From: Bradyrhizobium barranii subsp. barranii
GTDB lineage: Bacteria; Pseudomonadota; Alphaproteobacteria; Rhizobiales; Xanthobacteraceae
Direction of reading: 5' to 3'
Assembly: GCF_017565645.3 (NCBI RefSeq)
Contig: NZ_CP086137.1
Coordinates: 248,001 to 312,000, forward strand
Length of the DNA: 64,000 bases
Shown: in pieces, positions 1 through 64,000 of the stretch
How positions within the stretch are numbered: the first letter of the stretch is position 1
Layout of the letters: each line of letters opens with the position of its first letter
The notes under the pieces: generated by a model
What the model was told of the DNA's origin: nothing
Databases searched by the model: none
The model's input: only the letters and a program-made list of their open reading frames with translations
Program-made: the position numbers and the translations under genes

Positions 1-2
1 AC

Positions 3-194
3 GCCTTCGCAAACTTTCCGCACTATGAGCTGTCGGAGAAACAGTTCGGCCTGATTGTGCTTGACCTCAAGGTCCAGGACACGGTTGGCGTCGGCGCCAC
101 CATTGATCCTCTGAACACGGTGGACGCTGCCACGACCCGGACTTGGCATTTTGGACCTACCGCAGGCAATCAGAACACCTACGAGCTGAACTGA
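3..194 (+). CDS. C-terminal end of a hypothetical protein (cut by window edge)
   Basis: The reading frame is open from the first bases to a TGA at 192-194 and gives 63 residues ending in TYELN. It is not in the same product as the next gene, which lies in the same frame 9 bases after the stop and probably starts at a GTG at 204. The close spacing suggests one operon with the split gene and the subtilase that follow. I recognise no domain; the visible part is an Asp/Thr-rich, beta-like sequence without a membrane segment. The start lies outside the window. Confidence 0.55.
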   Translation, partial: AFANFPHYELSEKQFGLIVLDLKVQDTVGVGATIDPLNTVDAATTRTWHFGPTAGNQNTYELN

Positions 195-569
195 AGCTTC
201 CTGGTGCCTCAGGACGCCCGTCTCACGCCGCCGCCGGACAAGGTCGATCCGCTGCAGTGCTACAAAGCGCTTCCGCGCCTCGTCAAGTTTCAGGGCGTGG
301 AGGATCGGCTCAGGAAAGCGGGTTATGTCACCCGCGATTTCGACGGGCTCGCGCGCGGTAACTATCCCGATCAGGCGACCTTTACCCGCGTAACCGTCAA
401 CGGGACGCTGCCTCTGGCCGCATGGCTGCAGGATAACAGCACCGAAACCTGGGCCAATTTCGCAGCGCTCGACAGGAAGCTCGAAGCCAACGAGCAATTC
501 ATACCCGCCCAGATGATCTACACCTTCGCCGTGCAGGCCACGGTCGGGCTTGAGGTCAAGTTCACTCTA

Positions 570-1687
570 GTACCCGGAATCAGAGCTGAGTGATACGGCG
601 GCCTTTGAAACGGCGTTGACGGACCTTTTTCTTGGTCCAGACGAAGGGCTCGGCTCTGTCGTTGTATGCGTTGACGTAGGCATCGATGTGTTCCTGAAGC
701 TGCTTGAGGCTCGTGAAGGAGGTGCCGCTGAGCGACTGCCCCTGCAAGATGGAAAACCATACTTCGACCTGATTGAGCCATGACGCACTTGTCGGCGTGA
801 AATGAAATTGCACGTTGGGGTGGGCCTTGAGCCAGTCCTCGTTCTTTTTATGGGTGTTGAGGTTGTCGAGGATGACGTGAAGCTTGCGGTTCGGAAAAGC
901 CGCGGTGACGCTGTTCATGAAATCGAGAAACTCGACGCGGCGCCGGCGTTTTGAATGGGTCGCGATGATCTTTCCGGTGGCGACTTCGAGCGCCGCAAAC
1001 AATGTTGTGGTGCCATGCCGCTTGTAATCGTGGCTTTGGCCGGTCAAGGCGCGGCCATTGGGCAACTTCAGATAACCCTGCGCTCGCTCCAAAGCCTGGA
1101 TCGAGGGCTTCTCGTCCACGCACAGCACAATGGCCTTCGCCGGCGGCGCGACATAGAGGCCGACAACATCGGCGGCTTTGGCCGTAAAGTTCGGGTCGTT
1201 GCTCTCGCACCAGGACTTGCGAGCCACCAGGTCAATCTTGTGGCTGCGCAGGAACCGCCAGACATATTGGACATCGACATCGCCCAGCGCCTCGGCCAGC
1301 AGGGGGCCGGTCCAGCGCGCAAACCCTTGCGGTGGCGGCTTATCCAGCAGCTTCAGAATCCGCTTGTCGGTCGTCTTCGTATAGATCGGCTGCTTGCCAG
1401 GCCGCGGCTTGTCTTGCAGCCCTTCAAGGCCATGGTCGGCATAGCGATGCCGCCAAAGGCTGACAATCCGCGGCTGGACCCCAACTTCCTTGGCGATCGA
1501 CCGGGTGCTGCGCCCATCCGCCGCCAACAGAACTATCCGCGCCCGCTTCAAATCGCGCTGCAACGTCACCGGTGAGCGACAGCACGCCTCAAGCACCTTG
1601 CGATCTTTCCTCGAAAGGTGGACTTCTCTTGCTTCGGGTATCATCCCGACCTTGAATCACGACTCACGTTCCAAGAAAAGTGGGTAC
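570..1687. mobile_element. IS630-family insertion sequence, complete
   Basis: About 1.12 kb. The ends read GTACCC at the left and, inverted, GTACCC at the right. Both are flanked by CTAG, so the duplication is TA, as usual for IS630/Tc1 elements, or the 4-bp palindrome CTAG. It carries one transposase gene on the minus strand and nothing else. It lies inside a gene whose two halves can be rejoined in frame, so the insertion is recent. Confidence 0.85.
580..1644 (-). CDS. IS630-family transposase (single-ORF type)
   Basis: 354 residues. The N-terminal third is a helix-turn-helix region typical of IS630 (RARIVLLAADGRSTRSIAKE, about residues 34-53) followed by a linker with LQDKPRPGKQP. The C-terminal half is a DDE endonuclease domain: the first Asp is in VLCVDEKPSIQA (about 172-183), the second in HVILDNLNTHK (about 257-267), and the Glu in WLNQVEVWFSILQ (about 288-300). 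Length and motif order match intact family members. The frame has no interruption, so the protein could be active. Confidence 0.93.
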   Translation of the reverse strand: MIPEAREVHLSRKDRKVLEACCRSPVTLQRDLKRARIVLLAADGRSTRSIAKEVGVQPRIVSLWRHRYADHGLEGLQDKPRPGKQPIYTKTTDKRILKLLDKPPPQGFARWTGPLLAEALGDVDVQYVWRFLRSHKIDLVARKSWCESNDPNFTAKAADVVGLYVAPPAKAIVLCVDEKPSIQALERAQGYLKLPNGRALTGQSHDYKRHGTTTLFAALEVATGKIIATHSKRRRRVEFLDFMNSVTAAFPNRKLHVILDNLNTHKKNEDWLKAHPNVQFHFTPTSASWLNQVEVWFSILQGQSLSGTSFTSLKQLQEHIDAYVNAYNDRAEPFVWTKKKVRQRRFKGRRITQL

Positions 1688-1962
1688 TAGTCTCACCGGT
1701 CTGGAGCGCGCTTGCGCCGAACGCAAACGGCTCAACCCAGCACACAAGTCAGGTTCAGATCTGGCTCAATGGCGAGCCCGCCAGGCTGGCCGCCGCCGCC
1801 CAGACAGGCACGGCGGAGATTGTCACAACACCTGCCGAGCCGCACGGGGCCGGGCCGTTGCCTGGAGCCCCGACAGTTCAGAAGAAGCGGGGGACGATAA
1901 CCAATCAACTGCCTCTCTTTCCGGTGCGTCCGACAATTCGCTAACTCTCCAGGGAGAGACAT

Positions 1963-3387
1963 ATGTGGCGGGTAATGTGGCAATACGGGCCGTCGCGCAT
2001 GGGTACGATGACGGCTGCAGCTGCGCCTAATCTCCAATCGGTGCTCGACGCAAAGAACCTGCTCTGGAAGGACCTGAACGCCTACGGCGATCCTGAGCCG
2101 GTGTTCGCCGAGCATCCGGCGTCGCTACGAACAAGCATACTTGCGCGGCCTCATCTGCCGGCGGACGCGGCGATGGATCTGGCGGGTTACGCGCATGTCT
2201 TTGTGCCGACGCAGCAGCAGGCGCTGACGTTGGTCAACCGGCTGCGGGCCGAACGCGACATCGCCTATGCGGACATGCAGGGTGAGTGGCAATATCCGGT
2301 AAAGTTTGGTCAGTCGCGACGGGTTCAAACGACCGACATTTTGCTAACAGTACCGGTGCCAGGCACACCGGATTTGTCCGGCGAGCAGGGATATCTTGGA
2401 CCTGCGCCGGCCGGGATCGATGCACTCTATGCCTGGACCATCCCGGGCGGGCGCGGGACCAACGTCAAAGTCGTTGACATCGAGAATGGCTGGAATTTCG
2501 GCCATGAGGATCTGAAGGGCAACGACAATGGTGTGATCTATGGTCCGCATTCCGACAACGATCATGGCACGGCTGTCCTCGGAATATTTCATGGTGACAG
2601 CAATCCTTTCGGCGTAACCGGCATTGCGAGCCAGTCATCGCTCTCCGCGGCGGCAGTGATGTACGATACTAAGCTGCGCAAATGGAACTCTGCAGCAGCG
2701 ATCAAGTTCGCTGCCGACCGTATGACACCGGGAGACGTGATCCTCCTTGAGATGCACGCGCCGGGCCCGAATGCCCACGATAGCGACCCGAATTCCCAGC
2801 AGGGCTTTATCGCGATCGAATATTGGCAGCCCGAATTCGCCGCGATCAAATATGCGATTGGCATGGGAATTCACGTGGTGGAAGCCGGTGGCAACGGCGG
2901 CGAAGATCTGGATGCCCCGATCTACAACAGTGCATTCTCGCGGGCGGCTCGTGACTCGGGTGCAATCCTCGTCGGCGGCGGCAATTCCGCGCACGACGCG
3001 CATCCGCGATCGCGCATCTGGTGGTCGAACTACGGCAGTCGCGTAGACGTCCAGGGATGGGGTTTCGATATCGTAACGACGGGAGGACGATCACTACCCT
3101 CCTATCACGACCGCATCAGCAGCATCGACAAATCGAAGTGCTACACGCAATCGTTCGGCGGAACATCGGGAGCATCGCCCATCATCACCGGAACCGTCGC
3201 TTCGATTAGCGGGGCATTGAAGGCTGCGGGACAGGCAGCCTTACCTCCCTCTGATATGAGGCAACTGCTCGTAGACACCGGAACGGCGCAAACGGACGCG
3301 CCTACCTTTCCGGCCACACAACATATCGGCCCTCTCCCGAACCTGAGAGCGGAATTTTCACGACTTACACTTGGGGGTGCAGCATGA
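1963..3387 (+). CDS. Subtilisin-like serine protease (peptidase S8)
   Basis: 474 residues. An N-terminal region of about 150 residues without a clear signal peptide is followed by the S8 catalytic domain. Visible catalytic residues are Asp172 in KVVDIENGW, His201 in DNDHGTAVLG, the oxyanion Asn311 in EAGGNGGED, and Ser402 in GGTSGASPI. The start at 1963 is preceded by an AGGGAGAG ribosome binding site about 7 bases upstream. The gene follows the split hypothetical gene by 18 bases and its TGA overlaps the ATG of the next, secreted-protein gene, so these form an operon. The absence of an export signal on the protease itself is notable beside a neighbour that has one. Substrate unknown. Confidence 0.9.
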   Translation: MWRVMWQYGPSRMGTMTAAAAPNLQSVLDAKNLLWKDLNAYGDPEPVFAEHPASLRTSILARPHLPADAAMDLAGYAHVFVPTQQQALTLVNRLRAERDIAYADMQGEWQYPVKFGQSRRVQTTDILLTVPVPGTPDLSGEQGYLGPAPAGIDALYAWTIPGGRGTNVKVVDIENGWNFGHEDLKGNDNGVIYGPHSDNDHGTAVLGIFHGDSNPFGVTGIASQSSLSAAAVMYDTKLRKWNSAAAIKFAADRMTPGDVILLEMHAPGPNAHDSDPNSQQGFIAIEYWQPEFAAIKYAIGMGIHVVEAGGNGGEDLDAPIYNSAFSRAARDSGAILVGGGNSAHDAHPRSRIWWSNYGSRVDVQGWGFDIVTTGGRSLPSYHDRISSIDKSKCYTQSFGGTSGASPIITGTVASISGALKAAGQAALPPSDMRQLLVDTGTAQTDAPTFPATQHIGPLPNLRAEFSRLTLGGAA

Positions 3388-4083
3388 CCGGTCTGTTTGT
3401 GAGGGCTCGATCAACGGCAGCAATTCTCTTGCTCCTCACCGGGATGGCCGGACTACCATCGCCGGCTTCAGCGCAGCCCATCCATCTTCCGCCCGCCTTG
3501 CGGGCCTGTTTCAATCTGGATCACGGCAAGCCAATCCAGCTCGTACCCTAAGCCCATATTGAGGCGTGCTATCCGCTCGCGTTCCAGTTCGTGATGTCGC
3601 GGGGCTGGCTCATGCGGGGCAGCTACTGGGAGTATGCGGGCAATCATGGTTCAATGCAGTGGCTGGAGTATGTGTCGTCCTGGCGGCTGCCGGGCAACGC
3701 CATTGAATGCAAGATGGTTTCCGACGGCTTCGGGTTCACTTTCCGCGGCGACATCGAGCGAGTCCGGCGATGGCTGTTTACCCCGGCAGGCCTCGCGCGC
3801 ATATCAGATCCGCTGGATCGCGCGAAGCATCTGACCGACGCCTATCAACGGACGACGACACCTTGCGCAATCGGAATGCCAAAGACGACGCAGACGGATG
3901 TCGAGAAGATGCTGCAACGCATAGCGGCGGGCCCTGCGGTAGTGCGTCCCCTGGGGGCGCGGCGGATGCGACGACAGGAAACCAAGAACGGGTACATTCT
4001 CAAACGTGCCAAATCCGCTTCCGTTCGAACTCAGCGGCGCCCGCGCCCAATCTTATGAGCTCGTCCTGAAGATGCTTGAGTAA
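3384..4083 (+). pseudogene. Secreted-protein gene with premature stop and probable frameshift
   Basis: ATG 3384 overlaps the stop of the subtilase gene. The first 55 codons encode a Sec-type signal peptide (charged start, AAILLLLTGMAGL core, cleavage likely after PASAQ) and about 20 mature residues, then an in-frame TAA at 3549-3551. The same frame is open afterwards and continues sensibly (Trp/Tyr-rich, e.g. GSYWEYAGNHGSMQWLEYV). A second break is likely between 3922 and 3990, because a natural-looking C-terminus (AQSYELVLKMLE, TAA at 4081-4083) lies in another frame. The second half has no ribosome binding site of its own. Function unknown; it was probably co-expressed with the protease. 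Confidence 0.65.
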
Positions 4084-4103
4084 CCGTCATTCTTCGCGTT
4101 GCC

Positions 4104-4835
4104 ATGTCAAAGCTTCGCCCCGATACTCGGACCTGTCCAAGCTGCGGTCTACCGGTGCCGAGGGCGGCAAAAGTTTGTACGAATTGCAAGGCTGCGCTGG
4201 ATCGGAGGAAGTATTTTGCTTCTGTCGAATCTAACGCAAAGGTCGTTGCGGCTGTATGCGGTGCCGTGATCGCTCTGGTTGGGGGCGTTCGCCGCCGGTT
4301 GAGCGTGGTTGCAACCGCTGGAGCCTGTCGTCATTCTGACATTTGGCGGCCTCGACAACGGTATGGATCGTTCTTGGCCAGGAACGAAGGAAAATCTAGC
4401 GGCCTGCTGGGATTCAACGTTCTCTCAATTACATTGAAGCACCCGGATCAGGTGCCCCGCGACCGCTTAGAACTCTGGCCAACCGACGAGGCTTTTCTTA
4501 TTGAGGCGGGTAAAGACGCTCACATAAAGATGGCTTTCCGAGAGCGCTTACCCGGACGCGCCGCTTCCGATGCGAAGGAGTCAATCTGCTCGTTTTTCAA
4601 ACAATCGCTTTTTGTTTCAGAGATCAGACAGACGTTTGATCAGAGGAGCCGCAAGAATCTGGACGTCGCGATAATGGGACAGGAAATTGAAATTATCAAG
4701 CACTCGTCTTGTGAGGTTAGCTGGCACATCGTCGGCCAGAGAACACAGCTTGTCAACACCACCGCTGTCGCGTGCGAAACGATCAGACCTTTCTTGGGCT
4801 GCGTTGCTAGCGCAGCGCCTACTCTGTGGATTTAA
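4104..4835 (+). CDS. Zinc-ribbon membrane-type hypothetical protein, possibly frameshifted
   Basis: The N-terminus has a zinc ribbon with two CxxC pairs (CPSCG about residues 12-16, CTNCK about 26-30), then a hydrophobic stretch VVAAVCGAVIALVGG (about 47-61) that could be a single membrane helix. After that the frame loses membrane character, and another frame reads LEPVVILTFGG over 4318-4353 before this frame again looks protein-like (DRLELWPTDEAF). A pair of compensating indels around 4280-4370 is therefore possible. It is the first of three consecutive damaged genes in this stretch. No function can be named. Confidence 0.5.
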   Translation: MSKLRPDTRTCPSCGLPVPRAAKVCTNCKAALDRRKYFASVESNAKVVAAVCGAVIALVGGVRRRLSVVATAGACRHSDIWRPRQRYGSFLARNEGKSSGLLGFNVLSITLKHPDQVPRDRLELWPTDEAFLIEAGKDAHIKMAFRERLPGRAASDAKESICSFFKQSLFVSEIRQTFDQRSRKNLDVAIMGQEIEIIKHSSCEVSWHIVGQRTQLVNTTAVACETIRPFLGCVASAAPTLWI

Positions 4836-4849
4836 GATGATGTTCGTTA

Positions 4850-5053
4850 TCTCTGTCTACCCTCGCCCCGAGGGAGCATTGCCGCCCCTGCGAATTCTTT
4901 CAATGGACCGAGGCTATTCCAGCGAAGATCCTCTCTAGAGAAGACCTCGCGGTTGCTGGCACGACGTACGAATCGATAGCGGCCGATGCATCGCACTTCA
5001 GTGCGCAGCCCGAGAAATGGTCAATCGATCCAGTCCGTGAGTGCTTGGAGTAG
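4850..5053 (+). pseudogene. Remnant of a Cys-containing gene (GRF-finger-like)
   Basis: One frame from about 4875 to the TAG at 5051-5053 reads HCRPCEFFQWTEAIPAKIL followed by a normal-looking acidic C-terminus (DPVRECLE). The CxxC-x-FFxW pattern resembles the second half of a GRF-type zinc finger, and a shifted frame just upstream reads RYLCLPSPRG, as the first half would. No start codon and no ribosome binding site are visible, and the two halves are in different frames. The end abuts the ATG of the GIY-YIG-like gene by 3 bases. The assignment is by pattern only. Confidence 0.35.
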
Positions 5054-5056
5054 TCT

Positions 5057-5589
5057 ATGACGAGGACGTTTGAGGTGTTCCGACCGTACGAAATTGACCG
5101 GGACAAAGTATTTCGGAGCGCCTGGCAAAAGGAACGGTGGGAATACGTTGATCAGATAGAGGGAGGCAAGCTCTCGGATGCTATCGGGATCTATGTTTTT
5201 TCCCTGCGCACGGGCGGAACTATAAGCCGATCTACGTTGGCCTCACGACCAAGTAGAAATTTTGCAAGGAGGTATTTAGCGAACGCAATTTGCGCATGAT
5301 TTCGCAGCTCAATAGCCGCAACGGCTGGATGAAGGGCACAATCTGTCTGCATTTGCTCGGAAAGCGGAAGGAGAAGCAGTCGGGGTTTGCACGACCTCGT
5401 AGAGATTGGCTTCAGGCACTTGAAGCGCTGATGATATTCATCTGCCGGAGAAAGAATCCGAAATTGCTGAACCGAAAGCACACGGCGTGGCTGGACGATG
5501 TGGGGATCGGCGGAATCACCTCAAATACAGCGACGAAAGGCAAGCCGTCGCATGCGACCAGTACGCTACGCAATGTGATGGACTGGTGA
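5057..5589 (+). pseudogene. GIY-YIG-like nuclease gene, frameshifted and stopped
   Basis: The frame from ATG 5057 gives 50 residues reaching AIGIYVFSLR, the first signature of GIY-YIG nucleases. The second signature (YKPIYVGLTTK) is in another frame starting about 5210, so an indel lies between 5200 and 5215. That second frame also has a TAG at 5254-5256 before it continues through an E-x-x-LI-like segment (ALEALMIFICRRKNPKLLNR) to the stop at 5587-5589. Two independent lesions make function unlikely. The gene begins 3 bases after the preceding remnant, so they were one operon. Confidence 0.6.
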
Positions 5590-5831
5590 CTAAGCCACCC
5601 AGCCCCTCCACCGAAGAGCCGGTGAAACTGAAAACGCAGAACCCCGGCTAGATAGCCAGTATTAAAGACGGTGGAGGCGGCAGGGCATCTATTTAGTAAG
5701 CAAACGCCGAAGTCCCGGACGCCCGCATGGTCAGGACCGAGGGCGTCGGAAACGGTCGGCTGCATCACACCCTGATTACGCAATCTGTGATACACATCGG
5801 CATCTGGCGCACTTTGGGGGAATGGCGTGCG

Positions 5832-7351
5832 ATGCCGAAGAATATTCTGATCTTCTCCGACGGCAAGGGTCAGGCCGGTGGCATCAATTTCGATGAAGCG
5901 CGTACGAATGTGTACAAGCTCTACCGCGCCTGCCGTGTGGGGCCAGACACGAAGATCGAGCCGTCCGAGCAGGTGGCGTTCTACGATCCAGGCCTCGGCT
6001 CAGCATCGGATGGCGGGCATTTCAAAATCGGCTGGATGCGCTGGCTCTACAATCTGGCCAGCATGGCAACCGGCCTCGGCATCACCCGCAACATCGTCGA
6101 TTGCTACGCCGCAATCATCGGCTTTACGAGGAAGGTGATCGTATCTTCCTGCTCGGCTTCAGCCGAGGCGCGTATACGGTCCGATCGGTCGCGGGCGTCC
6201 TCTCCCAATGCGGCATCCCGCGGAATATGCCGGATGGTTCCGCGCTTCGCCGCGATCCGAAGAGCATCCATGAACTCGCCGAGCACGCCGTCAAGGACGT
6301 GTATCAGTTCTGCCCGTCCTATAGCCGGAAGGATGCCCATGGCTACTGGAAGTTTCTGATGGACACCCGCGCCGCGATTGCCGCCGACTTTCGACGGCAA
6401 CACGGCAGCTCGAAGACCGTCAACAATATCGAGCAGGCGAATGTCGTTCCCTACTTCATCGGTGTCTTCGACACCGTCGCTGCGCTTGGACACAAATATC
6501 TCGGCCGCGCGCTGTTCGGCCTGTGCGCCGCAATCCTGATCGGCGTTCATTTCCTCGGCGTCTGGCTTGAGCCTACCTATCCCTGGGCTGGTCATCTGAC
6601 GCGTGACCTCAGCTACTTCGGCGTTGCGGCCGCCATTCTCCTTGTATTGAAGAACTATCTGAAGGTAGCACCGCCGCTGCCCAGCTATAGCTTTCTTAAA
6701 CGACTCGCGACGTTGCATTTCGCTCCGTCCAAGCACAAATTCTACGACACGACGCTCAATCCAAACGTTCCCTACGCCAAGCATGCGATCTCGATCGATG
6801 AGAACCGCGAAGATTTCGCGCGTGTGAAGTGGAATCCACTCGATAGCTCGCGAACCTACACGCGCGATGCGTTTGGCAACATCTTCTTTGAGCAGGTTGG
6901 GTTTCCCGGCGTGCATGCCGACGTTGGCGGCGGCTATTTGGAGAACGAAGCGCGGCTGTCGGACAATGCGCTCAACTGGATGATCGCGGGTGCCTCGCTC
7001 ATTCCCGACGGCCTAAAGCATGACGGCAGCGTCCTGCGTCTTTCGCCAGATCCCGCCGGCCCGCAGCACAATGAGCAGGCGGGCGGCTTTCTCAAACTTG
7101 GCTTGCGTGAAATTCCTGTCGACGAGAAAACAGGGCTGTCGAAATCACCAATGCACAAGTCTGTCTATCGCCGCTTTGAGGCCGGCCCGGTTCTGCTGTA
7201 CGACCGCATGTCCCTCTATCGGCCTGACAACATGCAGGTGCATGTCGATTTCAGGCATTATTTCGATCAGAGCGCCCCGCAGGCCCCGCAGTGCGTCGCT
7301 GACGATATCGAACTGAAATGGAAGAACGGCGGCTTCGTAGGCCGTCTTTGA
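5832..7351 (+). pseudogene. DUF2235 (Tle1-like) alpha/beta hydrolase gene with one frameshift
   Basis: ATG 5832 opens with ILIFSDGKGQAGG and FYDPGLGS, the N-terminal motifs of DUF2235 proteins. The frame is lost near 6110-6125, and the rest is in another frame from about 6117 to TGA 7351, starting with LYEEGDRIFLLGFSRGAY. It carries the nucleophile elbow GFSRG, the Asp in GVFDTVAALG, two hydrophobic helices (about 6510-6560 and 6620-6650) and the His region PGVHADVGGGY. A single missing base would restore about 506 residues. Relatives include type VI secretion phospholipase effectors (Tle1 group), but no immunity or VgrG gene is adjacent, so that role is not shown. Confidence 0.75.
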
Positions 7352-7487
7352 TCAATTTTTCCCGACGAGCGCTTGGAGGACGTGATGATCCGGACGGCGA
7401 CTGAGACGGAAATTGTAAATGTGGCATGTGAGCTGTGGGTTCTTCCAAATGGACTCGCGCCGCTTGCCGTAGCACTGAGGATATCAA

Positions 7488-8581
7488 GTGACAAAACCCG
7501 CAAAAACTGGGAAGTTCATCAGCCAAACACGTTGCATATATACCGGCAAAGTGATCGATCCATCGGACGCAAACTTCAAGCCAAGTCCCGAGCATATCAC
7601 CCCGCTCGCGTTGGGCGGATCGAACCAGTTTACGACGTGCGACGTATCGTTAGTGGCAAACAATAGAGCCGGTGACGAAATTGACGATGCGGTCGCTAGC
7701 ACCATCCCATTCTTGATGCTTCGACATCGCTACAAGCTTCAGGGCAACCGCAAGGTTATCCCGTCTTTGAAAATGAAGGGTGAGTTCATCGATATCAGTG
7801 CCGCCGCCGAGTTGGGCATTAGTTCGCAAGGCGCCCTGGAGAGTTCAAGTTCGAGGATGAACAAAAGACATCAGGAGAGATAATCTCACTCGGTTCAACC
7901 GAGGACCGGGTGCGGTTCTTTCTTCGAGGTAGGCTTGAGCAAGCCAAGCAGCGGAAGCTTCATCTCTATACCCAATTCGGCGAAATCACCGATGATGAGG
8001 ACATCGAGATCGCTCTTCTGGTCGCCAATCGGAATGAGGGCCGCGAATTCAAGGCCAGCGTAACGGTCGATGTTGCCGCATTCAATGAAGCCCGCGCCCG
8101 CCTCATGGTCAAAATTGCGCTCGGATTGGGCCACCGGGTTCTCGGTCCCGAATGGACGCTCGGACCGGGCGGCATGATGCTCAGGAGCCACCTCTTTCCG
8201 GGAGAAAAGGATCTCAATTTCGGTTCGCTGAAAGGCACGATCGATGCCAACGTTCCTCCGGTAGTCGCAGAGATTGTCGGCCTTGCCAACAACAGACACG
8301 TCATGGCCGTTCTCCCCATTGGCAAATCGACATGCGCCTTTATCTCACTTTTTGGAGGCCAGGTAGGCACAGCCGTCGTCGATCTTGGCTACGACTCTCG
8401 TCGTAAATTCAACCGAGCCGTGAACAAAGGCGAGCGTCTCGATTGTGCATTCTCGATCCCCCTGGACGTCTCGGGGGCGCGGCCGCTGGAGACGCGCTCG
8501 ATCCACGAGTTGGCCAATAACGCGAACCTGAAGGGTATCTTGCCAGAATCGCGCGCGGCGGCCGAACGGCTGTTGCGTTGA
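7488..8581 (+). pseudogene. HNH-endonuclease-like gene with one frameshift
   Basis: GTG 7488, preceded by GAGGA, opens a frame with CIYTGKVID and EHITPLALGGSNQFTTCDV (residues about 17-55), the arrangement of HNH nucleases with a Cys-bound zinc. The frame is lost at about 7830-7850. The continuation, starting with EFKFEDEQKTSGEIISLGS, is in the next frame and runs on through 223 further residues to TGA 8581. Repairing one base gives about 364 residues. The long C-terminal part has no domain I can name. A restriction or anti-phage role is possible but not supported by neighbours. Confidence 0.6.
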
Positions 8582-8642
8582 CCGATCCGCCACCTGTCGG
8601 TGAAAAGGAAGACAGCCCGTCCGGTATTGGCAGGAGGCGACT

Positions 8643-8798
8643 ATGAAGTTTGCAGAAATTCACGGGGAGCGCACGGAAGCGCTGCCGGGCATGTCCGCAG
8701 CGTGCCCCGTCTGCGCAGCTTCGGTTATCCGACAATTCAGCGTCGCCCATCGCGTCCACCGCGGCGGCAGAGTAGCTTTCATTAATTCCCTTCTTTAA
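8643..8798 (+). CDS. Short CoiA-like zinc-binding fragment
   Basis: Fifty-one residues from ATG 8643, preceded by GGAGG at 8634-8638. The sequence MKFAEIHGERTEALPGMSAA followed by CPVC and a downstream HRVHRGG resembles the first 50 residues of competence-protein CoiA-like nuclease relatives, where CPxCG and a His-rich segment form a metal site. Full members are several times longer, so this is probably the 5' end of a truncated gene. The stop at 8796-8798 falls where homology would continue. The family call is from memory. Confidence 0.45.
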   Translation: MKFAEIHGERTEALPGMSAACPVCAASVIRQFSVAHRVHRGGRVAFINSLL

Positions 8799-9195
8799 AA
8801 AGAGGCGCTGCGGCTTCCTGCCGTCGAAGTGTTGAACGCTACTGCGCTTCAGCCAAATGCGCACCCCCGCAAGAACACAGTGGCTCGTTGGAAATTTTTC
8901 GAGCTGGCTCTGCGAAGTTTCGTCGGCGTCGGGCACCAATGCCGCGATGTAGACGAGCGCGGCCACCCGAGGGTGCTCGCCGGCATGCATGATCAGCGTG
9001 CCGTCGTAGGAGTGGCCGACGAGGACGATCGGACCGGGCACGCGAGCGAAACAAGCCTTCTCGGCTGCGGCAAGGTGAAACTCGTCGCGGGCGCGGGAGA
9101 GCCCTCGGATTCCGACGACGGCTCGTTGCTGATCCTCTGACGTGGCCTCCGGCGACTGGACGACACCGTTGAGCCGGGCTAATGTGAGGCCGATT
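8795..9195 (-). pseudogene. Alpha/beta hydrolase gene remnant
   Basis: On the minus strand one frame reads RLNGVVQSPEATSEDQQRAV, then (after a shift) PIVLVGHSYDGTLIMHAGEH and VAALVYIAALVPDADETSQS. The GHSYDG nucleophile elbow and the order of segments are those of small EstA/salicylate-esterase-like hydrolases. The N-terminal strands and the C-terminal part with the catalytic Asp and His are missing or out of frame. It has no start codon with a ribosome binding site and lies tail-to-tail with the CoiA-like fragment. Confidence 0.6.
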
Positions 9196-9279
9196 AATCA
9201 TCCCCAATCAACGCAATCCGGCACGTTGCCCGCTCATTGGGGAAGCGGGACTTATTCGAAAATTGCTCGGTGTAGGTGA

Positions 9280-10941
9280 ATGTCAGCCAATTCCTTTGAA
9301 CGAATGCAGTCTTCAGCAAAGCTGCAAATTCCTGCCCTAGCGTCGGCGACTATGGCCCTCTTGGCTATTGTCTTCTATGCGATTGTTTTTCCATTTTATG
9401 AAGGCCACGCCACCACACTTTTTATATTTGTGGCCAGCGGGACGCTGCTCCTCGGCTGTGCGATCGTACTGCATCCCTCTTTTTTTGTTGTCGTGCTTGC
9501 GTTGTTCCTGACGCTTGGTTTCCTAATCAAGGCCGTTGCGCATCTTACCTTCGGAGCCCAGCTGATCGAGCCGGTAGGTGATTTTTCAGGCTCGCCAGCC
9601 CAATGGGACATGGCGTTAAGATTTGCTACGGCTGGTCAGTTCGGCGGCGTCGCCTCAATCATCCTAGCGTCCTTCGTCCCGTCCCACGGTCGCATCACTC
9701 CCAGCGACGCAAGCGGTCAGCGAAGACTAGGAAATATCCTATTCGGCGCCTTGGCCCTACTCCTCGTTGTTGCGACCTGCATTTACGCGCTCAATTTTCG
9801 GTTCGCCATCCTGCGGATCGGCTATCCACTTGGGATTGACATTCATCCGCGAGTCTATGCCATGTTGGCCTTTATTCTCACATGGGGCGCGCTTCTCGGC
9901 GGCCTTGCGCTTACGCAATGGCTGATAGAACTTGAACGACTGCGCTACGGGTCTCTGATCCTCGTCGCCAGTTTCCTCGGCTTTCTCTCGTCTCTCACGA
10001 TGGGCAGTCGGATCCAGTTTCTCCTCTACATTCTGGCATCCGTCTGCATAGTGCTTTGGCGGTGGAGGAATGTTCAGCGCTGGGCGGAGATCGCGTTCGC
10101 GCTCTGCATTGCCGGCTTCCTTTTCGTTCTGTCGATTGCGGTCGTCAGCATCGAGCGTAACTATGCCTTCCAGAGCGGTCACCAGATTGTTGTGCAGACC
10201 CCGTCTTCGTCGATCGTCGGTCCGCCACCCGCGGTCGGCGGAACAGATGCTCCCCAACAGCCTGCTCCATTCCCACCTTCGCTCCCTACGAGGAACTCGC
10301 TGCCCCCGTCCCCGGACAAACCCGCCTTGTCCTCTCCGACCCAAGCTCCCATTCCTCCTTCCAAACCCCGCCAACCTCCGTCTCCTCTTGGAGATACGGC
10401 AACGCTTGCCACGAAGTTCGACGTGGTGACCAGCGAGAGCAGGCTCAGCAGTGTCCTCCAGGAATTGCGCAGCCTTGTCCTGATGCGGTGGATCGGCTTG
10501 GAAGGTGTTCTAACGACGGAGGGTGCGGAGCGCGAACTCGGTCGCGACCTTCTTCTGCGAGGGCTGACCGAAGATCCCGCGGCTGGGAAAAACGGCATCT
10601 ATCAAAGGATGGCGGGAGACCCGTATGGCAAAGTCGAGGTCTTCACCTTCCTGACGCTTCCAGGGATCATTGGCTTTGCGAGCTATTCTGGGAGTATTCC
10701 ACTGATCTTCGGCTTTGTATTCGGCACGATCCTCGCCGGACACTTAGTGGAATGGTTCGCCTGCACGATCACCGGAAATGTGGCAGTTGGAGCGGTTTCA
10801 GGGGTTTCCCTAGCCTATCTGACTGTGCAGATGGGCTTTCCCTGGACGCTTGTCATCTATGCGGTAGAGCTTTGTCTAGCTTGCGCCGGGCTCAGTGTAT
10901 TTTGGTTCGCAAGCCGCTGGATGGCGATGTCGAGGATCTGA
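9280..10941 (+). CDS. Polytopic membrane protein, candidate Wzy-type polysaccharide polymerase
   Basis: 553 residues, start ATG 9280 behind TAGGTG. At least ten hydrophobic segments are visible: about 17-37, 43-62, 65-85, 117-132, 150-170, 190-212, 222-240, 244-260, 266-286, then after a long loop 465-485, 490-508 and 515-545. The loop (about 295-455) is unusual: it begins with a run very rich in Pro, Ser and Thr (about 307-372). O-antigen/exopolysaccharide polymerases have one long extracytoplasmic loop of this kind. Its position beside a complete glycosyltransferase-Wzx operon that otherwise lacks a polymerase supports the call. It is transcribed toward that operon, so the two are convergent. 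Confidence 0.6.
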   Translation: MSANSFERMQSSAKLQIPALASATMALLAIVFYAIVFPFYEGHATTLFIFVASGTLLLGCAIVLHPSFFVVVLALFLTLGFLIKAVAHLTFGAQLIEPVGDFSGSPAQWDMALRFATAGQFGGVASIILASFVPSHGRITPSDASGQRRLGNILFGALALLLVVATCIYALNFRFAILRIGYPLGIDIHPRVYAMLAFILTWGALLGGLALTQWLIELERLRYGSLILVASFLGFLSSLTMGSRIQFLLYILASVCIVLWRWRNVQRWAEIAFALCIAGFLFVLSIAVVSIERNYAFQSGHQIVVQTPSSSIVGPPPAVGGTDAPQQPAPFPPSLPTRNSLPPSPDKPALSSPTQAPIPPSKPRQPPSPLGDTATLATKFDVVTSESRLSSVLQELRSLVLMRWIGLEGVLTTEGAERELGRDLLLRGLTEDPAAGKNGIYQRMAGDPYGKVEVFTFLTLPGIIGFASYSGSIPLIFGFVFGTILAGHLVEWFACTITGNVAVGAVSGVSLAYLTVQMGFPWTLVIYAVELCLACAGLSVFWFASRWMAMSRI

Positions 10942-10976
10942 CACGCGGCGTGCGCTCTGTGGCCGCGCTCGTCGAG

Positions 10977-11870
10977 TTAGTTCCGGCGTCTCAACACGCC
11001 GCGGGTAATCGTGATGGCGTGTCCCAGAGTCTTGCGGGAAATAGCAGCCTGAGGATAGGCAAAAGACGCCAGAAGACGCCGGATAGCGACGCCGGCGCGA
11101 CCGGACTGACCGTGGATCGCCGCAGACAGAAGGTCGGCATTGGCCCGGGCCGAGCGCTCCCACCGCCGAATGTCCGCGGGAAGATCTGGGCGCGCGAAGA
11201 GGCTATCGATTACCATCAGTGGCTCCTCCCCGCGCTCAAATGGAACGGCCCGATAGGTCGTCGACTGCGCGTGCATACGGAACTCGGCGAGCACCTCCGA
11301 GAGATGATAGAAGTCGCCTTCGAGCGCCATACGCAAGAAGAAGTCGAGGTCAGGAATCTGCCGCAGATCCGTCCGCCACGGTCCGGCCTTCTCGTAGGCC
11401 GCACGCCGGAAGAGCGCGCCAGGTCCCGGCAGGCAGTGAAGCTCTCCAAAAAGCGCGCGGCGCGAAAAGTCCGGCGGCTCGACCGTGAGAAGCAACCGCG
11501 AGCACTCGTCTATCAGGTCGAAATCCGGATAAACGAGAATCGCGTCGGGCCGCGCCTCGAGCTCCTCAACACAGCGTCGCACGGCGGCGGGCTTCAACCG
11601 ATCGTCCGCGCTTAGGTAGCCGATAAAGGTGCCATTTGTCATACCCCAGCCCGTCGCCATGGCCGCGCTCTGGCCGGCATTGGCTTGGCGATACAGCCTG
11701 ATATGGCCCTCGTAGCGCGCGAGGATCACGCCCGTCGCGTCGGTCGAGCCGTCGTCGACTGCGACGATCTCAAGATTGGGATAGTCCTGGGCCAAGAGGC
11801 TATCGATTGTTTCGACGATGTAGTCGGCGGCGTTGAAGGCCGGCACGACGATTGAGACTTTCGACCGCAT
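10977..11870 (-). CDS. Family 2 glycosyltransferase
   Basis: 297 residues from ATG 11870; the frame is open further upstream but the preceding gene ends 2 bases before this ATG, so this start is chosen. It begins with the GT-A nucleotide-binding signature VSIVVPAFNAADYIVETIDS and VAVDDGSTDATG. The metal-binding DxD equivalent is SADDRL (about residue 93), and PGPGALFRRAAYEKAGPWR marks the acceptor region. No membrane helix. It is the last gene of the minus-strand polysaccharide operon. Role inferred: transfer of one sugar of the repeat unit; the sugar cannot be told from sequence. Confidence 0.88.
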   Translation of the reverse strand: MRSKVSIVVPAFNAADYIVETIDSLLAQDYPNLEIVAVDDGSTDATGVILARYEGHIRLYRQANAGQSAAMATGWGMTNGTFIGYLSADDRLKPAAVRRCVEELEARPDAILVYPDFDLIDECSRLLLTVEPPDFSRRALFGELHCLPGPGALFRRAAYEKAGPWRTDLRQIPDLDFFLRMALEGDFYHLSEVLAEFRMHAQSTTYRAVPFERGEEPLMVIDSLFARPDLPADIRRWERSARANADLLSAAIHGQSGRAGVAIRRLLASFAYPQAAISRKTLGHAITITRGVLRRRN

Positions 11871-11871
11871 T

Positions 11872-13068
11872 CTAGTTCGTGTCCTTCGCAGTCGAGTCGT
11901 CATCCCCCGTGGGCGGCGATGGCGCAAATGTCGTCGTTCCTTCTCCGGAGGCCCCTTCGACAAGGAATTTGAGATGGCATGCAAGCTGGGCCACGATGCT
12001 GGTCCAAATATAGCTCCGCTCTACATGGAGGCGCAGCCTTTCGCCGACCTGCGGAAGGGTGGACCGTCGACTCAGCATCGCGCTTAGGCCGTCGCGCAGC
12101 CCCTCGACCGTCGCCGGCACCACCTGTCCCCCGCCAAGCGTCTCGACCTCGTCGAAGCCGCAGCGGTCCGTGAGAAGCACCGGGGTCCCAGCCGCGCCCG
12201 CTTCCACCGCGACGAGCGACATGGCTTCCGCTCGGGAAGGCACCACGAGAAACAGCGCGCGCCGGTAAGCGGCGGTCCGGTCGGCCTCCCCCAAATGGCC
12301 GGTGAAGAGAACGCGCCTCTCAAGGCCCCGTCTAGCGGCCTCCTGCCGGAGTTGCGCACCCATACCAAAGTCGGGGCCCGCCATCACGAGCGCGACGTCT
12401 GGATGAGCCGCAGCGACAGCGGCGAAGGCCTTCAGGAGAAGATCCGGCCCCTTCACCTCGGCGAGGCGGCCGACAAAAAGGATAAATGGTTCGTCCGGCA
12501 GAGCGACCGCAGCTCCTGATGACGGCGATGGAGAAGGCTCGACGCCGTTCGGAACGACCACGACCCGATTAGGAGCCAGTCCGAGACGCTGGATGATTTG
12601 CATCCGCTCCAAGGGCGTAATCGCCACAATTAGACCAGCGTTGCGCAGCATGAATCTCCCAAGCAGCACATGGAACGCGCGCGCGATGGGCCGCGGCCGT
12701 TCCAGGCCAACGAACTCGCCCGCTGCGCTGAACGCATAGGGCTTGCGGAATCGGGTCGCCGTAAAGGCCGTCGCGACCGACAAAAGATTCCAGTAGCCCA
12801 GGATGTGAATCGCGTCCGCGGAGCGCACGGCTTCAGCCAGCCTGTCTGGGCGGATTAGTGGCACGCGGAAGCGCAACTTGATTGCGGGCGAAGCATAGAC
12901 CGGCATCCCCGCGCTGCGCAGTTCGTCGGCAAGATCGCCATCCTCCATCGTTGCCAGCATGCAGCGATGTCCCTGAGCCGCAAGGTGGCGCGCAAGCCGA
13001 CGGGTCCGTTCCGCGGTGCCGCCGCCCGTTTTCGAACTCAAGGAAATGGTAGTAAGGAGGATCCTCAT
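11872..13068 (-). CDS. Family 4 glycosyltransferase
   Basis: 398 residues, GT-B fold. The N-terminal domain opens MRILLTTISLSSKTGGGTAE and the C-terminal domain starts with FILFVGRLAEVKGPDLLLKA (about 190-210). The donor-site motif SRAEAMSLVAVEAGAAGTP (about 286-304) has the second Glu of the E-x7-E signature. The start ATG overlaps the TGA of the upstream epimerase gene by ATGA, indicating translational coupling. The donor sugar is unknown. Confidence 0.9.
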   Translation of the reverse strand: MRILLTTISLSSKTGGGTAERTRRLARHLAAQGHRCMLATMEDGDLADELRSAGMPVYASPAIKLRFRVPLIRPDRLAEAVRSADAIHILGYWNLLSVATAFTATRFRKPYAFSAAGEFVGLERPRPIARAFHVLLGRFMLRNAGLIVAITPLERMQIIQRLGLAPNRVVVVPNGVEPSPSPSSGAAVALPDEPFILFVGRLAEVKGPDLLLKAFAAVAAAHPDVALVMAGPDFGMGAQLRQEAARRGLERRVLFTGHLGEADRTAAYRRALFLVVPSRAEAMSLVAVEAGAAGTPVLLTDRCGFDEVETLGGGQVVPATVEGLRDGLSAMLSRRSTLPQVGERLRLHVERSYIWTSIVAQLACHLKFLVEGASGEGTTTFAPSPPTGDDDSTAKDTN

Positions 13069-14018
13069 ATGTGGCGCTCTTCAGCGTCTACGGCGAGCAT
13101 GCGCGCATAGTTCCGCAGTGCCTCGCCGAATCCGTCCGCTCTCAAGCCAAAGCCCTTAGCCTTTTGGGCCGAGAAGCGCCGCCTCGCGGCTTGGCTCGGC
13201 AGGCCCCGCAAACGGAGCGCGAGGCTCAGCGCGGCAGGAGGCAGAGCCGGCACGTTGCGTAGCGGTTGGCGACCAAAGCTTTCAGCAAGGGTATCCTGGA
13301 CAAACGCGAAGTTGTTGTCGGAATCGTCGTCTTGCGTCAACAGAACCACTGTCGGTGCGTCAACACATACGTCGACTGCAAAATGTATAAGGGCGCGCGC
13401 AACGAGCCCGACACTGACCAGATGCATGCGCCGCTCGCCGTAGAGCGCGCGGCGCAGGGCCAGCTTTGGGAATGACGCATCCGCCATCTCCTGCGCAAAG
13501 CTTACGACGTTGCGTCCGCCCGGACCGAACACCGCTCCAAGCCGCAAGATTGCTGCTTCGGGGAAGCCTCCCGCGATATTGCGCTCAGCTTCGCAGTGCT
13601 CCTCCTCGTAACGCGACAGCGGCCGGACAGGGGTTTCCTCGTCAATTAGGCCCTGAGCGGAGCCCGCATAGACATCGATACTGCTCGCATGGACGCAGCG
13701 GCGCAGGCCTACGTCCCCGAAGCTCGGACCTAGCCGCCGCAGCAGGTTCGGATACCAGCCCCGACCGTCAGGGCGCAGAAGGTTGATGAGCACATTGCCG
13801 CCTGCCAGCGCCGCCCGTACCTCGGAAGGATCGTCGAGATCGACCCGCTGCACCCTGATGCCGGAATCGGACAGCCATCGGGGAAACGAGCGATGCACGA
13901 GATAACGCGGACGCCGGTGAACGGCCGGCCATGTCTCGGCGAGAGCGCGTCCCACGAAGCCGGTGCCGCCGAGGACGACCACCTCGGGAACGCCTTGCGA
14001 AAAAGGCGCACTTGTCAT
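13065..14018 (-). CDS. NAD-dependent sugar epimerase/dehydratase
   Basis: 317 residues when started at ATG 14018, which overlaps the TGA of the flippase gene (ATGA); the open frame upstream would overlap that gene and is rejected. VVVLGGTGFVGRA (about residues 11-23) is the Rossmann glycine motif. The usual YxxxK is represented by SRYEEEHCEAE, where the Lys is replaced (YEEEH), so catalysis by the standard mechanism is uncertain. SSIDVY precedes it, as in extended SDRs. It lies between Wzx and a GT4 in the operon, so it probably modifies a nucleotide sugar or lipid-linked intermediate. Confidence 0.75.
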   Translation of the reverse strand: MTSAPFSQGVPEVVVLGGTGFVGRALAETWPAVHRRPRYLVHRSFPRWLSDSGIRVQRVDLDDPSEVRAALAGGNVLINLLRPDGRGWYPNLLRRLGPSFGDVGLRRCVHASSIDVYAGSAQGLIDEETPVRPLSRYEEEHCEAERNIAGGFPEAAILRLGAVFGPGGRNVVSFAQEMADASFPKLALRRALYGERRMHLVSVGLVARALIHFAVDVCVDAPTVVLLTQDDDSDNNFAFVQDTLAESFGRQPLRNVPALPPAALSLALRLRGLPSQAARRRFSAQKAKGFGLRADGFGEALRNYARMLAVDAEERHI

Positions 14019-15424
14019 CGTCTCAGCCTTCCCTCCGAAGAGGCGGCCACCGGTGGATTGCATCTCCCCCGCGAGGCAAAACTGGCCCGCCATTGACCTG
14101 GAAGCGAAGGATCTACATCGAACCGGGCACGCGCCCGCAAGACAAAGCAGGTAACCTGCGACACATTCCCAAAAGCGGCAGCAACGGCTAGTCCAAACAC
14201 GCCCCCAAAACGATAGCCGAGGAGGCACAGAATAATCGTCACCGCGCTGGTGCCGACCACGATCATGAAAGCGCGACTCTGATCACCCCAGATCATCAAT
14301 AGGACGCCAGCCGCCCCGCCGCAGGCGTGAAGCACGTTACCCAGTCCGAGCAGGAGAGTTAGCCAGTAGGCGTCCTGGTAATTCGCATTCCAGAGCGCGA
14401 TGAAGCCGTAGCCGACAGCCGCAAAGCCGATATAAAGCACCGCCGCTACGCCGGCACCTCCAAATACGACGCGCGCCAGGATGCTGTAGAGGGTTGCGAT
14501 GTCATCTGTCGATCGAGCATGTACTGCAAGCGGCGCAGCGGCGGCATTCGCAATTGCGAGAGGCATCACCATCAGGGCGGAAAAGCGCAGCGCCAGGCCA
14601 TACTGGGCGACCTCATTCATGCTGCCAAGGCTGCCGAGAATGAGCATGTCAAGATTTGCAAGACCGAATAGGACAAGCGTCGTGAATAGATTGGGAAGCG
14701 TCTCACGCAGTACCGCAGTGGCTTGCGCAGGCTTGTGCGCGGATCTCGGCCAGTTGGCAGACCGCAGCCAGAAGAGCGCGAGACCAAGCGTGACACTTCC
14801 TACCGATCCAAGGAGGATAGCAAACAGGGCGCCGCTCAGCGTCGCCCGCTCCCCGATCGCCAGTACGAGGCCGGCATAGGCGGCGGCGAAAATGCTGGCC
14901 AGCGCGGCCAAGTTGGCGGCGGCCCGGACGGCATGCACCGCCCGCAGAAGCTCGACTATGACGGCCGTCAGACTGGCCAAGGACCCGATCGCTGCGATGA
15001 TCGGCAGCGCGGCGATCCAGGTGGCCCGATCAGCCGGGTCGAGGAACTCTACGATCCATGGAGACGCTGCGACTACCACGACGACGACGATCACTCCGAG
15101 CCCAGTCGAGAAACACAAGATCGTTGCCGCCAGACCTCGCGCCCGTCCTAGATCCTTCCGGGCCACCGCGTCCGTCACCTGGCTCGGAATGGAAAAGGTA
15201 AAGCCCAGTTGGCAGAAGGTCGCAAGCCCAGCGATAATCAACTGCGCTAGAAAGTATTGTCCGATGCCTCGTTGATTCAGCACGAGTGGAAGAAGGAGCG
15301 AATTGCCAAATCCCGCGATAATGACGACGCCGCGGCTGAAAAGCGCTGACGCTCCGGCGCTGCGGAAGGTTGGAACTGCTGGCGGCGTCTCCGCGCCTGC
15401 CGTGAGCGGCGCCAAATCCGTCAT
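14015..15424 (-). CDS. wzx: Wzx-type polysaccharide flippase
   Basis: 469 residues with about 12-14 hydrophobic segments, starting with LFSRGVVIIAGFGNSLLLPL and including VIVVVVVVAASPWIVEFL and a C-terminal set ending about residue 435. The overall pattern is the MATE/Wzx (polysaccharide biosynthesis protein) fold. It overlaps its neighbours on both sides by ATGA. The last 25 residues are Arg/Ser-rich and hydrophilic. Role: moving the lipid-linked repeat unit across the inner membrane. The symbol is by class, not by ortholog. Confidence 0.85.
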   Translation of the reverse strand: MTDLAPLTAGAETPPAVPTFRSAGASALFSRGVVIIAGFGNSLLLPLVLNQRGIGQYFLAQLIIAGLATFCQLGFTFSIPSQVTDAVARKDLGRARGLAATILCFSTGLGVIVVVVVVAASPWIVEFLDPADRATWIAALPIIAAIGSLASLTAVIVELLRAVHAVRAAANLAALASIFAAAYAGLVLAIGERATLSGALFAILLGSVGSVTLGLALFWLRSANWPRSAHKPAQATAVLRETLPNLFTTLVLFGLANLDMLILGSLGSMNEVAQYGLALRFSALMVMPLAIANAAAAPLAVHARSTDDIATLYSILARVVFGGAGVAAVLYIGFAAVGYGFIALWNANYQDAYWLTLLLGLGNVLHACGGAAGVLLMIWGDQSRAFMIVVGTSAVTIILCLLGYRFGGVFGLAVAAAFGNVSQVTCFVLRARARFDVDPSLPGQWRASFASRGRCNPPVAASSEGRLRR

Positions 15425-16809
15425 CCCTGGCGCAATGGTTGCGTGAGCGCCAGTGTATCGGAGACGCTGGAGGCGCTTTCATGATCGAGGGTCATGCCAC
15501 TTCGATTCCGCTCCTGCCTGACAACTTCCTGCTGCTTTTCGTCTTCAGTTGGCACGAAGCAACCTGCGATGATGCTATGTACCGGCACTTTGCGCGACAA
15601 GAGAGATAACGAGAACGCCGATCGGCGCTGCGTAATCCGGCGTCCGAAGAGGCGCAACGGCTCTTCTAGGAACCGATACGAAATCTCTGCCAGCGCGAGC
15701 GCGGCCACAATCGCGACCAGAAGAGTGATCATGCGTCCATTTTCGCGTTCAAGCATAGTTGATGCCAGCGACAGAGTCGCGTCCCTCGTCAGGGCGAGAG
15801 TGGGAAGGTGCACTAGATAAAGCGAGTACGATCGCGATCCTGCGTAGCGCGCAATCCACTCCATCCACCGCGCCTTCGTGAGGTATGAACTATCCGATGC
15901 GACGATGAAGACGATTGCGCCGGCCGACAGCGAGACCAGTCCCATATAATGGGTTGAGATCTGTGCCCGTGCTGTGACGATCAGCGTCGTCATGAAAAAT
16001 CCGAGAAGAGCCTGCGCCACGAGCCGGTGCCCGCGCATGTATTGGCGAATGCGGGCATCAATCTGGTGATGCATCGAAAGCGCTGTCACGCAACCGAACA
16101 AGAGTGCGTCGCTGCGAATGAACCAGAGCAAGCCACCCCAAGGCCGTTGGATCCATGCCTGCGTAAGCGCGCCGGCGAGGAAAAGGATGATCAACGATTT
16201 TGGACGGCGGACAAAAAATAAGTTTAACGAGATGAACAGATAGAACTGTTCTTCAAGCGACAGGCTCCAGTAATGCCATAGGGCATTACCAGAGCATCGA
16301 TCGGAGAGATACGTGTAACAATAATAGATATGTAAATTAACAACATTGAAGAAGCTTGCGGTCCAAGTATCAATCAGAGAGCTTGTTAGCCCCAGCGCCG
16401 GCAAGTCACCCATGGCGAGCGAGAGAAAGAAAACTACCGTCGACCAAAAGACGGCCGCGGGGAAAAGCCGAAAGATCCGGCGCACCCAGAAGGTTGTCGC
16501 ATACCAGCCGAAAGCGGGGGACGTCTGTAGCGATGCTAGAAGTGAGCGCGTGATTAGGAATCCGGACAGACAAAAGAACAGGTCCACGCCCCCGCCTAGC
16601 CAAAAATAACCAGTCCAATCGCCCCATTCGGGCACCAATGTTCCGAGATGGGCAATGATTGTAATCGAGATTGCATAGCCACGCAGAGCCTCAATATCGG
16701 CATTTCGCGGCTCGGTGCGGACCCAAGCTGGATATGGAATGAGATGAACGTGCGGCCCGTCTGCAATAGAATCCGCCGGCATCAGATTCTCCGCCCCTTG
16801 CCTTTCCAT
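15421..16809 (-). CDS. Acyltransferase family 3 membrane protein (O-antigen acetylase-like)
   Basis: 462 residues. After a hydrophilic N-terminus the family signature follows: NADIEALRGYAISITIIAHL (about residues 36-55, catalytic His), then GGGVDLFFCLSGFLITRSLL (about 71-90) and the WSLSLEEQFYLF motif (about 181-192). About ten membrane helices end near residue 380; a soluble 60-residue tail follows. It overlaps wzx by ATGA and has 177 bases of untranslated DNA on its 5' side, the only real gap in the operon, so a second promoter may lie there. Probable role: O-acetylation of the glycan. Confidence 0.9.
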   Translation of the reverse strand: MERQGAENLMPADSIADGPHVHLIPYPAWVRTEPRNADIEALRGYAISITIIAHLGTLVPEWGDWTGYFWLGGGVDLFFCLSGFLITRSLLASLQTSPAFGWYATTFWVRRIFRLFPAAVFWSTVVFFLSLAMGDLPALGLTSSLIDTWTASFFNVVNLHIYYCYTYLSDRCSGNALWHYWSLSLEEQFYLFISLNLFFVRRPKSLIILFLAGALTQAWIQRPWGGLLWFIRSDALLFGCVTALSMHHQIDARIRQYMRGHRLVAQALLGFFMTTLIVTARAQISTHYMGLVSLSAGAIVFIVASDSSYLTKARWMEWIARYAGSRSYSLYLVHLPTLALTRDATLSLASTMLERENGRMITLLVAIVAALALAEISYRFLEEPLRLFGRRITQRRSAFSLSLLSRKVPVHSIIAGCFVPTEDEKQQEVVRQERNRSGMTLDHESASSVSDTLALTQPLRQG

Positions 16810-16986
16810 AATGGCATACTTGAAGCTCGCATTTGCACATCACCATCGAGACGTCTTGGAACTCTAGAACCTTTCATCGCGACGCGGAAGCGCTCTGCCG
16901 AGCGGAATTCAATAAAGGTCGACGGCTTCGACGCTGCCCGTGCCTAGCGCAACTGCTTACGGATCACCATACCCTGCTCTGGCTTG

Positions 16987-18114
16987 TCAGTCCGTCTTCT
17001 TCCAGACGCGCTGATTTACAAACTCTGTATAGCTCTGGACTATGCGTAACACCTTATCGGAAACATTGCAGGGCTCGTAATCCGCCGGCATCCGCAGCAG
17101 CCGGTCGCGGCCTCGCGGTTGCCCCTCGAGGATCGCGAGCGCGCCGAGAACGCGCTCGACATTCAGACCCGTCATCATCACGGAAGCTTCCTCGACACCT
17201 TCGGGGCGCTCATGCACATCCCGCAAGGTCAGCGCCGGAAAGTTAAGGATCGCGCTTTCCTCGGTTATCGTGCCGCTGTCCGACAGAACGGCGCGCGCCT
17301 CGCATTGCAGCTTCACATAGTCCAGGAACCCAAAGGGCTTCTCGAAATGGACGTTGACAGGGCAGGATACGCCGAGGGCGTCTATGCACTTGCGCGTGCG
17401 CGGGTGGGTGGAGACGATAACCGGCTCGTGGTACCTCGTGGCAAGGACCGTTAGGATGTCAATGAGCATGCCGAGCCGCTCAGGCGAGTCGACATTTTCT
17501 TCCCGATGCGCGCTGACGATGAAATAGTGCCCAGGGGACAGCCCGAGCCTGTTCAACACGTCGGAATTCTCGATCCCCGCCCGGTAATGTGTCAGAACCT
17601 CGCGCATCGGGCTGCCGGTGACGATCACCTGATCGGGCGGAAAGCCCTCGCGCAGGAGATAGGTGCGGGCGATCTGACTATAGGTTAGATTGATGTCCGC
17701 CGTGTGATCGACGATGCGACGGTTGATCTCTTCCGGAACGCGAAAGTCGAAGCAACGGTTGCCTGCCTCCATGTGGAAGATCGGAATTTTCCGGCGCTTG
17801 GCGGCGATCGCGGCGAGACAACTGTTGGTGTCTCCAAGCACGAGAAGCGCATCCGGCCGATGTGCCTCCATCGCCTCGTCGGCCGCAATGATAACCTTGC
17901 CGATCGTCGTGGCAGCGGATTCGCCTGCGGCCTCGAGGAATTGGTCGGGTGTGCGGATGCCAAGCTCGGTAAAGAAGATCTGGTTGAGTTCGTAGTCGTA
18001 ATTCTGCCCAGTATGGACCAGGACATGCGCGAAATGCGCATCGAACGTCTCGATGATGCGGGACAGGCGGATGATCTCCGGCCGCGTTCCAACAACGGTC
18101 ATGACCTTAAGCAT
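16987..18114 (-). CDS. fnlC: UDP-2-acetamido-sugar 2-epimerase (FnlC/WbjD type)
   Basis: 375 residues from ATG 18114, overlapping the stop of fnlA by 8 bases; the open frame upstream is inside fnlA and is rejected. WecB-fold motifs: VVGTRPEIIRLS (6-17), GDTNS, MEAGNRCFDFRVPEEINR, SAHREENVDSPERL, and DSGTITEESAILNFPALTLR with HERPEG following. Next to fnlA and fnlB it is expected to catalyse the last step to UDP-N-acetyl-L-fucosamine, the C-2 epimerization of UDP-2-acetamido-2,6-dideoxy-L-talose. RCFD in place of plain R is typical of the FnlC branch rather than housekeeping WecB. Confidence 0.9.
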   Translation of the reverse strand: MLKVMTVVGTRPEIIRLSRIIETFDAHFAHVLVHTGQNYDYELNQIFFTELGIRTPDQFLEAAGESAATTIGKVIIAADEAMEAHRPDALLVLGDTNSCLAAIAAKRRKIPIFHMEAGNRCFDFRVPEEINRRIVDHTADINLTYSQIARTYLLREGFPPDQVIVTGSPMREVLTHYRAGIENSDVLNRLGLSPGHYFIVSAHREENVDSPERLGMLIDILTVLATRYHEPVIVSTHPRTRKCIDALGVSCPVNVHFEKPFGFLDYVKLQCEARAVLSDSGTITEESAILNFPALTLRDVHERPEGVEEASVMMTGLNVERVLGALAILEGQPRGRDRLLRMPADYEPCNVSDKVLRIVQSYTEFVNQRVWKKTD

Positions 18115-19123
18115 GCACGGCTTCCTGAATGAGGTCGAGCCGCAATAGGACTTCCTTGATCTCTTCAACGTCCAGACGACGGGTGTTATGCGAAGTATAG
18201 TCTGTCCCGTCTGAGACCTCGCGAATGCCGTCAGTAAAATACTTATCGTAGTTGAGGTCCCGCGAGTCCGCTGGGATACGGTAGTAGGTGCCGAGATCCT
18301 CCGCGCGCACCATCTCCTCCCGTGATACGAGCGACTCGTATAGCTTTTCCCCGTGCCGGGTTCCGATGACACGGATCGGGTTGTCAGAGTTCAGAACTTC
18401 ACGGATCGCCCGGGCGAGGTCACCGATCGTAGAGGCCGGCGCCTTCTGGACGAAGATATCACCGGGCCCTGCATGCGCGAAGGCATAGAGCACCAGATCG
18501 ACCGATTCGTCGAGCGACATAAGAAAGCGCGTCATCTTCGGGTCGGTCACGGTCAGAGGACGGCCCTGCCGGATCTGCTCCAGGAACAGCGGGATGACTG
18601 AGCCGCGCGATGCCATGACGTTGCCGTAGCGCGTGGCGCAGACGACCGTCTTGCTGCTGTCCGTGAGGCGTGACTTGGCGATCATCACTTTTTCCATCAT
18701 CGCCTTGGAAAGGCCCATGGCGTTCACGGGATAGACAGCCTTGTCCGTGCTCAGGACCACGCAACGCCGGACGTCGTTCTCAATCGCGGCCCGCAGTACG
18801 TTCTCGGCGCCTAGGACGTTCGTCTTGATGGCCTCCAGCGGATAGAATTCGCAGGACGGCACCTGCTTTAGTGCCGCCGCATGGAAGATGTAGTCGGTGC
18901 CACGAACGGCATCGTTGATCGCAGCGCTGTCCCGAACGTCGCCGATATAGAATTTCAGACGGTGGTCCTTTAGCGACTGCCGCATGTCTTCCTGCTTCTT
19001 CTCATCCCGGCTGAAGATGCGGATCTCAGCAAAATCGGTATTGATGAAACGTGCGACAACGGCATTGCCGAAGGAGCCCGTTCCGCCCGTGACGAGCAGC
19101 GTCTTGCCAGCGAACATAGACAT
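18107..19123 (-). CDS. fnlA: UDP-GlcNAc 4,6-dehydratase/5-epimerase (FnlA/WbjB type)
   Basis: 338 residues, short soluble CapD/FlaA1 form. LLVTGGTGSFGNAVVARF (about 9-26) binds NAD(P); STDKAVYPVNAMGLSKAMME (about 124-143) is the active-site segment in which Met replaces the Tyr of YxxxK, as usual in this branch. GTRHGEKLYESLVSREEM is the C-terminal signature. It should convert UDP-GlcNAc into the 4-keto-6-deoxy-L-talo/arabino intermediate. fnlB precedes it by 23 bases and fnlC overlaps its end, so the three genes of the UDP-L-FucNAc pathway are contiguous. Confidence 0.92.
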   Translation of the reverse strand: MSMFAGKTLLVTGGTGSFGNAVVARFINTDFAEIRIFSRDEKKQEDMRQSLKDHRLKFYIGDVRDSAAINDAVRGTDYIFHAAALKQVPSCEFYPLEAIKTNVLGAENVLRAAIENDVRRCVVLSTDKAVYPVNAMGLSKAMMEKVMIAKSRLTDSSKTVVCATRYGNVMASRGSVIPLFLEQIRQGRPLTVTDPKMTRFLMSLDESVDLVLYAFAHAGPGDIFVQKAPASTIGDLARAIREVLNSDNPIRVIGTRHGEKLYESLVSREEMVRAEDLGTYYRIPADSRDLNYDKYFTDGIREVSDGTDYTSHNTRRLDVEEIKEVLLRLDLIQEAVHA

Positions 19124-19146
19124 TCCAATCCTCGCGAAAGCCTGAA

Positions 19147-20022
19147 TCAGCCGAAATCACGCATGATGCGCACGAGAGCCGGCCATTCCGGCGGTTGATA
19201 GCCGGTCCTGCGGCGGAAGCGGCTGGAGTCGAGCGAGCGGTCGATGACGAGCGTCTCGTCCGGCACGATGTCGATCGCCCGACCATAATTATCAGCGACG
19301 ATCCTGAGCAGCTCGTATTTGCTGATCGGCGCGGCCGATACATGATAGAGGCCGCGAAGCGAACGATCGGGCAGGACAAAATCGCGGACGAGACCCATAA
19401 GCTCGGCGGTCGGCAGCCCCGAGAAGATCGCTTTGGTGAAGCCCTTGACGCTACTCGACTGCGACAGGAACCAGCCGATCAAGCCGTGAGCACTATTCAG
19501 TTCATGCCCGATGATTGAAGTCCGCAGCGTGACTGCGTTCTCGTAATCGACCTCGCCAAGAAGCTTGCTGCGACCGTAGAGATCGTCCGCGTTCGGCCGA
19601 TCCTCCTCCGAATAGTTGCCTCTGACGCCGTCGAAAACGCAATCGGTGCTGATGTGGACGAGGCGGGCGCCGGCCAGCCGGCAAAGCCTTGCCAACCGGT
19701 GCGGGAGAAGCGCGTTGATCGGAAGCGCGGCAAGTGGGTCCTTGGCTTCCGACAACTGCTTAATGAGGCCGACACAGTTGATCACCACGTCCGGCCTGAC
19801 GTCGGTCAGAATCCTGCTGAGCGCATCGACGTTCTCGACATCAATATCGCTGATGAGATTGGACCTCAGCGCCTCTGGGAACAAGGCCTGCAGTCCTTTC
19901 GATCGCGTCGAGCCGAAGGCACGGTAGCCGGCGCTTTCGGCAAAGCCTCGAAACATCGCATTGCCGAGCATTCCGGTCGCGCCAAGCACGAGCACCGTTG
20001 TGTTCGAGTTCTCCGTTATCAT
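19147..20022 (-). CDS. fnlB: RmlD-like reductase of the UDP-L-FucNAc pathway (FnlB/WbjC type)
   Basis: 291 residues. VLVLGATGMLGNAMFRGF (about 10-27) is the nucleotide-binding motif; VINCVGLIKQ, LVHISTDCVFDG and DDLYGRSKLLGEV (YxxxK, about 144-156) follow the RmlD order. In E. coli O26-like and Pseudomonas clusters this protein reduces the keto group made by FnlA. The start overlaps the stop of the upstream glycosyltransferase by ATGA. The order wbuB-fnlB-fnlA-fnlC differs from the fnlA-fnlB-fnlC-wbuB order I recall from enterobacteria. Confidence 0.88.
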   Translation of the reverse strand: MITENSNTTVLVLGATGMLGNAMFRGFAESAGYRAFGSTRSKGLQALFPEALRSNLISDIDVENVDALSRILTDVRPDVVINCVGLIKQLSEAKDPLAALPINALLPHRLARLCRLAGARLVHISTDCVFDGVRGNYSEEDRPNADDLYGRSKLLGEVDYENAVTLRTSIIGHELNSAHGLIGWFLSQSSSVKGFTKAIFSGLPTAELMGLVRDFVLPDRSLRGLYHVSAAPISKYELLRIVADNYGRAIDIVPDETLVIDRSLDSSRFRRRTGYQPPEWPALVRIMRDFG

Positions 20023-21281
20023 GTTCTGCCTTGTCTCGAACGGCCGAGGGCCTCATGAAAATGCCGCACCAAATCTTGGGCCAAGGCCCCCGGAGCGAGA
20101 TGCTGGTCGAAATAGGCTCTCCCCGCAGCACCCATCGCTTCGCGCCGCGCGGCAGGGAGGTTTCGCATTTCGAGTATGGCCGAGGCAAGCGCCGCAGAGT
20201 CTTCAGCCGGAACAGCGAGTCCCGCCTCGGCGTCGCGGATGAGGTCCGCCCCCTCCCCGTCGAGAGCGCCGATGATCGGGCGGGCGGCGGCCAGATAACT
20301 GGGAATCTTGCTTGGGATGGTCAAGGCGAGACTATCGGCTCGCCGGAGCGTTACGAGCAGTGCGGAGGCCTGAGCGAAAATCGCAGGCATCGCCTCGGCC
20401 GGATACTGGCCGGCCAGTTCGATATTGCGAAGGCCCCGCCGAGCGGTTTCCTCGCGCAGCCAGGTCGCGCGACTTCCCGCACCCACGAAAATAATCCGAA
20501 TCAACGGATCCGCTATAGTTTCAGCGCAAGCGACGACCGTCTCAAGGGCCTGCGCTGAACCGAGATTGCCGGCAAAAACAACATTGAAGCAGTCTGGCTC
20601 CATCGCCAGCGAAGACGGAGCGGCGGGGCTCCTCTCCACCAGGGCGATGTCGCCCGGATTAGGGTGATAGGCGATCGGCACACGGCGCCCCGCCGACTCC
20701 CGGATCTTCTGGACGAACCCACGCGATTGGGCAAGCAGGAGATCGGCGCGCCGGTAGATGAAGCCTGTCAGGGCGGCGACAGCGGCAAGCGCGGCCTTGT
20801 TGCGGACATACCCGGTCGATTCCAGGCTGTCGGGCCAAAGATCCTGTACCCATATGACGAGCGCCGCTCGCTTCAGAAGCTTCAGGAATGCTGCCGGTAG
20901 TCCCTGAAGAATCGGTGAGATCGCATAAACGAAGATCACGTCGTATGGTCTGCCGCGGGTAAGCCGCGGCGCGAAGAGGAGTGCGCTAAGGACGAACGAA
21001 CCATAGTTCGCCATGCGGCGCAAAGCGCCGCCCCCACCACGCGGCACGACTGGAACCCTGTGGATCATATAGCCCAACGGATGTCGCTTCGATCCAACAC
21101 CGGTGGCGCTATAGCCGTCGTAGATTTCACCTTTGGGATAGTTGGGTTGGCCGGTCAGCACCTCAACATCCACGCCGCAGGCACGAAGCGAGAGAACGAC
21201 TTCGTTAATTCGCAAGTTCTCTGGCCAGAAATGCTGACTGACAACCAAGACCCGCAGACCATTCGACTTCAGGCTTACCAT
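20019..21281 (-). CDS. wbuB: WbuB-like glycosyltransferase family 4 (L-fucosamine transferase)
   Basis: 420 residues from ATG 21281. The GT-B N-domain has LRVLVVSQHFWPENLRINEV and LTGQPNYPKGEIYDGY, both typical of WbuB; ALVIWVQDLWPDSLESTGYV follows. The C-domain has VVFAGNLGSAQALETVV and a donor site around TIPSKIPSYLAAARPIIG. Next to fnlBAC it should transfer L-FucNAc. The start is odd: a 19-bp tandem duplication spans it. With one repeat copy the frame would run straight from an ATG at 21420, which overlaps the upstream dehydratase stop, so the gene probably lost a 46-48-residue N-terminal leader and now depends on an ATG created inside the repeat. Confidence 0.85.
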   Translation of the reverse strand: MVSLKSNGLRVLVVSQHFWPENLRINEVVLSLRACGVDVEVLTGQPNYPKGEIYDGYSATGVGSKRHPLGYMIHRVPVVPRGGGGALRRMANYGSFVLSALLFAPRLTRGRPYDVIFVYAISPILQGLPAAFLKLLKRAALVIWVQDLWPDSLESTGYVRNKAALAAVAALTGFIYRRADLLLAQSRGFVQKIRESAGRRVPIAYHPNPGDIALVERSPAAPSSLAMEPDCFNVVFAGNLGSAQALETVVACAETIADPLIRIIFVGAGSRATWLREETARRGLRNIELAGQYPAEAMPAIFAQASALLVTLRRADSLALTIPSKIPSYLAAARPIIGALDGEGADLIRDAEAGLAVPAEDSAALASAILEMRNLPAARREAMGAAGRAYFDQHLAPGALAQDLVRHFHEALGRSRQGRT

Positions 21282-21295
21282 TCGACTTCAGGCTT
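21258..21295. repeat. Exact 19-bp tandem duplication at the wbuB start
   Basis: Two adjacent copies of ACCATTCGACTTCAGGCTT (21258-21276 and 21277-21295). Nineteen is not a multiple of three, so the duplication breaks the frame that would otherwise join ATG 21420 to the glycosyltransferase. The present start codon (complement of 21279-21281) lies in the second copy. Confidence 0.95.
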
Positions 21296-21416
21296 AAAGC
21301 GGACTTGCCGACAGCGGTCGTCGCGCTGATCAGGGTGACCTGTTTGCTGCTGCTCGTCGAAAACGTCTTCCCCAACGCCCTTGGATCGATCGCCGAGTCA
21401 GCGCACGAACGTTTAT

Positions 21417-21770
21417 TCATAGTCCGCCTTCCTCAAGAAGCGTCGAGTGACGCGCACGATCGGACCCGCCGGCATTCATCATTGCCGCAATCTCCGCATT
21501 CGGAGTGAAGCCAAGTTCACTCGCCAGCAGCAGCCGAAGGGCACCGGCGACATCGTGATTTTCGACTAGCCGATGGAGGTCGTCGATGATGCGCGTGATG
21601 AGCGCGCGCTCTATGTAGCGGGGCGAGGCGGCGAGAATGCCGGGTGCGCCGGTCTGGCTCAGTGTCTCGCCGGGGTCGAAAAGCTCCTCGAACAGCTTTT
21701 CGCCCGGCCGCAGTCCCGTGTAGACGATCTTGATATCGACGTCGGGGCGAAAACCGGATAGCTCCCCTGT
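21417..21770 (-). pseudogene. 3' end of a FlaA1/CapD-type nucleoside-sugar dehydratase gene
   Basis: The minus-strand frame reads LSGFRPDVDIKIVYTGLRPG and EKLFEELFDPGETL, then a normal C-terminus to TGA 21417-21419, which overlaps ATG 21420. These are the last 115 or so residues of the long membrane-bound FlaA1/WbpM-type 4,6-dehydratases. Upstream of about 21770 the similarity stops abruptly, with unrelated sequence. The N-terminal end of such a gene is found on the same strand at 24090-24457, so this is the distal half of a gene broken by loss of its centre and gain of about 2.3 kb. Confidence 0.75.
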
Positions 21771-21974
21771 AAGATTGCGCGGCAAGCGATGGTGGCCAGC
21801 CCGTCCGCGAAGACTGGGGCTGGCCACCCTGCTCCTGAGAGGGTCACATTCTTCCAGGCGCCCCAGATAATGGCGCAGACAAGTAACCGGGGCACCTACC
21901 AGAATCGGCGGGTCCCTCCTCCTCGACCAGTCTCTAAGCTGGTCCGACAGCTTGCCCAGATGGGAGACACCCGC

Positions 21975-22259
21975 ATGCCCAAACGCGTGCGCATCCGTTG
22001 CATAAACAAGACTGACAGGCGAAACGCACACGAGAGAATCAAAAATGTCGGCGGGGTAAATTCAGACGGAACGCGATGGAAGCTATCCGTTAAGAAGACT
22101 ATCCGAGACCTCGAAAGCCGCGAGTGGGAGTACTACGTCGAAGAATCAGGCGTCACTGTCGAGGTCATCGTCGCCACCGATGGCCGACACAAGTACATCA
22201 AGACAACAGTGGACGGAATTCAACCGGACAATCTCCTTTCCCTCCCTGAGTGTCCGTGA
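21975..22259 (+). CDS. DUF3892 domain protein
   Basis: 94 residues from ATG 21975, preceded by GGGAGA. RIRCINKTDRRNAHERIKNV, a GG, then EYYVEESGVTVEVIVATDG and YIKTTVDGIQPDNLLSLPEC follow the DUF3892 pattern, in which the C-terminal K-T-x-x-D-x-x-x-x-x-N-L-L-x-L-P-x-C block is conserved. The family has no established function. It lies on the strand opposite to the polysaccharide operon, in the 2.3 kb that replaced the centre of the dehydratase gene. Confidence 0.8.
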   Translation: MPKRVRIRCINKTDRRNAHERIKNVGGVNSDGTRWKLSVKKTIRDLESREWEYYVEESGVTVEVIVATDGRHKYIKTTVDGIQPDNLLSLPECP

Positions 22260-22523
22260 TGCTTATCGATCCCAGATCGTGGCGGTGCGGGCGCGACTCG
22301 GCGTCGGACTGCGTAGCCGACGCTGTCCCTATCGCGCCCGCGCTGCCGGTGAAGCTAGCGGCAACGTGATTCGGCGCCTTGACGTGAACCGAGGAGGCGC
22401 TGTCCCTACCACGCGCCGCTAACTTCGGTGGCCAGCCTCAAGGGAGGGAGAAGCTGACCGGGCAACGTATCCTCCGGACGAATGCCCTAGAGCAACTACC
22501 AGGATAGGGCGGTGACTTGGCAA

Positions 22524-22733
22524 TCAGTCTCTGATCGCAGGCAGCGCCGTCGCAAGCTGACGTTTTAGCTTGATCGGCAGTTGGCCGAATTGGCGTTGAA
22601 AGTCGTCGTTGGGAAATTCGTCTCCAAACGATGGTCGAACGTAGATTTCGTCGCGCAACACAACGAGGCTTGACGATCTGATGATCTCGTGAGGTAAATG
22701 AACCTTTCGAGGTCCAAATGATCTGCGAGATTG
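22524..22733 (-). other. Open frame without start codon, probable gene remnant
   Basis: A 69-codon minus-strand frame between stops ends in QFGQLPIKLKRQLATALPAI and TGA at 22524-22526. Its composition looks coding (VVLRDEIYVRPSFGDEF), but no ATG with a ribosome binding site is present; the first GTG/TTG is 24 codons in. Probably the 3' end of a truncated gene. Family not recognised. Confidence 0.3.
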
Positions 22734-22837
22734 TTACTGTCGCGCTCGCCGTCTTGGCTGTCAGGCTGCTGATCGCAAACCACCTGGTACGACGACGAGA
22801 CGTTTTGCGTCGCGTCCGGCGGCGCTAAGTTTCCACC

Positions 22838-23089
22838 ATGCCTCCGCCAAACAGACGCAGCCTGCCGAACCCATTGGACCTCACCCTCGTCAAAAACGAG
22901 ATGGTGAAAGGGCAGCGGATCATCGTGAACGCAGCGGCGGGTCCCAGAATGGTCGGCCGACATGGCGTTGTTCTCGGATCTGGCGGAACGCGCCACCGCC
23001 TTCGTGTTCTGCTTGACGGGTCAAAGCATGAGATAACGCTACACGCGCGTTTTGTGGATGTACTGAACGAGAACGAGCCATCCGCTTGA
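22838..23089 (+). CDS. Small KOW-like hypothetical protein
   Basis: 83 residues from ATG 22838. The central part (KGQRIIVNAAAGPRMVGRHG and VVLGSGGTRHRLRVLLDGSK) has the Gly-centred turn and beta pattern of KOW/SH3-like barrels, where V-G-R-x-G-x-V is the usual core. Similar short proteins occur in Bradyrhizobium as I recall. No function is known. It is isolated, in the insert that separates the two dehydratase fragments. Confidence 0.6.
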   Translation: MPPPNRRSLPNPLDLTLVKNEMVKGQRIIVNAAAGPRMVGRHGVVLGSGGTRHRLRVLLDGSKHEITLHARFVDVLNENEPSA

Positions 23090-23293
23090 CCTACAGCCTC
23101 GCGTCCGCTGCGCGCGGTTACATCGCCGTCGTGCGGTGTCGGATAAGGGCGTAGTTTGCGCACACAGCGCCATGTTGTTAGACCGCGCCGGCATCTGGCC
23201 GGCGATCCGTTGCGAGGCGCGACTTAGCCGGAATTGTTGATGGGCCGACGCGGCTGTTCCCGCGACGCGCCGACCACATCAACATCCGCGCCG

Positions 23294-23602
23294 CTAACTA
23301 ATTGACCGGCGCGACCTTTGGATTGCACCGAGGTATCCCTGTTTGTACGCGCTGTTTGCTGCGAGCGCGCCAGGCAGCGCCCCGACAAGCAGTGTTGCAG
23401 GAACATCCGTAAAGTTGGTGCCGTCGCTGGAGTCCTGCAACTTCGCGCTGAAGCTTGCAGCGCCGACGATCGCGCCAGTGTTGATGACAAGCGCGGCCGA
23501 TTCAAAGCCGTTTGTATCAACGCTCGTACCGTTGATCGTGGCAGCCTGCACCGCAGGCACAATGGTTGGGGTAAAGCCCAGATTCTGGATAATATCTCTC
23601 AT
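23294..23602 (-). CDS. Phage-type hypothetical protein, 3' end probably shifted
   Basis: 102 residues from ATG 23602. The sequence (IIQNLGFTPTIVPAVQAATI, VLVINTGA-like core, KLQDSSDGTNFTDVPATLL, KQGYLGAIQ) matches small prophage structural proteins that adopt a beta fold. After YLGAIQ the frame ends in basic residues, whereas another frame continues for 35 residues to 23224, so a frameshift near 23320 is likely. With the following small gene it may be a prophage scrap. Virion role is an inference. Confidence 0.5.
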   Translation of the reverse strand: MRDIIQNLGFTPTIVPAVQAATINGTSVDTNGFESAALVINTGAIVGAASFSAKLQDSSDGTNFTDVPATLLVGALPGALAANSAYKQGYLGAIQRSRRSIS

Positions 23603-23704
23603 CAAATAATTCCCTGCTTTGTATTGATTGGTGGCGAGACGCGACGTTCCCCGATCGCGTCTCGCCTGTCGCGGCCGGTAGAAAGGAACAACCGGCGCGC
23701 GGCG

Positions 23705-23908
23705 TTACTGATCCATTTCCTTGAACACCAAGCGGCGGTCGCGCGGCTTAGCGTCCTTCACCGATGCCTCAGCCTGACGCAATCGCGCGCCACGGCTTGG
23801 CTTCTTCTTGGCGGCGTGCTTGCGCACATCGGCTTTACAGATCTCGTCAAGCTTCGCGACCATGCCGCGGATCTCTGCGCGCGTTTCAGTTACCGTCTTT
23901 GCTTTCAT
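23705..23908 (-). CDS. Small basic hypothetical protein
   Basis: 67 residues from ATG 23908: MKAKTVTETRAEIRGMVAKL, DEICKADVRKHAAKKKPSRG, and a mixed-charge C-terminus ending KEMDQ. It is predicted mostly helical, with a basic KKK patch. An ATG is chosen over the upstream frame because the sequence before it looks non-coding. It lies next to the phage-type protein on the same strand. No family recognised. Confidence 0.5.
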   Translation of the reverse strand: MKAKTVTETRAEIRGMVAKLDEICKADVRKHAAKKKPSRGARLRQAEASVKDAKPRDRRLVFKEMDQ

Positions 23909-24089
23909 TGTCAGACCCCCGAATAAATCAGAGCCGGGCTTGCCGAAAGGCGCCAATCCGGCCGCTTGGCCGAGTCGACGTACTTCAGCTCGATCGCGCG
24001 TTCGATAATTGAGCGCAGCGGCGAGTATTTCTCAGCCAAGTCGCCGCGTTCGCTGAGAACGCGCTTGGCAGGGCGGCCCGAAGCGTCCG

Positions 24090-24457
24090 TAAAGCGGTGC
24101 ACGTCGCGTTGGTTGCGGTAGAGGCGGTAGGCAGCGCGAGTCGCTGCCAGGAAGACGACTAGGAAGGCCCAAGCGATAATGATCGAAGAGCGAGGGATGG
24201 CTTCGAGCCGTACGAAAAAGAAATGCGCGGCGATGAAGACCGCCGCCGAAACTGTTGCTGCCTTCATGATCGCGACAAGATCCGGCAGCGAGGCGTAGCG
24301 CCACACCCCCCCGGTTTATGCCAAGCGCAAAACCGACAAGGCTGACGGTTAGGCCGAATAGAGCCGCTGCGGCGAAATATTCGAATTCGTTCTGGACGAA
24401 GAGCTCCGAATCCAGCCGCAATACCAAGGCGAGAAGGAAAGCCGCCGAGCTTACTAC
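24090..24457 (-). pseudogene. 5' part of a FlaA1/CapD-type dehydratase gene, truncated by IS1380
   Basis: The minus strand reads FLLALVLRLDSELFVQNEFE with helices and GFALGINRG, then WRYASLPDLVAIMKAATVSA and VRLEAIPRSSIIIAWAF, the N-terminal membrane domain of long CapD/WbpM proteins. The start codon is lost where the IS1380 begins at 24458. Between INRG and WRYAS there is a run of seven C (24306-24312 on the plus strand) and the frame changes; six would keep it. Similarity fades after RAAYRLYRNQRDVH near 24090. The matching C-terminal piece is at 21417-21770. Confidence 0.75.
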
Positions 24458-26095
24458 TAGCCCGTCTTATTCGTAAGAGGCGCCCGAGAGGCTGGCGAGC
24501 GTGGTGTAAAGCGCTGATACGGCGTAGGATTCGGTTGTGAAGCCAACCCCATCACCTCCAACCGCGAACGCCACGCCCGCCATGACCGACGATACGATTC
24601 CGCCCTTCTCGTTTCCAGCCATTCACGCCAAGAAAGTCACAGCTGCCTTCGATGGTGGACGCCTAACCTCGAATGGGGGCGTGATGCTTCTGGCGATGGC
24701 CGAGCGGCGTCTCGGTTTGGCCGACAATCTGGCCCGGGTGTTCCCGGATCGGCGCGATCCGACGCGGGTCGTGCACAGCCTGGTCGATATGTTCCGCGCG
24801 CGCATGTTCGCGATCTGCTGCGGCTACGAGGACGCCGACGACCTCGATCATCTGCGGTCCGATCCCGCATTCAAGCTGGCCTGCGGTCGCCTACCGGACA
24901 CGGGCCGGGATTTGTGTTCCCAACCGACGCTGTCACGCCTGGAGAATGCGCCGCGCCTGCGCGACGTGATCCGGCTGACCTACATTTTGGTCGACGCATG
25001 GATGGATAGCTACCCGCGCGAGCCGGCATCCGTCACGCTCGACATCGATGATACCTGCGACGTCGTCCACGGCCATCAGCAGCTCTCGCTGTTCAACGCT
25101 CATTATGATGAACGCTGCTTTCTGCCGATCCACGTCTACGACACGGAGAAGAGCCGGCCCGTGGCGGTCGTGCTGCGGCCCGGCAAGACGCCGGGCGGCG
25201 TCGAGGTGCGTGCCCATCTGCGCCGCCTGGTACGGCATATCCGCACGCGATGGCACAACACGCAAATTACGTTCCGTGGCGACGGGCACTATGCCCGGCC
25301 GGAGGCCATGGCGTGGTGCGAGACCAACGGCATCGACTACATCTTCGGTCTGTCCGGCACCAAGCCTCTCGCCAGAAAAGTCGACGAGGTCGCCGACGAC
25401 ATCCGCACCCGACGCGCCATCGAGAACCTGCCGGTTCTGCGTGGCTATACCGAGACGCGCCACAAGGCAAAGTCCTGGGATCGCGAACGGCGCACCGTCG
25501 CCCGTATTGAGGCGACCATGCTCGGCCTCGACATCCGTTTCGTCGTCACCAGCCTCGATGTCGGCTCGGCCGAGTGGATCTACGACAGCCTGTATTGCGC
25601 GCGCGGCCAAGCAGAGAATCTGATCAAGCTGCATAAGACACAGCTCGCCTCCGACCGCACCAGCTGCCGTTCGGCGCTCGCCAACCAGGTCCGTCTCGTG
25701 CTCCATACGGCCGCTTATTGGCTGATGCTGACCGTGCGCGACGCCATTCCCAAAGCCCGGGAATTGGCCACTGCCGAGTTCGCGACGCTGCGTCTTCGTC
25801 TCTTGAAACTCGCTGCCCGTGTGGTCGAGACCACGAGCCGCATTCGCCTTGCGTTCGCCGCGGCATGTCCCGAAGCCGACCTGATCCGCGGCTTGCCCGG
25901 CGCGCTGCTGCCGCTCAGTCCTTGACCGGCGGGGCGTCCGCCCCCCGTTCGCCCAACCTATCCCTCAAGCGCGTTGCAAAGTACAGGTGGTCAGGCGGTG
26001 AAAAGCCGAAGGCAATCCTGTGCGCCTCGTCAGACAAGATGTGCGGCCGCATCAATCGGGCCAAAAAGCCGCACTCTCACGAATAGGACGGGCTA
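24458..26095. mobile_element. IS1380-family element, copy 1
   Basis: The ends are TAGCCCGTCTTATTCG at left and, inverted, TAGCCCGTCCTATTCG at right; 1638 bp. One transposase gene is on the plus strand. No target duplication is visible: the outer flanks are CTTACTAC and AAAGGCGG. It joins the 5' end of the dehydratase fragment to the 3' end of another truncated gene, so it probably sits at a recombination or deletion junction. A near-identical inverted copy is at 33732-35354. Confidence 0.88.
24582..25925 (+). CDS. IS1380-family transposase, copy 1
   Basis: 447 residues from ATG 24582, the same start as in copy 2; the open frame begins 45 bases earlier. DDE transposase with HAKKVTAAFDGGRLTSNGGV near the start, LDIDDTCDVVHGHQQLSLFN (about 148-167) holding the first Asp, ITFRGDGHYARPEAMAW (about 227-243) the second, and GQAENLIKLHKTQLASDRTS (about 341-360) the Glu region. 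The frame is intact, and the protein differs from copy 2 at only a few residues. Confidence 0.94.
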   Translation: MTDDTIPPFSFPAIHAKKVTAAFDGGRLTSNGGVMLLAMAERRLGLADNLARVFPDRRDPTRVVHSLVDMFRARMFAICCGYEDADDLDHLRSDPAFKLACGRLPDTGRDLCSQPTLSRLENAPRLRDVIRLTYILVDAWMDSYPREPASVTLDIDDTCDVVHGHQQLSLFNAHYDERCFLPIHVYDTEKSRPVAVVLRPGKTPGGVEVRAHLRRLVRHIRTRWHNTQITFRGDGHYARPEAMAWCETNGIDYIFGLSGTKPLARKVDEVADDIRTRRAIENLPVLRGYTETRHKAKSWDRERRTVARIEATMLGLDIRFVVTSLDVGSAEWIYDSLYCARGQAENLIKLHKTQLASDRTSCRSALANQVRLVLHTAAYWLMLTVRDAIPKARELATAEFATLRLRLLKLAARVVETTSRIRLAFAAACPEADLIRGLPGALLPLSP

Positions 26096-26541
26096 AAGGC
26101 GGTTTGGTTGAGGTGACCGTTCCTGAGCGGAGCTTTCGGAACCGGACATCGGTCGATAAGTTTGAGATGGCTGCAAGCATGCCGGGTCTTGTCGTAGCGG
26201 CAGTTCTCGTAGGTCCAGTAACTGTCCAGGAGATGGCACGCTGGGTCACATGCCGTCTGACTGATCTCTTGCCAGGTTATTCCGCCGTGAGCCTGAAGGT
26301 ACGACTTAGCGACTCTGTCTGAAATTCCCTGGAAGGAGAACGTTTCGACCATCCAGCTGAATAGGAGCGGCGTTTCCCGAGCTCGCACGATTTCACGAAG
26401 GTCGGGATCTGGCGAGCTGATACTGAGTTGAGGAGCGGACGAGAGTTGGCCACTGCTATTGCGGCATATGGCCTCGATCAGGCCGATTGCGTACCTGACC
26501 GCCGCTGCGCCGGTGGACCGAGAGTGCCCCGTCGCTGCCAA
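26096..26541 (-). pseudogene. Cys-rich hypothetical gene, 3' end removed by IS1380
   Basis: The minus-strand frame gives GITWQEISQTACDPACHLLD, SYWTYENCRYDKTRHACSHL and CPVPKAPLRNGHLNQTAFS before entering the IS end. Spaced Cys (CDPAC, NCRY, AC, RCP) and the P-L-R-N-G-x-L-N-Q block suggest a metal-binding fold; I recall this block in rhizobial proteins annotated as HhH-GPD-like, but this is unverified. The start is unclear: the only strong ribosome binding site (AAGGAGG) has no ATG at proper distance, and TTG 26541 is the first listed start. Confidence 0.5.
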
Positions 26542-26700
26542 TGATCGAGACTTTGCTAGATCAAAGATACGAGCCTCCTTTGGGCATCGCTGTCACCATC
26601 GATGTATCGCTGGGTTGTTTGGATCGAGCGATGGCCAGCCAAGAGCTGCACGTCTCTTAGGGAGCCGCCTGCCTTGTGAACGAGCCGCGCGGCTCGCGTA

Positions 26701-27495
26701 ATGAAGGTTCTTCGGCCCGAATGTGAGGAACACGGGACTTACTATGCGCAGCGGAAGGTGCCCGAACGCCTTCAAAAAGCGGTCGCGCGCGTGCTCAATT
26801 CAGGCCGTGGTCGCCAAGTCTTCCTAAAGAAGTCACTGGGGACCAAAGACCTCAAGGCGGCGAATGTGGCCGCAACGCACGTCCTTGCCGACTTCGACCG
26901 GACGATTGCCGATGCAGAAGCGCTGTTGAAGGAGCGTCCCGTAATTCCATCGCTGACTGATGCGCAGATAAAGCGCATGGCGGAAGCATACTACGCAGCC
27001 AGATTGGCGAATGATGAGGAGGAGCGCCGCGAGGGCACTGGCTCCGAGCCGTTGTTTCAAAGCATCGCGAAGCAGCTCAGTGCGGCGGGTATCGAGTATC
27101 AAACCTCATTTTCCGTTGGTGCAACGCCAGAGGCTGGCTTGTCGGACCGCGAAGTGCTGAAGCGCGTTGCACACTCGAGTACGAGCTGGCCATCGTCCCG
27201 CCCGCGTTGGCTCGCGGCGACATCAGCGTCATCCGAGAAGAGCTGGACGAGCTGCTGAGTGATTTCCAACTCAATGTTGACCGCAAGAGCCAGTCGTACC
27301 GAAAGCTCGGCATGGCAGTGCTAACAGCCTACGTTCGCGCTCTCAGAGACATCGAGAGACCGAATGCGGGTGAGCCGATTGAGACGCCTCCATCCGCCTA
27401 CGTGCTCCCTGAGCTTCCTACGGGCCAACAAGGAGGCACGCTACGCGAAGCCTTCGAGGGCTGGAAGAAAGAGCGCCAGAGGCCGGAGGGTATCG
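26701..27495 (+). pseudogene. Tyrosine-recombinase gene remnant (DUF6538-type N-terminus)
   Basis: ATG 26701 begins a frame with [20 protein letters not shown] and VFLKKSLGTKDLKAANVAAT, the N-terminal arm-binding pattern of a large integrase family. At about 27160-27175 the frame shifts: the continuation ALARGDISVIREELDELLSD lies in the next frame and reaches the start of the core-binding domain (FEGWKKERQRPEG, about 27480). The catalytic domain with R-H-R-Y is absent. So the gene has a frameshift and lacks its 3' half. It may have mobilised an element that is no longer recognisable. Confidence 0.6.
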
Positions 27496-27617
27496 CATCA
27501 AGTGCACGTCCGAGAACATTGAACGCGTCATTACGGAAAATCAGCTTTCTTATTTTCACTGATCTCCGCATCCCGAAGCGTTCGTCAAACAGTGTCCGGA
27601 GCAGCAGGGAGGAAAAA

Positions 27618-27737
27618 ATGTCAGACCGGCGCGAGCTATACCGGAGCCCAAATGGGGACGCATGGTTCATCGCACGCGAGCCCAGTGGACCAGCCCTTCA
27701 GCGTTGGAGAACGCTCCGTACTTCCAAGCGTTGGTGA
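27618..27737 (+). pseudogene. 5' end of a small conserved gene, fused to foreign sequence
   Basis: ATG 27618 follows an excellent ribosome binding site (AGGGAGGA). The first 22 residues (MSDRRELYRSPNGDAWFIAR) match a small hypothetical protein I recall as frequent in Bradyrhizobium. After EPSG the frame runs into the remains of a histidine kinase on the other strand and stops at 27737. Hence a truncated gene at a rearrangement junction. Confidence 0.45.
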
Positions 27738-27871
27738 CGAGTTCATGCAGAATCAGGCTCATCGGCATAATCTGCCGTGGGTTGAGACGCACTGCCGGTC
27801 CGGGGGTTAGGGGCCTGCACTTGAGGCTGGGGCCGTGGCAATTGACCAAACTCGACACCTGCGGTGTCCCA
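27667..27871 (-). pseudogene. HWE-type histidine kinase fragment
   Basis: About 65 codons on the minus strand include PAVRLNPRQIMPMSLILHEL and VTNAWKYGAFSNAEGLVHWA. This is the N-box helix of HWE/HisKA_2 sensor kinases (LHELxTNAxKYGA...). The phospho-acceptor His and the G boxes are missing. The fragment ends at the target duplication of the first IS256 on one side and runs into the small-gene remnant on the other. Confidence 0.6.
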
Positions 27872-27880
27872 GCCACCACA

Positions 27881-29275
27881 GAGCTATGCGGGATTTTGGG
27901 TGACGAGGCGATCAGGCGGCGTGGTTTTCCGGCACTTGGATGACCTCGATGCCGTTTTCGAATCTGACACCTGCGATGACCTTCGGCAACTGATTTGTGC
28001 CTTTCAGCCGCCGCCAGGTCTTTGATGCGGCGCAGAGCAGCTTGAACACCATCAACTTGGCAGTCGTTGACGATAACGAACCTTTCGTGCGCACCGTTCT
28101 GTGCCGGACCGTCGCGAACACGCTTTCGATGGGATTCGTCGTCCGCAAGTGGTCCCAATGCTCGGCGGGGAATTCGTAGAACGCAAGCATTGCGTCGCGA
28201 TCTTTCGTCAGGCACTCGACCGCCTTGTCGTACTTCGCTCCGTATTTCTCGGCAAAGACATCGATCGCCACTTCGGCCGAAGCTCGGTTGGACGCCAAAT
28301 AGACCTCGCGCAGATCCTTCTTCATGCTGGCCTGTACCGACACTGCGACTTTGTTCAAGATATTCGCGGTTTTGTGCACCCAGCACCGCTGATGTCGCGT
28401 GGCGGGAAAGACCTCGTCGAGCGCCTTCCAGAAGCCGAGCGCGCCGTCACCGACGGCGATTTCCGGGGCGATCTTCAGCCCACGGGTTTTCGCCTCGACG
28501 AGCAGTTCGTGCCAGCTCTGCGTGCTCTCGCGCACGCCGACCTGGAAGCCGATGAGTTCCTTCTTGCCTTCCGGCGTCGCGCCGATCAGCACCAGCATGC
28601 ATTCGCTGTGGTCTTCCATGCGAGCCTGCAGGAAGACGCCGTCCGCCCACACGTATACGTACCGGCGCGCCGACAGATCGCGCTTCTGCCAACGCTCGTA
28701 CTCGAGCTGCCACTCCGTCGTCAGTCTGGAAACCACCGCTGGAGAAAGATTCGGCGCATCCTTGCCCAAGAGCGCCGCCAGCGCCTCCTGGAAGTCGCCC
28801 GTCGAGATGCCTCGCAGGTACAGAACCGGCAAAAGTGCATCCAAGCTCTTCGTGCGCCGTGCCCACAACGGCAGGATCGCCGAGGTGAAGCGGATCCGCT
28901 CGCCATCGCTGGTCACCGCGCGATCGCGAATCTTTACCCGGGCGACTTCGACGGCGCCGATCCCCGTCTGGATCGTCCGCACTGGACCATGGCCGTGCCG
29001 CACGAGGCGGTCGCGGCCATCGGGAAGCTTCAAGCCCTTCATCGCGGCGAGAAACGCCTCGGCTTCCATCTCGACAGCCTGCGCAAGCAGCTGCCGAGCA
29101 CCAGATCGCAAAATATTCGTCAGTGGATCGTCGATCTCATCGGGCTGACGCAGTGGGACAATGTTGCTATGCTCGTTCATGGCGTATCGCTCTCCTTGAG
29201 GTTCTGGCAGGCTCGACACCCGCCTCGATACGCCGCCTATCTCATTCCGTCATCACCCAGTTTCCCGCATAGCTC
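27881..29275. mobile_element. IS256-family element A, complete with 9-bp duplication
   Basis: 1395 bp. The inverted ends start GAGCTATGCGGGA and continue to TGGGTGA after a few mismatches. Both sides carry GCCACCACA (27872-27880 and 29276-29284), the target duplication. The transposase gene is on the minus strand. A related but distinct element lies 0.9 kb to the right in the opposite orientation. Confidence 0.92.
27912..29180 (-). CDS. IS256-family transposase A
   Basis: 422 residues from ATG 29180, behind AAGGAGAG. Mutator-type DDE enzyme: first Asp in YVYVWADGVFLQARM (about 157-171), second in EIAVGDGALGFWKAL (about 221-235), Glu near RTTNPIESVFATVRHRT (about 338-354), with the CW/H zinc-like CWVHKTANIL between. 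Typical family length and intact. The protein shares most of its sequence with transposase B. Confidence 0.94.
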   Translation of the reverse strand: MNEHSNIVPLRQPDEIDDPLTNILRSGARQLLAQAVEMEAEAFLAAMKGLKLPDGRDRLVRHGHGPVRTIQTGIGAVEVARVKIRDRAVTSDGERIRFTSAILPLWARRTKSLDALLPVLYLRGISTGDFQEALAALLGKDAPNLSPAVVSRLTTEWQLEYERWQKRDLSARRYVYVWADGVFLQARMEDHSECMLVLIGATPEGKKELIGFQVGVRESTQSWHELLVEAKTRGLKIAPEIAVGDGALGFWKALDEVFPATRHQRCWVHKTANILNKVAVSVQASMKKDLREVYLASNRASAEVAIDVFAEKYGAKYDKAVECLTKDRDAMLAFYEFPAEHWDHLRTTNPIESVFATVRHRTVRTKGSLSSTTAKLMVFKLLCAASKTWRRLKGTNQLPKVIAGVRFENGIEVIQVPENHAA

Positions 29276-29456
29276 GCCACCACATGCGCAGCACAGAAGG
29301 ATAACGATGCGCAATCCAACAGACATGCCAGGCGCGCGCCATCCCCCAGTTTTGTTGTCCAATAGACTACCGGGGAACGCCTTACGAGCGGCTTAGGGAA
29401 GACAGTTTGTGCGACGTCTACGAGGTGAGTGATCGATTAGTAGAGGGGCCCCCTGA

Positions 29457-29741
29457 TCACTCCTCTGCACTTGATTGCTCTAATTGGGCGTTCATAAAGG
29501 AATTCGCTATGGTGACCAGATGCACAGCGGCGGTCCCTAGCTGCTCCATTTCTTTGTCAGCTATGTAGACTGCAGCAGCACGGCGGTAGGCAATGGCCAC
29601 GGTTGCATAGGCATCGGTGATCAGTACGGCCGAGTGATCATGCTCATCCTTTGCCTGCCGAACACGCCCTTTGACAACCCTCATAGCCGCATCTGCACTC
29701 TGTTCAGCCAACTTCACATCTCGTAAGCTGGGATCGGTCAC
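29457..29741 (-). CDS. Small helical hypothetical protein
   Basis: 94 residues from GTG 29741. The sequence (SLRDVKLAEQSADAAMRVVK, ATVAIAYRRAAAVYIADKEM, LVTIANSFMNAQLEQSSAEE) is Ala-rich and probably all helix. No signal peptide and no known domain. The start codon is weak and no clear ribosome binding site precedes it. It stands alone between two IS256 copies, so it may be a leftover. Confidence 0.4.
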   Translation of the reverse strand: MTDPSLRDVKLAEQSADAAMRVVKGRVRQAKDEHDHSAVLITDAYATVAIAYRRAAAVYIADKEMEQLGTAAVHLVTIANSFMNAQLEQSSAEE

Positions 29742-30143
29742 TCCGGGCTGACATCCTGCAGCTGCGCCAGCGACAACCTGGTAGTATTGGCGCTTTTAAT
29801 TCTCATTGGATGTTAGGTAGCTCTGCAAAAGGCGGCGAGCCCTTGCCTGTAGGTATTTCCGATCCTCCCGGATCTTTTGGTGATCTGAGCTAAACCAACG
29901 AAGCATCGTTCACCTGTATGCCTTCAAGCTGGTGTGCAAATCGCAAAAACGTCCAAAGTTCCACGTGACGTTCAGGTCAATTCACCACGGACAGAAGAAC
30001 TCCGCACTGCTTTATTCCGCTCCGAAGGTGGGCTGGTGGACTCGCCACATGCAGTGGTCCGTTTCCTTTTTGGTTGAGGGAATACGCAGGGCATCTAGCC
30101 GTCGAGGACATCGACGACAAGGTCATGCGTGAGTTCATCCCGG
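29742..30143. other. No gene recognised between hypothetical gene and IS256 element B
   Basis: About 400 bases without a convincing frame on either strand. A short CCTCCCGGATCTTTTGG stretch has no hairpin of note. I see no RNA gene or repeat in it. Confidence 0.4.
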
Positions 30144-30152
30144 GGCGCCCAA

Positions 30153-31551
30153 GAGCTATGGCGGAATCTGGGTGATGACGGTGTGAGGAAGGCGGCGTAT
30201 CGAGGCGGGTGACGAGCCTGCCAGAACCTCTCGAGGAGAGCGATACGCCATGACCGAGACTACCAATGTTCTTGCTTTCCGTCAGCCGTCCGCGGTTGAT
30301 GATCCACTGACCGATATCGTTCGAGCCGGCGCGCGGGACCTGCTTGCCAGGGCGATCGAGATCGAGGTTGGCGCGTTTCTGGCCAGCACGGCCAATCTGA
30401 CGCTGCCCGACGGTCGAGCGCGCCTGGTCCGACATGGGCACGGTCCGGTGCGCGAGATTGCGACCGGCATCGGTCCGGTGGAGGTCGCTCGTCCCAAGGT
30501 CCGCGACCGCGGAGCGAGCGGGCCAGGCGACCGCCTCCGCTTCAGTTCGGCAATCCTGCCGCTATGGGCGCGGCGGACGAAGAGCCTGGATGCCTTGATC
30601 CCGGTCCTCTATTTGCGCGGCATCTCGACCGGCGACTTCCAGGAGGCGCTCTCGGCGCTGCTCGGCAAGGATGCGCCGAACCTGTCGCCTTCGGTGATCG
30701 CCGGCCTGAAGGCCGATTGGCAGGTCGAGTACGAACGCTGGCAGAGACGCGATCTGTCGGCGCGTCGCTATGTCTACATCTGGGCCGATGGCGTGTACCT
30801 GCAGGCCCGCATGGAAGATCACAGCGAATGCATGCTGGTGCTGATTGGCACCACGCCGGAAGGCAAGAAGGAGCTGATCGGCTTCCAGGTCGGCGTGCGC
30901 GAGAGCGCGCAGAGCTGGCGCGAACTCCTGATCGACCTGCGGCAACGCGGGTTACGGATTGCCCCGCAACTCGCCATCGGCGACGGCGCCCTCGGCTTCT
31001 GGAAGGCACTGGACGAGGCCTTTCCCGGCACGCGGCACCAACGATGCTGGTGCCATAAAGTGAGCAACGTACTCGACAAGGTCGCCAAATCCGTGCAGGG
31101 CCTCATGAAGAACGACCTGCGGAACATCTATCTGGCCCCACACCGGGCCGAAGCTGAAACCGCGATCGACGTCTTCGTCGAGAAATACCACGTCAAATAC
31201 GGACGTGCGGTGGAGTGCCTGATCAAGGATCGCCATGCGCTGCTCGCCTTCTTCGACTTCCCTGCTGAGCACTGGATCCACCTACGCAGCTCGAACCCGA
31301 TCGAGAGCGTCTTCGCCACGGTGCGCCACCGAACGGTGCGGACCAAGGGATCGCTGTCGCAACAAACCGCGAAGCTGATGGTGTTCAAGCTCATCGACGC
31401 CGCATCGAAGACCTGGCGGCGATTGAAGAGCACGAACCAGTTGCCGAAAGTCATCGCCGGTGTAAAGTTCATCGACGGAATCGAAGTCATTCCGAACACT
31501 GAAAGCCACGCCGCCTGATCAGGCCGCGTCACCCAAAATCAGCCATAGCTC
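30153..31551. mobile_element. IS256-family element B, complete with 9-bp duplication
   Basis: 1399 bp. The inverted ends start GAGCTATGGC and include TGGGTGA. The 9-bp target duplication GGCGCCCAA is present at 30144-30152 and 31552-31560. The transposase gene is on the plus strand. Because elements A and B each have their own duplication, they inserted separately. Confidence 0.92.
30250..31518 (+). CDS. IS256-family transposase B
   Basis: 422 residues from ATG 30250, behind GAGGAGAG. Same architecture as transposase A: YVYIWADGVYLQARMEDHSE, QLAIGDGALGFWKALDEAF, CWCHKVSNVLDKVAKSVQG and SSNPIESVFATVRHRTVRT. The frame is intact. Most differences from A are conservative, so the two are sister elements rather than duplicates. 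Confidence 0.94.
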   Translation: MTETTNVLAFRQPSAVDDPLTDIVRAGARDLLARAIEIEVGAFLASTANLTLPDGRARLVRHGHGPVREIATGIGPVEVARPKVRDRGASGPGDRLRFSSAILPLWARRTKSLDALIPVLYLRGISTGDFQEALSALLGKDAPNLSPSVIAGLKADWQVEYERWQRRDLSARRYVYIWADGVYLQARMEDHSECMLVLIGTTPEGKKELIGFQVGVRESAQSWRELLIDLRQRGLRIAPQLAIGDGALGFWKALDEAFPGTRHQRCWCHKVSNVLDKVAKSVQGLMKNDLRNIYLAPHRAEAETAIDVFVEKYHVKYGRAVECLIKDRHALLAFFDFPAEHWIHLRSSNPIESVFATVRHRTVRTKGSLSQQTAKLMVFKLIDAASKTWRRLKSTNQLPKVIAGVKFIDGIEVIPNTESHAA

Positions 31552-31560
31552 GGCGCCCAA

Positions 31561-31776
31561 TCAATTCAGCTTATAAGAAAAGGAATATGAGTACCTCGTT
31601 CGATCGCCCAGCTTATCCGAACCGACGCTTAGAAAACTTCCGGATATTATATCATGAGGAATGAAAGCTGAACGCTCTCTTCCTACAGTCGGTTCGAAAA
31701 GGATGTTTGTAGACGTTCCACCAGGCCTATCGATAACCTCAAAGGCGAATGGCTTTGAGGCATAAACTCTTTTCAC
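31561..31776 (-). CDS. Short hypothetical protein, probably a 3' remnant
   Basis: 71 residues from GTG 31776; the frame is open about 45 bases further upstream through a Pro/Arg-rich stretch (PRPRVPPPVK). The body (ASKPFAFEVIDRPGGTSTNI, GRERSAFIPHDIISGSFLSV, YSYSFSYKLN) ends in an aromatic beta-like C-terminus. It begins where the IS256 element B duplication ends, and no ribosome binding site is seen. Likely the tail of a gene whose beginning is gone. Confidence 0.35.
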   Translation of the reverse strand: MKRVYASKPFAFEVIDRPGGTSTNILFEPTVGRERSAFIPHDIISGSFLSVGSDKLGDRTRYSYSFSYKLN

Positions 31777-32193
31777 CGGCGGCGGAACGCGCGGCCGCGG
31801 CGCCGCGATGAACCTCGCTCATGCTGAAAACTCATGCTGAAATTTTAGCCCGGACTTACCTCTGGCCAGCTGAGGCTAAAGCGCCGAAGCAGATGATCGG
31901 GGGCCGTCTTCTGGTACGATTGCCTGCCAAATATCATTCACCACCTTCTGATGACCCTGTTTCGCTACCATCAACAAGATACGATTTCGAACCGTAGGCC
32001 GTCGCCCATCTTCTTTTGCTTTTTCGACGGCTTGCCTAGGAAGAAATGTGCATATGCGATCCGGCTTGCGTTCTTGGGACAAATGGATCAAGTGGACTGA
32101 GACGCATCGCACGCGCGAAGCGCTCGATCGTCGCATCCGGCTCGCAGAGCCAGACTTTTCCCCAGCCGCCGAAAGACCAAGGCCCAGGGTCCC

Positions 32194-33480
32194 ATGACTT
32201 CGATCTTCAATCGTTGGCTTATGCTTTCGCTCTACGTCTCGACCGGATCGATACTGGTTTTCGCTCACGGATTTGCCGGCGCCGGATCTTTATTTACAGC
32301 GGCCTTTATGGCCGGATCGACGTTGGCGCTGTTCTTGTCCAGCCGCCGGGCGAACTTCACTATCGATCTCTGCGATCTTCTGTTCGGGATGTTCATCTGC
32401 TGCATCGCGATCTCTTTTGCTGTCAACGAGATCCGTAGTGATCCTAAAGAAATTGCTCTCTTGGCACTTTCGTTGGTTGCTTATCCGTCCGCCCGGTTTT
32501 TCGCTGGAAGCAAAGCGATCGCGCCAAGCTTTGTGCTCTGCACAGCGGTAGTCGCGATTATCGGCGCTGTTCTGACCATCCCAGCCCTCCCGGAACAGTG
32601 GAGCGACAGCTATGGCAGGCCTCATCCTGTTGTATTCGGAGAGTTTGGAGCGGCTACGCTTCAATTCACTTTGAGTCTGGGCTTTCTGATGATTGCATTG
32701 GTCTGTATGAAACTTACAACCCGGCAGGCTATCGCAGCACGAATTCTAGTCGTCATGCTGACAATGGTTTTTGCGGCCTCCTTTGTGAGATTTTCGTTCG
32801 TGGCGATCGGAGCCGCCCTCACATTTGCTTTATTATCTAGCCCGGCCCATGGCAGGAGATACGCAGCTACAATGATTTGCCTCATGATCGTTGGCGTCAT
32901 CATAGGGAACGTTGCTCGTATAGAATTGGCCGCTAGATTTTCGAGCTATGTTCCAGCTGCTGTGCCCGCTCAGGTCGTCGCCCTCACGCCGATCGCCATC
33001 CGTGCCGATGAAGGCGTAGAAGGCCAGGCGAAATCAGGCGAAAACGGCACCAACAGACGCACATCGTGCCCTATCATAGATCTGCAAGATTCGATCGCTA
33101 TTCGGAAACAGCTGTATTTAGATGCCTTCGCCATTCTCCCCAGCGCCGGACCGTTCGGCATAGGCATGGATCACTTCATGGGTAAGTCCTGCATAAAGGA
33201 CAGCCAGATTCATAATACGATCTTGCAGGCAGCGGTTGAGCTAGGCTGGATCGCAGCAGCGATTCTGGTGGCGCTTCTTATTTTCGCAGGCTTTTCGCTA
33301 TGGCGGTTGGCTCATTGCACCGCTGAAGCGCGGTTCGCACTGTGTGCACTAGTATTCGTGGTCACACTCGCGATGGCACATGGTCGGATTAGCCATGATT
33401 CCCTTGTTTTCTTATTCCTGGGCTATGCGGCGGGGGTGAGAGTGCTGTTCGTGCAATCTGGCAAGGCCCCCGGTACATGA
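32194..33480 (+). CDS. O-antigen ligase/polymerase-like membrane protein (WaaL/Wzy family)
   Basis: 428 residues, about ten or eleven helices (roughly 8-26, 31-49, 61-78, 85-100, 108-128, 150-172, 184-203, 228-245, 345-368, 375-392, 398-416). A long periplasmic loop (about 250-340) ends in GIGMDHFMGKSCIKDSQIHN followed by a helix with VELGWIAA; the H-N and the E-L-G are the classic end of the WaaL/Wzy loop. ATG 32194 lacks a strong ribosome binding site. It is isolated between IS256 and IS1380, 11 kb from the glycan operon, which may have been contiguous before the IS insertions. Confidence 0.8.
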   Translation: MTSIFNRWLMLSLYVSTGSILVFAHGFAGAGSLFTAAFMAGSTLALFLSSRRANFTIDLCDLLFGMFICCIAISFAVNEIRSDPKEIALLALSLVAYPSARFFAGSKAIAPSFVLCTAVVAIIGAVLTIPALPEQWSDSYGRPHPVVFGEFGAATLQFTLSLGFLMIALVCMKLTTRQAIAARILVVMLTMVFAASFVRFSFVAIGAALTFALLSSPAHGRRYAATMICLMIVGVIIGNVARIELAARFSSYVPAAVPAQVVALTPIAIRADEGVEGQAKSGENGTNRRTSCPIIDLQDSIAIRKQLYLDAFAILPSAGPFGIGMDHFMGKSCIKDSQIHNTILQAAVELGWIAAAILVALLIFAGFSLWRLAHCTAEARFALCALVFVVTLAMAHGRISHDSLVFLFLGYAAGVRVLFVQSGKAPGT

Positions 33481-33731
33481 TCCCATTCGCTAGATAAACT
33501 TGTCCAGCAGCTCGCCCTTTGCGCGCCAACCAGACGACCTCCCTCTACGCTCGGCTGCGCAAAAATCCCTGCCAAGTGTTGCAATTTTACACCGGTGTAG
33601 CGTGGACAGAATACAAGCGGCGTGACATACACAGTTTCAATTCAGGGTTTCATAATAACGAACCATAATGCACAGGTCACCGAGTCAATTCTTACGGATG
33701 CTATCCCGTGGCAGTACTGCGGTGCACGATC

Positions 33732-35354
33732 TAGCCCGTCCTATTCGTGAGAGTGCGGCTTTTGGGCCCGATTGATGCGGCCGCACATCTTGTCTGACGA
33801 GGCGCACAGGATTGCCTTCGGCTTTTCGCCGCCTGACGACCGGTACTTTGCAACGCGCTTGAGGGATGGGTTGGGCGAACGGGGGCGGACGCCCCGCCGG
33901 TCAAGGACCGAGCGGCAGCAGCGCGCCGGGCAAGCCGCAGATCAGGTCGGCTTCGGGACATGCCGCGGCAAACGCAAGGCGAATGCGGCTCGTGGTCTCG
34001 ACGACACGGGCGGCGATTTTCAAGAGCCGAAGACGCAGCGTCGCGAACTCGGCAGCGGCCAATTCCCGGGCTTTGGGAATGGCGTCGCGCACGGTCAGCA
34101 TCAGCCAATAAGCGGCCGTATGGAGCACGAGACGGACCTGGTTGGCGAGCGCCGAACGGCAGCTGGTGCGATCGGAGGCGAGCTGCGTCTTATGCAGCTT
34201 GATCAGATTCTCGGCTTGGCCGCGCGCGCAATACAGGCTGTCGTAGATCCACTCGGCCGAGCCGACATCGAGGCTGGTGACGACGAAGCGGATGTCGAGG
34301 CCGAGCATCGTCGCCTCAATACGGGCGACAGTGCGCCGTTCGCGATCCCAGGACTTTGCCTTGTGGCGCGTCTCGGTATAGCCACGCAGAACCGGCAGGT
34401 TCTCGATGGCGCGTCGCGTGCGGATGTCGTCGGCGACCTCGTCGACTTTTCTGGCGAGAGGCTTGGTGCCGGACAGACCGAAGATGTAGTCGATGCCGTT
34501 GGTCTCGCACCACGCCATGGCCTCCGGCCGGGCATAGTGCCCGTCGCCACGGAACGTAATTTGCGTGTTGTGCCATCGCGTCCGGATATGCCGTACCAGG
34601 CGGCGCAGATGGGCACGCACCTCGACGCCGCCCGGCGTCTTGCCGGGCCGCAGCACGACGGCCACGGGCCGGCTCTTCTCCGTGTCGTAGACGTGGATCG
34701 GCAGAAAGCAGCGTTCATCATAATGAGCGTTGAACAGCGAGAGCTGCTGATGGCCGTGGACGACGTCGCAGGTATCATCGATGTCGAGCGTGACGGATGC
34801 CGGCTCGTGGGGGTAGCTATCCATCCATGCGTCGACCAAAATGTAGGTCAGTCGGATCACGTCGCGCAGGCGCGGAGCATTCTCCAGCCGCGACAGCGTC
34901 GGCTGGGAACACAAATCCCGGCCCGTGTCCGGCAGCCGTCCGCAGGCCAGTTTGAATGCCGGATCGGACCTCAGATGATCGAGGTCGTCGGCGTCCTCGT
35001 AGCCGCAGCAGATCGCGAACATGCGAGCGCGGAGCATATCGACCAGGCTGTGCACGACCCGCGTCGGATCGCGCCGATCCGGGAACACCCGGGCCAGATT
35101 GTTGGCCAAACCGAGACGCCGCTCGGCCATCGCCAGAAGCATCACGCCCCCGTTCGAGGTTAGGCGCCCACCATCGAAGGCAGCTGTGACTTTCTTGGCG
35201 TGAACGGCTGGAAACGAGAAGGGCGGAATCGTATCGTCGGTCATGGCGGGCGTGGCGTTCGCGGTTGGAGGTGATGGGGTTGGCTTCGCAACCGAATCCT
35301 ACGCCGCATCAGCGCTTTACCCCTCAGGCGCACTCTTACGAATAAGACGGGTTA
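33732..35354. mobile_element. IS1380-family element, copy 2 (inverted)
   Basis: 1623 bp, bounded by TAGCCCGTCCTATTCG at left and, inverted, TAACCCGTCTTATTCG at right. It is shorter than copy 1 because a short segment between the start codon side and the terminal repeat is missing (compare the right-hand stub at 35562-35703, which keeps it). No target duplication: the flanks are GCACGATC and AGTTGAAG. Confidence 0.88.
33901..35244 (-). CDS. IS1380-family transposase, copy 2
   Basis: 447 residues from ATG 35244. Nearly identical to copy 1, with the same Asp, Asp and Glu regions (LDIDDTCDVVHGHQQ, ITFRGDGHYARPEAM, GQAENLIKLHKTQ). Visible differences include Ile to Val in the first 20 residues and Phe to Leu in the VDM-x-RARMF stretch. 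Intact. With copy 1 it forms an inverted pair spanning about 11 kb, a substrate for recombination. Confidence 0.94.
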   Translation of the reverse strand: MTDDTIPPFSFPAVHAKKVTAAFDGGRLTSNGGVMLLAMAERRLGLANNLARVFPDRRDPTRVVHSLVDMLRARMFAICCGYEDADDLDHLRSDPAFKLACGRLPDTGRDLCSQPTLSRLENAPRLRDVIRLTYILVDAWMDSYPHEPASVTLDIDDTCDVVHGHQQLSLFNAHYDERCFLPIHVYDTEKSRPVAVVLRPGKTPGGVEVRAHLRRLVRHIRTRWHNTQITFRGDGHYARPEAMAWCETNGIDYIFGLSGTKPLARKVDEVADDIRTRRAIENLPVLRGYTETRHKAKSWDRERRTVARIEATMLGLDIRFVVTSLDVGSAEWIYDSLYCARGQAENLIKLHKTQLASDRTSCRSALANQVRLVLHTAAYWLMLTVRDAIPKARELAAAEFATLRLRLLKIAARVVETTSRIRLAFAAACPEADLICGLPGALLPLGP

Positions 35355-35561
35355 AGTTGAAGAAAGATTGAGTGACTCCCGATCATTTCTGTGCCGAAAC
35401 GTGGAGTCGCGGTCGTGCCGCGTCCAAAGAAACCGGCGCGAGCGGCCTATTAGACGCGGTAGGTGATCAGCCTCCGAAACGAGACTATCAAGCATGAAGA
35501 GATCGAGCGCGAGGCAGAGGTTTTATTTGTGTTGAATTCTTGCTTCTCGATAGTGGTCTGA

Positions 35562-35703
35562 AATCGTATCATCGGTCATGGCGGGCGTGGCGTTCGCGGT
35601 TGAAGGTGATGGGGTGGCTTCGCAACCGAATCCTACGCCGCATCAGCGCTTTACACCACGCTCGCCAGCCTCTCAGGCGCCCTCTCGCGAATAAGACGGG
35701 CTA
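35562..35703 (-). mobile_element. IS1380 terminal fragment (stub)
   Basis: 142 bases matching the transposase-start end of IS1380, from about codon 6 of the gene out to the terminal repeat CGAATAAGACGGGCTA (end 35703). The rest of the element is missing. The stub directly abuts the truncated DUF736 gene, so the deletion or rearrangement that made it also removed the start of that gene. Confidence 0.85.
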
Positions 35704-35952
35704 GGCACCGTCAAGACCAAGATCGTTCCGGCCGAACGCACTTCAGACAAGGCCCCGGACTACCGCATCTTCGCGGGCGCGAACATCGAGTTCGGCGCCA
35801 TGTGGAAGAAGAAGTCCCAGGACACGGGCCGCGAGTACTACTCGGTCAAGCTGGACGACCCGAGCTTCCCGGCTCCGATCTACGCGACGCTGGTCGAGGT
35901 CGACGGCGAGGAAGGCCACTCGCTCATCTGGTCTCGCCCGAGTCGCGACTAA
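35704..35952 (+). pseudogene. DUF736 gene, 5' end removed
   Basis: The frame from the IS stub reads [40 protein letters not shown] and [20 protein letters not shown], ending IWSRPSRD at TAA 35950-35952. It lacks the first 22 or so residues that the intact paralog at 50830 has. DUF736 genes are common on alphaproteobacterial conjugative plasmids; their function is not established. It is followed by a strong hairpin. Confidence 0.85.
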
Positions 35953-35966
35953 GACGCCGCGCAGGT

Positions 35967-35988
35967 GGCCCCGCCGCGAGGCGGGGCC
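35967..35988 (+). terminator. Hairpin after the truncated DUF736 gene
   Basis: GGCCCCGCC, loop GCGA, GGCGGGGCC: nine perfect pairs, followed by TTC rather than a T run. The intact DUF736 gene is followed by an almost identical hairpin at 51156-51177, so the hairpin belongs to the DUF736 unit. Confidence 0.7.
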
Positions 35989-36731
35989 TTCACCCGTAGG
36001 CGGTGAGAAACGATTTTGAACGCGCGCGTAAAGTCGACAAGCGCTGCCTCATCGTGCCGCCTATCCCTTCATGGATAGCTGATGGGGAGGCCGGAAGGGC
36101 CTCGTCGGCAGTCACACCGCATCACCTGCGGCGCGTGGCGACGGCCCACCTACGCTCATCCAAATAGCCGGGCCAGCGCATTCGATTGCTCGGCGAATTT
36201 TCGGGCATTGGCCTTCCGAAGCCGTTCCAAATTTTGGAGCTTCCATCGCAGGCCGGGAAGCTGCTCCAAGTGCGGCACGCCCAGTAGCGACCATTCGGGC
36301 TCTGCGGCAACCAGCGACAGCAGGAAGCGGCGCTCGTCGGCGTTCAGACCTTGCTGCAGTTCGCGCATCATTCGCTCGCGCGCTGCCAAGAGCGCGTCGA
36401 GTTCAACGGGCTCGGTGGTCATGCCCGCGAAATTGTGTTCGAACTCCTGGCGGAGATCCCGCAGCGATGGAAACAGAACCTCGTGCACCGGCCGGTTATG
36501 GCTCGCGAGATAGACGACGAAAGCGCGGCGAATGCCCGCCGTGATTCCCTCGTGCACAAAAAGCTGCGTGACATCGAACAGATCGCGGGGATGCTGCCGG
36601 TCCATCGCCGCAACCAGTTTGCCGCCATATACGTCTTCGAACGATAGCGGTACGACGACCCCACCTCGTTTAGGTGGACGGGATGAGCGAGACTCGCGCG
36701 TGGATTTGACAACGCGAGGGACGCTCGTTCC

Positions 36732-37154
36732 ATGCATCAAGACAGACATCAAGACGGGCATGATGCCGCCTCCTATCAGCGGATCGAGGTGATCACAGGG
36801 GAGAGGCGACGGCGCAGTTGGAGCGATGCGGAGAAGGCGCGGATCGTGGCCGAGAGTGCCGATCCGGAGACGAGCATTTCCGAGGTGGCTCGACGCAACG
36901 GGGTGAACCGGGGACTGCTCAGTGTGTGGCGGCGCCAGGCGCGGCTCGCGTCGAGCGAAGCGCCGCAGTTCGTGCAAGTCAGGCTCGAGGCCGCCGTCGA
37001 GGCGCAGCCGAACGCGATCGATAAGGCGCATGTTCTGACGGATCCGGCCGAGCGGATCGAGGTGATGATCGCGGGCGCGACGGTGCGCGTGCCCGTCGGC
37101 GTCGACGCCGCGACGCTGGAGCGCGTGCTGGCGGCGGTGAGATCGACGCGATGA
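36732..37154 (+). CDS. tnpA: IS66 accessory protein TnpA
   Basis: 140 residues. The helix-turn-helix region is RSWSDAEKARIVAESADPET followed by SISEVARRNGVNRGLLSVWR (about 28-67). The C-terminal part ends with AATLERVLAAVRSTR, the usual IS66 TnpA tail. The stop overlaps the tnpB start by ATGA. The first 15 residues are His/Asp-rich and may not be native; a later start such as the codon near IEVITGERRRR is possible. Needed for transposition in the family. Confidence 0.88.
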   Translation: MHQDRHQDGHDAASYQRIEVITGERRRRSWSDAEKARIVAESADPETSISEVARRNGVNRGLLSVWRRQARLASSEAPQFVQVRLEAAVEAQPNAIDKAHVLTDPAERIEVMIAGATVRVPVGVDAATLERVLAAVRSTR

Positions 37155-37507
37155 TCTCTTTCGGTCCAATGGTCCGTGTGTTCGTCGCGACGCAGCCGAT
37201 TGACTTTCGTAAAGGCGTTCATGGCCTTGTCGCGCTGGTAGCGGAGGGATTAGGCGGCAAGCCCTACAGCGGTGACGTTTATGTCTTCCGATCGAAGCGA
37301 TCGGATCGTTTGAAGCTACTGGTTTTTGACGGCTCGGGAATGGTTCTAGCGACGAAGTGGCTGGAGAATGGGGGCTTTGCCTGGCCACCTGTTCGCGAGG
37401 GTACGATGCCGGTGACGGGGGCGCAACTGGCGATGCTGATTGAAGGTCTTGCGGAGTGGTCGCGTGTGGTCCCGAAGGTGACGAAGCGGCCGACGAAGGT
37501 TGCCTGA
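37151..37507 (+). CDS. tnpB: IS66 accessory protein TnpB
   Basis: 118 residues. VRVFVATQPIDFRKGVHGLV, VYVFRSKRSDRLKLLVFDGS and GMVLATKWLENGGFAWPPV are the three conserved blocks of IS66 Orf2 (TnpB). It overlaps tnpA by four bases (ATGA) and is followed 51 bases later by tnpC. Length is normal. Its biochemical role is not known beyond being required for transposition. Confidence 0.92.
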   Translation: MISFGPMVRVFVATQPIDFRKGVHGLVALVAEGLGGKPYSGDVYVFRSKRSDRLKLLVFDGSGMVLATKWLENGGFAWPPVREGTMPVTGAQLAMLIEGLAEWSRVVPKVTKRPTKVA

Positions 37508-37557
37508 AGCGTCTTGTTTTGCTGGCGATTGCGAGTGCGTTCGTGTAGCTCTGCGAT

Positions 37558-39108
37558 ATGGCGCTTCGCCCCGAAGATCTCCCCTCTGACCCTGCGGCTC
37601 TTGCCGAGATGGTGCTGGCTTTCGAAGGCGAGAACGATGATCTGCGCGCAGAGATCGCCACGTTGAAGAGCCTGATCTTCGGCGCACGATCGGAGCGCGC
37701 GGCGATCGTCTGCGCCGAACAGATCGCGTTTGATCTGGAACGGACCGCCGGCTCACAGCTCCCGGCCAATGACGACAAACCGGACGCGCCGCGGCCGGAG
37801 CGGCGCAAAGCGAAGCGCAACATCGGCGCGCTGCCGGCGCATCTGCCTCGGGTCGAGCGGGTGATCGAGCCGGCGTCCACGCTGTGCCCGTGCTGCACGG
37901 GTCAGATGCATCGGATCGGCGAGGAGAGCAGCGAAGCGCTCGATCGGGTTCCCGCGTGGCTGCGTGTGCTCCGCACGATCCGTCCAAAATACGCCTGCCG
38001 CTCCTGTGAGGGCCCGATTGTCCAGGCCCCGGCACCGGCGCGGCTCGTCGAGGGCGGCATGGCAACGACGGCGCTGATCGCGCATATCGCCGCGGCCAAA
38101 TATGCCTGGCAATCGACGCTCTATCGCCAGACGCAGATCCTGGCGGGTCAGGGTGTCGTCGTCGACCGTCAGACGCTGGCGCGCTGGATGGGGAGCGCGG
38201 CGTGGCTGGTCAGGGGCCTCTACGATCTGCAACTGAAGACTATGCACGGCTTCGAGCGGCTGTTCTGCGACGAGACGCCGATGCCAGTGCTCGATCCGGG
38301 ACGCGGCCGCACGAGGATCTGCCAGTTCTGGGCGCACGCGACGGACGATCGGGCGTGGAAGGGGCCGGCGCCGCCGGCGGTCGCCTACGTGTTCGCAGGT
38401 GGTCGCGGCAAAAAGGAGATCGTGGCGCAGTTAGCCGGCTTCGAAGGCGTGCTGCAAGTCGACGGCTATGCCGCCTACGCCTCGCTGGCGGGCGATGCGA
38501 TGATGTCGGGCCAGATCCAGCTGGCGTATTGTCTCGTTCACGCGCGCCGCAACTTCGTGAGGGTGCACAAGACGACGAACTCACCCTTCGCCGCGGAGGT
38601 CATCGAGCGCATTGCGGCCGTCTACGCGATCGAGGAGAGGATCCGCGGTCTCGATGCTGGGGAACGCCGCGCGACGCGACAGGCCGAGACGAAGCCGCTG
38701 ATGGAGGCGTTGAGGGCCCGTCTGATCGCGGTGAAGGACGGGATCTCCCGCCGCTCGACGCTCATCAAGGCGATCGACTACATGCTCGAACGCTGGCAGG
38801 GCCTGACGACGTTCCTGGATGACGGGCGGCTCGAGCCGGACACCAACACGGTCGAACGATCGATCAGGCCAATTGCGATCGGAAAAAAGAACTCGTTGTT
38901 CAGTGGTGACGAAGGCGGGGGCGAGACCTGGGCGATACTCGCTTCGCTTCTTAACACAGCGAAATTGAATGGCCTCGACCCCGAGGCGTATCTCGTCGAC
39001 GTTCTCGATCGCATGGTGAGCGGCGCCACGAAGACCAACCAGCTTCACGAACTTCTGGCCTGGAACTGGAAGGCCGCACGCGAAGCCGAAAAGCGGGCCG
39101 TGGCATGA
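37558..39108 (+). CDS. tnpC: IS66 transposase TnpC
   Basis: 516 residues. An N-terminal leucine-rich coiled segment (ALAEMVLAFEGENDDLRAEI) is followed by LIFGARSER and a zinc finger with CPCC (about residue 109) and CRSC. The DDE domain has FCDETPMPVLDPGRG (about 238-252), LQVDGYAAYASLAGD (about 301-315) and the Glu in DTNTVERSIRPIAIGKKNSL (about 430-449). Typical length and intact. The stop overlaps the next gene by ATGA. Confidence 0.94.
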   Translation: MALRPEDLPSDPAALAEMVLAFEGENDDLRAEIATLKSLIFGARSERAAIVCAEQIAFDLERTAGSQLPANDDKPDAPRPERRKAKRNIGALPAHLPRVERVIEPASTLCPCCTGQMHRIGEESSEALDRVPAWLRVLRTIRPKYACRSCEGPIVQAPAPARLVEGGMATTALIAHIAAAKYAWQSTLYRQTQILAGQGVVVDRQTLARWMGSAAWLVRGLYDLQLKTMHGFERLFCDETPMPVLDPGRGRTRICQFWAHATDDRAWKGPAPPAVAYVFAGGRGKKEIVAQLAGFEGVLQVDGYAAYASLAGDAMMSGQIQLAYCLVHARRNFVRVHKTTNSPFAAEVIERIAAVYAIEERIRGLDAGERRATRQAETKPLMEALRARLIAVKDGISRRSTLIKAIDYMLERWQGLTTFLDDGRLEPDTNTVERSIRPIAIGKKNSLFSGDEGGGETWAILASLLNTAKLNGLDPEAYLVDVLDRMVSGATKTNQLHELLAWNWKAAREAEKRAVA

Positions 39109-39755
39109 CGAAGCCGAAGCAAGGGCGGGGAACGCGAAAAGCACGCAAGACGACGATGGCGGACTATGCCATGTCGTTCGAACGGCTCGGGCAATGGATC
39201 AGCAAGCGCGCCAGGTCGCCGACGCTTCGGCATCCGCGGGCGACGTCGCTCTCCATGCTCGATGGCGCGGTGGCCGCGGTCGTCGCCGGGCCGGTCTCGA
39301 TGGCGTCCGAGGAATGGGTGTGCCCGCTCCTCGGCGTAGATCCCGACGCCTTCAATCACGACACCGAGGAGTTCTCGGCAATCGCCGCCACGCTGATGCG
39401 CCACAACGCTATCAGCGAGACGCTGTCGACGAGACCGGAGAGCTTCGAGCCGCTGTTCGTGCGATCACCGGACGGCGAAGTCGACCCGCAGCCCTGGTGC
39501 ATGGGCTTCTACGCCGTCATGAAGCTTCGGCTTCTCGTCTGGTCGCGGCTTCTCCCCCCGAATGGAACCGAACACCTTATGCTGCGGCCGATCTTGGTCC
39601 ATTGCATCGACGACGCCGGTCGACCCTTGCTACCCCCGGCCCGGCGCACGCTGGGAACGCAGCCCATCATCCAAAACGCCTGGCGCAACATTCCAGCAAC
39701 CGTCGAGGCCCTCCGGCAGTTCTGGATGCCTATACGCTTCAAGCGCGGTGCGTAG
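39105..39755 (+). CDS. UPF0149/YecA-like passenger gene of IS66
   Basis: 216 residues. RLGQWISKRARSPTLRHPRA then TSLSMLDGAVAAVVAGPVSM matches the IS66-associated YecA-like (UPF0149) proteins: a helical domain beginning with S-x-x-M-L-D-G. EEWVCPLLGVDPDAF follows. It lacks the C-terminal SEC-C zinc motif seen in some YecA proteins and ends basic. The ATG overlaps the tnpC stop, so the gene belongs to the element's operon. Its function in transposition is unknown. Confidence 0.8.
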   Translation: MTKPKQGRGTRKARKTTMADYAMSFERLGQWISKRARSPTLRHPRATSLSMLDGAVAAVVAGPVSMASEEWVCPLLGVDPDAFNHDTEEFSAIAATLMRHNAISETLSTRPESFEPLFVRSPDGEVDPQPWCMGFYAVMKLRLLVWSRLLPPNGTEHLMLRPILVHCIDDAGRPLLPPARRTLGTQPIIQNAWRNIPATVEALRQFWMPIRFKRGA

Positions 39756-40235
39756 GCCGTCCGCACCAAGTCCGTGGCTCCGTGGGCCTCTCGTACCGTT
39801 TACCTTCGAACGACACCACCGGGATTTCGAGATCCGCCTGCAGCGTGTCGCGCGCGGCCTCTGTCAGCGACGCCATGTGCACCGGATGGACGGTGCCGCG
39901 CATGACGAAGTTGACCTCGATCTTGACCTCAATGCCCCCTCGCCGCACCATCAGCTTTGTCTCGCCGGATTCCGTCGCGGCCGGCGCATGGGTCAGAAAG
40001 CCCTGCTTCTGCAGGCGCGCGGCCGACTGACGGATGGCCTCGTTGATGCGCCGCAGAGCCTGCTCGCGCGGCAGTGTGTGGTCGGGAAACACCAGATCGA
40101 GATCGACCGAGAGCCGCGGCATGTCGCGCACGAACAGGTTGATCGCCGTGCCGCCCTTGAGTGCGAACGTATCGTCGACGAGCACCAGCGGCGCCACGCG
40201 CGTCAGCAACCGCGCGCTGTCGAGGTAGACCTGGT

Positions 40236-40973
40236 TCATGGCTTCAGCACCAGGAGCCCATCAGCGGAGCGGGACACCCAGGCCCGGTCGCTGCCCTTGG
40301 GCAGTTGAGACGGATCGAGCTTGCTGGCCCAGGGCTGAGAGAGTTCGCGGCCAAGCTGCAGGCACAGGCGCACGGTCTTGACGCTGGTGCAGCGCTTGAG
40401 CAGGTCTCGCAGCAGATCGGCACGCAGGCTGTAAGTGCTTTCGACCAGCTCGCGCGCTTCTTGCAGCGGCTGCCGGACGCCGACTTCGCTCAGCACCTCC
40501 AGCAATGCGCGTTCCGGCGCCGAGACGAGCGGGCCGCCCTTGCGGCTCTCGAAGGGCCGGACATGAAGCAGCGCGCCGGGTTCTTCCTTGAAGAGTCGCT
40601 TGCGGTGGTACTCGGCCGGGAAGCGCTGGGTGAACCACTCCGGAAGGCGTCCGGCTTTCCAGCCGTATAGATGGAGGACGGGCCGCTGGGGGATGTACTG
40701 GCGGATGCCGTGCCAGTCGAAGGCCGACTTGCCGCCGACATGCAATCCTTCGAAGCTCCGCTGCAGCAGGACGAGGCTCGGGTGCAAAGTGGGCGGATCG
40801 TTTGGCTGGCAATAGACGCCGCGTGCCAACCGTTGCAACCAGCCGGCACGGACATAGTGGACGGCAAGGTCAGCCGATATCCCGAGGGCGGTGAGGTCAC
40901 CGGAGGTCAGCGGCGCCCCCGGCGCCAAGCGGGTGTACAGCCTTCTTAGCTTGTTTCTTTGGGTCGTAGCCAT
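40236..40973 (-). CDS. abiEi: AbiEi-type antitoxin / transcriptional regulator
   Basis: 245 residues from ATG 40973. The N-terminal winged helix (SGDLTALGISADLAVHYVRA then GWLQRLARGVYCQPN) is the AbiEi signature, followed by the C-terminal domain with HVGGKSAFDWHGIRQYIPQR and APERALLEVLSEVG. In AbiE systems this protein represses its operon and neutralises AbiEii. The abiEii start overlaps its stop by ATGA. Antitoxin and operator region are intact while the toxin is broken. Confidence 0.9.
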   Translation of the reverse strand: MATTQRNKLRRLYTRLAPGAPLTSGDLTALGISADLAVHYVRAGWLQRLARGVYCQPNDPPTLHPSLVLLQRSFEGLHVGGKSAFDWHGIRQYIPQRPVLHLYGWKAGRLPEWFTQRFPAEYHRKRLFKEEPGALLHVRPFESRKGGPLVSAPERALLEVLSEVGVRQPLQEARELVESTYSLRADLLRDLLKRCTSVKTVRLCLQLGRELSQPWASKLDPSQLPKGSDRAWVSRSADGLLVLKP

Positions 40974-41214
40974 ACTACGATAGTAAGAATAATATCAAAG
41001 TTCTGCAAGCTTGAATTGGGAGTCGAAGTCGCAGTCAGGCTACGATAACCCGGATTAAGCTAACCCTAGATCGGCCAAGAACTCGTCAGCTGCGGTTGCG
41101 CTGTGCTCGGTGATACCCGCTAGGCACCACGTGGTGCGCAATTCGGGTCTACTCACCGGTGCACGAACGCGCCTACTCTCCGCTGACAAGAAACCTTGCC
41201 GGCGAATACACCCC

Positions 41215-41493
41215 ATGCAGAAGTCAGCGGCCGATCTTGATGTCGCCGATGCCGCGCCGACCGCGCCGATTCTGACCGACTATGACGAGCAGCACCTGGT
41301 CACCTATCTCCGTCTGCTCGATGCCGCAGCCGATGGCTCCGACTGGAAAGAGGTCGCGCGGACCGTGCTGCATATTGACGTCGCGCGCGAGCCGGATCGG
41401 GCGCGCCGGGCGTGGGAAACCCATCTCGCCCGTGCCCGCTGGATCACCGAGCATGGCTACCGGGATCTGCTGCGGGGCGGGGCACCGCACTGA
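41215..41493 (+). CDS. DUF2285-like small plasmid protein
   Basis: 92 residues from ATG 41215 (the frame is open 105 bases upstream). YDEQHLVTYLRLLDAAADGS, DWKEVARTVLHIDVAREPDR and ARRAWETHLARARWITEHGY are hallmarks of a short protein found beside conjugation and partition genes in alphaproteobacteria; I recall the label DUF2285 for it, tentatively. Probably helical and DNA-associated. It is convergent with the RHE_PE00001-like gene, 6 bases apart. Confidence 0.65.
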   Translation: MQKSAADLDVADAAPTAPILTDYDEQHLVTYLRLLDAAADGSDWKEVARTVLHIDVAREPDRARRAWETHLARARWITEHGYRDLLRGGAPH

Positions 41494-41499
41494 GGGCGC

Positions 41500-42639
41500 C
41501 TACAGAATCCCCCAAGCCCGATATCGTCCCCTGCCGGTCACCTCCCGCAGGTCAAGCTCGCCGACCAGGTCCTGAGCGGCGCGCGGCGTGATCTTAAGCT
41601 CCTTCGCGATCATACCGGCCGAGGCGATCGGCCGGGTCAGCATATAGTCGAGCAGCGCCGGCAGTTTTGACGTGGCGCGACGGCCGGCGAGTTTTCGGGC
41701 GAGCAGGGTTCGCTGGTTAAGCCAGCGGTCGTGGTCCTTGAGACCGGCCGCCGCGGCAGCGGTGATGGCCTCGAGTTGCACGGCGAGTCGCGCCGCCGCG
41801 TCGCGCGGCCGCCGGCGTTCGCGGGGGATGGCCTTCAACCCGTCATGCAGGCAGGGCAGATGCCAGCGGGTCTTGGCCCGCGCGCGCAACACGCTGGCTG
41901 CCAGCAGCCGGCCGAGCCAGGGCGTGTGCTGCAGCGGGGCGATGGCGTCCCAAGCCTCAGTCGCAAGCGCGGCCGCGAGCGTCGGCGGCAATATGCGGGT
42001 CTGCTCGACCACGGCGCGCCAGTCGTCGAGACGCGCGTCCTCGTCCCAGTCGGGGTCGTAGACCACCGGGTCCCGCTCGGACTGGGTGCGACTCCCGCCG
42101 GCGAGTGTCCGCTCCGCCTTGGCATTCGCGGCGTCGACCGCGGCGAAGGCGGCGGCTAGGTGCGGGTCGGACTCGATGCCGCCAAGCGACGTGTCGAGAT
42201 CAGCGTCTCCGCTATCGTAGCCGCCGACGAAGCTTCGCTCCCCTTCCTTTCGGATGCCCCTGCCCTCCTCCCACTCGCCCTGCCCGGTGCGGCCGCGCAG
42301 GCTGTCGAGCCCCGCCGGCGATGGCGCCCAATCCGGCTTCGCGTCGGCGATGCGGCGCCGGGTCCGTAGCACGGCGTGGGCGCGGGTGAGTTCGTGGGTC
42401 GGGGCGCGGATGTCCATGCCGGCGTCGTGGAGAACCAGATCTTCGAGATGGACCAATTCGCCTTCCAGCCACAGACTGGCGCAGGCGTCAGTATAATGTG
42501 TGCGCGCAATCCAGCCGTCGCGGATCGGGCTCTTGGCCAGGCGTTCGTCGAGCCGGGCAAGCGCGTCCTCGGCGATGGCGAGTGGGCCGGCTAGCTGAGC
42601 CCAAGGCAGTGGATCGGGAATTGAGTAACCGTTTTGCAA
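41500..42639 (-). CDS. RHE_PE00001-family protein (DUF1612 plus HTH)
   Basis: 379 residues, start TTG 42639. The N-terminal part has WIARTHYTDACASLWLEGEL, VHLEDLVLHDAGMDIRAPTH and ELTRAHAVLRTRRRIADAKP, a conserved opening of this rhizobial plasmid family. The C-terminal part is a helix-turn-helix: LLDYMLTRPIASAGMIAKEL and KITPRAAQDLVGELDLREVT. The domain order suggests a DNA-binding regulator, but no target is known. Members often occur on repABC replicons, which fits. Confidence 0.8.
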   Translation of the reverse strand: MQNGYSIPDPLPWAQLAGPLAIAEDALARLDERLAKSPIRDGWIARTHYTDACASLWLEGELVHLEDLVLHDAGMDIRAPTHELTRAHAVLRTRRRIADAKPDWAPSPAGLDSLRGRTGQGEWEEGRGIRKEGERSFVGGYDSGDADLDTSLGGIESDPHLAAAFAAVDAANAKAERTLAGGSRTQSERDPVVYDPDWDEDARLDDWRAVVEQTRILPPTLAAALATEAWDAIAPLQHTPWLGRLLAASVLRARAKTRWHLPCLHDGLKAIPRERRRPRDAAARLAVQLEAITAAAAAGLKDHDRWLNQRTLLARKLAGRRATSKLPALLDYMLTRPIASAGMIAKELKITPRAAQDLVGELDLREVTGRGRYRAWGIL

Positions 42640-42872
42640 GGTCTTGATAACCCTAACAAGAATCGTTCAAACGGAAGCTATCACGGGAATAACTTCGGTC
42701 ATAGCGACAGGCTGGTTCCCCGTGGCGCTCGCTGTCAATAATCACTGCTTATCGATTGAGCAGGCCGTTAAAGCGCATCAGCGATCCGAGGGCCGCTGCC
42801 CGGTAAACTCCCTGCCCTGGTCCGGACAAGCCCCCTTCTTTCCGCGCGCCGCGGCCGCCCCAGCCGGGTCGC

Positions 42873-43268
42873 TTAGGCGGCTTCGATATCGGTTTGCGGA
42901 AAGTCACCGCCCTTGAACATCAAGGGCTGCCCCAGATGCCGGGCGCAAGCGTAGGCAAAACAGTCCCCGAAATTGAGGCTCGCCGGATGCCGGCCCTTGC
43001 CGAATCGGTCGAAGGCGTCGAGAGCGAGCCTTGCCGTTTCAGCCGGCACCGCGACAACGGCGATCTCCATCAGCGCCAAATACTCTTCGATCGCTTCGGC
43101 GGCGGCGCTGACCGAAAGATCCAGCACGCGCGCGACCGCGACCGCCGCCTCCCATACCGCCAACGGTGACGTCAGACGCGTTCCGGTCTGCTGCAGGCGA
43201 GCCAAAAGCTCTCGTGCCTCCTCCTCGTCGGTCAGGAGCGCGGTCAAAGCCGAAGCGTCGATGAACAT
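42873..43268 (-). CDS. vapC: VapC toxin (PIN-domain ribonuclease)
   Basis: 131 residues. MFIDASALTALLTDEEEARE has the first catalytic Asp (4), SPLAVWEAAVAVARVLD the conserved Glu (about 40), and LNFGDCFAYACARHLGQPLM the third acidic residue (Asp in FGD, about 102) before a final FKGGDF. This is the usual four-acid PIN site. ATG overlaps the stop of vapB by one base (TGATG). Intact. It should cleave RNA, often tRNA, when VapB is degraded. Confidence 0.92.
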   Translation of the reverse strand: MFIDASALTALLTDEEEARELLARLQQTGTRLTSPLAVWEAAVAVARVLDLSVSAAAEAIEEYLALMEIAVVAVPAETARLALDAFDRFGKGRHPASLNFGDCFAYACARHLGQPLMFKGGDFPQTDIEAA

Positions 43269-43513
43269 CAGGTGTCCTCATACAAACTGTCGCGGAACGC
43301 CTTATCGGCGGGCTGTCCCTTGGCGGCGTCGCCCCTCGCGCGTAGATCCCGGCAGAACTGGACGCCAAGGTCGACCAAAGACGGCTTGCCCTGCTCGCGC
43401 TCGAGCTCATGGGCGAGCGCCACGTGCACTGCTTCGGTGAGGCCGAGTTTTTTTAGCGAGGCCACCTTGCGAGCGAGCGCGTCGGTCTCAGGGTTCTTGA
43501 TGTGGAAGGCCAT
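43268..43513 (-). CDS. vapB: VapB antitoxin (Rv0623/PSK type)
   Basis: 81 residues from ATG 43513, behind AGAGGAG. FHIKNPETDALARKVASLKK and LGLTEAVHVALAHELEREQG form the N-terminal ribbon-helix-helix of PSK/Rv0623-type VapB proteins; the acidic-basic C-terminus (DKAFRDSLYEDT) would wrap VapC. A palindromic site lies 27 bases upstream of the start. The open frame extends further upstream but crosses the operator. Confidence 0.9.
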   Translation of the reverse strand: MAFHIKNPETDALARKVASLKKLGLTEAVHVALAHELEREQGKPSLVDLGVQFCRDLRARGDAAKGQPADKAFRDSLYEDT

Positions 43514-43539
43514 GGCGCGCTCCTCTAGACCGCATCGTG

Positions 43540-43551
43540 TATACCTGTATA
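43540..43551. promoter_or_regulatory. VapB operator and -10 candidate
   Basis: TATACCTGTATA is a 5-bp inverted repeat with a 2-bp centre, and the minus-strand reading TATACA serves as a plausible -10. It lies just upstream of vapB, where toxin-antitoxin complexes bind to repress their own operon. Confidence 0.55.
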
Positions 43552-43883
43552 TCATCACGGATACACCAATGGGAAGGGCCGGCCTCGTCGTTTGCGCCCC
43601 GAAGACGTGCGGCCTTCGTGACGTGTGAGGGCAACTTTTATGGTTAGTTGTCTATGAACACCTGCCCTCTCCCTCTCCGGATGCTGCTTCCCTCAGGGCT
43701 GTCCTCGCAGATCATCTGGCCGTCGGGACAATAACGACCATCCCACCCTCGCCCGCTCCTTCCTCGCTTTGAATTCTGCGCGGCGCGGATCGATGTCGAC
43801 TACCGATGGGATACCGATCGTGACTCGACTGGTGCGACGCGCCTTGGCGAATTGAAGCGACTGACGACCGCAGGTCCCAAATT

Positions 43884-43899
43884 ATTGTCAGCTGACAAC
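43884..43899. promoter_or_regulatory. parS-type site 1 (one mismatch)
   Basis: ATTGTCAGCTGACAAC. It differs from the perfect palindrome GTTGTCAGCTGACAAC only at the first base. The pattern GTT-N4-GC-N4-AAC is the consensus for RepB-binding centromeres of repABC plasmids. Confidence 0.85.
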
Positions 43900-43920
43900 A
43901 TCCATCCTTGGTAGGGCCCT

Positions 43921-43936
43921 GTTGTCAGCTGACAAC
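43921..43936. promoter_or_regulatory. parS-type site 2 (perfect)
   Basis: GTTGTCAGCTGACAAC, a perfect 16-bp palindrome 21 bases beyond site 1. Together they form a closely spaced pair 1.3 kb upstream of repA. Confidence 0.9.
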
Positions 43937-45088
43937 AATCGCCCAGGGGGTCGCTGCTGTCTGCCATGATCCAACGGCGTCCATGGGGCAGATCGGCTTC
44001 GTTCGAGAGCCACGCAGCTCGATATCCGCGCCAGCACCCACCATCGAGAGATCGTATTCATTCGGCGGCCTTGCCGCCTCGCCAAAGGCGCACCCCCACG
44101 CCGGCGCCTTCGGTCAACCTCCCGTTAAACGGGCCTTCAACCGCGAGCTCGGCCTGGACCTCGCCCAAAGGTCCTGAATGCGTTCGCCTGCTTAGCCCCT
44201 CACGCGGTCCATTGTTGCCCCGGTCGAAACGAGTCAACAGGAGGTTCCTGTGTGGCGATACGATTGCGGACTTTCGAGGAAAACCGTCCCTATCTGGAAC
44301 CCGGGCGATCTCGGCGAGCGTTCCCGCAAATGGATCTGAAGGCCCGGCATCGAGCTCCCCGCTCAAGATTGGATCCGCACCACGGCATCCCGGACGAGGT
44401 GGCGGCCCGTTGCCGTTCCTTCGTCGGATCGCATCGCCCGGGATGAAGAAAAGGGCAGGAGGGTCTCCGTTGCAGCGCCGAGCCCTGAGGTCGATGTCGC
44501 GCCTGGCGATCCGTCGGTGTGGCCACACGGAAGTGCAAGAGAAGGGCCAGCGCGGATGACCTGGAATGTGTCTGCTCGGTTGCTTGCGACCTGTTCGTCC
44601 GGCCCCGGTGGACCCCCTGCGACAGTGCGGTGCTTCTGCTTGCCCTTTTTGGGGCGAGCGGCGGCGCAGCGAAGTGACGCGCCAGCCCCCCGATCAACAC
44701 CCGGGAAAGTCCGGCGCGCCGCCGATCCAAGCGAGACGACATCGTCGCTTTACGGTGTCTTGCCATTCAGCGCGGGCGTCTGAGGCAGTTGTCGTGAACG
44801 AGGCGGGGAGGGTGCTTCTCGCGGGACCGCGGCGCCAGACGTTGGGCAATGGCGGGCAGGAGCCGACGCTACATGGCGGCGCGATTCTCTAGAATTTGCC
44901 CTACATGACCTAAGATCAGAGCACTGAACGGAGGCTACAAGCCGGGGCGTGTCCCGTCGCCCGGACTCCAGCCGTGGCAGCACCGTTCAGTGCAGCGGTT
45001 GGCGAGCTACAAAATGACGCTCTGGGGACTCGTAAGGCGAGCCGACTCACGCCATAGTCGAGGCTCATCCCATTCGCGCCGAGCCGTT

Positions 45089-45104
45089 GTTGTCAGCTGA
45101 CAAC
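45089..45104. promoter_or_regulatory. parS-type site 3 (perfect, extended)
   Basis: The 16-bp palindrome GTTGTCAGCTGACAAC extended by three more paired bases on each side (45086-45107). It lies 158 bases before the repA ATG, so RepB or RepA-RepB binding here could also affect the promoter. Confidence 0.9.
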
Positions 45105-45261
45105 AACAGGGCGGTGCACCAAAAAAAGGGCCTGCGCGCCGTTTGGCACGTCATCGAATAACTCGTTAACCCTTTAATTCTTGCTCAAATCACAGAATCG
45201 TGGCCATCTCTCAAGACGGAGACTAGGCGTCTGACGAGCAGAAACCGTCTTGAGAAGGCAA

Positions 45262-46476
45262 ATGGCGATCTTAGCGGAAGATTCGGCTACCATCAGCGAG
45301 ACTGCGTCTGCGCGGATCACTCGGCACGCGGGCATTCTTTCCGGCCAGCTTCGCTCGCTCGCGACAACTCTTTTCCCGCCTTCGGCGAGCAAGTCGCTCC
45401 GGTCGTTCACCTCTGGAGAGGTTGCGCGAATTGCGGGCGTGTCCGATGGGTACCTTCGGCAGCTCTCTCTTGACGGACTTGGACCGACGCCAGCGACAGG
45501 AACCGGGGGGCGACGGTCTTACACTCTGGGTCAGATTCATGAGTTGCGCGAGTATCTAGCCACTGCGCGGCCGCGCGAAGCAATGGAATTCCTTCCGCGC
45601 CGGCGCCCAGGCGACAAGCTCCAAATCATCACCGTCGCAAACTTCAAAGGCGGCTCCGCCAAGACGACGACGGCATTGTATCTGTCGCAATACCTCGCCC
45701 TTGCCGGCTTTCGGGTCCTCGCGATTGACCTCGATCCGCAAGCTTCGCTTTCAGCAATGTTCGGGTACCAACCCGAGTTTGACATTGGGGCGAACGAAAC
45801 CCTGTACGGGGCCATCCGATATGACGAACATCGCCGGCCACTGCGCGAGATTGTCCGGCCGACCTATTTTGACGGGATAGGGCTCGTTCCAGGCAATCTC
45901 GAGCTTATGGAGTTTGAGCACACTACGCCTCGAGCAATGGTCGAGCGGCGAGAACGCGGACACGACCTGTTCTTTCGCCGCGTCGCCAGTGCCATCGACC
46001 AGGTTGCAGACGAATACGACGTCGTTGTTATCGACTGCCCACCCCAACTTGGTTACCTGACCATGGGCGCGCTAAACGCGGCGACCGCTATGCTCGTGAC
46101 CATCCATCCGCAGATGGTCGATGTCGCATCCATGAGCCAATTTCTTCTCATGACGTCGGATCTCATGTCCGTCATCGAAGAAGCTGGCGGGCGCCTCGAT
46201 CACGATTTCATCCGGTACGTCATCACGCGTCACGATCCCAATGACGTGCCTGAAGCTCAAATCGTGGCGCTCCTCCGCACCCTCTTTGGTTCAGATGTGC
46301 TCCAGGCGACTGTGTGGAAATCGACCGCGATCGCCAATGCTGGTCTCACCAAGCAATCACTTTATGAGCTGGAGCGCGGCGCCGTAGGGCGGGGCGCCTA
46401 CGACCGAGCATTAGAATCGGTCGACGCGGTCAATGCCGAAATCGCGCAACTTCTTAAGAAGGTGTGGGGTCGATGA
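45262..46476 (+). CDS. repA: RepA, ParA-type partition ATPase of the repABC operon
   Basis: 404 residues from ATG 45262; an in-frame TTG at 45250 is less likely. A MerR-like helix-turn-helix (SFTSGEVARIAGVSDGYLRQ, about 48-67) precedes the deviant Walker A FKGGSAKTTTALYL (about 128-141), Walker A' LAIDLDPQASLS, and Walker B YDVVVIDCPPQLG. The N-terminal DNA-binding domain and length are those of type Ib/RepA proteins, which segregate the plasmid with RepB and repress the operon. The stop overlaps repB by ATGA. Confidence 0.96.
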   Translation: MAILAEDSATISETASARITRHAGILSGQLRSLATTLFPPSASKSLRSFTSGEVARIAGVSDGYLRQLSLDGLGPTPATGTGGRRSYTLGQIHELREYLATARPREAMEFLPRRRPGDKLQIITVANFKGGSAKTTTALYLSQYLALAGFRVLAIDLDPQASLSAMFGYQPEFDIGANETLYGAIRYDEHRRPLREIVRPTYFDGIGLVPGNLELMEFEHTTPRAMVERRERGHDLFFRRVASAIDQVADEYDVVVIDCPPQLGYLTMGALNAATAMLVTIHPQMVDVASMSQFLLMTSDLMSVIEEAGGRLDHDFIRYVITRHDPNDVPEAQIVALLRTLFGSDVLQATVWKSTAIANAGLTKQSLYELERGAVGRGAYDRALESVDAVNAEIAQLLKKVWGR

Positions 46477-47492
46477 GCAAACGTACTGACACGATCAAGA
46501 GCCTTTTCACGGCCCCGCAATCAAGTGCGTTGTCAGCTGACAACATGCCCGCTGCCTTGCCGCGGGTCTCGTCGGGCTCGGTTCGCTCGTTGAAAGACTC
46601 TTTCTCCGAAGTGGAGAAAGAGAACGAGGAACTTCGCGAACGAATTGCATCCGGGGCGGTGATACTTGAAATCGACCCCTCGCTCGTCGATCCGTCACCG
46701 CTGGCCGACCGTTTTCGCGATCAGGATGATAGCTCGTTCGAAGCGCTCAAACAGTCGATCGCACAGCGTGGCCAAGAGGTGCCCATTCTCGTTCGGGAGC
46801 ATCCTGAAGCGAAAGGGCGCTATCAGAGCGCCTATGGTCATCGCCGCGTCCGCGCCACGCGCGAACTAGGTATTTCCGTCAAAGCGATTCTGCGATCGTT
46901 GTCAGATGAAGCGCTTGTCGTGGCGCAAGGACTCGAGAACGCACCGCGCGAAGATTTGAGTTTCATTGAGCGCGCCAGCTTCGCGATGCATATCGAGGAT
47001 GCCGGGCATAGCCGCTCAGTCGTGCAGGATGCGTTGTCGGTCGATCGGGCGGAGGCCTCGAAACTTCTTGCCGTGGCTCGATCGGTTCCTGCCGAGGTCA
47101 TTCAAGCGATCGGGAAAGCTCCGAAAGTTGGCCGCGGCCGTTGGCAGTCATTCGCTGAATTGATCAAGGATTCCGCGGCGCTCAAACGGGTCAGAGCGGC
47201 GATCGCCGAACCTAAATTTGCAGAGCGCGAAACCGACGCACGATTTCTTGCAGCATTCTCCGCGGCAACCCGTCCATCTCGCGGGGAGCCCTCGAAAGAG
47301 CCGGACGAGAAGCCGGTCTTTTCCGTGTCCGGGGAAAAGATTGCGCACGTGCGTCAGGCCGAGCGCGAATTGAAGCTTACCATCGACAAGAATGTCTCGA
47401 CGACATTCGCGGCATTTCTTGTGGACCAACTCCCGGCCCTGTTCGACGCCTTTTCCAAGAAGAGCAGTGGTCAGGAAAGTACCGAGGCCTGA
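46473..47492 (+). CDS. repB: RepB, centromere-binding partition protein
   Basis: 339 residues from ATG 46473 (ATGA overlap with repA). ParB-like: ALKQSIAQRGQEVPILVREH and YGHRRVRATRELGISVKAIL (about 90-140) form the nuclease-like N-domain, IERASFAMHIEDAGHSRSVV and the following segment the KorB-like helix-turn-helix. One partition palindrome is embedded in its 5' coding region and read as ALSADNM. RepB binds these sites and RepA for plasmid segregation. Confidence 0.96.
   Translation: MSKRTDTIKSLFTAPQSSALSADNMPAALPRVSSGSVRSLKDSFSEVEKENEELRERIASGAVILEIDPSLVDPSPLADRFRDQDDSSFEALKQSIAQRGQEVPILVREHPEAKGRYQSAYGHRRVRATRELGISVKAILRSLSDEALVVAQGLENAPREDLSFIERASFAMHIEDAGHSRSVVQDALSVDRAEASKLLAVARSVPAEVIQAIGKAPKVGRGRWQSFAELIKDSAALKRVRAAIAEPKFAERETDARFLAAFSAATRPSRGEPSKEPDEKPVFSVSGEKIAHVRQAERELKLTIDKNVSTTFAAFLVDQLPALFDAFSKKSSGQESTEA
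46529..46544. promoter_or_regulatory. parS-type site 4, inside repB
   Basis: GTTGTCAGCTGACAAC, perfect, at codons 19-24 of repB. It confirms that the palindrome is the cognate RepB target of this operon, since embedded or adjacent sites are usual for repABC plasmids. Confidence 0.9.
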
Positions 47493-47534
47493 CGGTCTCG
47501 TCCGTAAACACGAACCAGGAGCAGACAAGGCAAA

Positions 47535-47587
47535 AGAAAAAGGCCCCCGAAACGGAGTTCCGGAAGCCCTTCTCTTCAAGTTTGGCG
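47535..47587 (-). ncRNA. Antisense ctRNA (incompatibility RNA) of repABC
   Basis: In the repB-repC gap the minus strand has TTGACT (complement of 47617-47622), a 17-base spacer, and TTCTCT (complement of 47594-47599). Transcription would start near 47587 and end at a hairpin of 12 pairs with a 3-base loop (47542-47568) followed by TTTTTC. Length (about 50 nt), position and orientation match the ctRNA that controls RepC in this plasmid family. The same stem can form in the mRNA and affect repC translation. Confidence 0.8.
47542..47568 (-). terminator. Intrinsic terminator of the ctRNA
   Basis: On the minus strand, GGCTTCCGGAAC, loop TCC, GTTTCGGGGGCC (twelve pairs, three of them G-U) is followed by TTTTTCTTTTG. 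A textbook factor-independent terminator. Confidence 0.85.
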
Positions 47588-47593
47588 ACTGAC

Positions 47594-47622
47594 AGAGAAT
47601 CACTTTCGCGAATCGCAGTCAA
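47594..47622 (-). promoter_or_regulatory. ctRNA promoter candidate
   Basis: The -35 TTGACT is one base off consensus; the -10 TTCTCT is weaker; the spacing is 17 bases. It directs transcription away from repC across the gap. Confidence 0.65.
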
Positions 47623-47688
47623 GAGTTTCCACGCGATTTTATCGTCGTTTCGGCGAGCGGATTTTCTTTGCCCAACTGAGGCAAAGAC

Positions 47689-48921
47689 ATGCAGTCACAC
47701 TCTCCAACGACGCCCTTTGGGCGGCGATCGCTGACGCTTGCCCATGTGGCAAGCCAGATGGTCGCAACGGAACGTCCTCCCGAAAAGATCGTGCACAAAT
47801 GGAAGATCTTCCACGCCATCTGCACGGCACGGCCGCGCCTTGGGGTGTCGGAGCGCGCGCTCTCGGTGCTAAACGCACTCCTAACCTTCCATCCCGAGAC
47901 CGCGCTGACAGGAGAGGATGACCTGATCGTCTTCCCCTCGAACCATCAGCTCGCGCGGCGAGCGCACGGCATGCCGGCATCGACGCTGCGACGCCACCTC
48001 GCTGTGCTGGTCGACGCGGGGCTAATCGTTCGGCGCGACAGTCCAAATGGCAAGCGATATGCGCGGAAGGACGATGCTGGCGAAATCGAGCTCGCGTTCG
48101 GCTTCGATCTGTCACCGCTCGTCGTGCGCTCGGAAGAGTTCGAGAGCCTGGCGGCCGATATCGAAGCCGAGGCCCGCGCACTCAAGCTCGTGCGTGAGCG
48201 GATTACACTGTGCCGGCGCGACATCGGGAAGATGATTGCAACTGGCATGGAGGAAGCCGTCCCGACGCGAAGGGGAGGGCAGGGGCCTGCCGATTGGAAG
48301 GTCGTGCACGCTGCCTTCCGCGCGATCGTCGATCAGATTCCGCGCACCGCGACGCGCCAGGAGCTCGAGCCGATCGCCGACGAGTTGTCTCAGCTCGCCG
48401 ACGACGTACTCAATCTTCTGGAAACACATGTCAAATCCAAGAATCCGAGCGCCAATGAGTCCCATTCTGAGCACCACATACAGAATTCAAATCCAGATAC
48501 CCTCATTGACCTTGAACCTAGCCTTCGAGAAGGCAGGGCGGCGGGAGCTGAGCCAAGGCCTCAACCATCGCGAGTCGGGGAGGGGACGTATCCGTTGGGA
48601 ATGGTCCTGAGTGCATGCCCGGACATCGTCGACTATGCGAAGGGCGGGCTTTCGAACTGGCGCGATTTCCTGGCCACAGCGGCCGTTGTACGATCGATGC
48701 TGGGGATCAGTCCGAGCGCCTGGGAGGAGGCGCAAAAGGTTATGGGCGAGGTGCCTGCAGCCATCGTCGTCGCGTGTATCCTGCAGCGCGGGACGGCGAT
48801 CAATTCCGCTGGCGGTTATCTGCGCGGTCTAACGCGAAAAGCCGAGGTCGGCGAATTTTCGCTTGGTCCAATCCTGATGGCGCAGATCAATTCTCGCCGG
48901 CGAGACAAGCAGAGGGCGTGA
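47689..48921 (+). CDS. repC: RepC replication initiator
   Basis: 410 residues from ATG 47689. The N-terminal winged-helix domain (VLNALLTFHPETAL, VFPSNHQLARRAHGMPASTL, RRHLAVLVDAGLIVRRDSPN) and GKRYARKDDAGEIELAFGFD are the conserved RepC opening. The C-terminal domain has WRDFLATAAVVRSMLGISPS and AGGYLRGLTRKAEVGEFSLG, also standard. In repABC replicons the origin lies within repC itself. Length is normal and the frame intact, so the replicon is probably functional. Confidence 0.96.
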   Translation: MQSHSPTTPFGRRSLTLAHVASQMVATERPPEKIVHKWKIFHAICTARPRLGVSERALSVLNALLTFHPETALTGEDDLIVFPSNHQLARRAHGMPASTLRRHLAVLVDAGLIVRRDSPNGKRYARKDDAGEIELAFGFDLSPLVVRSEEFESLAADIEAEARALKLVRERITLCRRDIGKMIATGMEEAVPTRRGGQGPADWKVVHAAFRAIVDQIPRTATRQELEPIADELSQLADDVLNLLETHVKSKNPSANESHSEHHIQNSNPDTLIDLEPSLREGRAAGAEPRPQPSRVGEGTYPLGMVLSACPDIVDYAKGGLSNWRDFLATAAVVRSMLGISPSAWEEAQKVMGEVPAAIVVACILQRGTAINSAGGYLRGLTRKAEVGEFSLGPILMAQINSRRRDKQRA

Positions 48922-49028
48922 GGCGATGAGGCGCCGTTCCCAGACTTTGCCTCTTCGTGTGATCGAAACACCCCCACTGACCCGGCTTCTGCGCTGTGTC
49001 GATGCAAGGCCGTTCGGAGAGATTCGTC

Positions 49029-49448
49029 ATGGCAAAACACCCTCCAATCACGCTCGCGCCATTTTTCCAGCCTGGCGATGAAGGCGCCGCGGAGCAACGG
49101 ATGTACGTGGCAGGATTCGCGGACGAGGCGGGCGAGGCCTGGGGGACGCTGATTCCGTTGGATGCGGAGATGGTCGAGCACGCCATTCTGGGGCAACAGA
49201 CTTTCACCGTCTGGTGCAATTCCGACGGACGCATCCAATCGCAGCCGACCAGCGATAGCGTTTTTGAGGATCTTCTGGAGAAAGATCAATTGAAGGAGAC
49301 GCCCCTCGATGAGCTCGTCGCCGAAGCCATCGAGCAGGGCAAGAATGAACCCAATGATGACATCCTCGATATGTTCGAGACCCTGCATGAGCGGCTGGTG
49401 CGGGCGCAGGGCATGGTCGCTGACGAGATCGCGCGGCGCAGGCGCTGA
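49029..49448 (+). CDS. Hypothetical acidic plasmid protein
   Basis: 139 residues from ATG 49029, with GGAGAG upstream. An N-terminal beta-rich part (APFFQPGDEGAAEQRMYVAG, GTLIPLDAEMVEHAILGQQT) is followed by acidic helices (DELVAEAIEQGKNEPNDDIL) and a basic tail RRRR. No known domain, signal or membrane segment. It is the first gene after repC, separated by 107 bases, and may be read from its own promoter. Confidence 0.7.
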   Translation: MAKHPPITLAPFFQPGDEGAAEQRMYVAGFADEAGEAWGTLIPLDAEMVEHAILGQQTFTVWCNSDGRIQSQPTSDSVFEDLLEKDQLKETPLDELVAEAIEQGKNEPNDDILDMFETLHERLVRAQGMVADEIARRRR

Positions 49449-49587
49449 CTCCTCGCGCCGCAGTCAGCGCGGTTCAGTGCTGTAGGGTCAGCTTGTACTA
49501 ACGCGAGCACCGCGACCGCGCGCGGCCGATACCCGGACCGGTCGATGAAACAAGAAAACCGACGACCGGGCCTGGCTCCGATTAGTC

Positions 49588-49788
49588 TTAAGCTTCGCCG
49601 GAGCCGGAAAACAGCACCGTCGGTGGCGTCGCGCGCGGCGGCGGGAGAGTCCGAGCGCCCGGGGCTCCCGGTTTGCTCTTGAGATCGTATCGCTGGGCCA
49701 GGTCGAGTAGCCGCCGCTTGGTGAACGGGTCCGCGTACTCCGCCAGATCGCGCGCCCGCTGTGCGAAGCCTCTATAAAATTCTTCCAC
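49588..49788 (-). CDS. Small conserved hypothetical protein
   Basis: 66 residues from GTG 49788. EEFYRGFAQRARDLAEYADP then FTKRRLLDLAQRYDLKSKPG is a pattern I know from many short Bradyrhizobium proteins of unknown function (F-Y-R-x-x-A-x-x-x-R-x-x-A...P-x-x-x-R-x-L-L). The Pro-rich tail is variable. It stands alone. Confidence 0.65.
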   Translation of the reverse strand: MEEFYRGFAQRARDLAEYADPFTKRRLLDLAQRYDLKSKPGAPGARTLPPPRATPPTVLFSGSGEA

Positions 49789-49936
49789 GACGCAACCCCC
49801 GCAACATCACTGAAAATCGGATTTCAACGTGAGACGCACTCCGCGTCAAGCGGCCTGGTGCATGCGGACAATTTTCGGCGATTTACTTGTGCTCGCGGCG
49901 CACGGGGAACTAAGCTGGTCCCGGCAGGCAAAAATC

Positions 49937-50086
49937 ATGACTCCGCTCTACCTCAGCCGGAAGCTGGGCCCGAAGTGCGGTAAGCCGATGACGGCCGTGC
50001 CCGACGACCTCGCGCCCGGCGGGCCGCGCTACGTCTGCGTGGTCTGCGAGGACGATCCGCTGCGCGATCCCCTCGCCCGGAAGTAG
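49937..50086 (+). CDS. Very small zinc-knuckle-like protein
   Basis: 49 residues from ATG 49937: MTPLYLSRKLGPKCGKPMTA, then RYVCVVCEDDPLRDPL. Cys at KCG and CVVC suggest a single zinc site. The upstream open frame is dropped because the family-like start is here. Similar short proteins occur in rhizobia, by memory only. Confidence 0.5.
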   Translation: MTPLYLSRKLGPKCGKPMTAVPDDLAPGGPRYVCVVCEDDPLRDPLARK

Positions 50087-50829
50087 TCGGAAAGCCCGCT
50101 GCGACCGCCGGCCAAATAACGTTCGGGTTGAATCGAGCCCGGCAGCCGGATTGCTGCAGAGGCCGATTGCGCTCACAACCCTCTCCGACGATGTGGAGTG
50201 GCAACCCGAACGCCCAGCTTCGTTCCATCGCGCGTGCCGGCGGAATCGTCCCGGACTCGGAGGCCGGCATGCCAAGCGACGGTAGCATCTGTTTTACGCC
50301 TCGCGGGGCGCTCGGTCGCATGGATGCGGTGGGCGGGTTGCATCCACATGGCGAGTACGTTGCCAGCCTCGTTATCGATCTTGCGCTGGCAACTTCGACG
50401 GCTACGCCGAAATGCTGACGGTGACGATCTCCATTGCGGGTGATGCGCGCCGTCCAGGTGACCTATTAAGGTGAGCTGCATTTTGCTTGCCGCGCCCATT
50501 GCCTGAGATCCGAATGGCCGAACGGATCGGGGCCGCCTGTCTTCATTCCATGTGGTTTAGCGACGGGCGCACCCATCACCATCCTCGATAGAGGCTGGTC
50601 TGACCGAAGGCCGATCCCGCTTCGCGGGCTCTCGATCTTGTCCCTGCAACGTCCGTCCTCGACTTTCTTCACCTGGCGCTGCGCACCATTCCTCGCGGTC
50701 CAAGAAAGTCGAGGCCGGCCGCCCTCCATTTCATTTCGGCCCTTTGGGTGCAGGTCGATCGCCTCCGGTCTCACGACCGCCATCGAGGTCGCGATCGGCG
50801 CGGCCCGAGAAAACCAAGGGAATGAGACA
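50087..50829. other. No gene recognised upstream of the intact DUF736 gene
   Basis: About 740 bases. Open frames exist on both strands but overlap each other and look like shadow frames (Arg/Pro/Ser-rich, no ribosome binding site). The part just before 50830 probably holds the promoter of the DUF736 gene. Nothing repeated or structured was found. Confidence 0.4.
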
Positions 50830-51141
50830 ATGGCTACCATCGGCACCTTCACGTCCACGGGCAATGGCTTCTCCGGCGCGATCAAGACGCTCAACCTCAA
50901 CGTCAAGGCCAAGCTGATCCGCGTCGACACCCCTTCCGACAAGGGACCGCACTTCCGCATCTACTCCGGCAACGTCGAGTTGGGCGCCGCCTGGCAGAAG
51001 ACCGCCAAGGACACCGAGCGCGACTACCTCTCCGTCAAGCTGGACGATCCGAGCTTCCCGGCTCCGATCTACGCCACCCTGATCGAAGTCGAAGGTGCGG
51101 AAGGCCTGCAACTGATCTGGTCTCGGCCGAACCGGGACTGA
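50830..51141 (+). CDS. DUF736 protein, intact
   Basis: 103 residues from ATG 50830. [20 protein letters not shown] opens the family; [20 protein letters not shown] and [20 protein letters not shown] follow, ending IWSRPNRD. It is the intact paralog of the truncated gene at 35704. DUF736 genes sit near conjugation and single-strand-binding functions on alphaproteobacterial plasmids; the role is unproven. A hairpin and then a 47-residue gene follow. Confidence 0.92.
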
Positions 51142-51155
51142 AGCTCCAGGAAATC

Positions 51156-51177
51156 GGCTCCGCCGCAAGGCGGGGCC
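51156..51177 (+). terminator. Hairpin after the intact DUF736 gene
   Basis: GGCTCCGCC, loop GCAA, GGCGGGGCC: nine pairs with one G-U. Nearly the same hairpin follows the truncated DUF736 gene, so it is a conserved part of that unit. Confidence 0.65.
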
Positions 51178-51203
51178 CGCTCCCTTCTACCGGAGATGCG
51201 ATC

Positions 51204-51347
51204 ATGATCGTCGACACCATTGAAGAATTGCGCGCCGAGCTGCGCGAATGCCTGTTCACGCCGGCGGAGCGCATGGCGCTCGAAGTCGAATTGGCCGAAC
51301 TCATCCGCCAACGCAACAAAGCGCTCGCAGCCGAGGAGCGGGCATAA
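51204..51347 (+). CDS. 47-residue helical protein downstream of DUF736
   Basis: ATG 51204 with GGAG at 51192. The product ([47 protein letters not shown]) is a predicted helical hairpin or coiled coil with regular Leu spacing. It is too short for most gene callers. It follows the DUF736 gene closely (62 bases), so the two may be co-expressed or attenuated by the hairpin between them. Confidence 0.6.
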
Positions 51348-51568
51348 GCCCCGTCCTCTTGCATCTTGCGATGCACCTTCATTACGGTCCGCTCCTGCGC
51401 GTTTCGCGGGATCGTGAGCGCGGATTTCAGGGGATCGTGAGCAGAGATTTCAGACGATCGTGAGCAACGATTTCGCGGGATCGTGAGCAAGGCTTTCGGA
51501 GCCTTGCAGCGCTTCGGCCGACAACTCAACCGGCTTAGGGATGACCTCGTGGTTAACGAGGAAGTCCA

Positions 51569-53110
51569 ATGCCTACCCAGAGATTGTCGATGCGCCGGAT
51601 CAAGGAAGTCCTTCGGTTAAAACATTTTCAAGGCCTGCCAGAGCGGGCCATCGCGCGGAGCGTGGGCGTCAGCAACGGCGTTGTGCACAGCTACCTGAGC
51701 CGCGCCCGCTCTGCTGGGTTGAGCTGGCCGCTTCCGGAGGGAATGACCGATGAAGACCTGGAGCTTTTGCTTTTCCCGGCCCCACGACCAGCGTCTCAGA
51801 GCCCGCAGCGGCCGGTGCCCGACTGGAGCTACATCGATAAAGAGCTCCGCCGGCGCAACGTAACCCGTCGCCTGCTCTGGGAGGAGTATCGCGCCGTTAA
51901 TCCCGACGGTTTCGGGTACACGTGGTTCTGCACTACCTACGAGGCCTGGAAGGGGCGGGTCCGACCTTCGATGCGGCAGATTCATCTGGGCGGCGAGAAG
52001 GTGTTCGTGGATTTCGCCGGCGACACCATCGACATCGTCGATCCGCTGACCGGGGAAGTGCAGCCGATGAAGCTGTTCGTCGCGGCGATGGGCGCTTCGA
52101 ACTACACCTACGCCGAGGCCTGCCCCAGCGAGAGCTTGGCCGACTGGATCCGGGCCCACGTCAACTTGTTCACGTTTTTGAGCGGAACGCCGACGTTCGT
52201 GGTCTGCGACAACCTCAAAGCCGCCGTCAGCAACCCCGACCGCTACGATCCCGGCCTCAATCGCACTTATGCCGAGATGGCGAGCCATTACGGCACGGCC
52301 ATTCTCGCCGCACGGCCGCGGCGCCCAAAAGACAAGGCGAAGGTCGAGGTCGCGGTGCAAATCGCCCAGCGCTGGATTCTGGCCCGGCTGCGCAATCAGC
52401 GCTTCTTTTCCCGGGCCGAGCTCAACGCCGCCATCAAGACACTCGTCGACGAACTCAATGCTCGTCAAATGCGTGGCTTCGGCTCAAGCCGCGCCGAACT
52501 GTTTGCCGAACTCGACAAACCCAAGCTAACCCCGCTGCCAGATCAGCCTTATGCCTTCGCACGCTGGAAGCGCTGCCGCCTCGCTCCCGATTATCATGTC
52601 GAGGTCGACGGCCATTGGTACTCCGCGCCGTATCGTCTGATTGGCGAGCTGGTCGATGCCCGTATCGACGATCGGACGGTCGAGATCTTCCACAAGGGCC
52701 AGCGGATCGCCAGCCATGCCCGCGCGCCCAACCGACGCGGACACACCACCATCGCCGACCACATGCCGAGCGCCCATCGCCGCTACGGCAAATGGACCCC
52801 CGCCGCGGTGATCGCCGCCGGCGAGCGGATCGGTCCTTCGACAGCAGCGTTTTTCCAGGCCGTGATCGACGCCCGGCCCCATCCAGAACAAGGCTTTCGA
52901 ACCTGCCTTGGCATTCTGGCGCTCGTCAAAAGCTACGGCGCCGAACGCCTCGACGCAGCCTGCCGGAGGGGCATCCTCATCAAGGCGCGCTCCGTCGCCT
53001 CGATTAGATCGATCCTCCAGAACGGCCTCGATCGCACGTTCTTCGACGAATCTTTCGAGCACCAGCCCCTGCGCCACGGCAATATCCGCGGACGCGACTA
53101 CTTCCACTGA
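51569..53110 (+). CDS. istA: IstA transposase (IS21)
   Basis: 513 residues. An N-terminal helix-turn-helix (RIKEVLRLKHFQGLPERAIA, RSVGVSNGVVHSYLSRARSA) is followed by the DDE integrase core: first Asp in GEKVFVDFAGDTIDIVD (about 142-158), second in TFVVCDNLKAAVSNPD (about 209-224), Glu in DKAKVEVAVQIAQRWI (about 254-269). The C-terminal domain has WYSAPYRLIGELVDAR. The frame is intact and length normal. Confidence 0.95.
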   Translation: MPTQRLSMRRIKEVLRLKHFQGLPERAIARSVGVSNGVVHSYLSRARSAGLSWPLPEGMTDEDLELLLFPAPRPASQSPQRPVPDWSYIDKELRRRNVTRRLLWEEYRAVNPDGFGYTWFCTTYEAWKGRVRPSMRQIHLGGEKVFVDFAGDTIDIVDPLTGEVQPMKLFVAAMGASNYTYAEACPSESLADWIRAHVNLFTFLSGTPTFVVCDNLKAAVSNPDRYDPGLNRTYAEMASHYGTAILAARPRRPKDKAKVEVAVQIAQRWILARLRNQRFFSRAELNAAIKTLVDELNARQMRGFGSSRAELFAELDKPKLTPLPDQPYAFARWKRCRLAPDYHVEVDGHWYSAPYRLIGELVDARIDDRTVEIFHKGQRIASHARAPNRRGHTTIADHMPSAHRRYGKWTPAAVIAAGERIGPSTAAFFQAVIDARPHPEQGFRTCLGILALVKSYGAERLDAACRRGILIKARSVASIRSILQNGLDRTFFDESFEHQPLRHGNIRGRDYFH

Positions 53111-53128
53111 AGCAAGGAGAGACCCGGC

Positions 53129-53890
53129 ATGCTTAACCACCCAACCCACGAACGGCTGATCGAGCTTGGCCTGACCGGAATGGCCAAGGCCTTCGAGGAG
53201 CAGCGCCGATCGCCCGATCTCGAAGCCCTGCCGTTCGAAGATCGCATCGGCCTGTTGGTCGACCGCGAAGCCGCCGAACGCGACACCAGGCGGCTCACCA
53301 CGCGCCTCAAGATCGCCGCACTGCGCCAGACTGCTTGCGTCGAGGACGTCGATCTGCGCACCCCGCGGGGCATCGACCGCGCCGTTTTCGCCAAACTCGT
53401 CGAAGGTCGCTGGATCGATCGCCACGAGAATTTGCTCGTCACCGGGGCAACCGGCCTGGGCAAAAGTTGGTTAGCCTGCGCGCTCGGCCACAAGGCCTGC
53501 CGCGACAACCGATCAGTCCTCTATCATCGCGTTCCAAGGCTGTTCGAGGCGCTCGCGCTCGCGCGCGGAGACGGACGTTACGCTCGGCTCCTCAAAAGCC
53601 TCGGCCGCGCTCAGCTTCTGATTTTGGATGATTGGGGACTATCGGTGCTCACCGCCGCGGAACGCCGCGATCTGCTCGAAATCCTCGAGGACCGCCATGG
53701 CCGCGCATCCACCATCGTCACAAGTCAGCTCCCCGTGGACACCTGGCATGGAGCCATTGGGGACCCCACGGTCGCCGACGCCATTCTCGATCGCCTCGTC
53801 CACAACGCCCACCGCCTCCAGCTCACCGGAGAAAGCATGCGAAAACGCAGCGCCAAAACCATCACCCTTGACGGCCAACCAGAACACTGA
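53129..53890 (+). CDS. istB: IstB helper ATPase (IS21)
   Basis: 253 residues, AAA+ type related to DnaC. Walker A GATGLGKSWLACAL (about 108-121), Walker B LLILDDWGLSVL (about 165-176), and sensor STIVTSQLPVDTWH (about 197-210). It follows istA by 18 bases with AAGGAGAG as ribosome binding site. IstB aids target capture by IstA. Intact. Confidence 0.95.
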   Translation: MLNHPTHERLIELGLTGMAKAFEEQRRSPDLEALPFEDRIGLLVDREAAERDTRRLTTRLKIAALRQTACVEDVDLRTPRGIDRAVFAKLVEGRWIDRHENLLVTGATGLGKSWLACALGHKACRDNRSVLYHRVPRLFEALALARGDGRYARLLKSLGRAQLLILDDWGLSVLTAAERRDLLEILEDRHGRASTIVTSQLPVDTWHGAIGDPTVADAILDRLVHNAHRLQLTGESMRKRSAKTITLDGQPEH

Positions 53891-53994
53891 CTCTATCTCC
53901 CATCGGCCGTAGCGGGCTGCTCACGATCGTCTGAATTCAGTGCTCACGATCGCGCGAAATCGATGCTCACGATCCGTGAAATCCGCACCGCTCC

Positions 53995-54268
53995 TGCGTT
54001 CAGACCATCTTTGATGGGCTTTGGCCTTCGCAAAGGCAGCTTCCTGAAAGCTGCGATTGCAATCGTTGCGACGGTCGATGGATTGCGCCCCTCACGAGCG
54101 GGGCTGTCCTTGGCCTTGAACTTGCCGAACCCGGGAAGGCTCGCTCGGCTCCGCTCACGCCGCACCAGTGCCCGCGTTGCAAACGCTATCGACGATGGTT
54201 TTCGCCTGAGCCTTTGTCAGGTCGTTCTCGGTGCAATTTTTTTCGGCGATCTCATTGGCAGTCGTCAT
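53995..54268 (-). pseudogene. HU-family DNA-binding protein gene, frameshifted
   Basis: ATG 54268 opens MTTANEIAEKNCTENDLTKA then QAKTIVDSV, but the frame stops at a TGA after GTGAA. The HU core SLPGFGKFKAKDSPAREGRN and PSTVATIAIAAFRKLPL follows in another frame, so an indel lies near 54160-54180. The end, PIKDGLNAG, reaches the IS21 target duplication, so the IS sits at the very end of the gene or just past it. No longer functional. Confidence 0.8.
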
Positions 54269-54366
54269 GGACGAGCTCCGTCTTCTTTCAATCTTGCTCG
54301 TCAAGGCCGTGGACCAGATAGCGCCGCCATCACAGGCAGAGCCGTAATCCTCGAAAGAATGTCAGC

Positions 54367-54652
54367 CTAAGGCGGTTTTTCGTCCATGACAGCGTAACCG
54401 CGCCTCCGCTTCGCACGCTCCAGCCGTACGAATGCTTCGATCGCCTCCGCACTACTATCGAAGGTCTGCACCATGGTTTTGCCACTCGTGCCGATGCGGC
54501 CCCAATTGCGGATCTCCGAATAAGGTGGGCTGGGTGGATAGCGCATAGAACCGCCGCATATTGTGCGCGGCTTCGATGTGGCGCAGATGAAGCGGCTCTG
54601 GTTCGGGTTTCGGCACGGACAGATTCTCGCTTCGGAGGGAAGCGCCGTCCAA
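54367..54652 (-). pseudogene. WGR-domain protein gene, frameshifted
   Basis: From TTG 54652 the frame has LHLRHIEAAHNMRRFYALST and QPTLFG, the N-terminal half of the short WGR protein family, then is lost near 54525. The next frame gives NWGRIGTSGKTMVQTFDSSA and EAIEAFVRLERAKRRRGYAV to TAG 54367-54369. The Trp-Gly-Arg signature (NWGRIG) is in the second half. One or a few missing bases would explain the break. Function of the family is DNA-associated but not well defined. Confidence 0.75.
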
Positions 54653-54743
54653 TGAGTTTTATGAATCGACCGGGCAGATCGATTCAATTTATCAATAGGT
54701 CCATCGGGCCGGAGAATGCCGCACCCCCGTCTTATTTGTCGGA

Positions 54744-55223
54744 TTGAATCTCTCCTCGATGGAGACTTCGCCATCGGACGCGCGTCGCAATTCCTGGCTT
54801 GCAATTGCGCCAGTCTTGATCAGAACAGCCGCCCGAAAGAGATCGGCTCTAATTCAAAGTTCCTGCGGCTCTTACAGCCTTGCCTGCTTGGGCGAGCTCC
54901 TTCGGGGACGGCTCTACTCGCGCCGCCGCGGCGACGCTCCCGGAGCCCACAAGCGGTCTCCGCGCCTTCGCGTGACGATCCTCTCGCGACCGGTCGCGGA
55001 CCGCTCAGCAACGAGCACGATTGCCGGCTCACTTCGCCAGAAGTTCCCTCCATGGCTATGGGCTGACCTGACTCTTGTGGCAGGGGATTCGCTGTACGAA
55101 TTCCGGGATCGTTCCGGTGACCGGATTCGCAATCGTCTGTTGGTTCAAACCAACATCCCCCAGGACATGATGGACAAGGACATGGCTCCCGCACTGTTAG
55201 ATCCATTTCGGACCTTAAGATGA
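54744..55223 (+). CDS. Doubtful hypothetical gene upstream of parA
   Basis: A 159-residue frame overlapping the parA start by four bases (ATGA). The first two thirds are Arg/Ser-rich and look artificial, but the last 50 residues (LTLVAGDSLYEFRDRSGDRI then RNRLLVQTNIPQDMMDKDMA) look coding. A true gene with an upstream frameshift is possible. One of the two 16-bp palindromes is inside this frame, read as LLVQTNIPQ. Confidence 0.35.
   Translation: MNLSSMETSPSDARRNSWLAIAPVLIRTAARKRSALIQSSCGSYSLACLGELLRGRLYSRRRGDAPGAHKRSPRLRVTILSRPVADRSATSTIAGSLRQKFPPWLWADLTLVAGDSLYEFRDRSGDRIRNRLLVQTNIPQDMMDKDMAPALLDPFRTLR
55139..55154. repeat. 16-bp palindrome, copy 1, upstream of parA
   Basis: GTTGGTTCAAACCAAC: two 7-base arms around CA. 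It lies 66 bases before the parA start. Copy 2 downstream of parB is the same sequence inverted (centre TG). Candidate ParB-binding site or operator of this second partition system. Confidence 0.7.
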
Positions 55224-55981
55224 AGACCATTGTCATCAACAATCAAAAGGGCGGGGTCGGCAAGACGACGCTTGCCGTGCATCTGGCTTGGTTCATGGCG
55301 GAAGCGGATCTCCGCGTCCTCGTGATCGACGTTGATGCGCAAAGCAATGCGTCGGATACGTTGAGGCACTACGCCGGTTCAACGTTAGCCGCGGATCTGT
55401 TCAAGCCGGGGATACGTGTCGTACCTCGGGAAGACAAGTCCCTAACGCTCGCGCCGGCCGATAGCTCGCTGACCGATCTCGATCGCAGCAGTGCGGCCGC
55501 CATAACGACTCTGCAAGAGAACCTCGCTATCGCGTCGGATCAGTTCGATGCCTGCGTCATCGATACGCCGCCATCACTTGGACTGCGCAGTGTCGGCTGT
55601 TTGGTGGCGGCGTCGCATGTGCTGGCTCCCATCTATCTGGAGGACTATTCGATCAAGGGCGTCAAAGGTCTGATGCAGACCGTGATCGGCGTGCAGAGGC
55701 GTTACGGCCGCCAGGATACCAAGTTCCTCGGGTTGCTGCCTTCGAACTTCAATACGAAATCGCCCCGTCAAAGGAGCCATCTTGAGCAACTGTTGCGCGA
55801 GGCGGGCAAATATGTGTTCCCGGGTCAGATCGTTGCAAGGGACGGCTACGCCGAGGCCGTTGCCGAACGCCTGCCGGTCTGGAAGCTGAAGCGCCGCTCT
55901 GCCCAGGAGGCTGGTCGGGAAATCCGCGAGGTTCTCGCCAAGATCGTCGCGCAAATGGACGAGCCGGCACATGGCGCTTGA
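55220..55981 (+). CDS. parA: ParA, second partition ATPase
   Basis: 253 residues. IVINNQKGGVGKTTLAVHLA (4-23) holds the deviant Walker A; VLVIDVDAQSNASDTL is Walker A', and DACVIDTPPSLGL Walker B. There is no N-terminal helix-turn-helix, unlike RepA, so this is a small type Ib or integrative-element ParA. It overlaps parB by 11 bases. It is separate from the repABC system 8 kb away, with which it shares only the family fold. Confidence 0.93.
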   Translation: MKTIVINNQKGGVGKTTLAVHLAWFMAEADLRVLVIDVDAQSNASDTLRHYAGSTLAADLFKPGIRVVPREDKSLTLAPADSSLTDLDRSSAAAITTLQENLAIASDQFDACVIDTPPSLGLRSVGCLVAASHVLAPIYLEDYSIKGVKGLMQTVIGVQRRYGRQDTKFLGLLPSNFNTKSPRQRSHLEQLLREAGKYVFPGQIVARDGYAEAVAERLPVWKLKRRSAQEAGREIREVLAKIVAQMDEPAHGA

Positions 55982-56951
55982 TCTCAGCTTTAAGCAGCTC
56001 ATCGATGCCGCGGAAGATGGTGCCGCCACAATCGGACAACCGACTTGCATCGCCATCGATCGTATTGACGAAGATCCGGACCAGCCTCGTCGCAGTTTCG
56101 ACGAACAGAAACTCGAGGAGCTCGCGGAATCAGTCCGTCAGCATGGCGTGCTGCAACCGATCGTGCTGCGCCAAGCGACCGAGGAAGGCCGGTATGTGAT
56201 CGTCGTGGGTGCGAGGCGGTATCGTGCTGCTAAGCGCGCCGGGCTCCGGGACATCCCGGCTTTCATTCATGCCGTTGGTTCTGCGGATCGTTATGTTCAG
56301 ATGATCGAGAATATTCAGCGCGACGATCTCGATGCTCCCGAAATTGCAGCGTTCGTCGCGGACCGCTTGGAGCAGGGTGACAACCAATCCGACATCTCGC
56401 GCAAGCTCGGCAAGCCGAGGGACTGGGTATCTCGCTACGCGTCGGTCCAGAGCATGCCGGAGTTCCTCCAGTCGAAGCTTGCCGGCTCATCAATCCGTGC
56501 TGTGTACGAACTCTATCAGGCTTGGCGTGAGCAGCCCCACGCCGTCGAGACTTTATGCGCAGCACAGGAGAGTTTCACCGACGCCCACGCCCGTCAGCTG
56601 GCTCGCAAAATTCGCAGCGAAGTCCGCGGCTCCCCTGCTGATGGCGAAGGGCCGCCTGGAGCTCAAGCCGGACGAAGCCCGATCGCATCGCCAGTGGCAT
56701 TGCGACCCAGCGAGAGAGACGGTGTAACCGCGATCGCGGAGAAACCTCTCAACTCCTTGGCCGATCGGAATGCGCGAATGAGCCCATCGCTGACGATCAG
56801 AGTGCGTCACCAAGATCGCATGGGCTGTCTTCTGATCGATCGACTCGCGTCTCGAGGCTCACGCCATGCCGTGCTGCTGATCGATGGTACAGAAGAGGCG
56901 GAAGAGGTTCCGGCATCGACGGTTACAATCGAAGAGATACTGTTCGCATGA
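55971..56951 (+). CDS. parB: ParB, second partition protein
   Basis: 326 residues. IDEDPDQPRRSFDEQKLEEL, then SVRQHGVLQPIVLRQATEEG and YVIVVGARRYRAAKRAGLRD, form the N-domain with the GxRRYRA motif that binds CTP in ParB proteins. EIAAFVADRLEQGDNQSDIS and KPRDWVSRYASVQSM form the helix-turn-helix. The C-terminus (about 275-326) is a possible dimer domain. Its target should be near; the two 16-bp palindromes bracketing the operon are the best candidates. Confidence 0.93.
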   Translation: MALDLSFKQLIDAAEDGAATIGQPTCIAIDRIDEDPDQPRRSFDEQKLEELAESVRQHGVLQPIVLRQATEEGRYVIVVGARRYRAAKRAGLRDIPAFIHAVGSADRYVQMIENIQRDDLDAPEIAAFVADRLEQGDNQSDISRKLGKPRDWVSRYASVQSMPEFLQSKLAGSSIRAVYELYQAWREQPHAVETLCAAQESFTDAHARQLARKIRSEVRGSPADGEGPPGAQAGRSPIASPVALRPSERDGVTAIAEKPLNSLADRNARMSPSLTIRVRHQDRMGCLLIDRLASRGSRHAVLLIDGTEEAEEVPASTVTIEEILFA

Positions 56952-57272
56952 AGCTTGTCTTGAACAGCCTCCGCAGAAACGCTGCTACAGTTGGTGCGCC
57001 GGCGGAGCGGATTTCCCATCCGAAGGATGGCGCGTTAGCGCAGCAGCCGGAGGCCGAGCGCGCCTTCCACAGCGCCGTAGAGAGGCCGGAGGCTGCTGGA
57101 AAGCCGCGGTCCACATGCTCGATGCCAATGTTGCCGATCTGGACGCGCGGGTTTCGTGGAGAACAAGGATTAGGGGCGACGGCTTCGTCATTCCCGGAGG
57201 AATTCTCCGCATCGATCGGCGACCGTGTTGGATCTCACGTCCAGCACCCCCCGAGATTTGACTGCCGAGCCC

Positions 57273-57288
57273 GTTGGTTTGAACCAAC
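57273..57288. repeat. 16-bp palindrome, copy 2, downstream of parB
   Basis: GTTGGTTTGAACCAAC, the reverse complement of copy 1. Both copies are followed by AT on the same side (ACCAACAT). It lies 88 bases before mobC and 22 bases from the oriT-like sequence. Confidence 0.7.
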
Positions 57289-57309
57289 ATGGAGGGGGTC
57301 GAAGGATTC

Positions 57310-57331
57310 GCACTTTCTAGTGCAGGATAGG
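57310..57331 (-). other. Candidate origin of transfer (oriT) with MOBP-type nic core
   Basis: On the minus strand CCTATCCTGC (57322-57331) matches the ATCCTG nic core of MOBP relaxases (IncP type). Directly beside it is an inverted repeat GCACT-TTCT-AGTGC (57310-57323). It lies 45 bases upstream of mobC, followed by the relaxase gene, the standard layout. The nick would fall between G and C of ATCCTGC; that is inference from the family. Confidence 0.6.
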
Positions 57332-57375
57332 CTTCGCGCCAGCGATGTATTACATCGCGATTGGGATTGGAGTGC

Positions 57376-57894
57376 ATGGCTCTGATCTCGCTTCGTGTCT
57401 CCGACGAAGTCGCTGCAGAATTCTCAGCTTTTGCAGCTACCCAGGGCGGTAAGTCTGCGCTGCTGCGGCGTCTCATTGCTGATGCACTAGCTGCACCAGC
57501 GCCGCGCATCTTGGCGTTGCCGGTCGGACGGCCGGAAAAGGTGACGGTGCGATTTCGCGAGAGCGAGATGCGGCAGCTGGCGGAGGTCTCACATCAGCGC
57601 GGCATGACCCGAACCGGCTGGATCGTCGCGCTGGTGCGCTCGCGATTGGGGGCGCCGGTGCAGCATTCCCCGCACGAGCATGACGCGCTTCGCGCGATCG
57701 TTCGCGAGCTCAATCGGATCGGCGGCAACATCAACCAGATCGCGCGGGCCGCAAACACCAGTGTGCTACAGGGCAGGGCGGTTGAGCCCGATTTGTCGGT
57801 AATTCAAGAAGCCAAATTGGTCATCGAAAGAGAGCTCGCGCAATTGCGTAGTGCGCTGCACGGCAACGCGGATTATTGGGATGGACCGCGATGA
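57376..57894 (+). CDS. mobC: MobC-type relaxosome accessory protein
   Basis: 172 residues from ATG 57376, with TTGGAG as ribosome binding site. An N-terminal segment (MALISLRVSDEVAAEFSAFA) resembles a ribbon-helix-helix, a second RHH-like part is KVTVRFRESEMRQLAEVSHQ, and the MobC signature is ELNRIGGNINQIARAANTS (about 114-132). MobC proteins help the relaxase open oriT. The stop overlaps the relaxase ATG. Confidence 0.85.
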   Translation: MALISLRVSDEVAAEFSAFAATQGGKSALLRRLIADALAAPAPRILALPVGRPEKVTVRFRESEMRQLAEVSHQRGMTRTGWIVALVRSRLGAPVQHSPHEHDALRAIVRELNRIGGNINQIARAANTSVLQGRAVEPDLSVIQEAKLVIERELAQLRSALHGNADYWDGPR

Positions 57895-58961
57895 GCCGTC
57901 GCTCGCCGCGGCCAGCCGACCTGGACTCCGAACTTCCGCCGATCTCGTATGTTTGGGAAACGCCCAATCGGCGCCCACGGCGGGCCGAGTGGGATATCCC
58001 CGATCCGGCCGCTCCAGGCCGTCTTACGCCGGCGATGCGTGCAAAGCTCGAACGCATCGTGCGCCGAGCGCCCGAGGTGATGGTCAAGATCACCGGTCGT
58101 ACCAAGGACGTGGCGCATCTCAAATCGCACCTGGCCTACATCACGCGAAACGGCGAGCTCGATGCGGAAACTGAGCAGGGCGCGACGCTGGCGGGTCGTT
58201 CCGGATTGAAAGATCTGCAGCAACGCTGGGAGGATGATGCCGGCCTCGACAAGCGCCGCCGTGATGGATTGCTTTCGATCAACATCATTCTATCGATGCC
58301 GGCTGGTACCGATGCCATTGCGGTTAAGGATTCAGCTCGGGCATTTGCCATCGAGACGTTCGGGGACAACCACGACTACGTCTTCGTCCAGCACCTCGAT
58401 GACAAGCATCCCCACGTGCACTTGACCGTTCGGTCTTTGGGCCATGACGGCAAACGCCTCAGCCCCCGCAAAGCGGATCTTCAGGCCTGGCGAGAACGGT
58501 TTGCCGGCGAGCTCCGGCTGCGCGGGATCGCGGCGGAGGCAACGCCGAGGCGAACCCGCGGACGAGTTCGAAAGGCCGATCGCGGAGCGGTGCTTGGTTT
58601 ACGCAAGCGAAAGATCACGCCCGATGTCGATCGGCTCGCCCGTAAGGAGGTGCTTTCGGAGGTGAGGGGCGGCAGAACCGCCAAACATCCCTGGGAGGAA
58701 AAGATTGAATCACGTCAGGACGCCATTCGGCGGCGATATCTAGACTATGCCGCGGAGCTGCAGCGTTCTGGAGCGGCAGCAGATCGCGAGTTGGCTCGCC
58801 AGGTTCGGCAATTCGTCAAGGATATGCCCGCAGTCGAAACCCGCCGGCATACGTTGAAAAGCGAGCTGTCGGAGCTTGCGAAAATCCGGAGCGTGGGCGC
58901 AGAGCAGGGAGTCGTTGCAGACCGGCGCGACGATACGCGAGGCGATGAAAGGACGAGATAG
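57891..58961 (+). CDS. MOBP/VirD2-like relaxase
   Basis: 356 residues from ATG 57891 (ATGA overlap with mobC). The relaxase domain has VMVKITGRTKDVAHLKSHLA then YITRNGEL (possible catalytic Tyr), a conserved SINIILSMPAGTD strand, and the metal-binding HPHVHLTVRS (about residue 170). The C-terminal half is basic and helical. No conjugation (mating-pair) genes are in view, so the unit is mobilizable rather than self-transmissible. The TAG stop lies against the tRNA-Met fragment, so the original C-terminus may be slightly truncated. Confidence 0.88.
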   Translation: MSRRSPRPADLDSELPPISYVWETPNRRPRRAEWDIPDPAAPGRLTPAMRAKLERIVRRAPEVMVKITGRTKDVAHLKSHLAYITRNGELDAETEQGATLAGRSGLKDLQQRWEDDAGLDKRRRDGLLSINIILSMPAGTDAIAVKDSARAFAIETFGDNHDYVFVQHLDDKHPHVHLTVRSLGHDGKRLSPRKADLQAWRERFAGELRLRGIAAEATPRRTRGRVRKADRGAVLGLRKRKITPDVDRLARKEVLSEVRGGRTAKHPWEEKIESRQDAIRRRYLDYAAELQRSGAAADRELARQVRQFVKDMPAVETRRHTLKSELSELAKIRSVGAEQGVVADRRDDTRGDERTR

Positions 58962-59018
58962 GCGAGCGCAGGAATCATAATCCTGGGGTCGGGGGCTCGA
59001 GTCCCTCTCCCGCTACCA
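58961..59018 (+). tRNA. 3' fragment of tRNA-Met(CAT), probable attachment site
   Basis: The fragment contains the end of the D-stem (GAGC), the anticodon stem CAGGA/TCCTG with loop ATCATAA (CAT at 58976-58978), the T-arm with CTCGAGT in place of TTCGAGT, and the acceptor end TCCCGCTACCA. The 5' acceptor strand and most of the D-arm are missing, so it cannot fold into a tRNA. Such 3' tRNA ends are left by integrase-mediated insertion of elements. Confidence 0.8.
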
Positions 59019-59164
59019 ATTCCAGCGTAACCCTTTGATTTTCCAGACTTGGCCGACCGATGTTTCGAGGCGAGGGATGTCTCATTGATACATCCTCAAC
59101 GGTCGCGGATCAATTCTCGCCGTGAACGATCAACATCGGGCGCGGAGAGCCGGCGTGCGGGCTG

Positions 59165-59219
59165 CGATTTGCGAAAGTGTGGCGGGTTAACGGGGGTTCG
59201 AATCCCTTCCTCTCCGCCA
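59165..59219 (+). tRNA. 3' fragment of tRNA-Ser, probable attachment site
   Basis: GGGGGTTCGAATCCCTTC and CTCTCCGCCA (to 59219) match the T-arm and acceptor 3' end of alphaproteobacterial tRNA-Ser. Sequence before it fits a variable arm loosely; a GGAGAG 76 bases from the end could mimic an acceptor strand but no D- or anticodon arm forms. It directly precedes the integrase gene, as at attL of tRNA-targeting islands. Confidence 0.7.
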
Positions 59220-59247
59220 GTATATTGTTCTCCTCTGTTCGTAGTCA

Positions 59248-60006
59248 TTCGGACTCCACAGCAAAATCAGTGACTTGCGCCGAAAAGCTGTACTTCGCAG
59301 TTCGTCGGTGTTCTTCCTAATCTGCTCACTAACCGTAGTTTTTACCCGTGGGTTCGGAGGACGGCTCAAACCACTCGACATAGAACGCCAAACCAAGCCC
59401 GGCAAATACGCTGATGGTGCTGGGCTCTAATTGATCATCACCGGCCCAACATCGAAGAGCTGGTCATACAGATATTGGAAAGACGGCAAAGAGCGCTGGC
59501 ACGGCCTGGGCTCGTTGAAGGACGTGTCGCTCAAGGACGCACGTCTTGCGCGCGATGCGGCTCGGCTGCGCGTAAAGGGCGATCGCAGCACCGCCGGCGT
59601 GGATATCGTGCAGGAGAGGCGAAAAGCACGCGACGAAATGAAAGCCGTCGAGGCAAAGGTTGTGTTGCCGACGTTCGAAGAATGCGCGGAAGCCTACATC
59701 CGGGCGAACTGGTCGAGCTGGAGCGAGAAGCATCGCGATCAGTGGCCGTCCTCGCTCAAGCGCTACGCATACGGACGTGTAACGGTGCACGGATTCCGGT
59801 CGACCTTCGCAACTTGGGCCGAGGAATGCACCGACTATCCGGATGGCGTACGCGAAGCTGCACTGGCCCACAAATACAAGAGCGAGACGACCGCAGCCTA
59901 TCAACGAGGTCAAAAGCTCGAAAAGCGCCGGGCGCTAATGAAGGATTGGGCCGTATTCCTGACCGGCGCCAATGTGACCCAATTTGAGGACCGGAGGACA
60001 GGATAG
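59248..60006 (+). pseudogene. P4-type tyrosine integrase gene, stop codon and internal deletion
   Basis: The frame reads RLKPLDIERQTKPGKYADGA then GL-stop-LIITGPTSKSWSYRYW; the TAA at 59428-59430 stands where relatives have Tyr (GLYLI). The DUF4102 N-domain continues with GLGSLKDVSLKDARLARDAA and a core-binding part (FEECAEAYIRANWSSWSEKH). Then RYAYGR is joined directly to VTVHGFRSTFATWAEE, the H-x-x-R block, so about 170 residues including the first catalytic Arg are deleted. The Tyr region (ALAHKYKSETTAAYQRG) remains. Not functional. Confidence 0.85.
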
Positions 60007-60613
60007 GCCGTCGAGCCAACAGTGAGGGTCAAAAGCGTTGGTTGCGTCCGATCCAAGGCTCCCGGTCTGCCCCAAGAGTAGCAGGGTCTCGGCAAACGGC
60101 CGGCTCAAGGCCAGAAGCGGAATTGGTGTCAAAGCCAGACAAGCCGAGACTGGATTGCATGTGAGCGAGGGGCTGCGGTTCCCGGGCTCGCAGGCACCGA
60201 AGTAGCTCGCACAACAAAGAAGGACCGCTGTCGTCCACAGCGGCCCCTCACGCTTTCCGGGTTTCAATAATTCCGAAATGAAATGGCTTAACCAGCCCCG
60301 GAATGCCACTTTGTCCCGGTTAATAAATCCTTTCCATAACCTATGTGAATCGCGCGCCCCTAATTCTTGAGTGGAGGCCGCCTTGTTCGGATTAGCCACC
60401 GGCGGCACTGGATCCTGAGGCGGCCGGTGCACGACGTAAGGATTGCTCGGCGGTGTGGGGCTATCCGTACAAGCGAGGCCACCTCCTGGAGCTCCGGCGC
60501 AGCAAGATTCGGGGAGCGATCCACCATCAACGTGGTGGCTTGGAGAGCGGGAGGTCCCTAGGAACTTTCGGAGGTGCAACCCATTGAGCGGTCATTCAAG
60601 TAGAGGACAGCTC
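60007..60613. other. No confident gene; possible promoter region of the secreted protein
   Basis: About 600 bases. A minus-strand frame includes SNPYVVHRPPQDPVPPVANP but has no plausible start or end of its own. No RNA gene or repeat was found. The AT-rich stretch at 60310-60350 may hold a promoter. Confidence 0.35.
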
Positions 60614-60964
60614 TTGAACCACATCGCCGTTATCTTGATCTTGCTCGTTGGCGGCTCTTCGCTCGCTTCGGCCCAGAGTGCGAGTGGATCGAGCAGCAGC
60701 GGCTCGGCGGCGAGTGGAACTGCGACCACCGGCTCGAAAGGTTATGCGGGCGGCACCCTATCGACTGGGCATACCATAAGCGGCACTGCGGGCTACTCCA
60801 GTCCCAACGTGGGCAACCCGCTCAGCCACGCAGCGACCGGCGACGTGGATGCTTCCTCGGTTAGTCCGGCTCCAACTTCCCACGACAACGCGGTGGACAC
60901 GCCCGCCGCCGAACGCGCCATAAAGAACCTGGGCAACACCGACATCGGCATTCTCAAGAAGTAA
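60614..60964 (+). CDS. Secreted Ser/Gly-rich low-complexity protein
   Basis: 116 residues from TTG 60614, behind GAGGAC. A signal peptide (NHIAVILILLVGGSSLASAQ) is followed by a Ser/Gly/Ala/Thr-rich mature part (SASGSSSSGSAASGTATTGS) and a more ordered C-terminus (TPAAERAIKNLGNTDIGILK). The frame is open upstream but that part lacks signal character. No family recognised; the low-complexity stretch suggests an exported, surface or matrix-associated protein. Confidence 0.6.
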   Translation: MNHIAVILILLVGGSSLASAQSASGSSSSGSAASGTATTGSKGYAGGTLSTGHTISGTAGYSSPNVGNPLSHAATGDVDASSVSPAPTSHDNAVDTPAAERAIKNLGNTDIGILKK

Positions 60965-61056
60965 TACATGCTGCGCAGCCTGCGTGAGGCCGAGCGTTTT
61001 CTTCCCTGGCGATCCTGCGAGGCCGATCGCGGCCCGGCAGGAATATAGGTGGAGGC

Positions 61057-61295
61057 ATGAGCAAGACGGTGCTTGTCTGCGCGGCCCTGACACCGCTCCA
61101 TTTGGCCGATAATCTCGCCGGGCGGTGCGCCGATTGCGGCTGCGGCGTTCAGTATCGCCCGCATGCGCCTGCCGACGCGCGCAAGCTGTGCTTTGAATAC
61201 GCGCTGCCGTCCCTTGAAGAGAACGACACCAAGCTCGTCACCACCCGCGCATGGTCGAGGATTTCCCCGCCTACATGCCAAAGAAGCGGCACTGA
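61057..61295 (+). pseudogene. Small Cys-containing protein gene with C-terminal frameshift
   Basis: ATG 61057 gives MSKTVLVCAALTPLHLADNL and AGRCADCGCGVQYRPHAPAD, with CADCGC as a zinc-ribbon-like turn. After KLVTT the frame goes on into low-complexity sequence, while the next frame reads MVEDFPAYMPKKRH to TGA 61293-61295, a natural-looking end. An indel near 61245 is likely. The following remnant starts with a TGATG overlap. Confidence 0.5.
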
Positions 61296-61541
61296 TGATC
61301 ACGGAGGTGCTCGCCAGATCAAAGGGCCGAACTACACCGCCGGGATCGTGCTGTCCCACGACGTGGTGGTCGAGACGGCACCCATCGTCCGCTGGCGATC
61401 CTCAACCTGCAAGGCATCTCCGATCTCGAGGCGCTGCATTCCGGCCAGTACAATGAGGAGTACGTGGGGGGCGGCACGAGGTTAGAGGAATTGCGTACCG
61501 TCGCGGTTGCACCGGCGCGTTGCATTGAAGGCGGCGCATGA
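61295..61541 (+). pseudogene. Remnants of one or two small genes
   Basis: In one frame QIKGPNYTAGIVLSHDVVVE followed by TAPIV resembles a short conserved rhizobial protein; from 61391 another frame gives LAILNLQGISDLEALHSGQY and a C-terminus ending CIEGGA at 61539-61541. Neither piece has its own start. They appear to be fused ends after a deletion. Confidence 0.4.
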
Positions 61542-61615
61542 AAGTCATAGTTGATGAAACCGGCGAGATCATAGAGCTGGCCCCGGTTGTTTGGACAGCG
61601 CCCCGCTGGATTTAA
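61538..61615 (+). CDS. 25-residue gene end cut by the IS3 element
   Basis: ATG 61538 overlaps the preceding TGA (ATGA) and encodes MKVIVDETGEIIELAPVVWT then APRWI before TAA 61613-61615. The first 18 residues look like the start of a real protein; the end probably comes from IS-border sequence. Truncated. Confidence 0.35.
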   Translation: MKVIVDETGEIIELAPVVWTAPRWI

Positions 61616-61652
61616 GTGGATTCCTGCCGGGTTATGCTGAACGCGGGGCTTT

Positions 61653-61709
61653 ACGGTTTTGTCGTTGCGTCGGGAGGGCGTAGCCCGACCAGAGCGACGA
61701 CAAAACCGT
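61653..61709. terminator. Large hairpin at the end of the IS3 element
   Basis: Thirteen-base perfect arms (ACGGTTTTGTCGT and its complement) enclose an inner TCGGG/CCCGA stem. No T run follows, so it may insulate the element from outside transcription rather than be a classic terminator. Confidence 0.55.
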
Positions 61710-61718
61710 CGGCGACGG

Positions 61719-62546
61719 TCATGCGGCCATCACCATAGCTTGCGTGCCGAAGTAAGCCTCGTCGGGCGTGCGCCCGTCAAGGCTCGAGTGAGGGCGTCCC
61801 TGATTGTAGAAGGCCAGATACTTGGCAATTGACGCTAGCGCCTCGGACACGCTGTCGTAGGCGCGGAGATAAACTTCTTCGTATTTGACCGTGCGCCAGA
61901 GCCGCTCGACAAACACGTTGTCGCGCCAGGCGCCCTTGCCGTCCATGCTGATGGCGATCTTCGCGTCCAGCAGCACATCGGTGAACTCGAGGCTGGTGAA
62001 CTGGCTGCCCTGATCCGTGTTGAAAATCTCGGGCCTGCCGTGCTTCGCCAACGCCTCCTGGACCGCTTCGACGCAGAAGGCCGCCTCCATTGTGATCGAG
62101 ACGCGATGGGCCAGGACCCGTCGGCTGAACACATCGACGACCGCCGCGAGATAGACGAAGCCACGCCGCATCGGAATGTAGGTGATGTCCATTGCCCACG
62201 CATGGTCGGGCCGCTCGATCTTCAATCCGCGCAACAGGTACGGGTAGATCTTGTGACCCGGAGCCGGCTTGCTCGTGTTCGGGCGACGATAGACCGCCTC
62301 GATCCGCATGCGCTTCATCAGCGTCGCGATGTGGCGGCGACCGGAGTATACGCCCTCCCGCCGCAGCAACGATCGCAGCATACGCGCTCCCGCGAAGGGA
62401 TAATCGAGATGCAGCTCATCGAGCCGACGCATCAAGGCAAGGTCCTCGGCCGAAACTGGCCGAGGTTCATAGTAGACCGTGCTGCGAGCCAGCTTCAGGA
62501 CCTTCGCCTGGCGCACGATAGAAAGATCATGATCGCGGTCGATCAT
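61719..62546 (-). CDS. IS3-family transposase OrfB
   Basis: 275 residues. HTH_21-like helix (LALMRRLDELHLDYPFAGAR) then the rve integrase core: AWAMDITYIPMRRGFVYLAA (first Asp), IFNTDQGSQFTSLEFTDVLL (second Asp), and the Glu in RDNVFVERLWRTVKYEEVYL. C-terminal YNQGRPHSSLDGRTPDEAYF is standard. The ATG overlaps the orfA stop, where programmed -1 frameshifting makes the OrfAB fusion in this family. Intact. Confidence 0.94.
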   Translation of the reverse strand: MIDRDHDLSIVRQAKVLKLARSTVYYEPRPVSAEDLALMRRLDELHLDYPFAGARMLRSLLRREGVYSGRRHIATLMKRMRIEAVYRRPNTSKPAPGHKIYPYLLRGLKIERPDHAWAMDITYIPMRRGFVYLAAVVDVFSRRVLAHRVSITMEAAFCVEAVQEALAKHGRPEIFNTDQGSQFTSLEFTDVLLDAKIAISMDGKGAWRDNVFVERLWRTVKYEEVYLRAYDSVSEALASIAKYLAFYNQGRPHSSLDGRTPDEAYFGTQAMVMAA

Positions 62547-62845
62547 CGCTTTGCGCTCAGCAGGCCCGCCTTGGTGAGCGCGCCGGACAAAAAATCGTTT
62601 TCCAACGCCAGCTCGCCGATCTTGGCATGTAACGCCTTCAAATCGACCGGCGTCTCGGCCGATGTCTTGTCATGCCCAAACACGCCGGCGGCGCCTTCCA
62701 GGAGCTGGTTTTTCCAGATCGTGATCTGGTTCGGATGAACATCAAACAGCTGCGCCAGCTCCGCCAGTGTCTTGTCGCCTTTGACCGCAGCCAAAGCAAC
62801 CTTCGCCTTGAATGCCGGAGAATGCGTCCGGCGGCTCTTTAGTCG
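62543..62845 (-). pseudogene. IS3-family OrfA, 5' end missing
   Basis: The frame has THSPAFKAKVALAAVKGDKT, then LAELAQLFDVHPNQITIWKN as the helix-turn-helix, and a Leu-zipper part (LKALHAKIGELALENDFLSG) to the stop at 62543. Relatives start a few residues earlier with Met; here the frame runs upstream into unrelated sequence, so no proper start exists. This probably immobilises the element. Confidence 0.75.
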
Positions 62846-62988
62846 GCCACCATCGCCTCGCGGTGGCGGGCAGCATGGGTAAAAGACTGTTCTGGCGAGA
62901 TACCGGCGAACCTGTGGAGCTTGATCACTTCTTCAAGCATTGTGACCGCTGTAGGAGAAGGACACGACACCAAGGTCGGATCACTGCA

Positions 62989-63249
62989 ATGTTGAACTGG
63001 ATGCTCCTGGCGCTAGAAAGCAATCGCGTAATCGAGCTGCGGATTGCGAAGCTCATGCGCGGCGGCAAAGCTGCCCAACGTGAAGCCCTCCGCATGGTCA
63101 GTGAGAAAATGCTTGCGGCCGCGAAGACCGGCACCAGCCTGATGGCTGGCGCTTCCGCCGACCAGATTGTTGAGCAATATCGAAGAAAGGTGGCGGCAAA
63201 CGTCAAACGGCTCAGTCAGAAGCGAACGCGCAAACGAAAATCCCGCTGA
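62989..63249 (+). CDS. Small hypothetical protein, rhizobial type
   Basis: 86 residues from ATG 62989; the frame is open 177 bases upstream, but the start before MLNWMLLALESNRVIELRIA fits the family I recall. The body (LMRGGKAAQREALRMVSEKM, LAAAKTGTSLMAGASADQIV) is helical with a very basic tail KRTRKRKSR. No ribosome binding site of note. Function unknown; the sequence resembles phasin-like helical proteins only in composition. Confidence 0.6.
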   Translation: MLNWMLLALESNRVIELRIAKLMRGGKAAQREALRMVSEKMLAAAKTGTSLMAGASADQIVEQYRRKVAANVKRLSQKRTRKRKSR

Positions 63250-63345
63250 ATTAGCGCTGGGAAGGGCCCCAGGGGGCGAGCCCTGAGGCCGCAAGAGCGG
63301 CTTGCCTTAGCCGCTGCTCTTCTGTTGTTGGACCGGTCCACCCAG

Positions 63346-63945
63346 TTAGTGTGGGGTCCGATCCATAGTTTGTTTGATCTGTTTTCCGGTATCGTCGACC
63401 ATCTTGAGCGATAAGTCGGCGATACGACGGCCGCTTTCCAGCGCGGTCTCTACCGTCTCCCGCGCCATATCACTTTGCACGGCCGCGAAGTCCTGTGGAG
63501 TTCGGCACGTCCACAACCTGTTCATATTGGCGATGTGCCTCTCAAATTGTTGCCGAACCATCTGGAGGCACTCTTGAGACACTCCCCCAATCACTTTGGC
63601 GGCGGCTGTACCACTGTAAAGGAGCGTCTGCGCGTTGCGAGCTGACCGTTCGGTTGCCTCCGTTAACTTCTGCGCATCTTCTCCAGATAAGCCGAGCGTG
63701 CGACTAAACTGCTCGCTAGACCGTCCCATTACCGTGGTCGCCGCCTCGAGGCCGGACCGCCAGGTTTGCTGTAACGTCTCAACATTTTGCTTGAGCGTAT
63801 CAGCGCTCGCCCGTGCCACTTGATCTCCGGCTTCAGCCGCAGCTTGCCCGATGCGCGTTGTCTGCTCAACTGCCGTCTCGCCCGTACGGCGGGCTGCGTC
63901 TTCCATGTGTTGTGTCGATCTCTCTTCCGGACGCGGGTTTGCCAT
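63346..63945 (-). CDS. Phasin (polyhydroxyalkanoate granule-associated protein)
   Basis: 199 residues from ATG 63945, behind GGAGAT. Phasin_2-type: amphipathic helices throughout, with TLQQTWRSGLEAATTVMGRS, SEQFSRTLGLSGEDAQKLTE and FERHIANMNRLWTCRTPQDF then AAVQSDMARETVETALESGR. L-W-x-C-R-T-P-Q-D-F is close to the family block N-x-x-x-x-x-x-x-T-P-x-E/D. No signal peptide. It would coat PHA granules or act in stress response. Confidence 0.88.
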   Translation of the reverse strand: MANPRPEERSTQHMEDAARRTGETAVEQTTRIGQAAAEAGDQVARASADTLKQNVETLQQTWRSGLEAATTVMGRSSEQFSRTLGLSGEDAQKLTEATERSARNAQTLLYSGTAAAKVIGGVSQECLQMVRQQFERHIANMNRLWTCRTPQDFAAVQSDMARETVETALESGRRIADLSLKMVDDTGKQIKQTMDRTPH

Positions 63946-64000
63946 CTTTAGATCTCCAATGATTGTGTTGATGACTTGCCTCAGCCCTTCCCGAGCAACG

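Follow-up and report, generated by a model that had tools for sequence, protein, structure and literature searches.

A probable KorB/IncC-type partition locus with a predicted lineage-specific parS adjoining an oriT–MOBP transfer module on a Bradyrhizobium repABC plasmid

In the IncU plasmid RA3, which has further KorB sites, deletion of parS left stability and transfer unaffected in E. coli, and P. putida showed no significant effect when parS and oriT were moved apart. Loss of IncC from RA3 lowers transfer and/or establishment in P. putida, and the MobC protein of this plasmid is reported to bind its own promoter at an imperfect palindrome. KorB reportedly acts as a repressor (PMC11790492), ParB of NAH7 reportedly controls transfer genes via parS, and the Stb proteins of R388 connect stability with transfer. 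Here we describe a locus in a 64,000-nucleotide stretch (hereafter the window) of Bradyrhizobium barranii subsp. barranii, located on a 317,868-bp contig of the 11.4-Mb genome that carries repABC plus a second ParA/ParB gene pair. We consider it probable, from sequence comparison, that this locus is a KorB/IncC-type ParABS with a lineage-specific predicted parS, joined to an oriT/MOBP transfer module on a repABC plasmid with its own RepAB.

Replicon context and the partition proteins

The genes repA (45250..46476, + strand), repB (46464..47492, +) and repC (47689..48921, +) were identified with scores of 609 bits (NCBIfam TIGR03453, cut-off 348), 330 bits (TIGR03454, cut-off 201.5) and 560 bits (NF040974, cut-off 150; also PF03428), respectively. 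Sequence matching located three unstranded copies of a RepB-type parS, GTTGTCAGCTGACAAC, at 43921..43936, at 45089..45104 upstream of repA and at 46529..46544 at the start of repB; this sequence agrees with the repABC parS consensus cited in PMC9040568. The parAB–mob block lies 6.3 kb downstream of repABC on the same contig. The host replicon is a repABC plasmid of roughly 318 kb, with the block in its backbone. The absence of replication genes stated in the initial annotation thus holds for the stretch that it named, but not for the contig. Between repC and parA are a DUF736 gene (50821..51141, +; start codon assigned here), found likewise between these genes on pBBta01 and pBs28S5a, and a WGR-domain gene (54367..54804, −), which has an equivalent position on both plasmids. 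The order repABC–DUF736–WGR–parAB–mobC–relaxase is common to this contig, pBBta01 and pBs28S5a, and the parA–parB–mobC–relaxase order, for which a search had been proposed, therefore recurs in other genomes. Among the 40 best ParB plasmid records, mobC is located 415–433 nt past parB in 34, and parAB occurs without mobC in three. Because 34 of these 40 records have both, the pairing of partition and mobilization genes, earlier regarded as unusual, is common on Bradyrhizobium plasmids. The module is nevertheless patchy in the order as a whole, since the best ParB match among 296 other genomes of the order is only 44% identical.

The gene calls of parA (55220..55981, +) and parB (55971..56951, +) were confirmed. 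The former encodes a short IncC/Soj-like ATPase without an N-terminal extension, 40% identical to RA3 IncC over 249 aa, and the latter a KorB-type protein composed of ParB_N, a KorB HTH domain (39.5 bits against PF08535, cut-off 22.3) and a C-terminal KorB-like barrel. ParB is 33% identical to RA3 KorB over 232 aa, and it falls outside the RepB family, scoring 58.8 where the RepB cut-off is 201.5. KorB is its nearest solved relative: the ParB model folds like RK2 KorB (8qa9_B, TMt 0.75), and its last 56 residues fold like KorB-C (1igq, TMq 0.84, rmsd 1.1, Foldseek E 0.0015). The barrel is thus recognised by its fold, the KorB_C sequence profile (Pfam PF06613) having given no match in ParB. The GxRRY and NIQR motifs, presumably CTP contacts, are invariant in nine homologues, RA3 KorB included. 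The other ParB-like gene found in the genome, at C1:268255, is 35% identical and is probably the chromosomal ParB gene. A search at 54900–57450 found no sigma-70-like promoter.

Palindromes flanking parA and parB

As initially reported, parA and parB are flanked by a palindrome and its inverse, each consisting of 7-bp arms (GTTGGTT and AACCAAC) around a 2-bp centre (CA or TG). The first copy, GTTGGTTCAAACCAAC (55139..55154), is located 65 nt ahead of parA, and the inverted copy, GTTGGTTTGAACCAAC (57273..57288), is separated from a nick-like motif by 34 nt and from the downstream mobC gene by 87 nt; neither is assigned a strand. They bracket parAB only and not the whole element. The exact 16-mer occurs at just these two places in the whole genome; two further places match at two mismatches, and a reversed control pattern gave three matches. 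When up to three mismatches were allowed, the window contained five matches, whereas shuffled sequence gave an expectation of 0.26; the two palindromes, read on both strands, account for four of these matches, and the fifth (27051) has three mismatches.

Absence of the palindrome beside orthologous parAB operons was to have counted against the initial annotation; instead, it proved to be widely conserved there. With the two most distant relatives excluded (L079 and L103, ParB identity under 44%, which have a different, GTTTGCCC-type palindrome), we searched the distinct flanks for the core, allowing one mismatch at most. The 150 nt preceding parA contained it in 40 of 42 flanks (91 of 4000 random segments from the same loci), and the 450 nt following parB contained it in 37 of 44 (239 of 4000 random segments). 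The exceptions in these intervals are L061 and L066 upstream and L064–L067, L069, L078 and L102 downstream. Positions 55137–55153 form a 17-column invariant run, among the three longest in a 21-locus alignment. The common core is TGGTT..AACCA, with a mismatch in a few loci, and the arms vary by lineage: GTTGGTT in Bradyrhizobium, TGTGGTT in Bosea, and CGTGGTT or CGTGGTG in Methylocystis suflitae and MAGs. On five parAB plasmids searched whole (W01–W04, W06), the core is found solely beside parAB. The palindrome lacks the central GC of GTTNNNNGCNNNNAAC and does not fit TGTTNCACGTGAAACA, the parS of chromosomal ParABS systems, in agreement with the earlier remark that it is unlike the repABC and chromosomal sites. 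Its description as novel stands for the sequence, for which a text search of the literature listed only unrelated papers, judged by titles and abstract starts, but not for the arrangement, because RA3 already provides a partition–oriT–mobC junction that includes a ParB-family site.

The palindrome is probably the binding site of ParB, as its conservation beside parAB suggests. That MobC binds it instead, as an autoregulator like RA3 MobC at its imperfect promoter palindrome, is extremely improbable: the best-conserved copy is the one upstream of parA, and this reading was rejected because copies persist in loci without mobC (L096, L164).

A weightier alternative is that ParB acts chiefly in regulation and that the palindromes are operators of parA and mobC, like the sites of KorB in RK2, with RepAB doing all of the segregation. 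The positions of the two sites ahead of parA and mobC, the reported repressor activity of KorB, the reported control of NAH7 transfer genes by ParB, and the stability of RA3 in E. coli after parS deletion (further KorB sites existing there) all agree with this reading. However, the downstream site in Bosea and some MAGs lies 35–50 nt past parB, about 250–285 nt before mobC, and on pNK6a and pS11L-3 the parAB sites, the downstream one included, are retained in the absence of mobC. Conversely, L064, L066, L067 and L078 have mobC and the oriT core without a downstream site. In addition, Bosea loci carry additional palindrome copies upstream of parA; of ten Bosea-type loci, eight (L068, L070–L072, L074–L077; not L081 or L088) contain between three and six exact copies of the core, most of which lie upstream of parA in a centromere-like arrangement. 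We therefore regard a mainly regulatory role as unlikely and retain the partition reading.

The region behind parB contains a conserved hairpin element (57042..57097, +) inside a conserved block (57010–57115), which is a candidate structured RNA. No Rfam match was obtained for it, and the most conserved stretch after parB, when folded by itself, did not outperform shuffled sequence (z −0.47); covariation emerged only once distant copies were aligned, in an alignment that is partly ambiguous. A third gene at this position was considered and discarded. The Bradyrhizobium loci have an ATG that overlaps the stop codon of parB and begins a frame of 121–177 aa (65 aa in L102), but this ATG is missing from LHD-71 (L065) and from the 46–50% group, where the frame is mostly 20–58 aa (200 in L069). 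The stretch is conserved at the nucleotide level, and we read it as non-coding because its nucleotides are nearly invariant at third codon positions too.

Transfer module, tRNA ends and integrase remnant

The oriT-like site reported earlier was confirmed and refined to a core (57318..57334, −) and an inverted repeat, GCGATGTATTACATCGC (57342..57358, unstranded), which also occurs in L061 and L064–L067 at about equal distance from mobC. The core contains TATCCTG|C on the minus strand (CAGGATA at 57323–57329), which we take to be a nick-like motif by the nick motif rule. In 53 of 54 rows, the 130 nt ahead of mobC contain CAGGAT; in this set, the window's own locus and pBBta01 are each counted twice. 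The mobC and relaxase genes were likewise confirmed: mobC (57376..57894, +) belongs to the NikA/MobC family and its product is 30% identical to RA3 MobC over 128 aa, and the MOBP-type relaxase (57891..58961, +; PF03432) is 45% identical to RA3 Nic over 290 aa. The relaxase scored 98.7 bits against NCBIfam MobP1, below the cut-off of 200, and no relative with a solved structure was found for it by sequence at E 0.01. The whole genome was searched for mating genes with just two families; a VirD4-type coupling protein is encoded on the same contig, and PF03135 (VirB4) has no match there.

The proximity of the predicted parS to oriT raises the alternative that the second ParAB functions in transfer rather than in segregation, with ParB near oriT gating the relaxosome or delivering it to the mating channel. 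The order parAB/oriT–mobC, fixed in 34 of the 40 best ParB records despite the presence of RepAB, the effect of IncC loss on RA3 in P. putida and the stability–transfer link described for the Stb proteins of R388 would fit such a role. It is opposed by the three of 40 plasmids that have parAB without mobC, two of which (pNK6a and pS11L-3) retain the sites, by a parS–oriT distance that is not constant between genera and by the insensitivity of RA3 to parS/oriT separation. A pure transfer role is accordingly quite improbable in our judgement.

Immediately after the relaxase stop is a tRNA-Met-like 3' half (58964..59018, +; Rfam tRNA 28 bits, gathering score 29), followed by a tRNA-Ser-like 3' end (59191..59219, +). 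Both att-like remnants are real tRNA 3' ends, as had been proposed, the last 28–29 nt of each being one base off an intact chromosomal gene. Many relatives also have tRNA 3' halves after the relaxase. The tyrosine integrase ORF (59431..60006, +) retains, by domain profiles, the N-terminal arm domain and just the C-terminal end of the catalytic domain; because most of that domain is missing, it is an internally deleted remnant, and the earlier view of a dead integrase was correct. The remains after the relaxase and the insertion sequences on both sides of the block would suit the earlier idea of a mobilizable island that lies next to a repABC replicon and is maintained by a segregation system of its own. 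However, the block occurs in equal order, linked to repABC, on pBBta01 and pBs28S5a, the gene combination is common, no block-bounding direct repeat was evident among 20 of 40 repeat families listed, and a functional integrase with att ends, as in an integrative mobilizable element, was not found. The island interpretation is therefore very unlikely, whereas the analysis supports the other part of the proposal, namely that beside a repABC replicon there is a distinct ParAB whose palindromic site differs from GTTGTCAGCTGACAAC.

Proposed function and comparison with known systems

In the KorB/IncC-type ParABS that we favour, ParB dimers would load at GTTGGTTYRAACCAAC as CTP-dependent sliding clamps and spread across parAB and toward oriT–mobC, repressing parA via the site 65 nt upstream and perhaps tuning mobC, and the short ParA would separate ParB-bound plasmid copies. 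RepAB should already partition the replicon; therefore, the second ParAB would add segregational stability and may coordinate stability with transfer. Mobilization would employ the plasmid's own relaxase and coupling protein and a mating channel from another replicon.

Many Bradyrhizobium plasmids bear this ParAB in addition to repABC, including the transferable symbiosis megaplasmid pDOA9 (L049). On these plasmids its site differs from the repABC site, and one copy adjoins the origin of transfer. The palindromes provide predicted parS sequences for the ParB clade of Bradyrhizobium, Bosea and Methylocystis. Since RepAB should keep the replicon, the second system is probably deletable without plasmid loss, which would make the question posed by RA3 and NAH7, whether segregation and transfer compete or cooperate at parS–oriT, directly testable. 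A bolder and rather unlikely extension is that RepAB-segregating repABC plasmids retain a second KorB-type ParABS as an inheritance–transfer coupler, in which ParB clamps loaded 34 nt from the nick site would keep the plasmid set for segregation until their release licensed the relaxosome. Plasmids that have kept the site–oriT cassette after losing parB or the mob genes (pCW1_1, pK03D-1, pBb323S2d) would then be controlled and mobilised in trans by the ParB and relaxase of co-resident plasmids; pCW1_1 retains the site and the oriT core though it lacks such a ParB.

Among the literature matches listed (titles and abstract starts, with subscription papers mostly outside), which are weak evidence of novelty, no description of the module on Bradyrhizobium plasmids was found. 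The repABC system on the same contig likewise combines a ParB-family protein with a palindromic site, but its RepA has an N-terminal part of ~120 residues before the ATPase domain, and RepB is a separate family. StbABC of R388 is likewise a stability operon adjoining oriT; reportedly, however, StbA is without ParB homology, the sites are direct repeats and not palindromes, and StbB is dispensable for stability. NAH7 also has a partition protein with sites near transfer genes, but these are six 18-bp sites (TTTCTCGCATGCGAGAAA) dispersed on the plasmid, and T4SS genes are activated. RK2 KorB shares ParB_N, the KorB domain, a KorB-C-like barrel and the aligned GARRYR and EN(I/L)QR motifs with the present ParB, which has just two sites in one locus and a C-terminus that Pfam KorB_C does not recognise by sequence; the RK2 KorB operator sequence also differs from the palindrome.

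In RA3, IncC, KorB, MobC and Nic are homologous to the four proteins described here and are encoded in the same order, and a KorB-bound parS lies between the parB-type gene and oriT in a parS–oriT–mobC junction. The distance from the ParB-family site to CAGGAT upstream of mobC is 25 nt in RA3 and 34 nt here. The site sequence differs (TTTCGTACGTACGAAA in RA3), the other copy precedes parA here whereas RA3 has two further KorB sites, and the 45.9-kb RA3 replicon contrasts with one of about 318 kb that has its own RepAB. Counterparts of korA, kfrA and kfrC were found neither among the four window ORFs between repC and parA (Pfam scan) nor in the pBBta01 annotation, and we therefore call the locus a variant, not a member, of the RA3-type module. 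It shares with that module a short ParA, a KorB-type ParB with a KorB-C barrel (by fold only), a site, and MobC and Nic homologues. Given its recurrence on related plasmids and its match to the RA3 partition–transfer junction, the block is, as judged by sequence and gene order, a useful variant within a known type of arrangement rather than a new kind of island.

Palindromes flanking parA-parB and their conservation

The initial annotation described a 16-bp palindrome and its inverse on either side of parA-parB. Both copies, each with 7-bp arms and a 2-bp centre, were found, one before parA (55139-55154) and the other, inverted, after parB near oriT (57273-57288), and all of the genes named in that annotation are present in the window. 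In the whole 11.4-Mb genome, the exact 16-mer is confined to these two positions; the shorter core TGGTTYRAACCA has four matches, including two on contig C1, which is approximately the chance level for such a length. The repABC replicon that had also been mentioned was located at 45250-48921, 6.3 kb upstream of the block (parA-parB, second site, oriT core with the nick-like motif CAGGATA, mobC and MOBP-type relaxase gene). Three copies of the RepB-type site GTTGTCAGCTGACAAC, which fits the repABC parS consensus (PMC9040568), are present within the window.

Conservation was analysed using 59 loci (L-numbered) from named genomes and stretches of annotated plasmids. Sites were counted in loci with a plus-strand ParB match of at least 44% identity and at least 120 bits, and identical flanks were entered once. 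The upstream count required the parA start and the 200 nt preceding it (no row for L047, L053, L062, L073 and L080), and the downstream count required a ParB match reaching residue 316 with 450 nt beyond (no row for L057-L059). The palindrome, whose absence beside orthologous parAB operons would have contradicted the initial annotation, proved to be widely retained. The core (up to one mismatch) lies within 150 nt before parA in 40 of 42 distinct flanks (37 exact; absent in L061 and L066) and within 450 nt after parB in 37 of 44 (33 exact; absent in L064-L067, L069, L078 and L102), as compared with 91 and 239, respectively, of 4,000 random segments from the same loci, real sites included. A 21-locus alignment of the block contains nine invariant runs of at least 12 columns. 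The upstream palindrome forms one of 17 columns (55137-55153); the others are distributed over the block 3' of parB (three), the oriT region (two), the vicinity of the parA start, the parA/parB overlap and the stretch upstream of the palindrome (one each).

The arms vary by lineage: GTTGGTT in Bradyrhizobium and also in LHD-71 (50% ParB identity), TGTGGTT in Bosea, and either CGTGGTT or CGTGGTG in MAGs and in Methylocystis suflitae. Eight of the ten Bosea-type loci contain three to six exact core sites, and the remaining two, L081 (which starts inside parB) and L088, contain one each. The distant ParB relatives L079 and L103 (40-41% identity; outside the counts) instead have a GTTTGCCC-type palindrome, which is likely another parS type. 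These palindromes lie upstream of parA (at 7075 in L079 and at 8800 and 8879 in L103; Methylorubrum and Methylocystis). The palindrome and the block are real and conserved, and an arrangement that is already known, placed here in a new setting, explains them well, with binding by ParB predicted.

A conserved non-coding block 3' of parB (57010-57115) contains a covarying hairpin (57042-57097), with changes on both sides in 5 of 14 predicted pairs among 12 sequences. Most Bradyrhizobium loci, as well as pMpar-2, have the core pattern of the hairpin at a distance of 111-120 nt from the end of parB; it was not found in L043, L059, L062, L065 or Bosea. This non-coding block had no match in Rfam 15 and is a candidate structured RNA or terminator. 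Related copies were also seen on plasmids of Agrobacterium and Jeongeuplla, where they follow unrelated parA or toxin-antitoxin operons (L153, L154, L156 and L158). A Ti plasmid has one beside a parA gene, in the opposite orientation (L157), and in an Ensifer plasmid one follows nodD3 (L159).

Distribution on repABC plasmids and the border behind the relaxase gene

Contig C2, which bears the window, is 317,868 bp long and is one of three contigs with repC. It encodes a VirD4-type coupling protein; matches to PF03135 (VirB4) were confined to contigs C1, C3 and C4, with none on C2. Plasmids pBBta01 and pBs28S5a (the stretch examined of the latter starts within repB) share the gene order of the window, namely repABC, DUF736, WGR, parA-parB, mobC and relaxase. 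Some ParB match was found in 3176 plasmid records. Among the best 40 of these (58-100% identity), mobC lies 415-433 nt after parB in 34, is more distant or partial in three, and had no match at E 1e-30 in three. Thirty-two of the 40 are also among the best 60 of 1931 RepC records, repC was found in two of the other eight, and RP-C was present in all 10 plasmid records searched whole. Because 28 of the best 60 RepC records are not among the best 40 ParB records, many repABC plasmids probably have no close copy of the module. Across 296 further genomes from the order, the highest identity of any ParB match was 44%. From this distribution, the reading of the block as a mobilizable island with its own segregation system does not fit; the module is a frequent but patchy accessory of repABC plasmids. 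The block is flanked by IS21-type istA-istB upstream (51569-53890) and an IS3-type element downstream (61719-62794); IS21 genes adjoin parA on pBBta01 as well.

The stretch behind the relaxase gene is an att-like hot spot at the border between backbone and variable cargo. Of 46 loci, 11 contain a T-arm-to-CCA pattern in the first 700 nt after the relaxase gene (in a further three, the available flank was too short) versus 217 of 5,000 random segments, real copies included. The tRNA-Met half score exceeded the 99th percentile of random segments in 19 of 48 loci, a count that includes near-duplicates and other tRNA types, against a background that includes real copies. Halves of several tRNA types are located directly after the relaxase gene at 58962-59219 in the window and in L039, L042, L045, L048, L056, L057, L060, L061, L094 and L097. 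A tRNA-Met 3' half, decayed to varying degrees, begins within a few bases of the relaxase stop in the window and in several relatives; other loci have other tRNA 3' ends, the types beyond Met and Ser being judged by eye. In L041, a DUF6538-containing ORF, truncated by the contig end, follows directly. Among the other nine downstream ORFs scanned, a serine recombinase match was found in one (L052) and no tyrosine integrase family match in any.

Proposed function and natural variants

The palindromes would serve as loading sites for ParB, acting as a CTP-dependent clamp as reported for KorB (PMC11790492); ParB would then spread and work with ParA in segregation. The position of the first site before parA suggests that ParB represses its own operon, and the second site, next to oriT, may act on mobC or the relaxosome. 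These elements occur apart in natural variants. Plasmid pNK6a has kept parAB together with three sites, and a relaxase fragment of 48 residues lies upstream; neither mobC nor the oriT core was found in the 19 kb examined. In pS11L-3, parAB is accompanied by both sites and by the oriT core, and mobC is absent. Conversely, pCW1_1 has the site, oriT core, mobC and relaxase and no such ParB on the plasmid, and in pBb323S2d and pK03D-1 only the last 33 ParB residues, the site and the oriT core remain. In pBs162S2b, the parB-mobC gap is approximately 4.3 kb and contains an istB gene, with no site at oriT. Since the site is retained with parAB without mob genes in some plasmids and with oriT without parAB in others, neither partition nor transfer alone accounts for every natural variant. 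Palindrome-oriT cassettes were seen on plasmids without mobC (L155, L162 and L164) or without this ParB (L155, L162 and L165); these cassettes possibly serve mobilization in trans. In L101 (p53363, 979 kb, from a peanut symbiont), only the C-terminal half of parB remains, alongside mobC, relaxase, oriT core and palindrome; mobC of the same identity is present on six plasmids comparable in size.

The block is also borne by pDOA9 (L049; DF820426, PMC4339197), for which conjugative transfer to, and stable maintenance in, another Bradyrhizobium have been reported (PMC9530727). Term searches of PMC4339197 and PMC9530727 did not bring up a second parAB.

Comparison with RA3 and KorB

RA3 depends on IncC for its stability in both hosts, and in P. 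putida its transfer and/or establishment also needs IncC; deletion of parS in E. coli left stability and transfer unchanged, two further KorB sites being present, and in P. putida it made no significant difference when parS was separated from oriT (PMC8124265). The ParB of NAH7 switches on transfer genes from parS (PMC12421886).

RK2 KorB is the best solved-structure match to the N-terminal and DNA-binding parts of ParB in sequence as well as in fold (mean pLDDT of the model, 74). The last 56 residues (pLDDT 94) match KorB-C by fold, with no sequence-level match to Pfam KorB_C. The RA3 junction consists of a KorB-bound palindrome (9707-9722), oriT, mobC and nic beside incC-korB (PMC4175270, PMC8124265). 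Its products resemble those of the block: ParA and IncC share 40% identity (249 aa), ParB and KorB 33% (232 aa), the two MobC proteins 30% (128 aa), and the relaxase and Nic 45% (290 aa). In both, ACATGG and a G-rich run come after the site, whereas the site sequences differ and the gap from site to CAGGAT is 25 nt in RA3 and 34 nt in the window. Because no counterparts of korA, kfrA and kfrC were found in what was scanned between repC and mobC, the block is regarded as a variant of the RA3 module.
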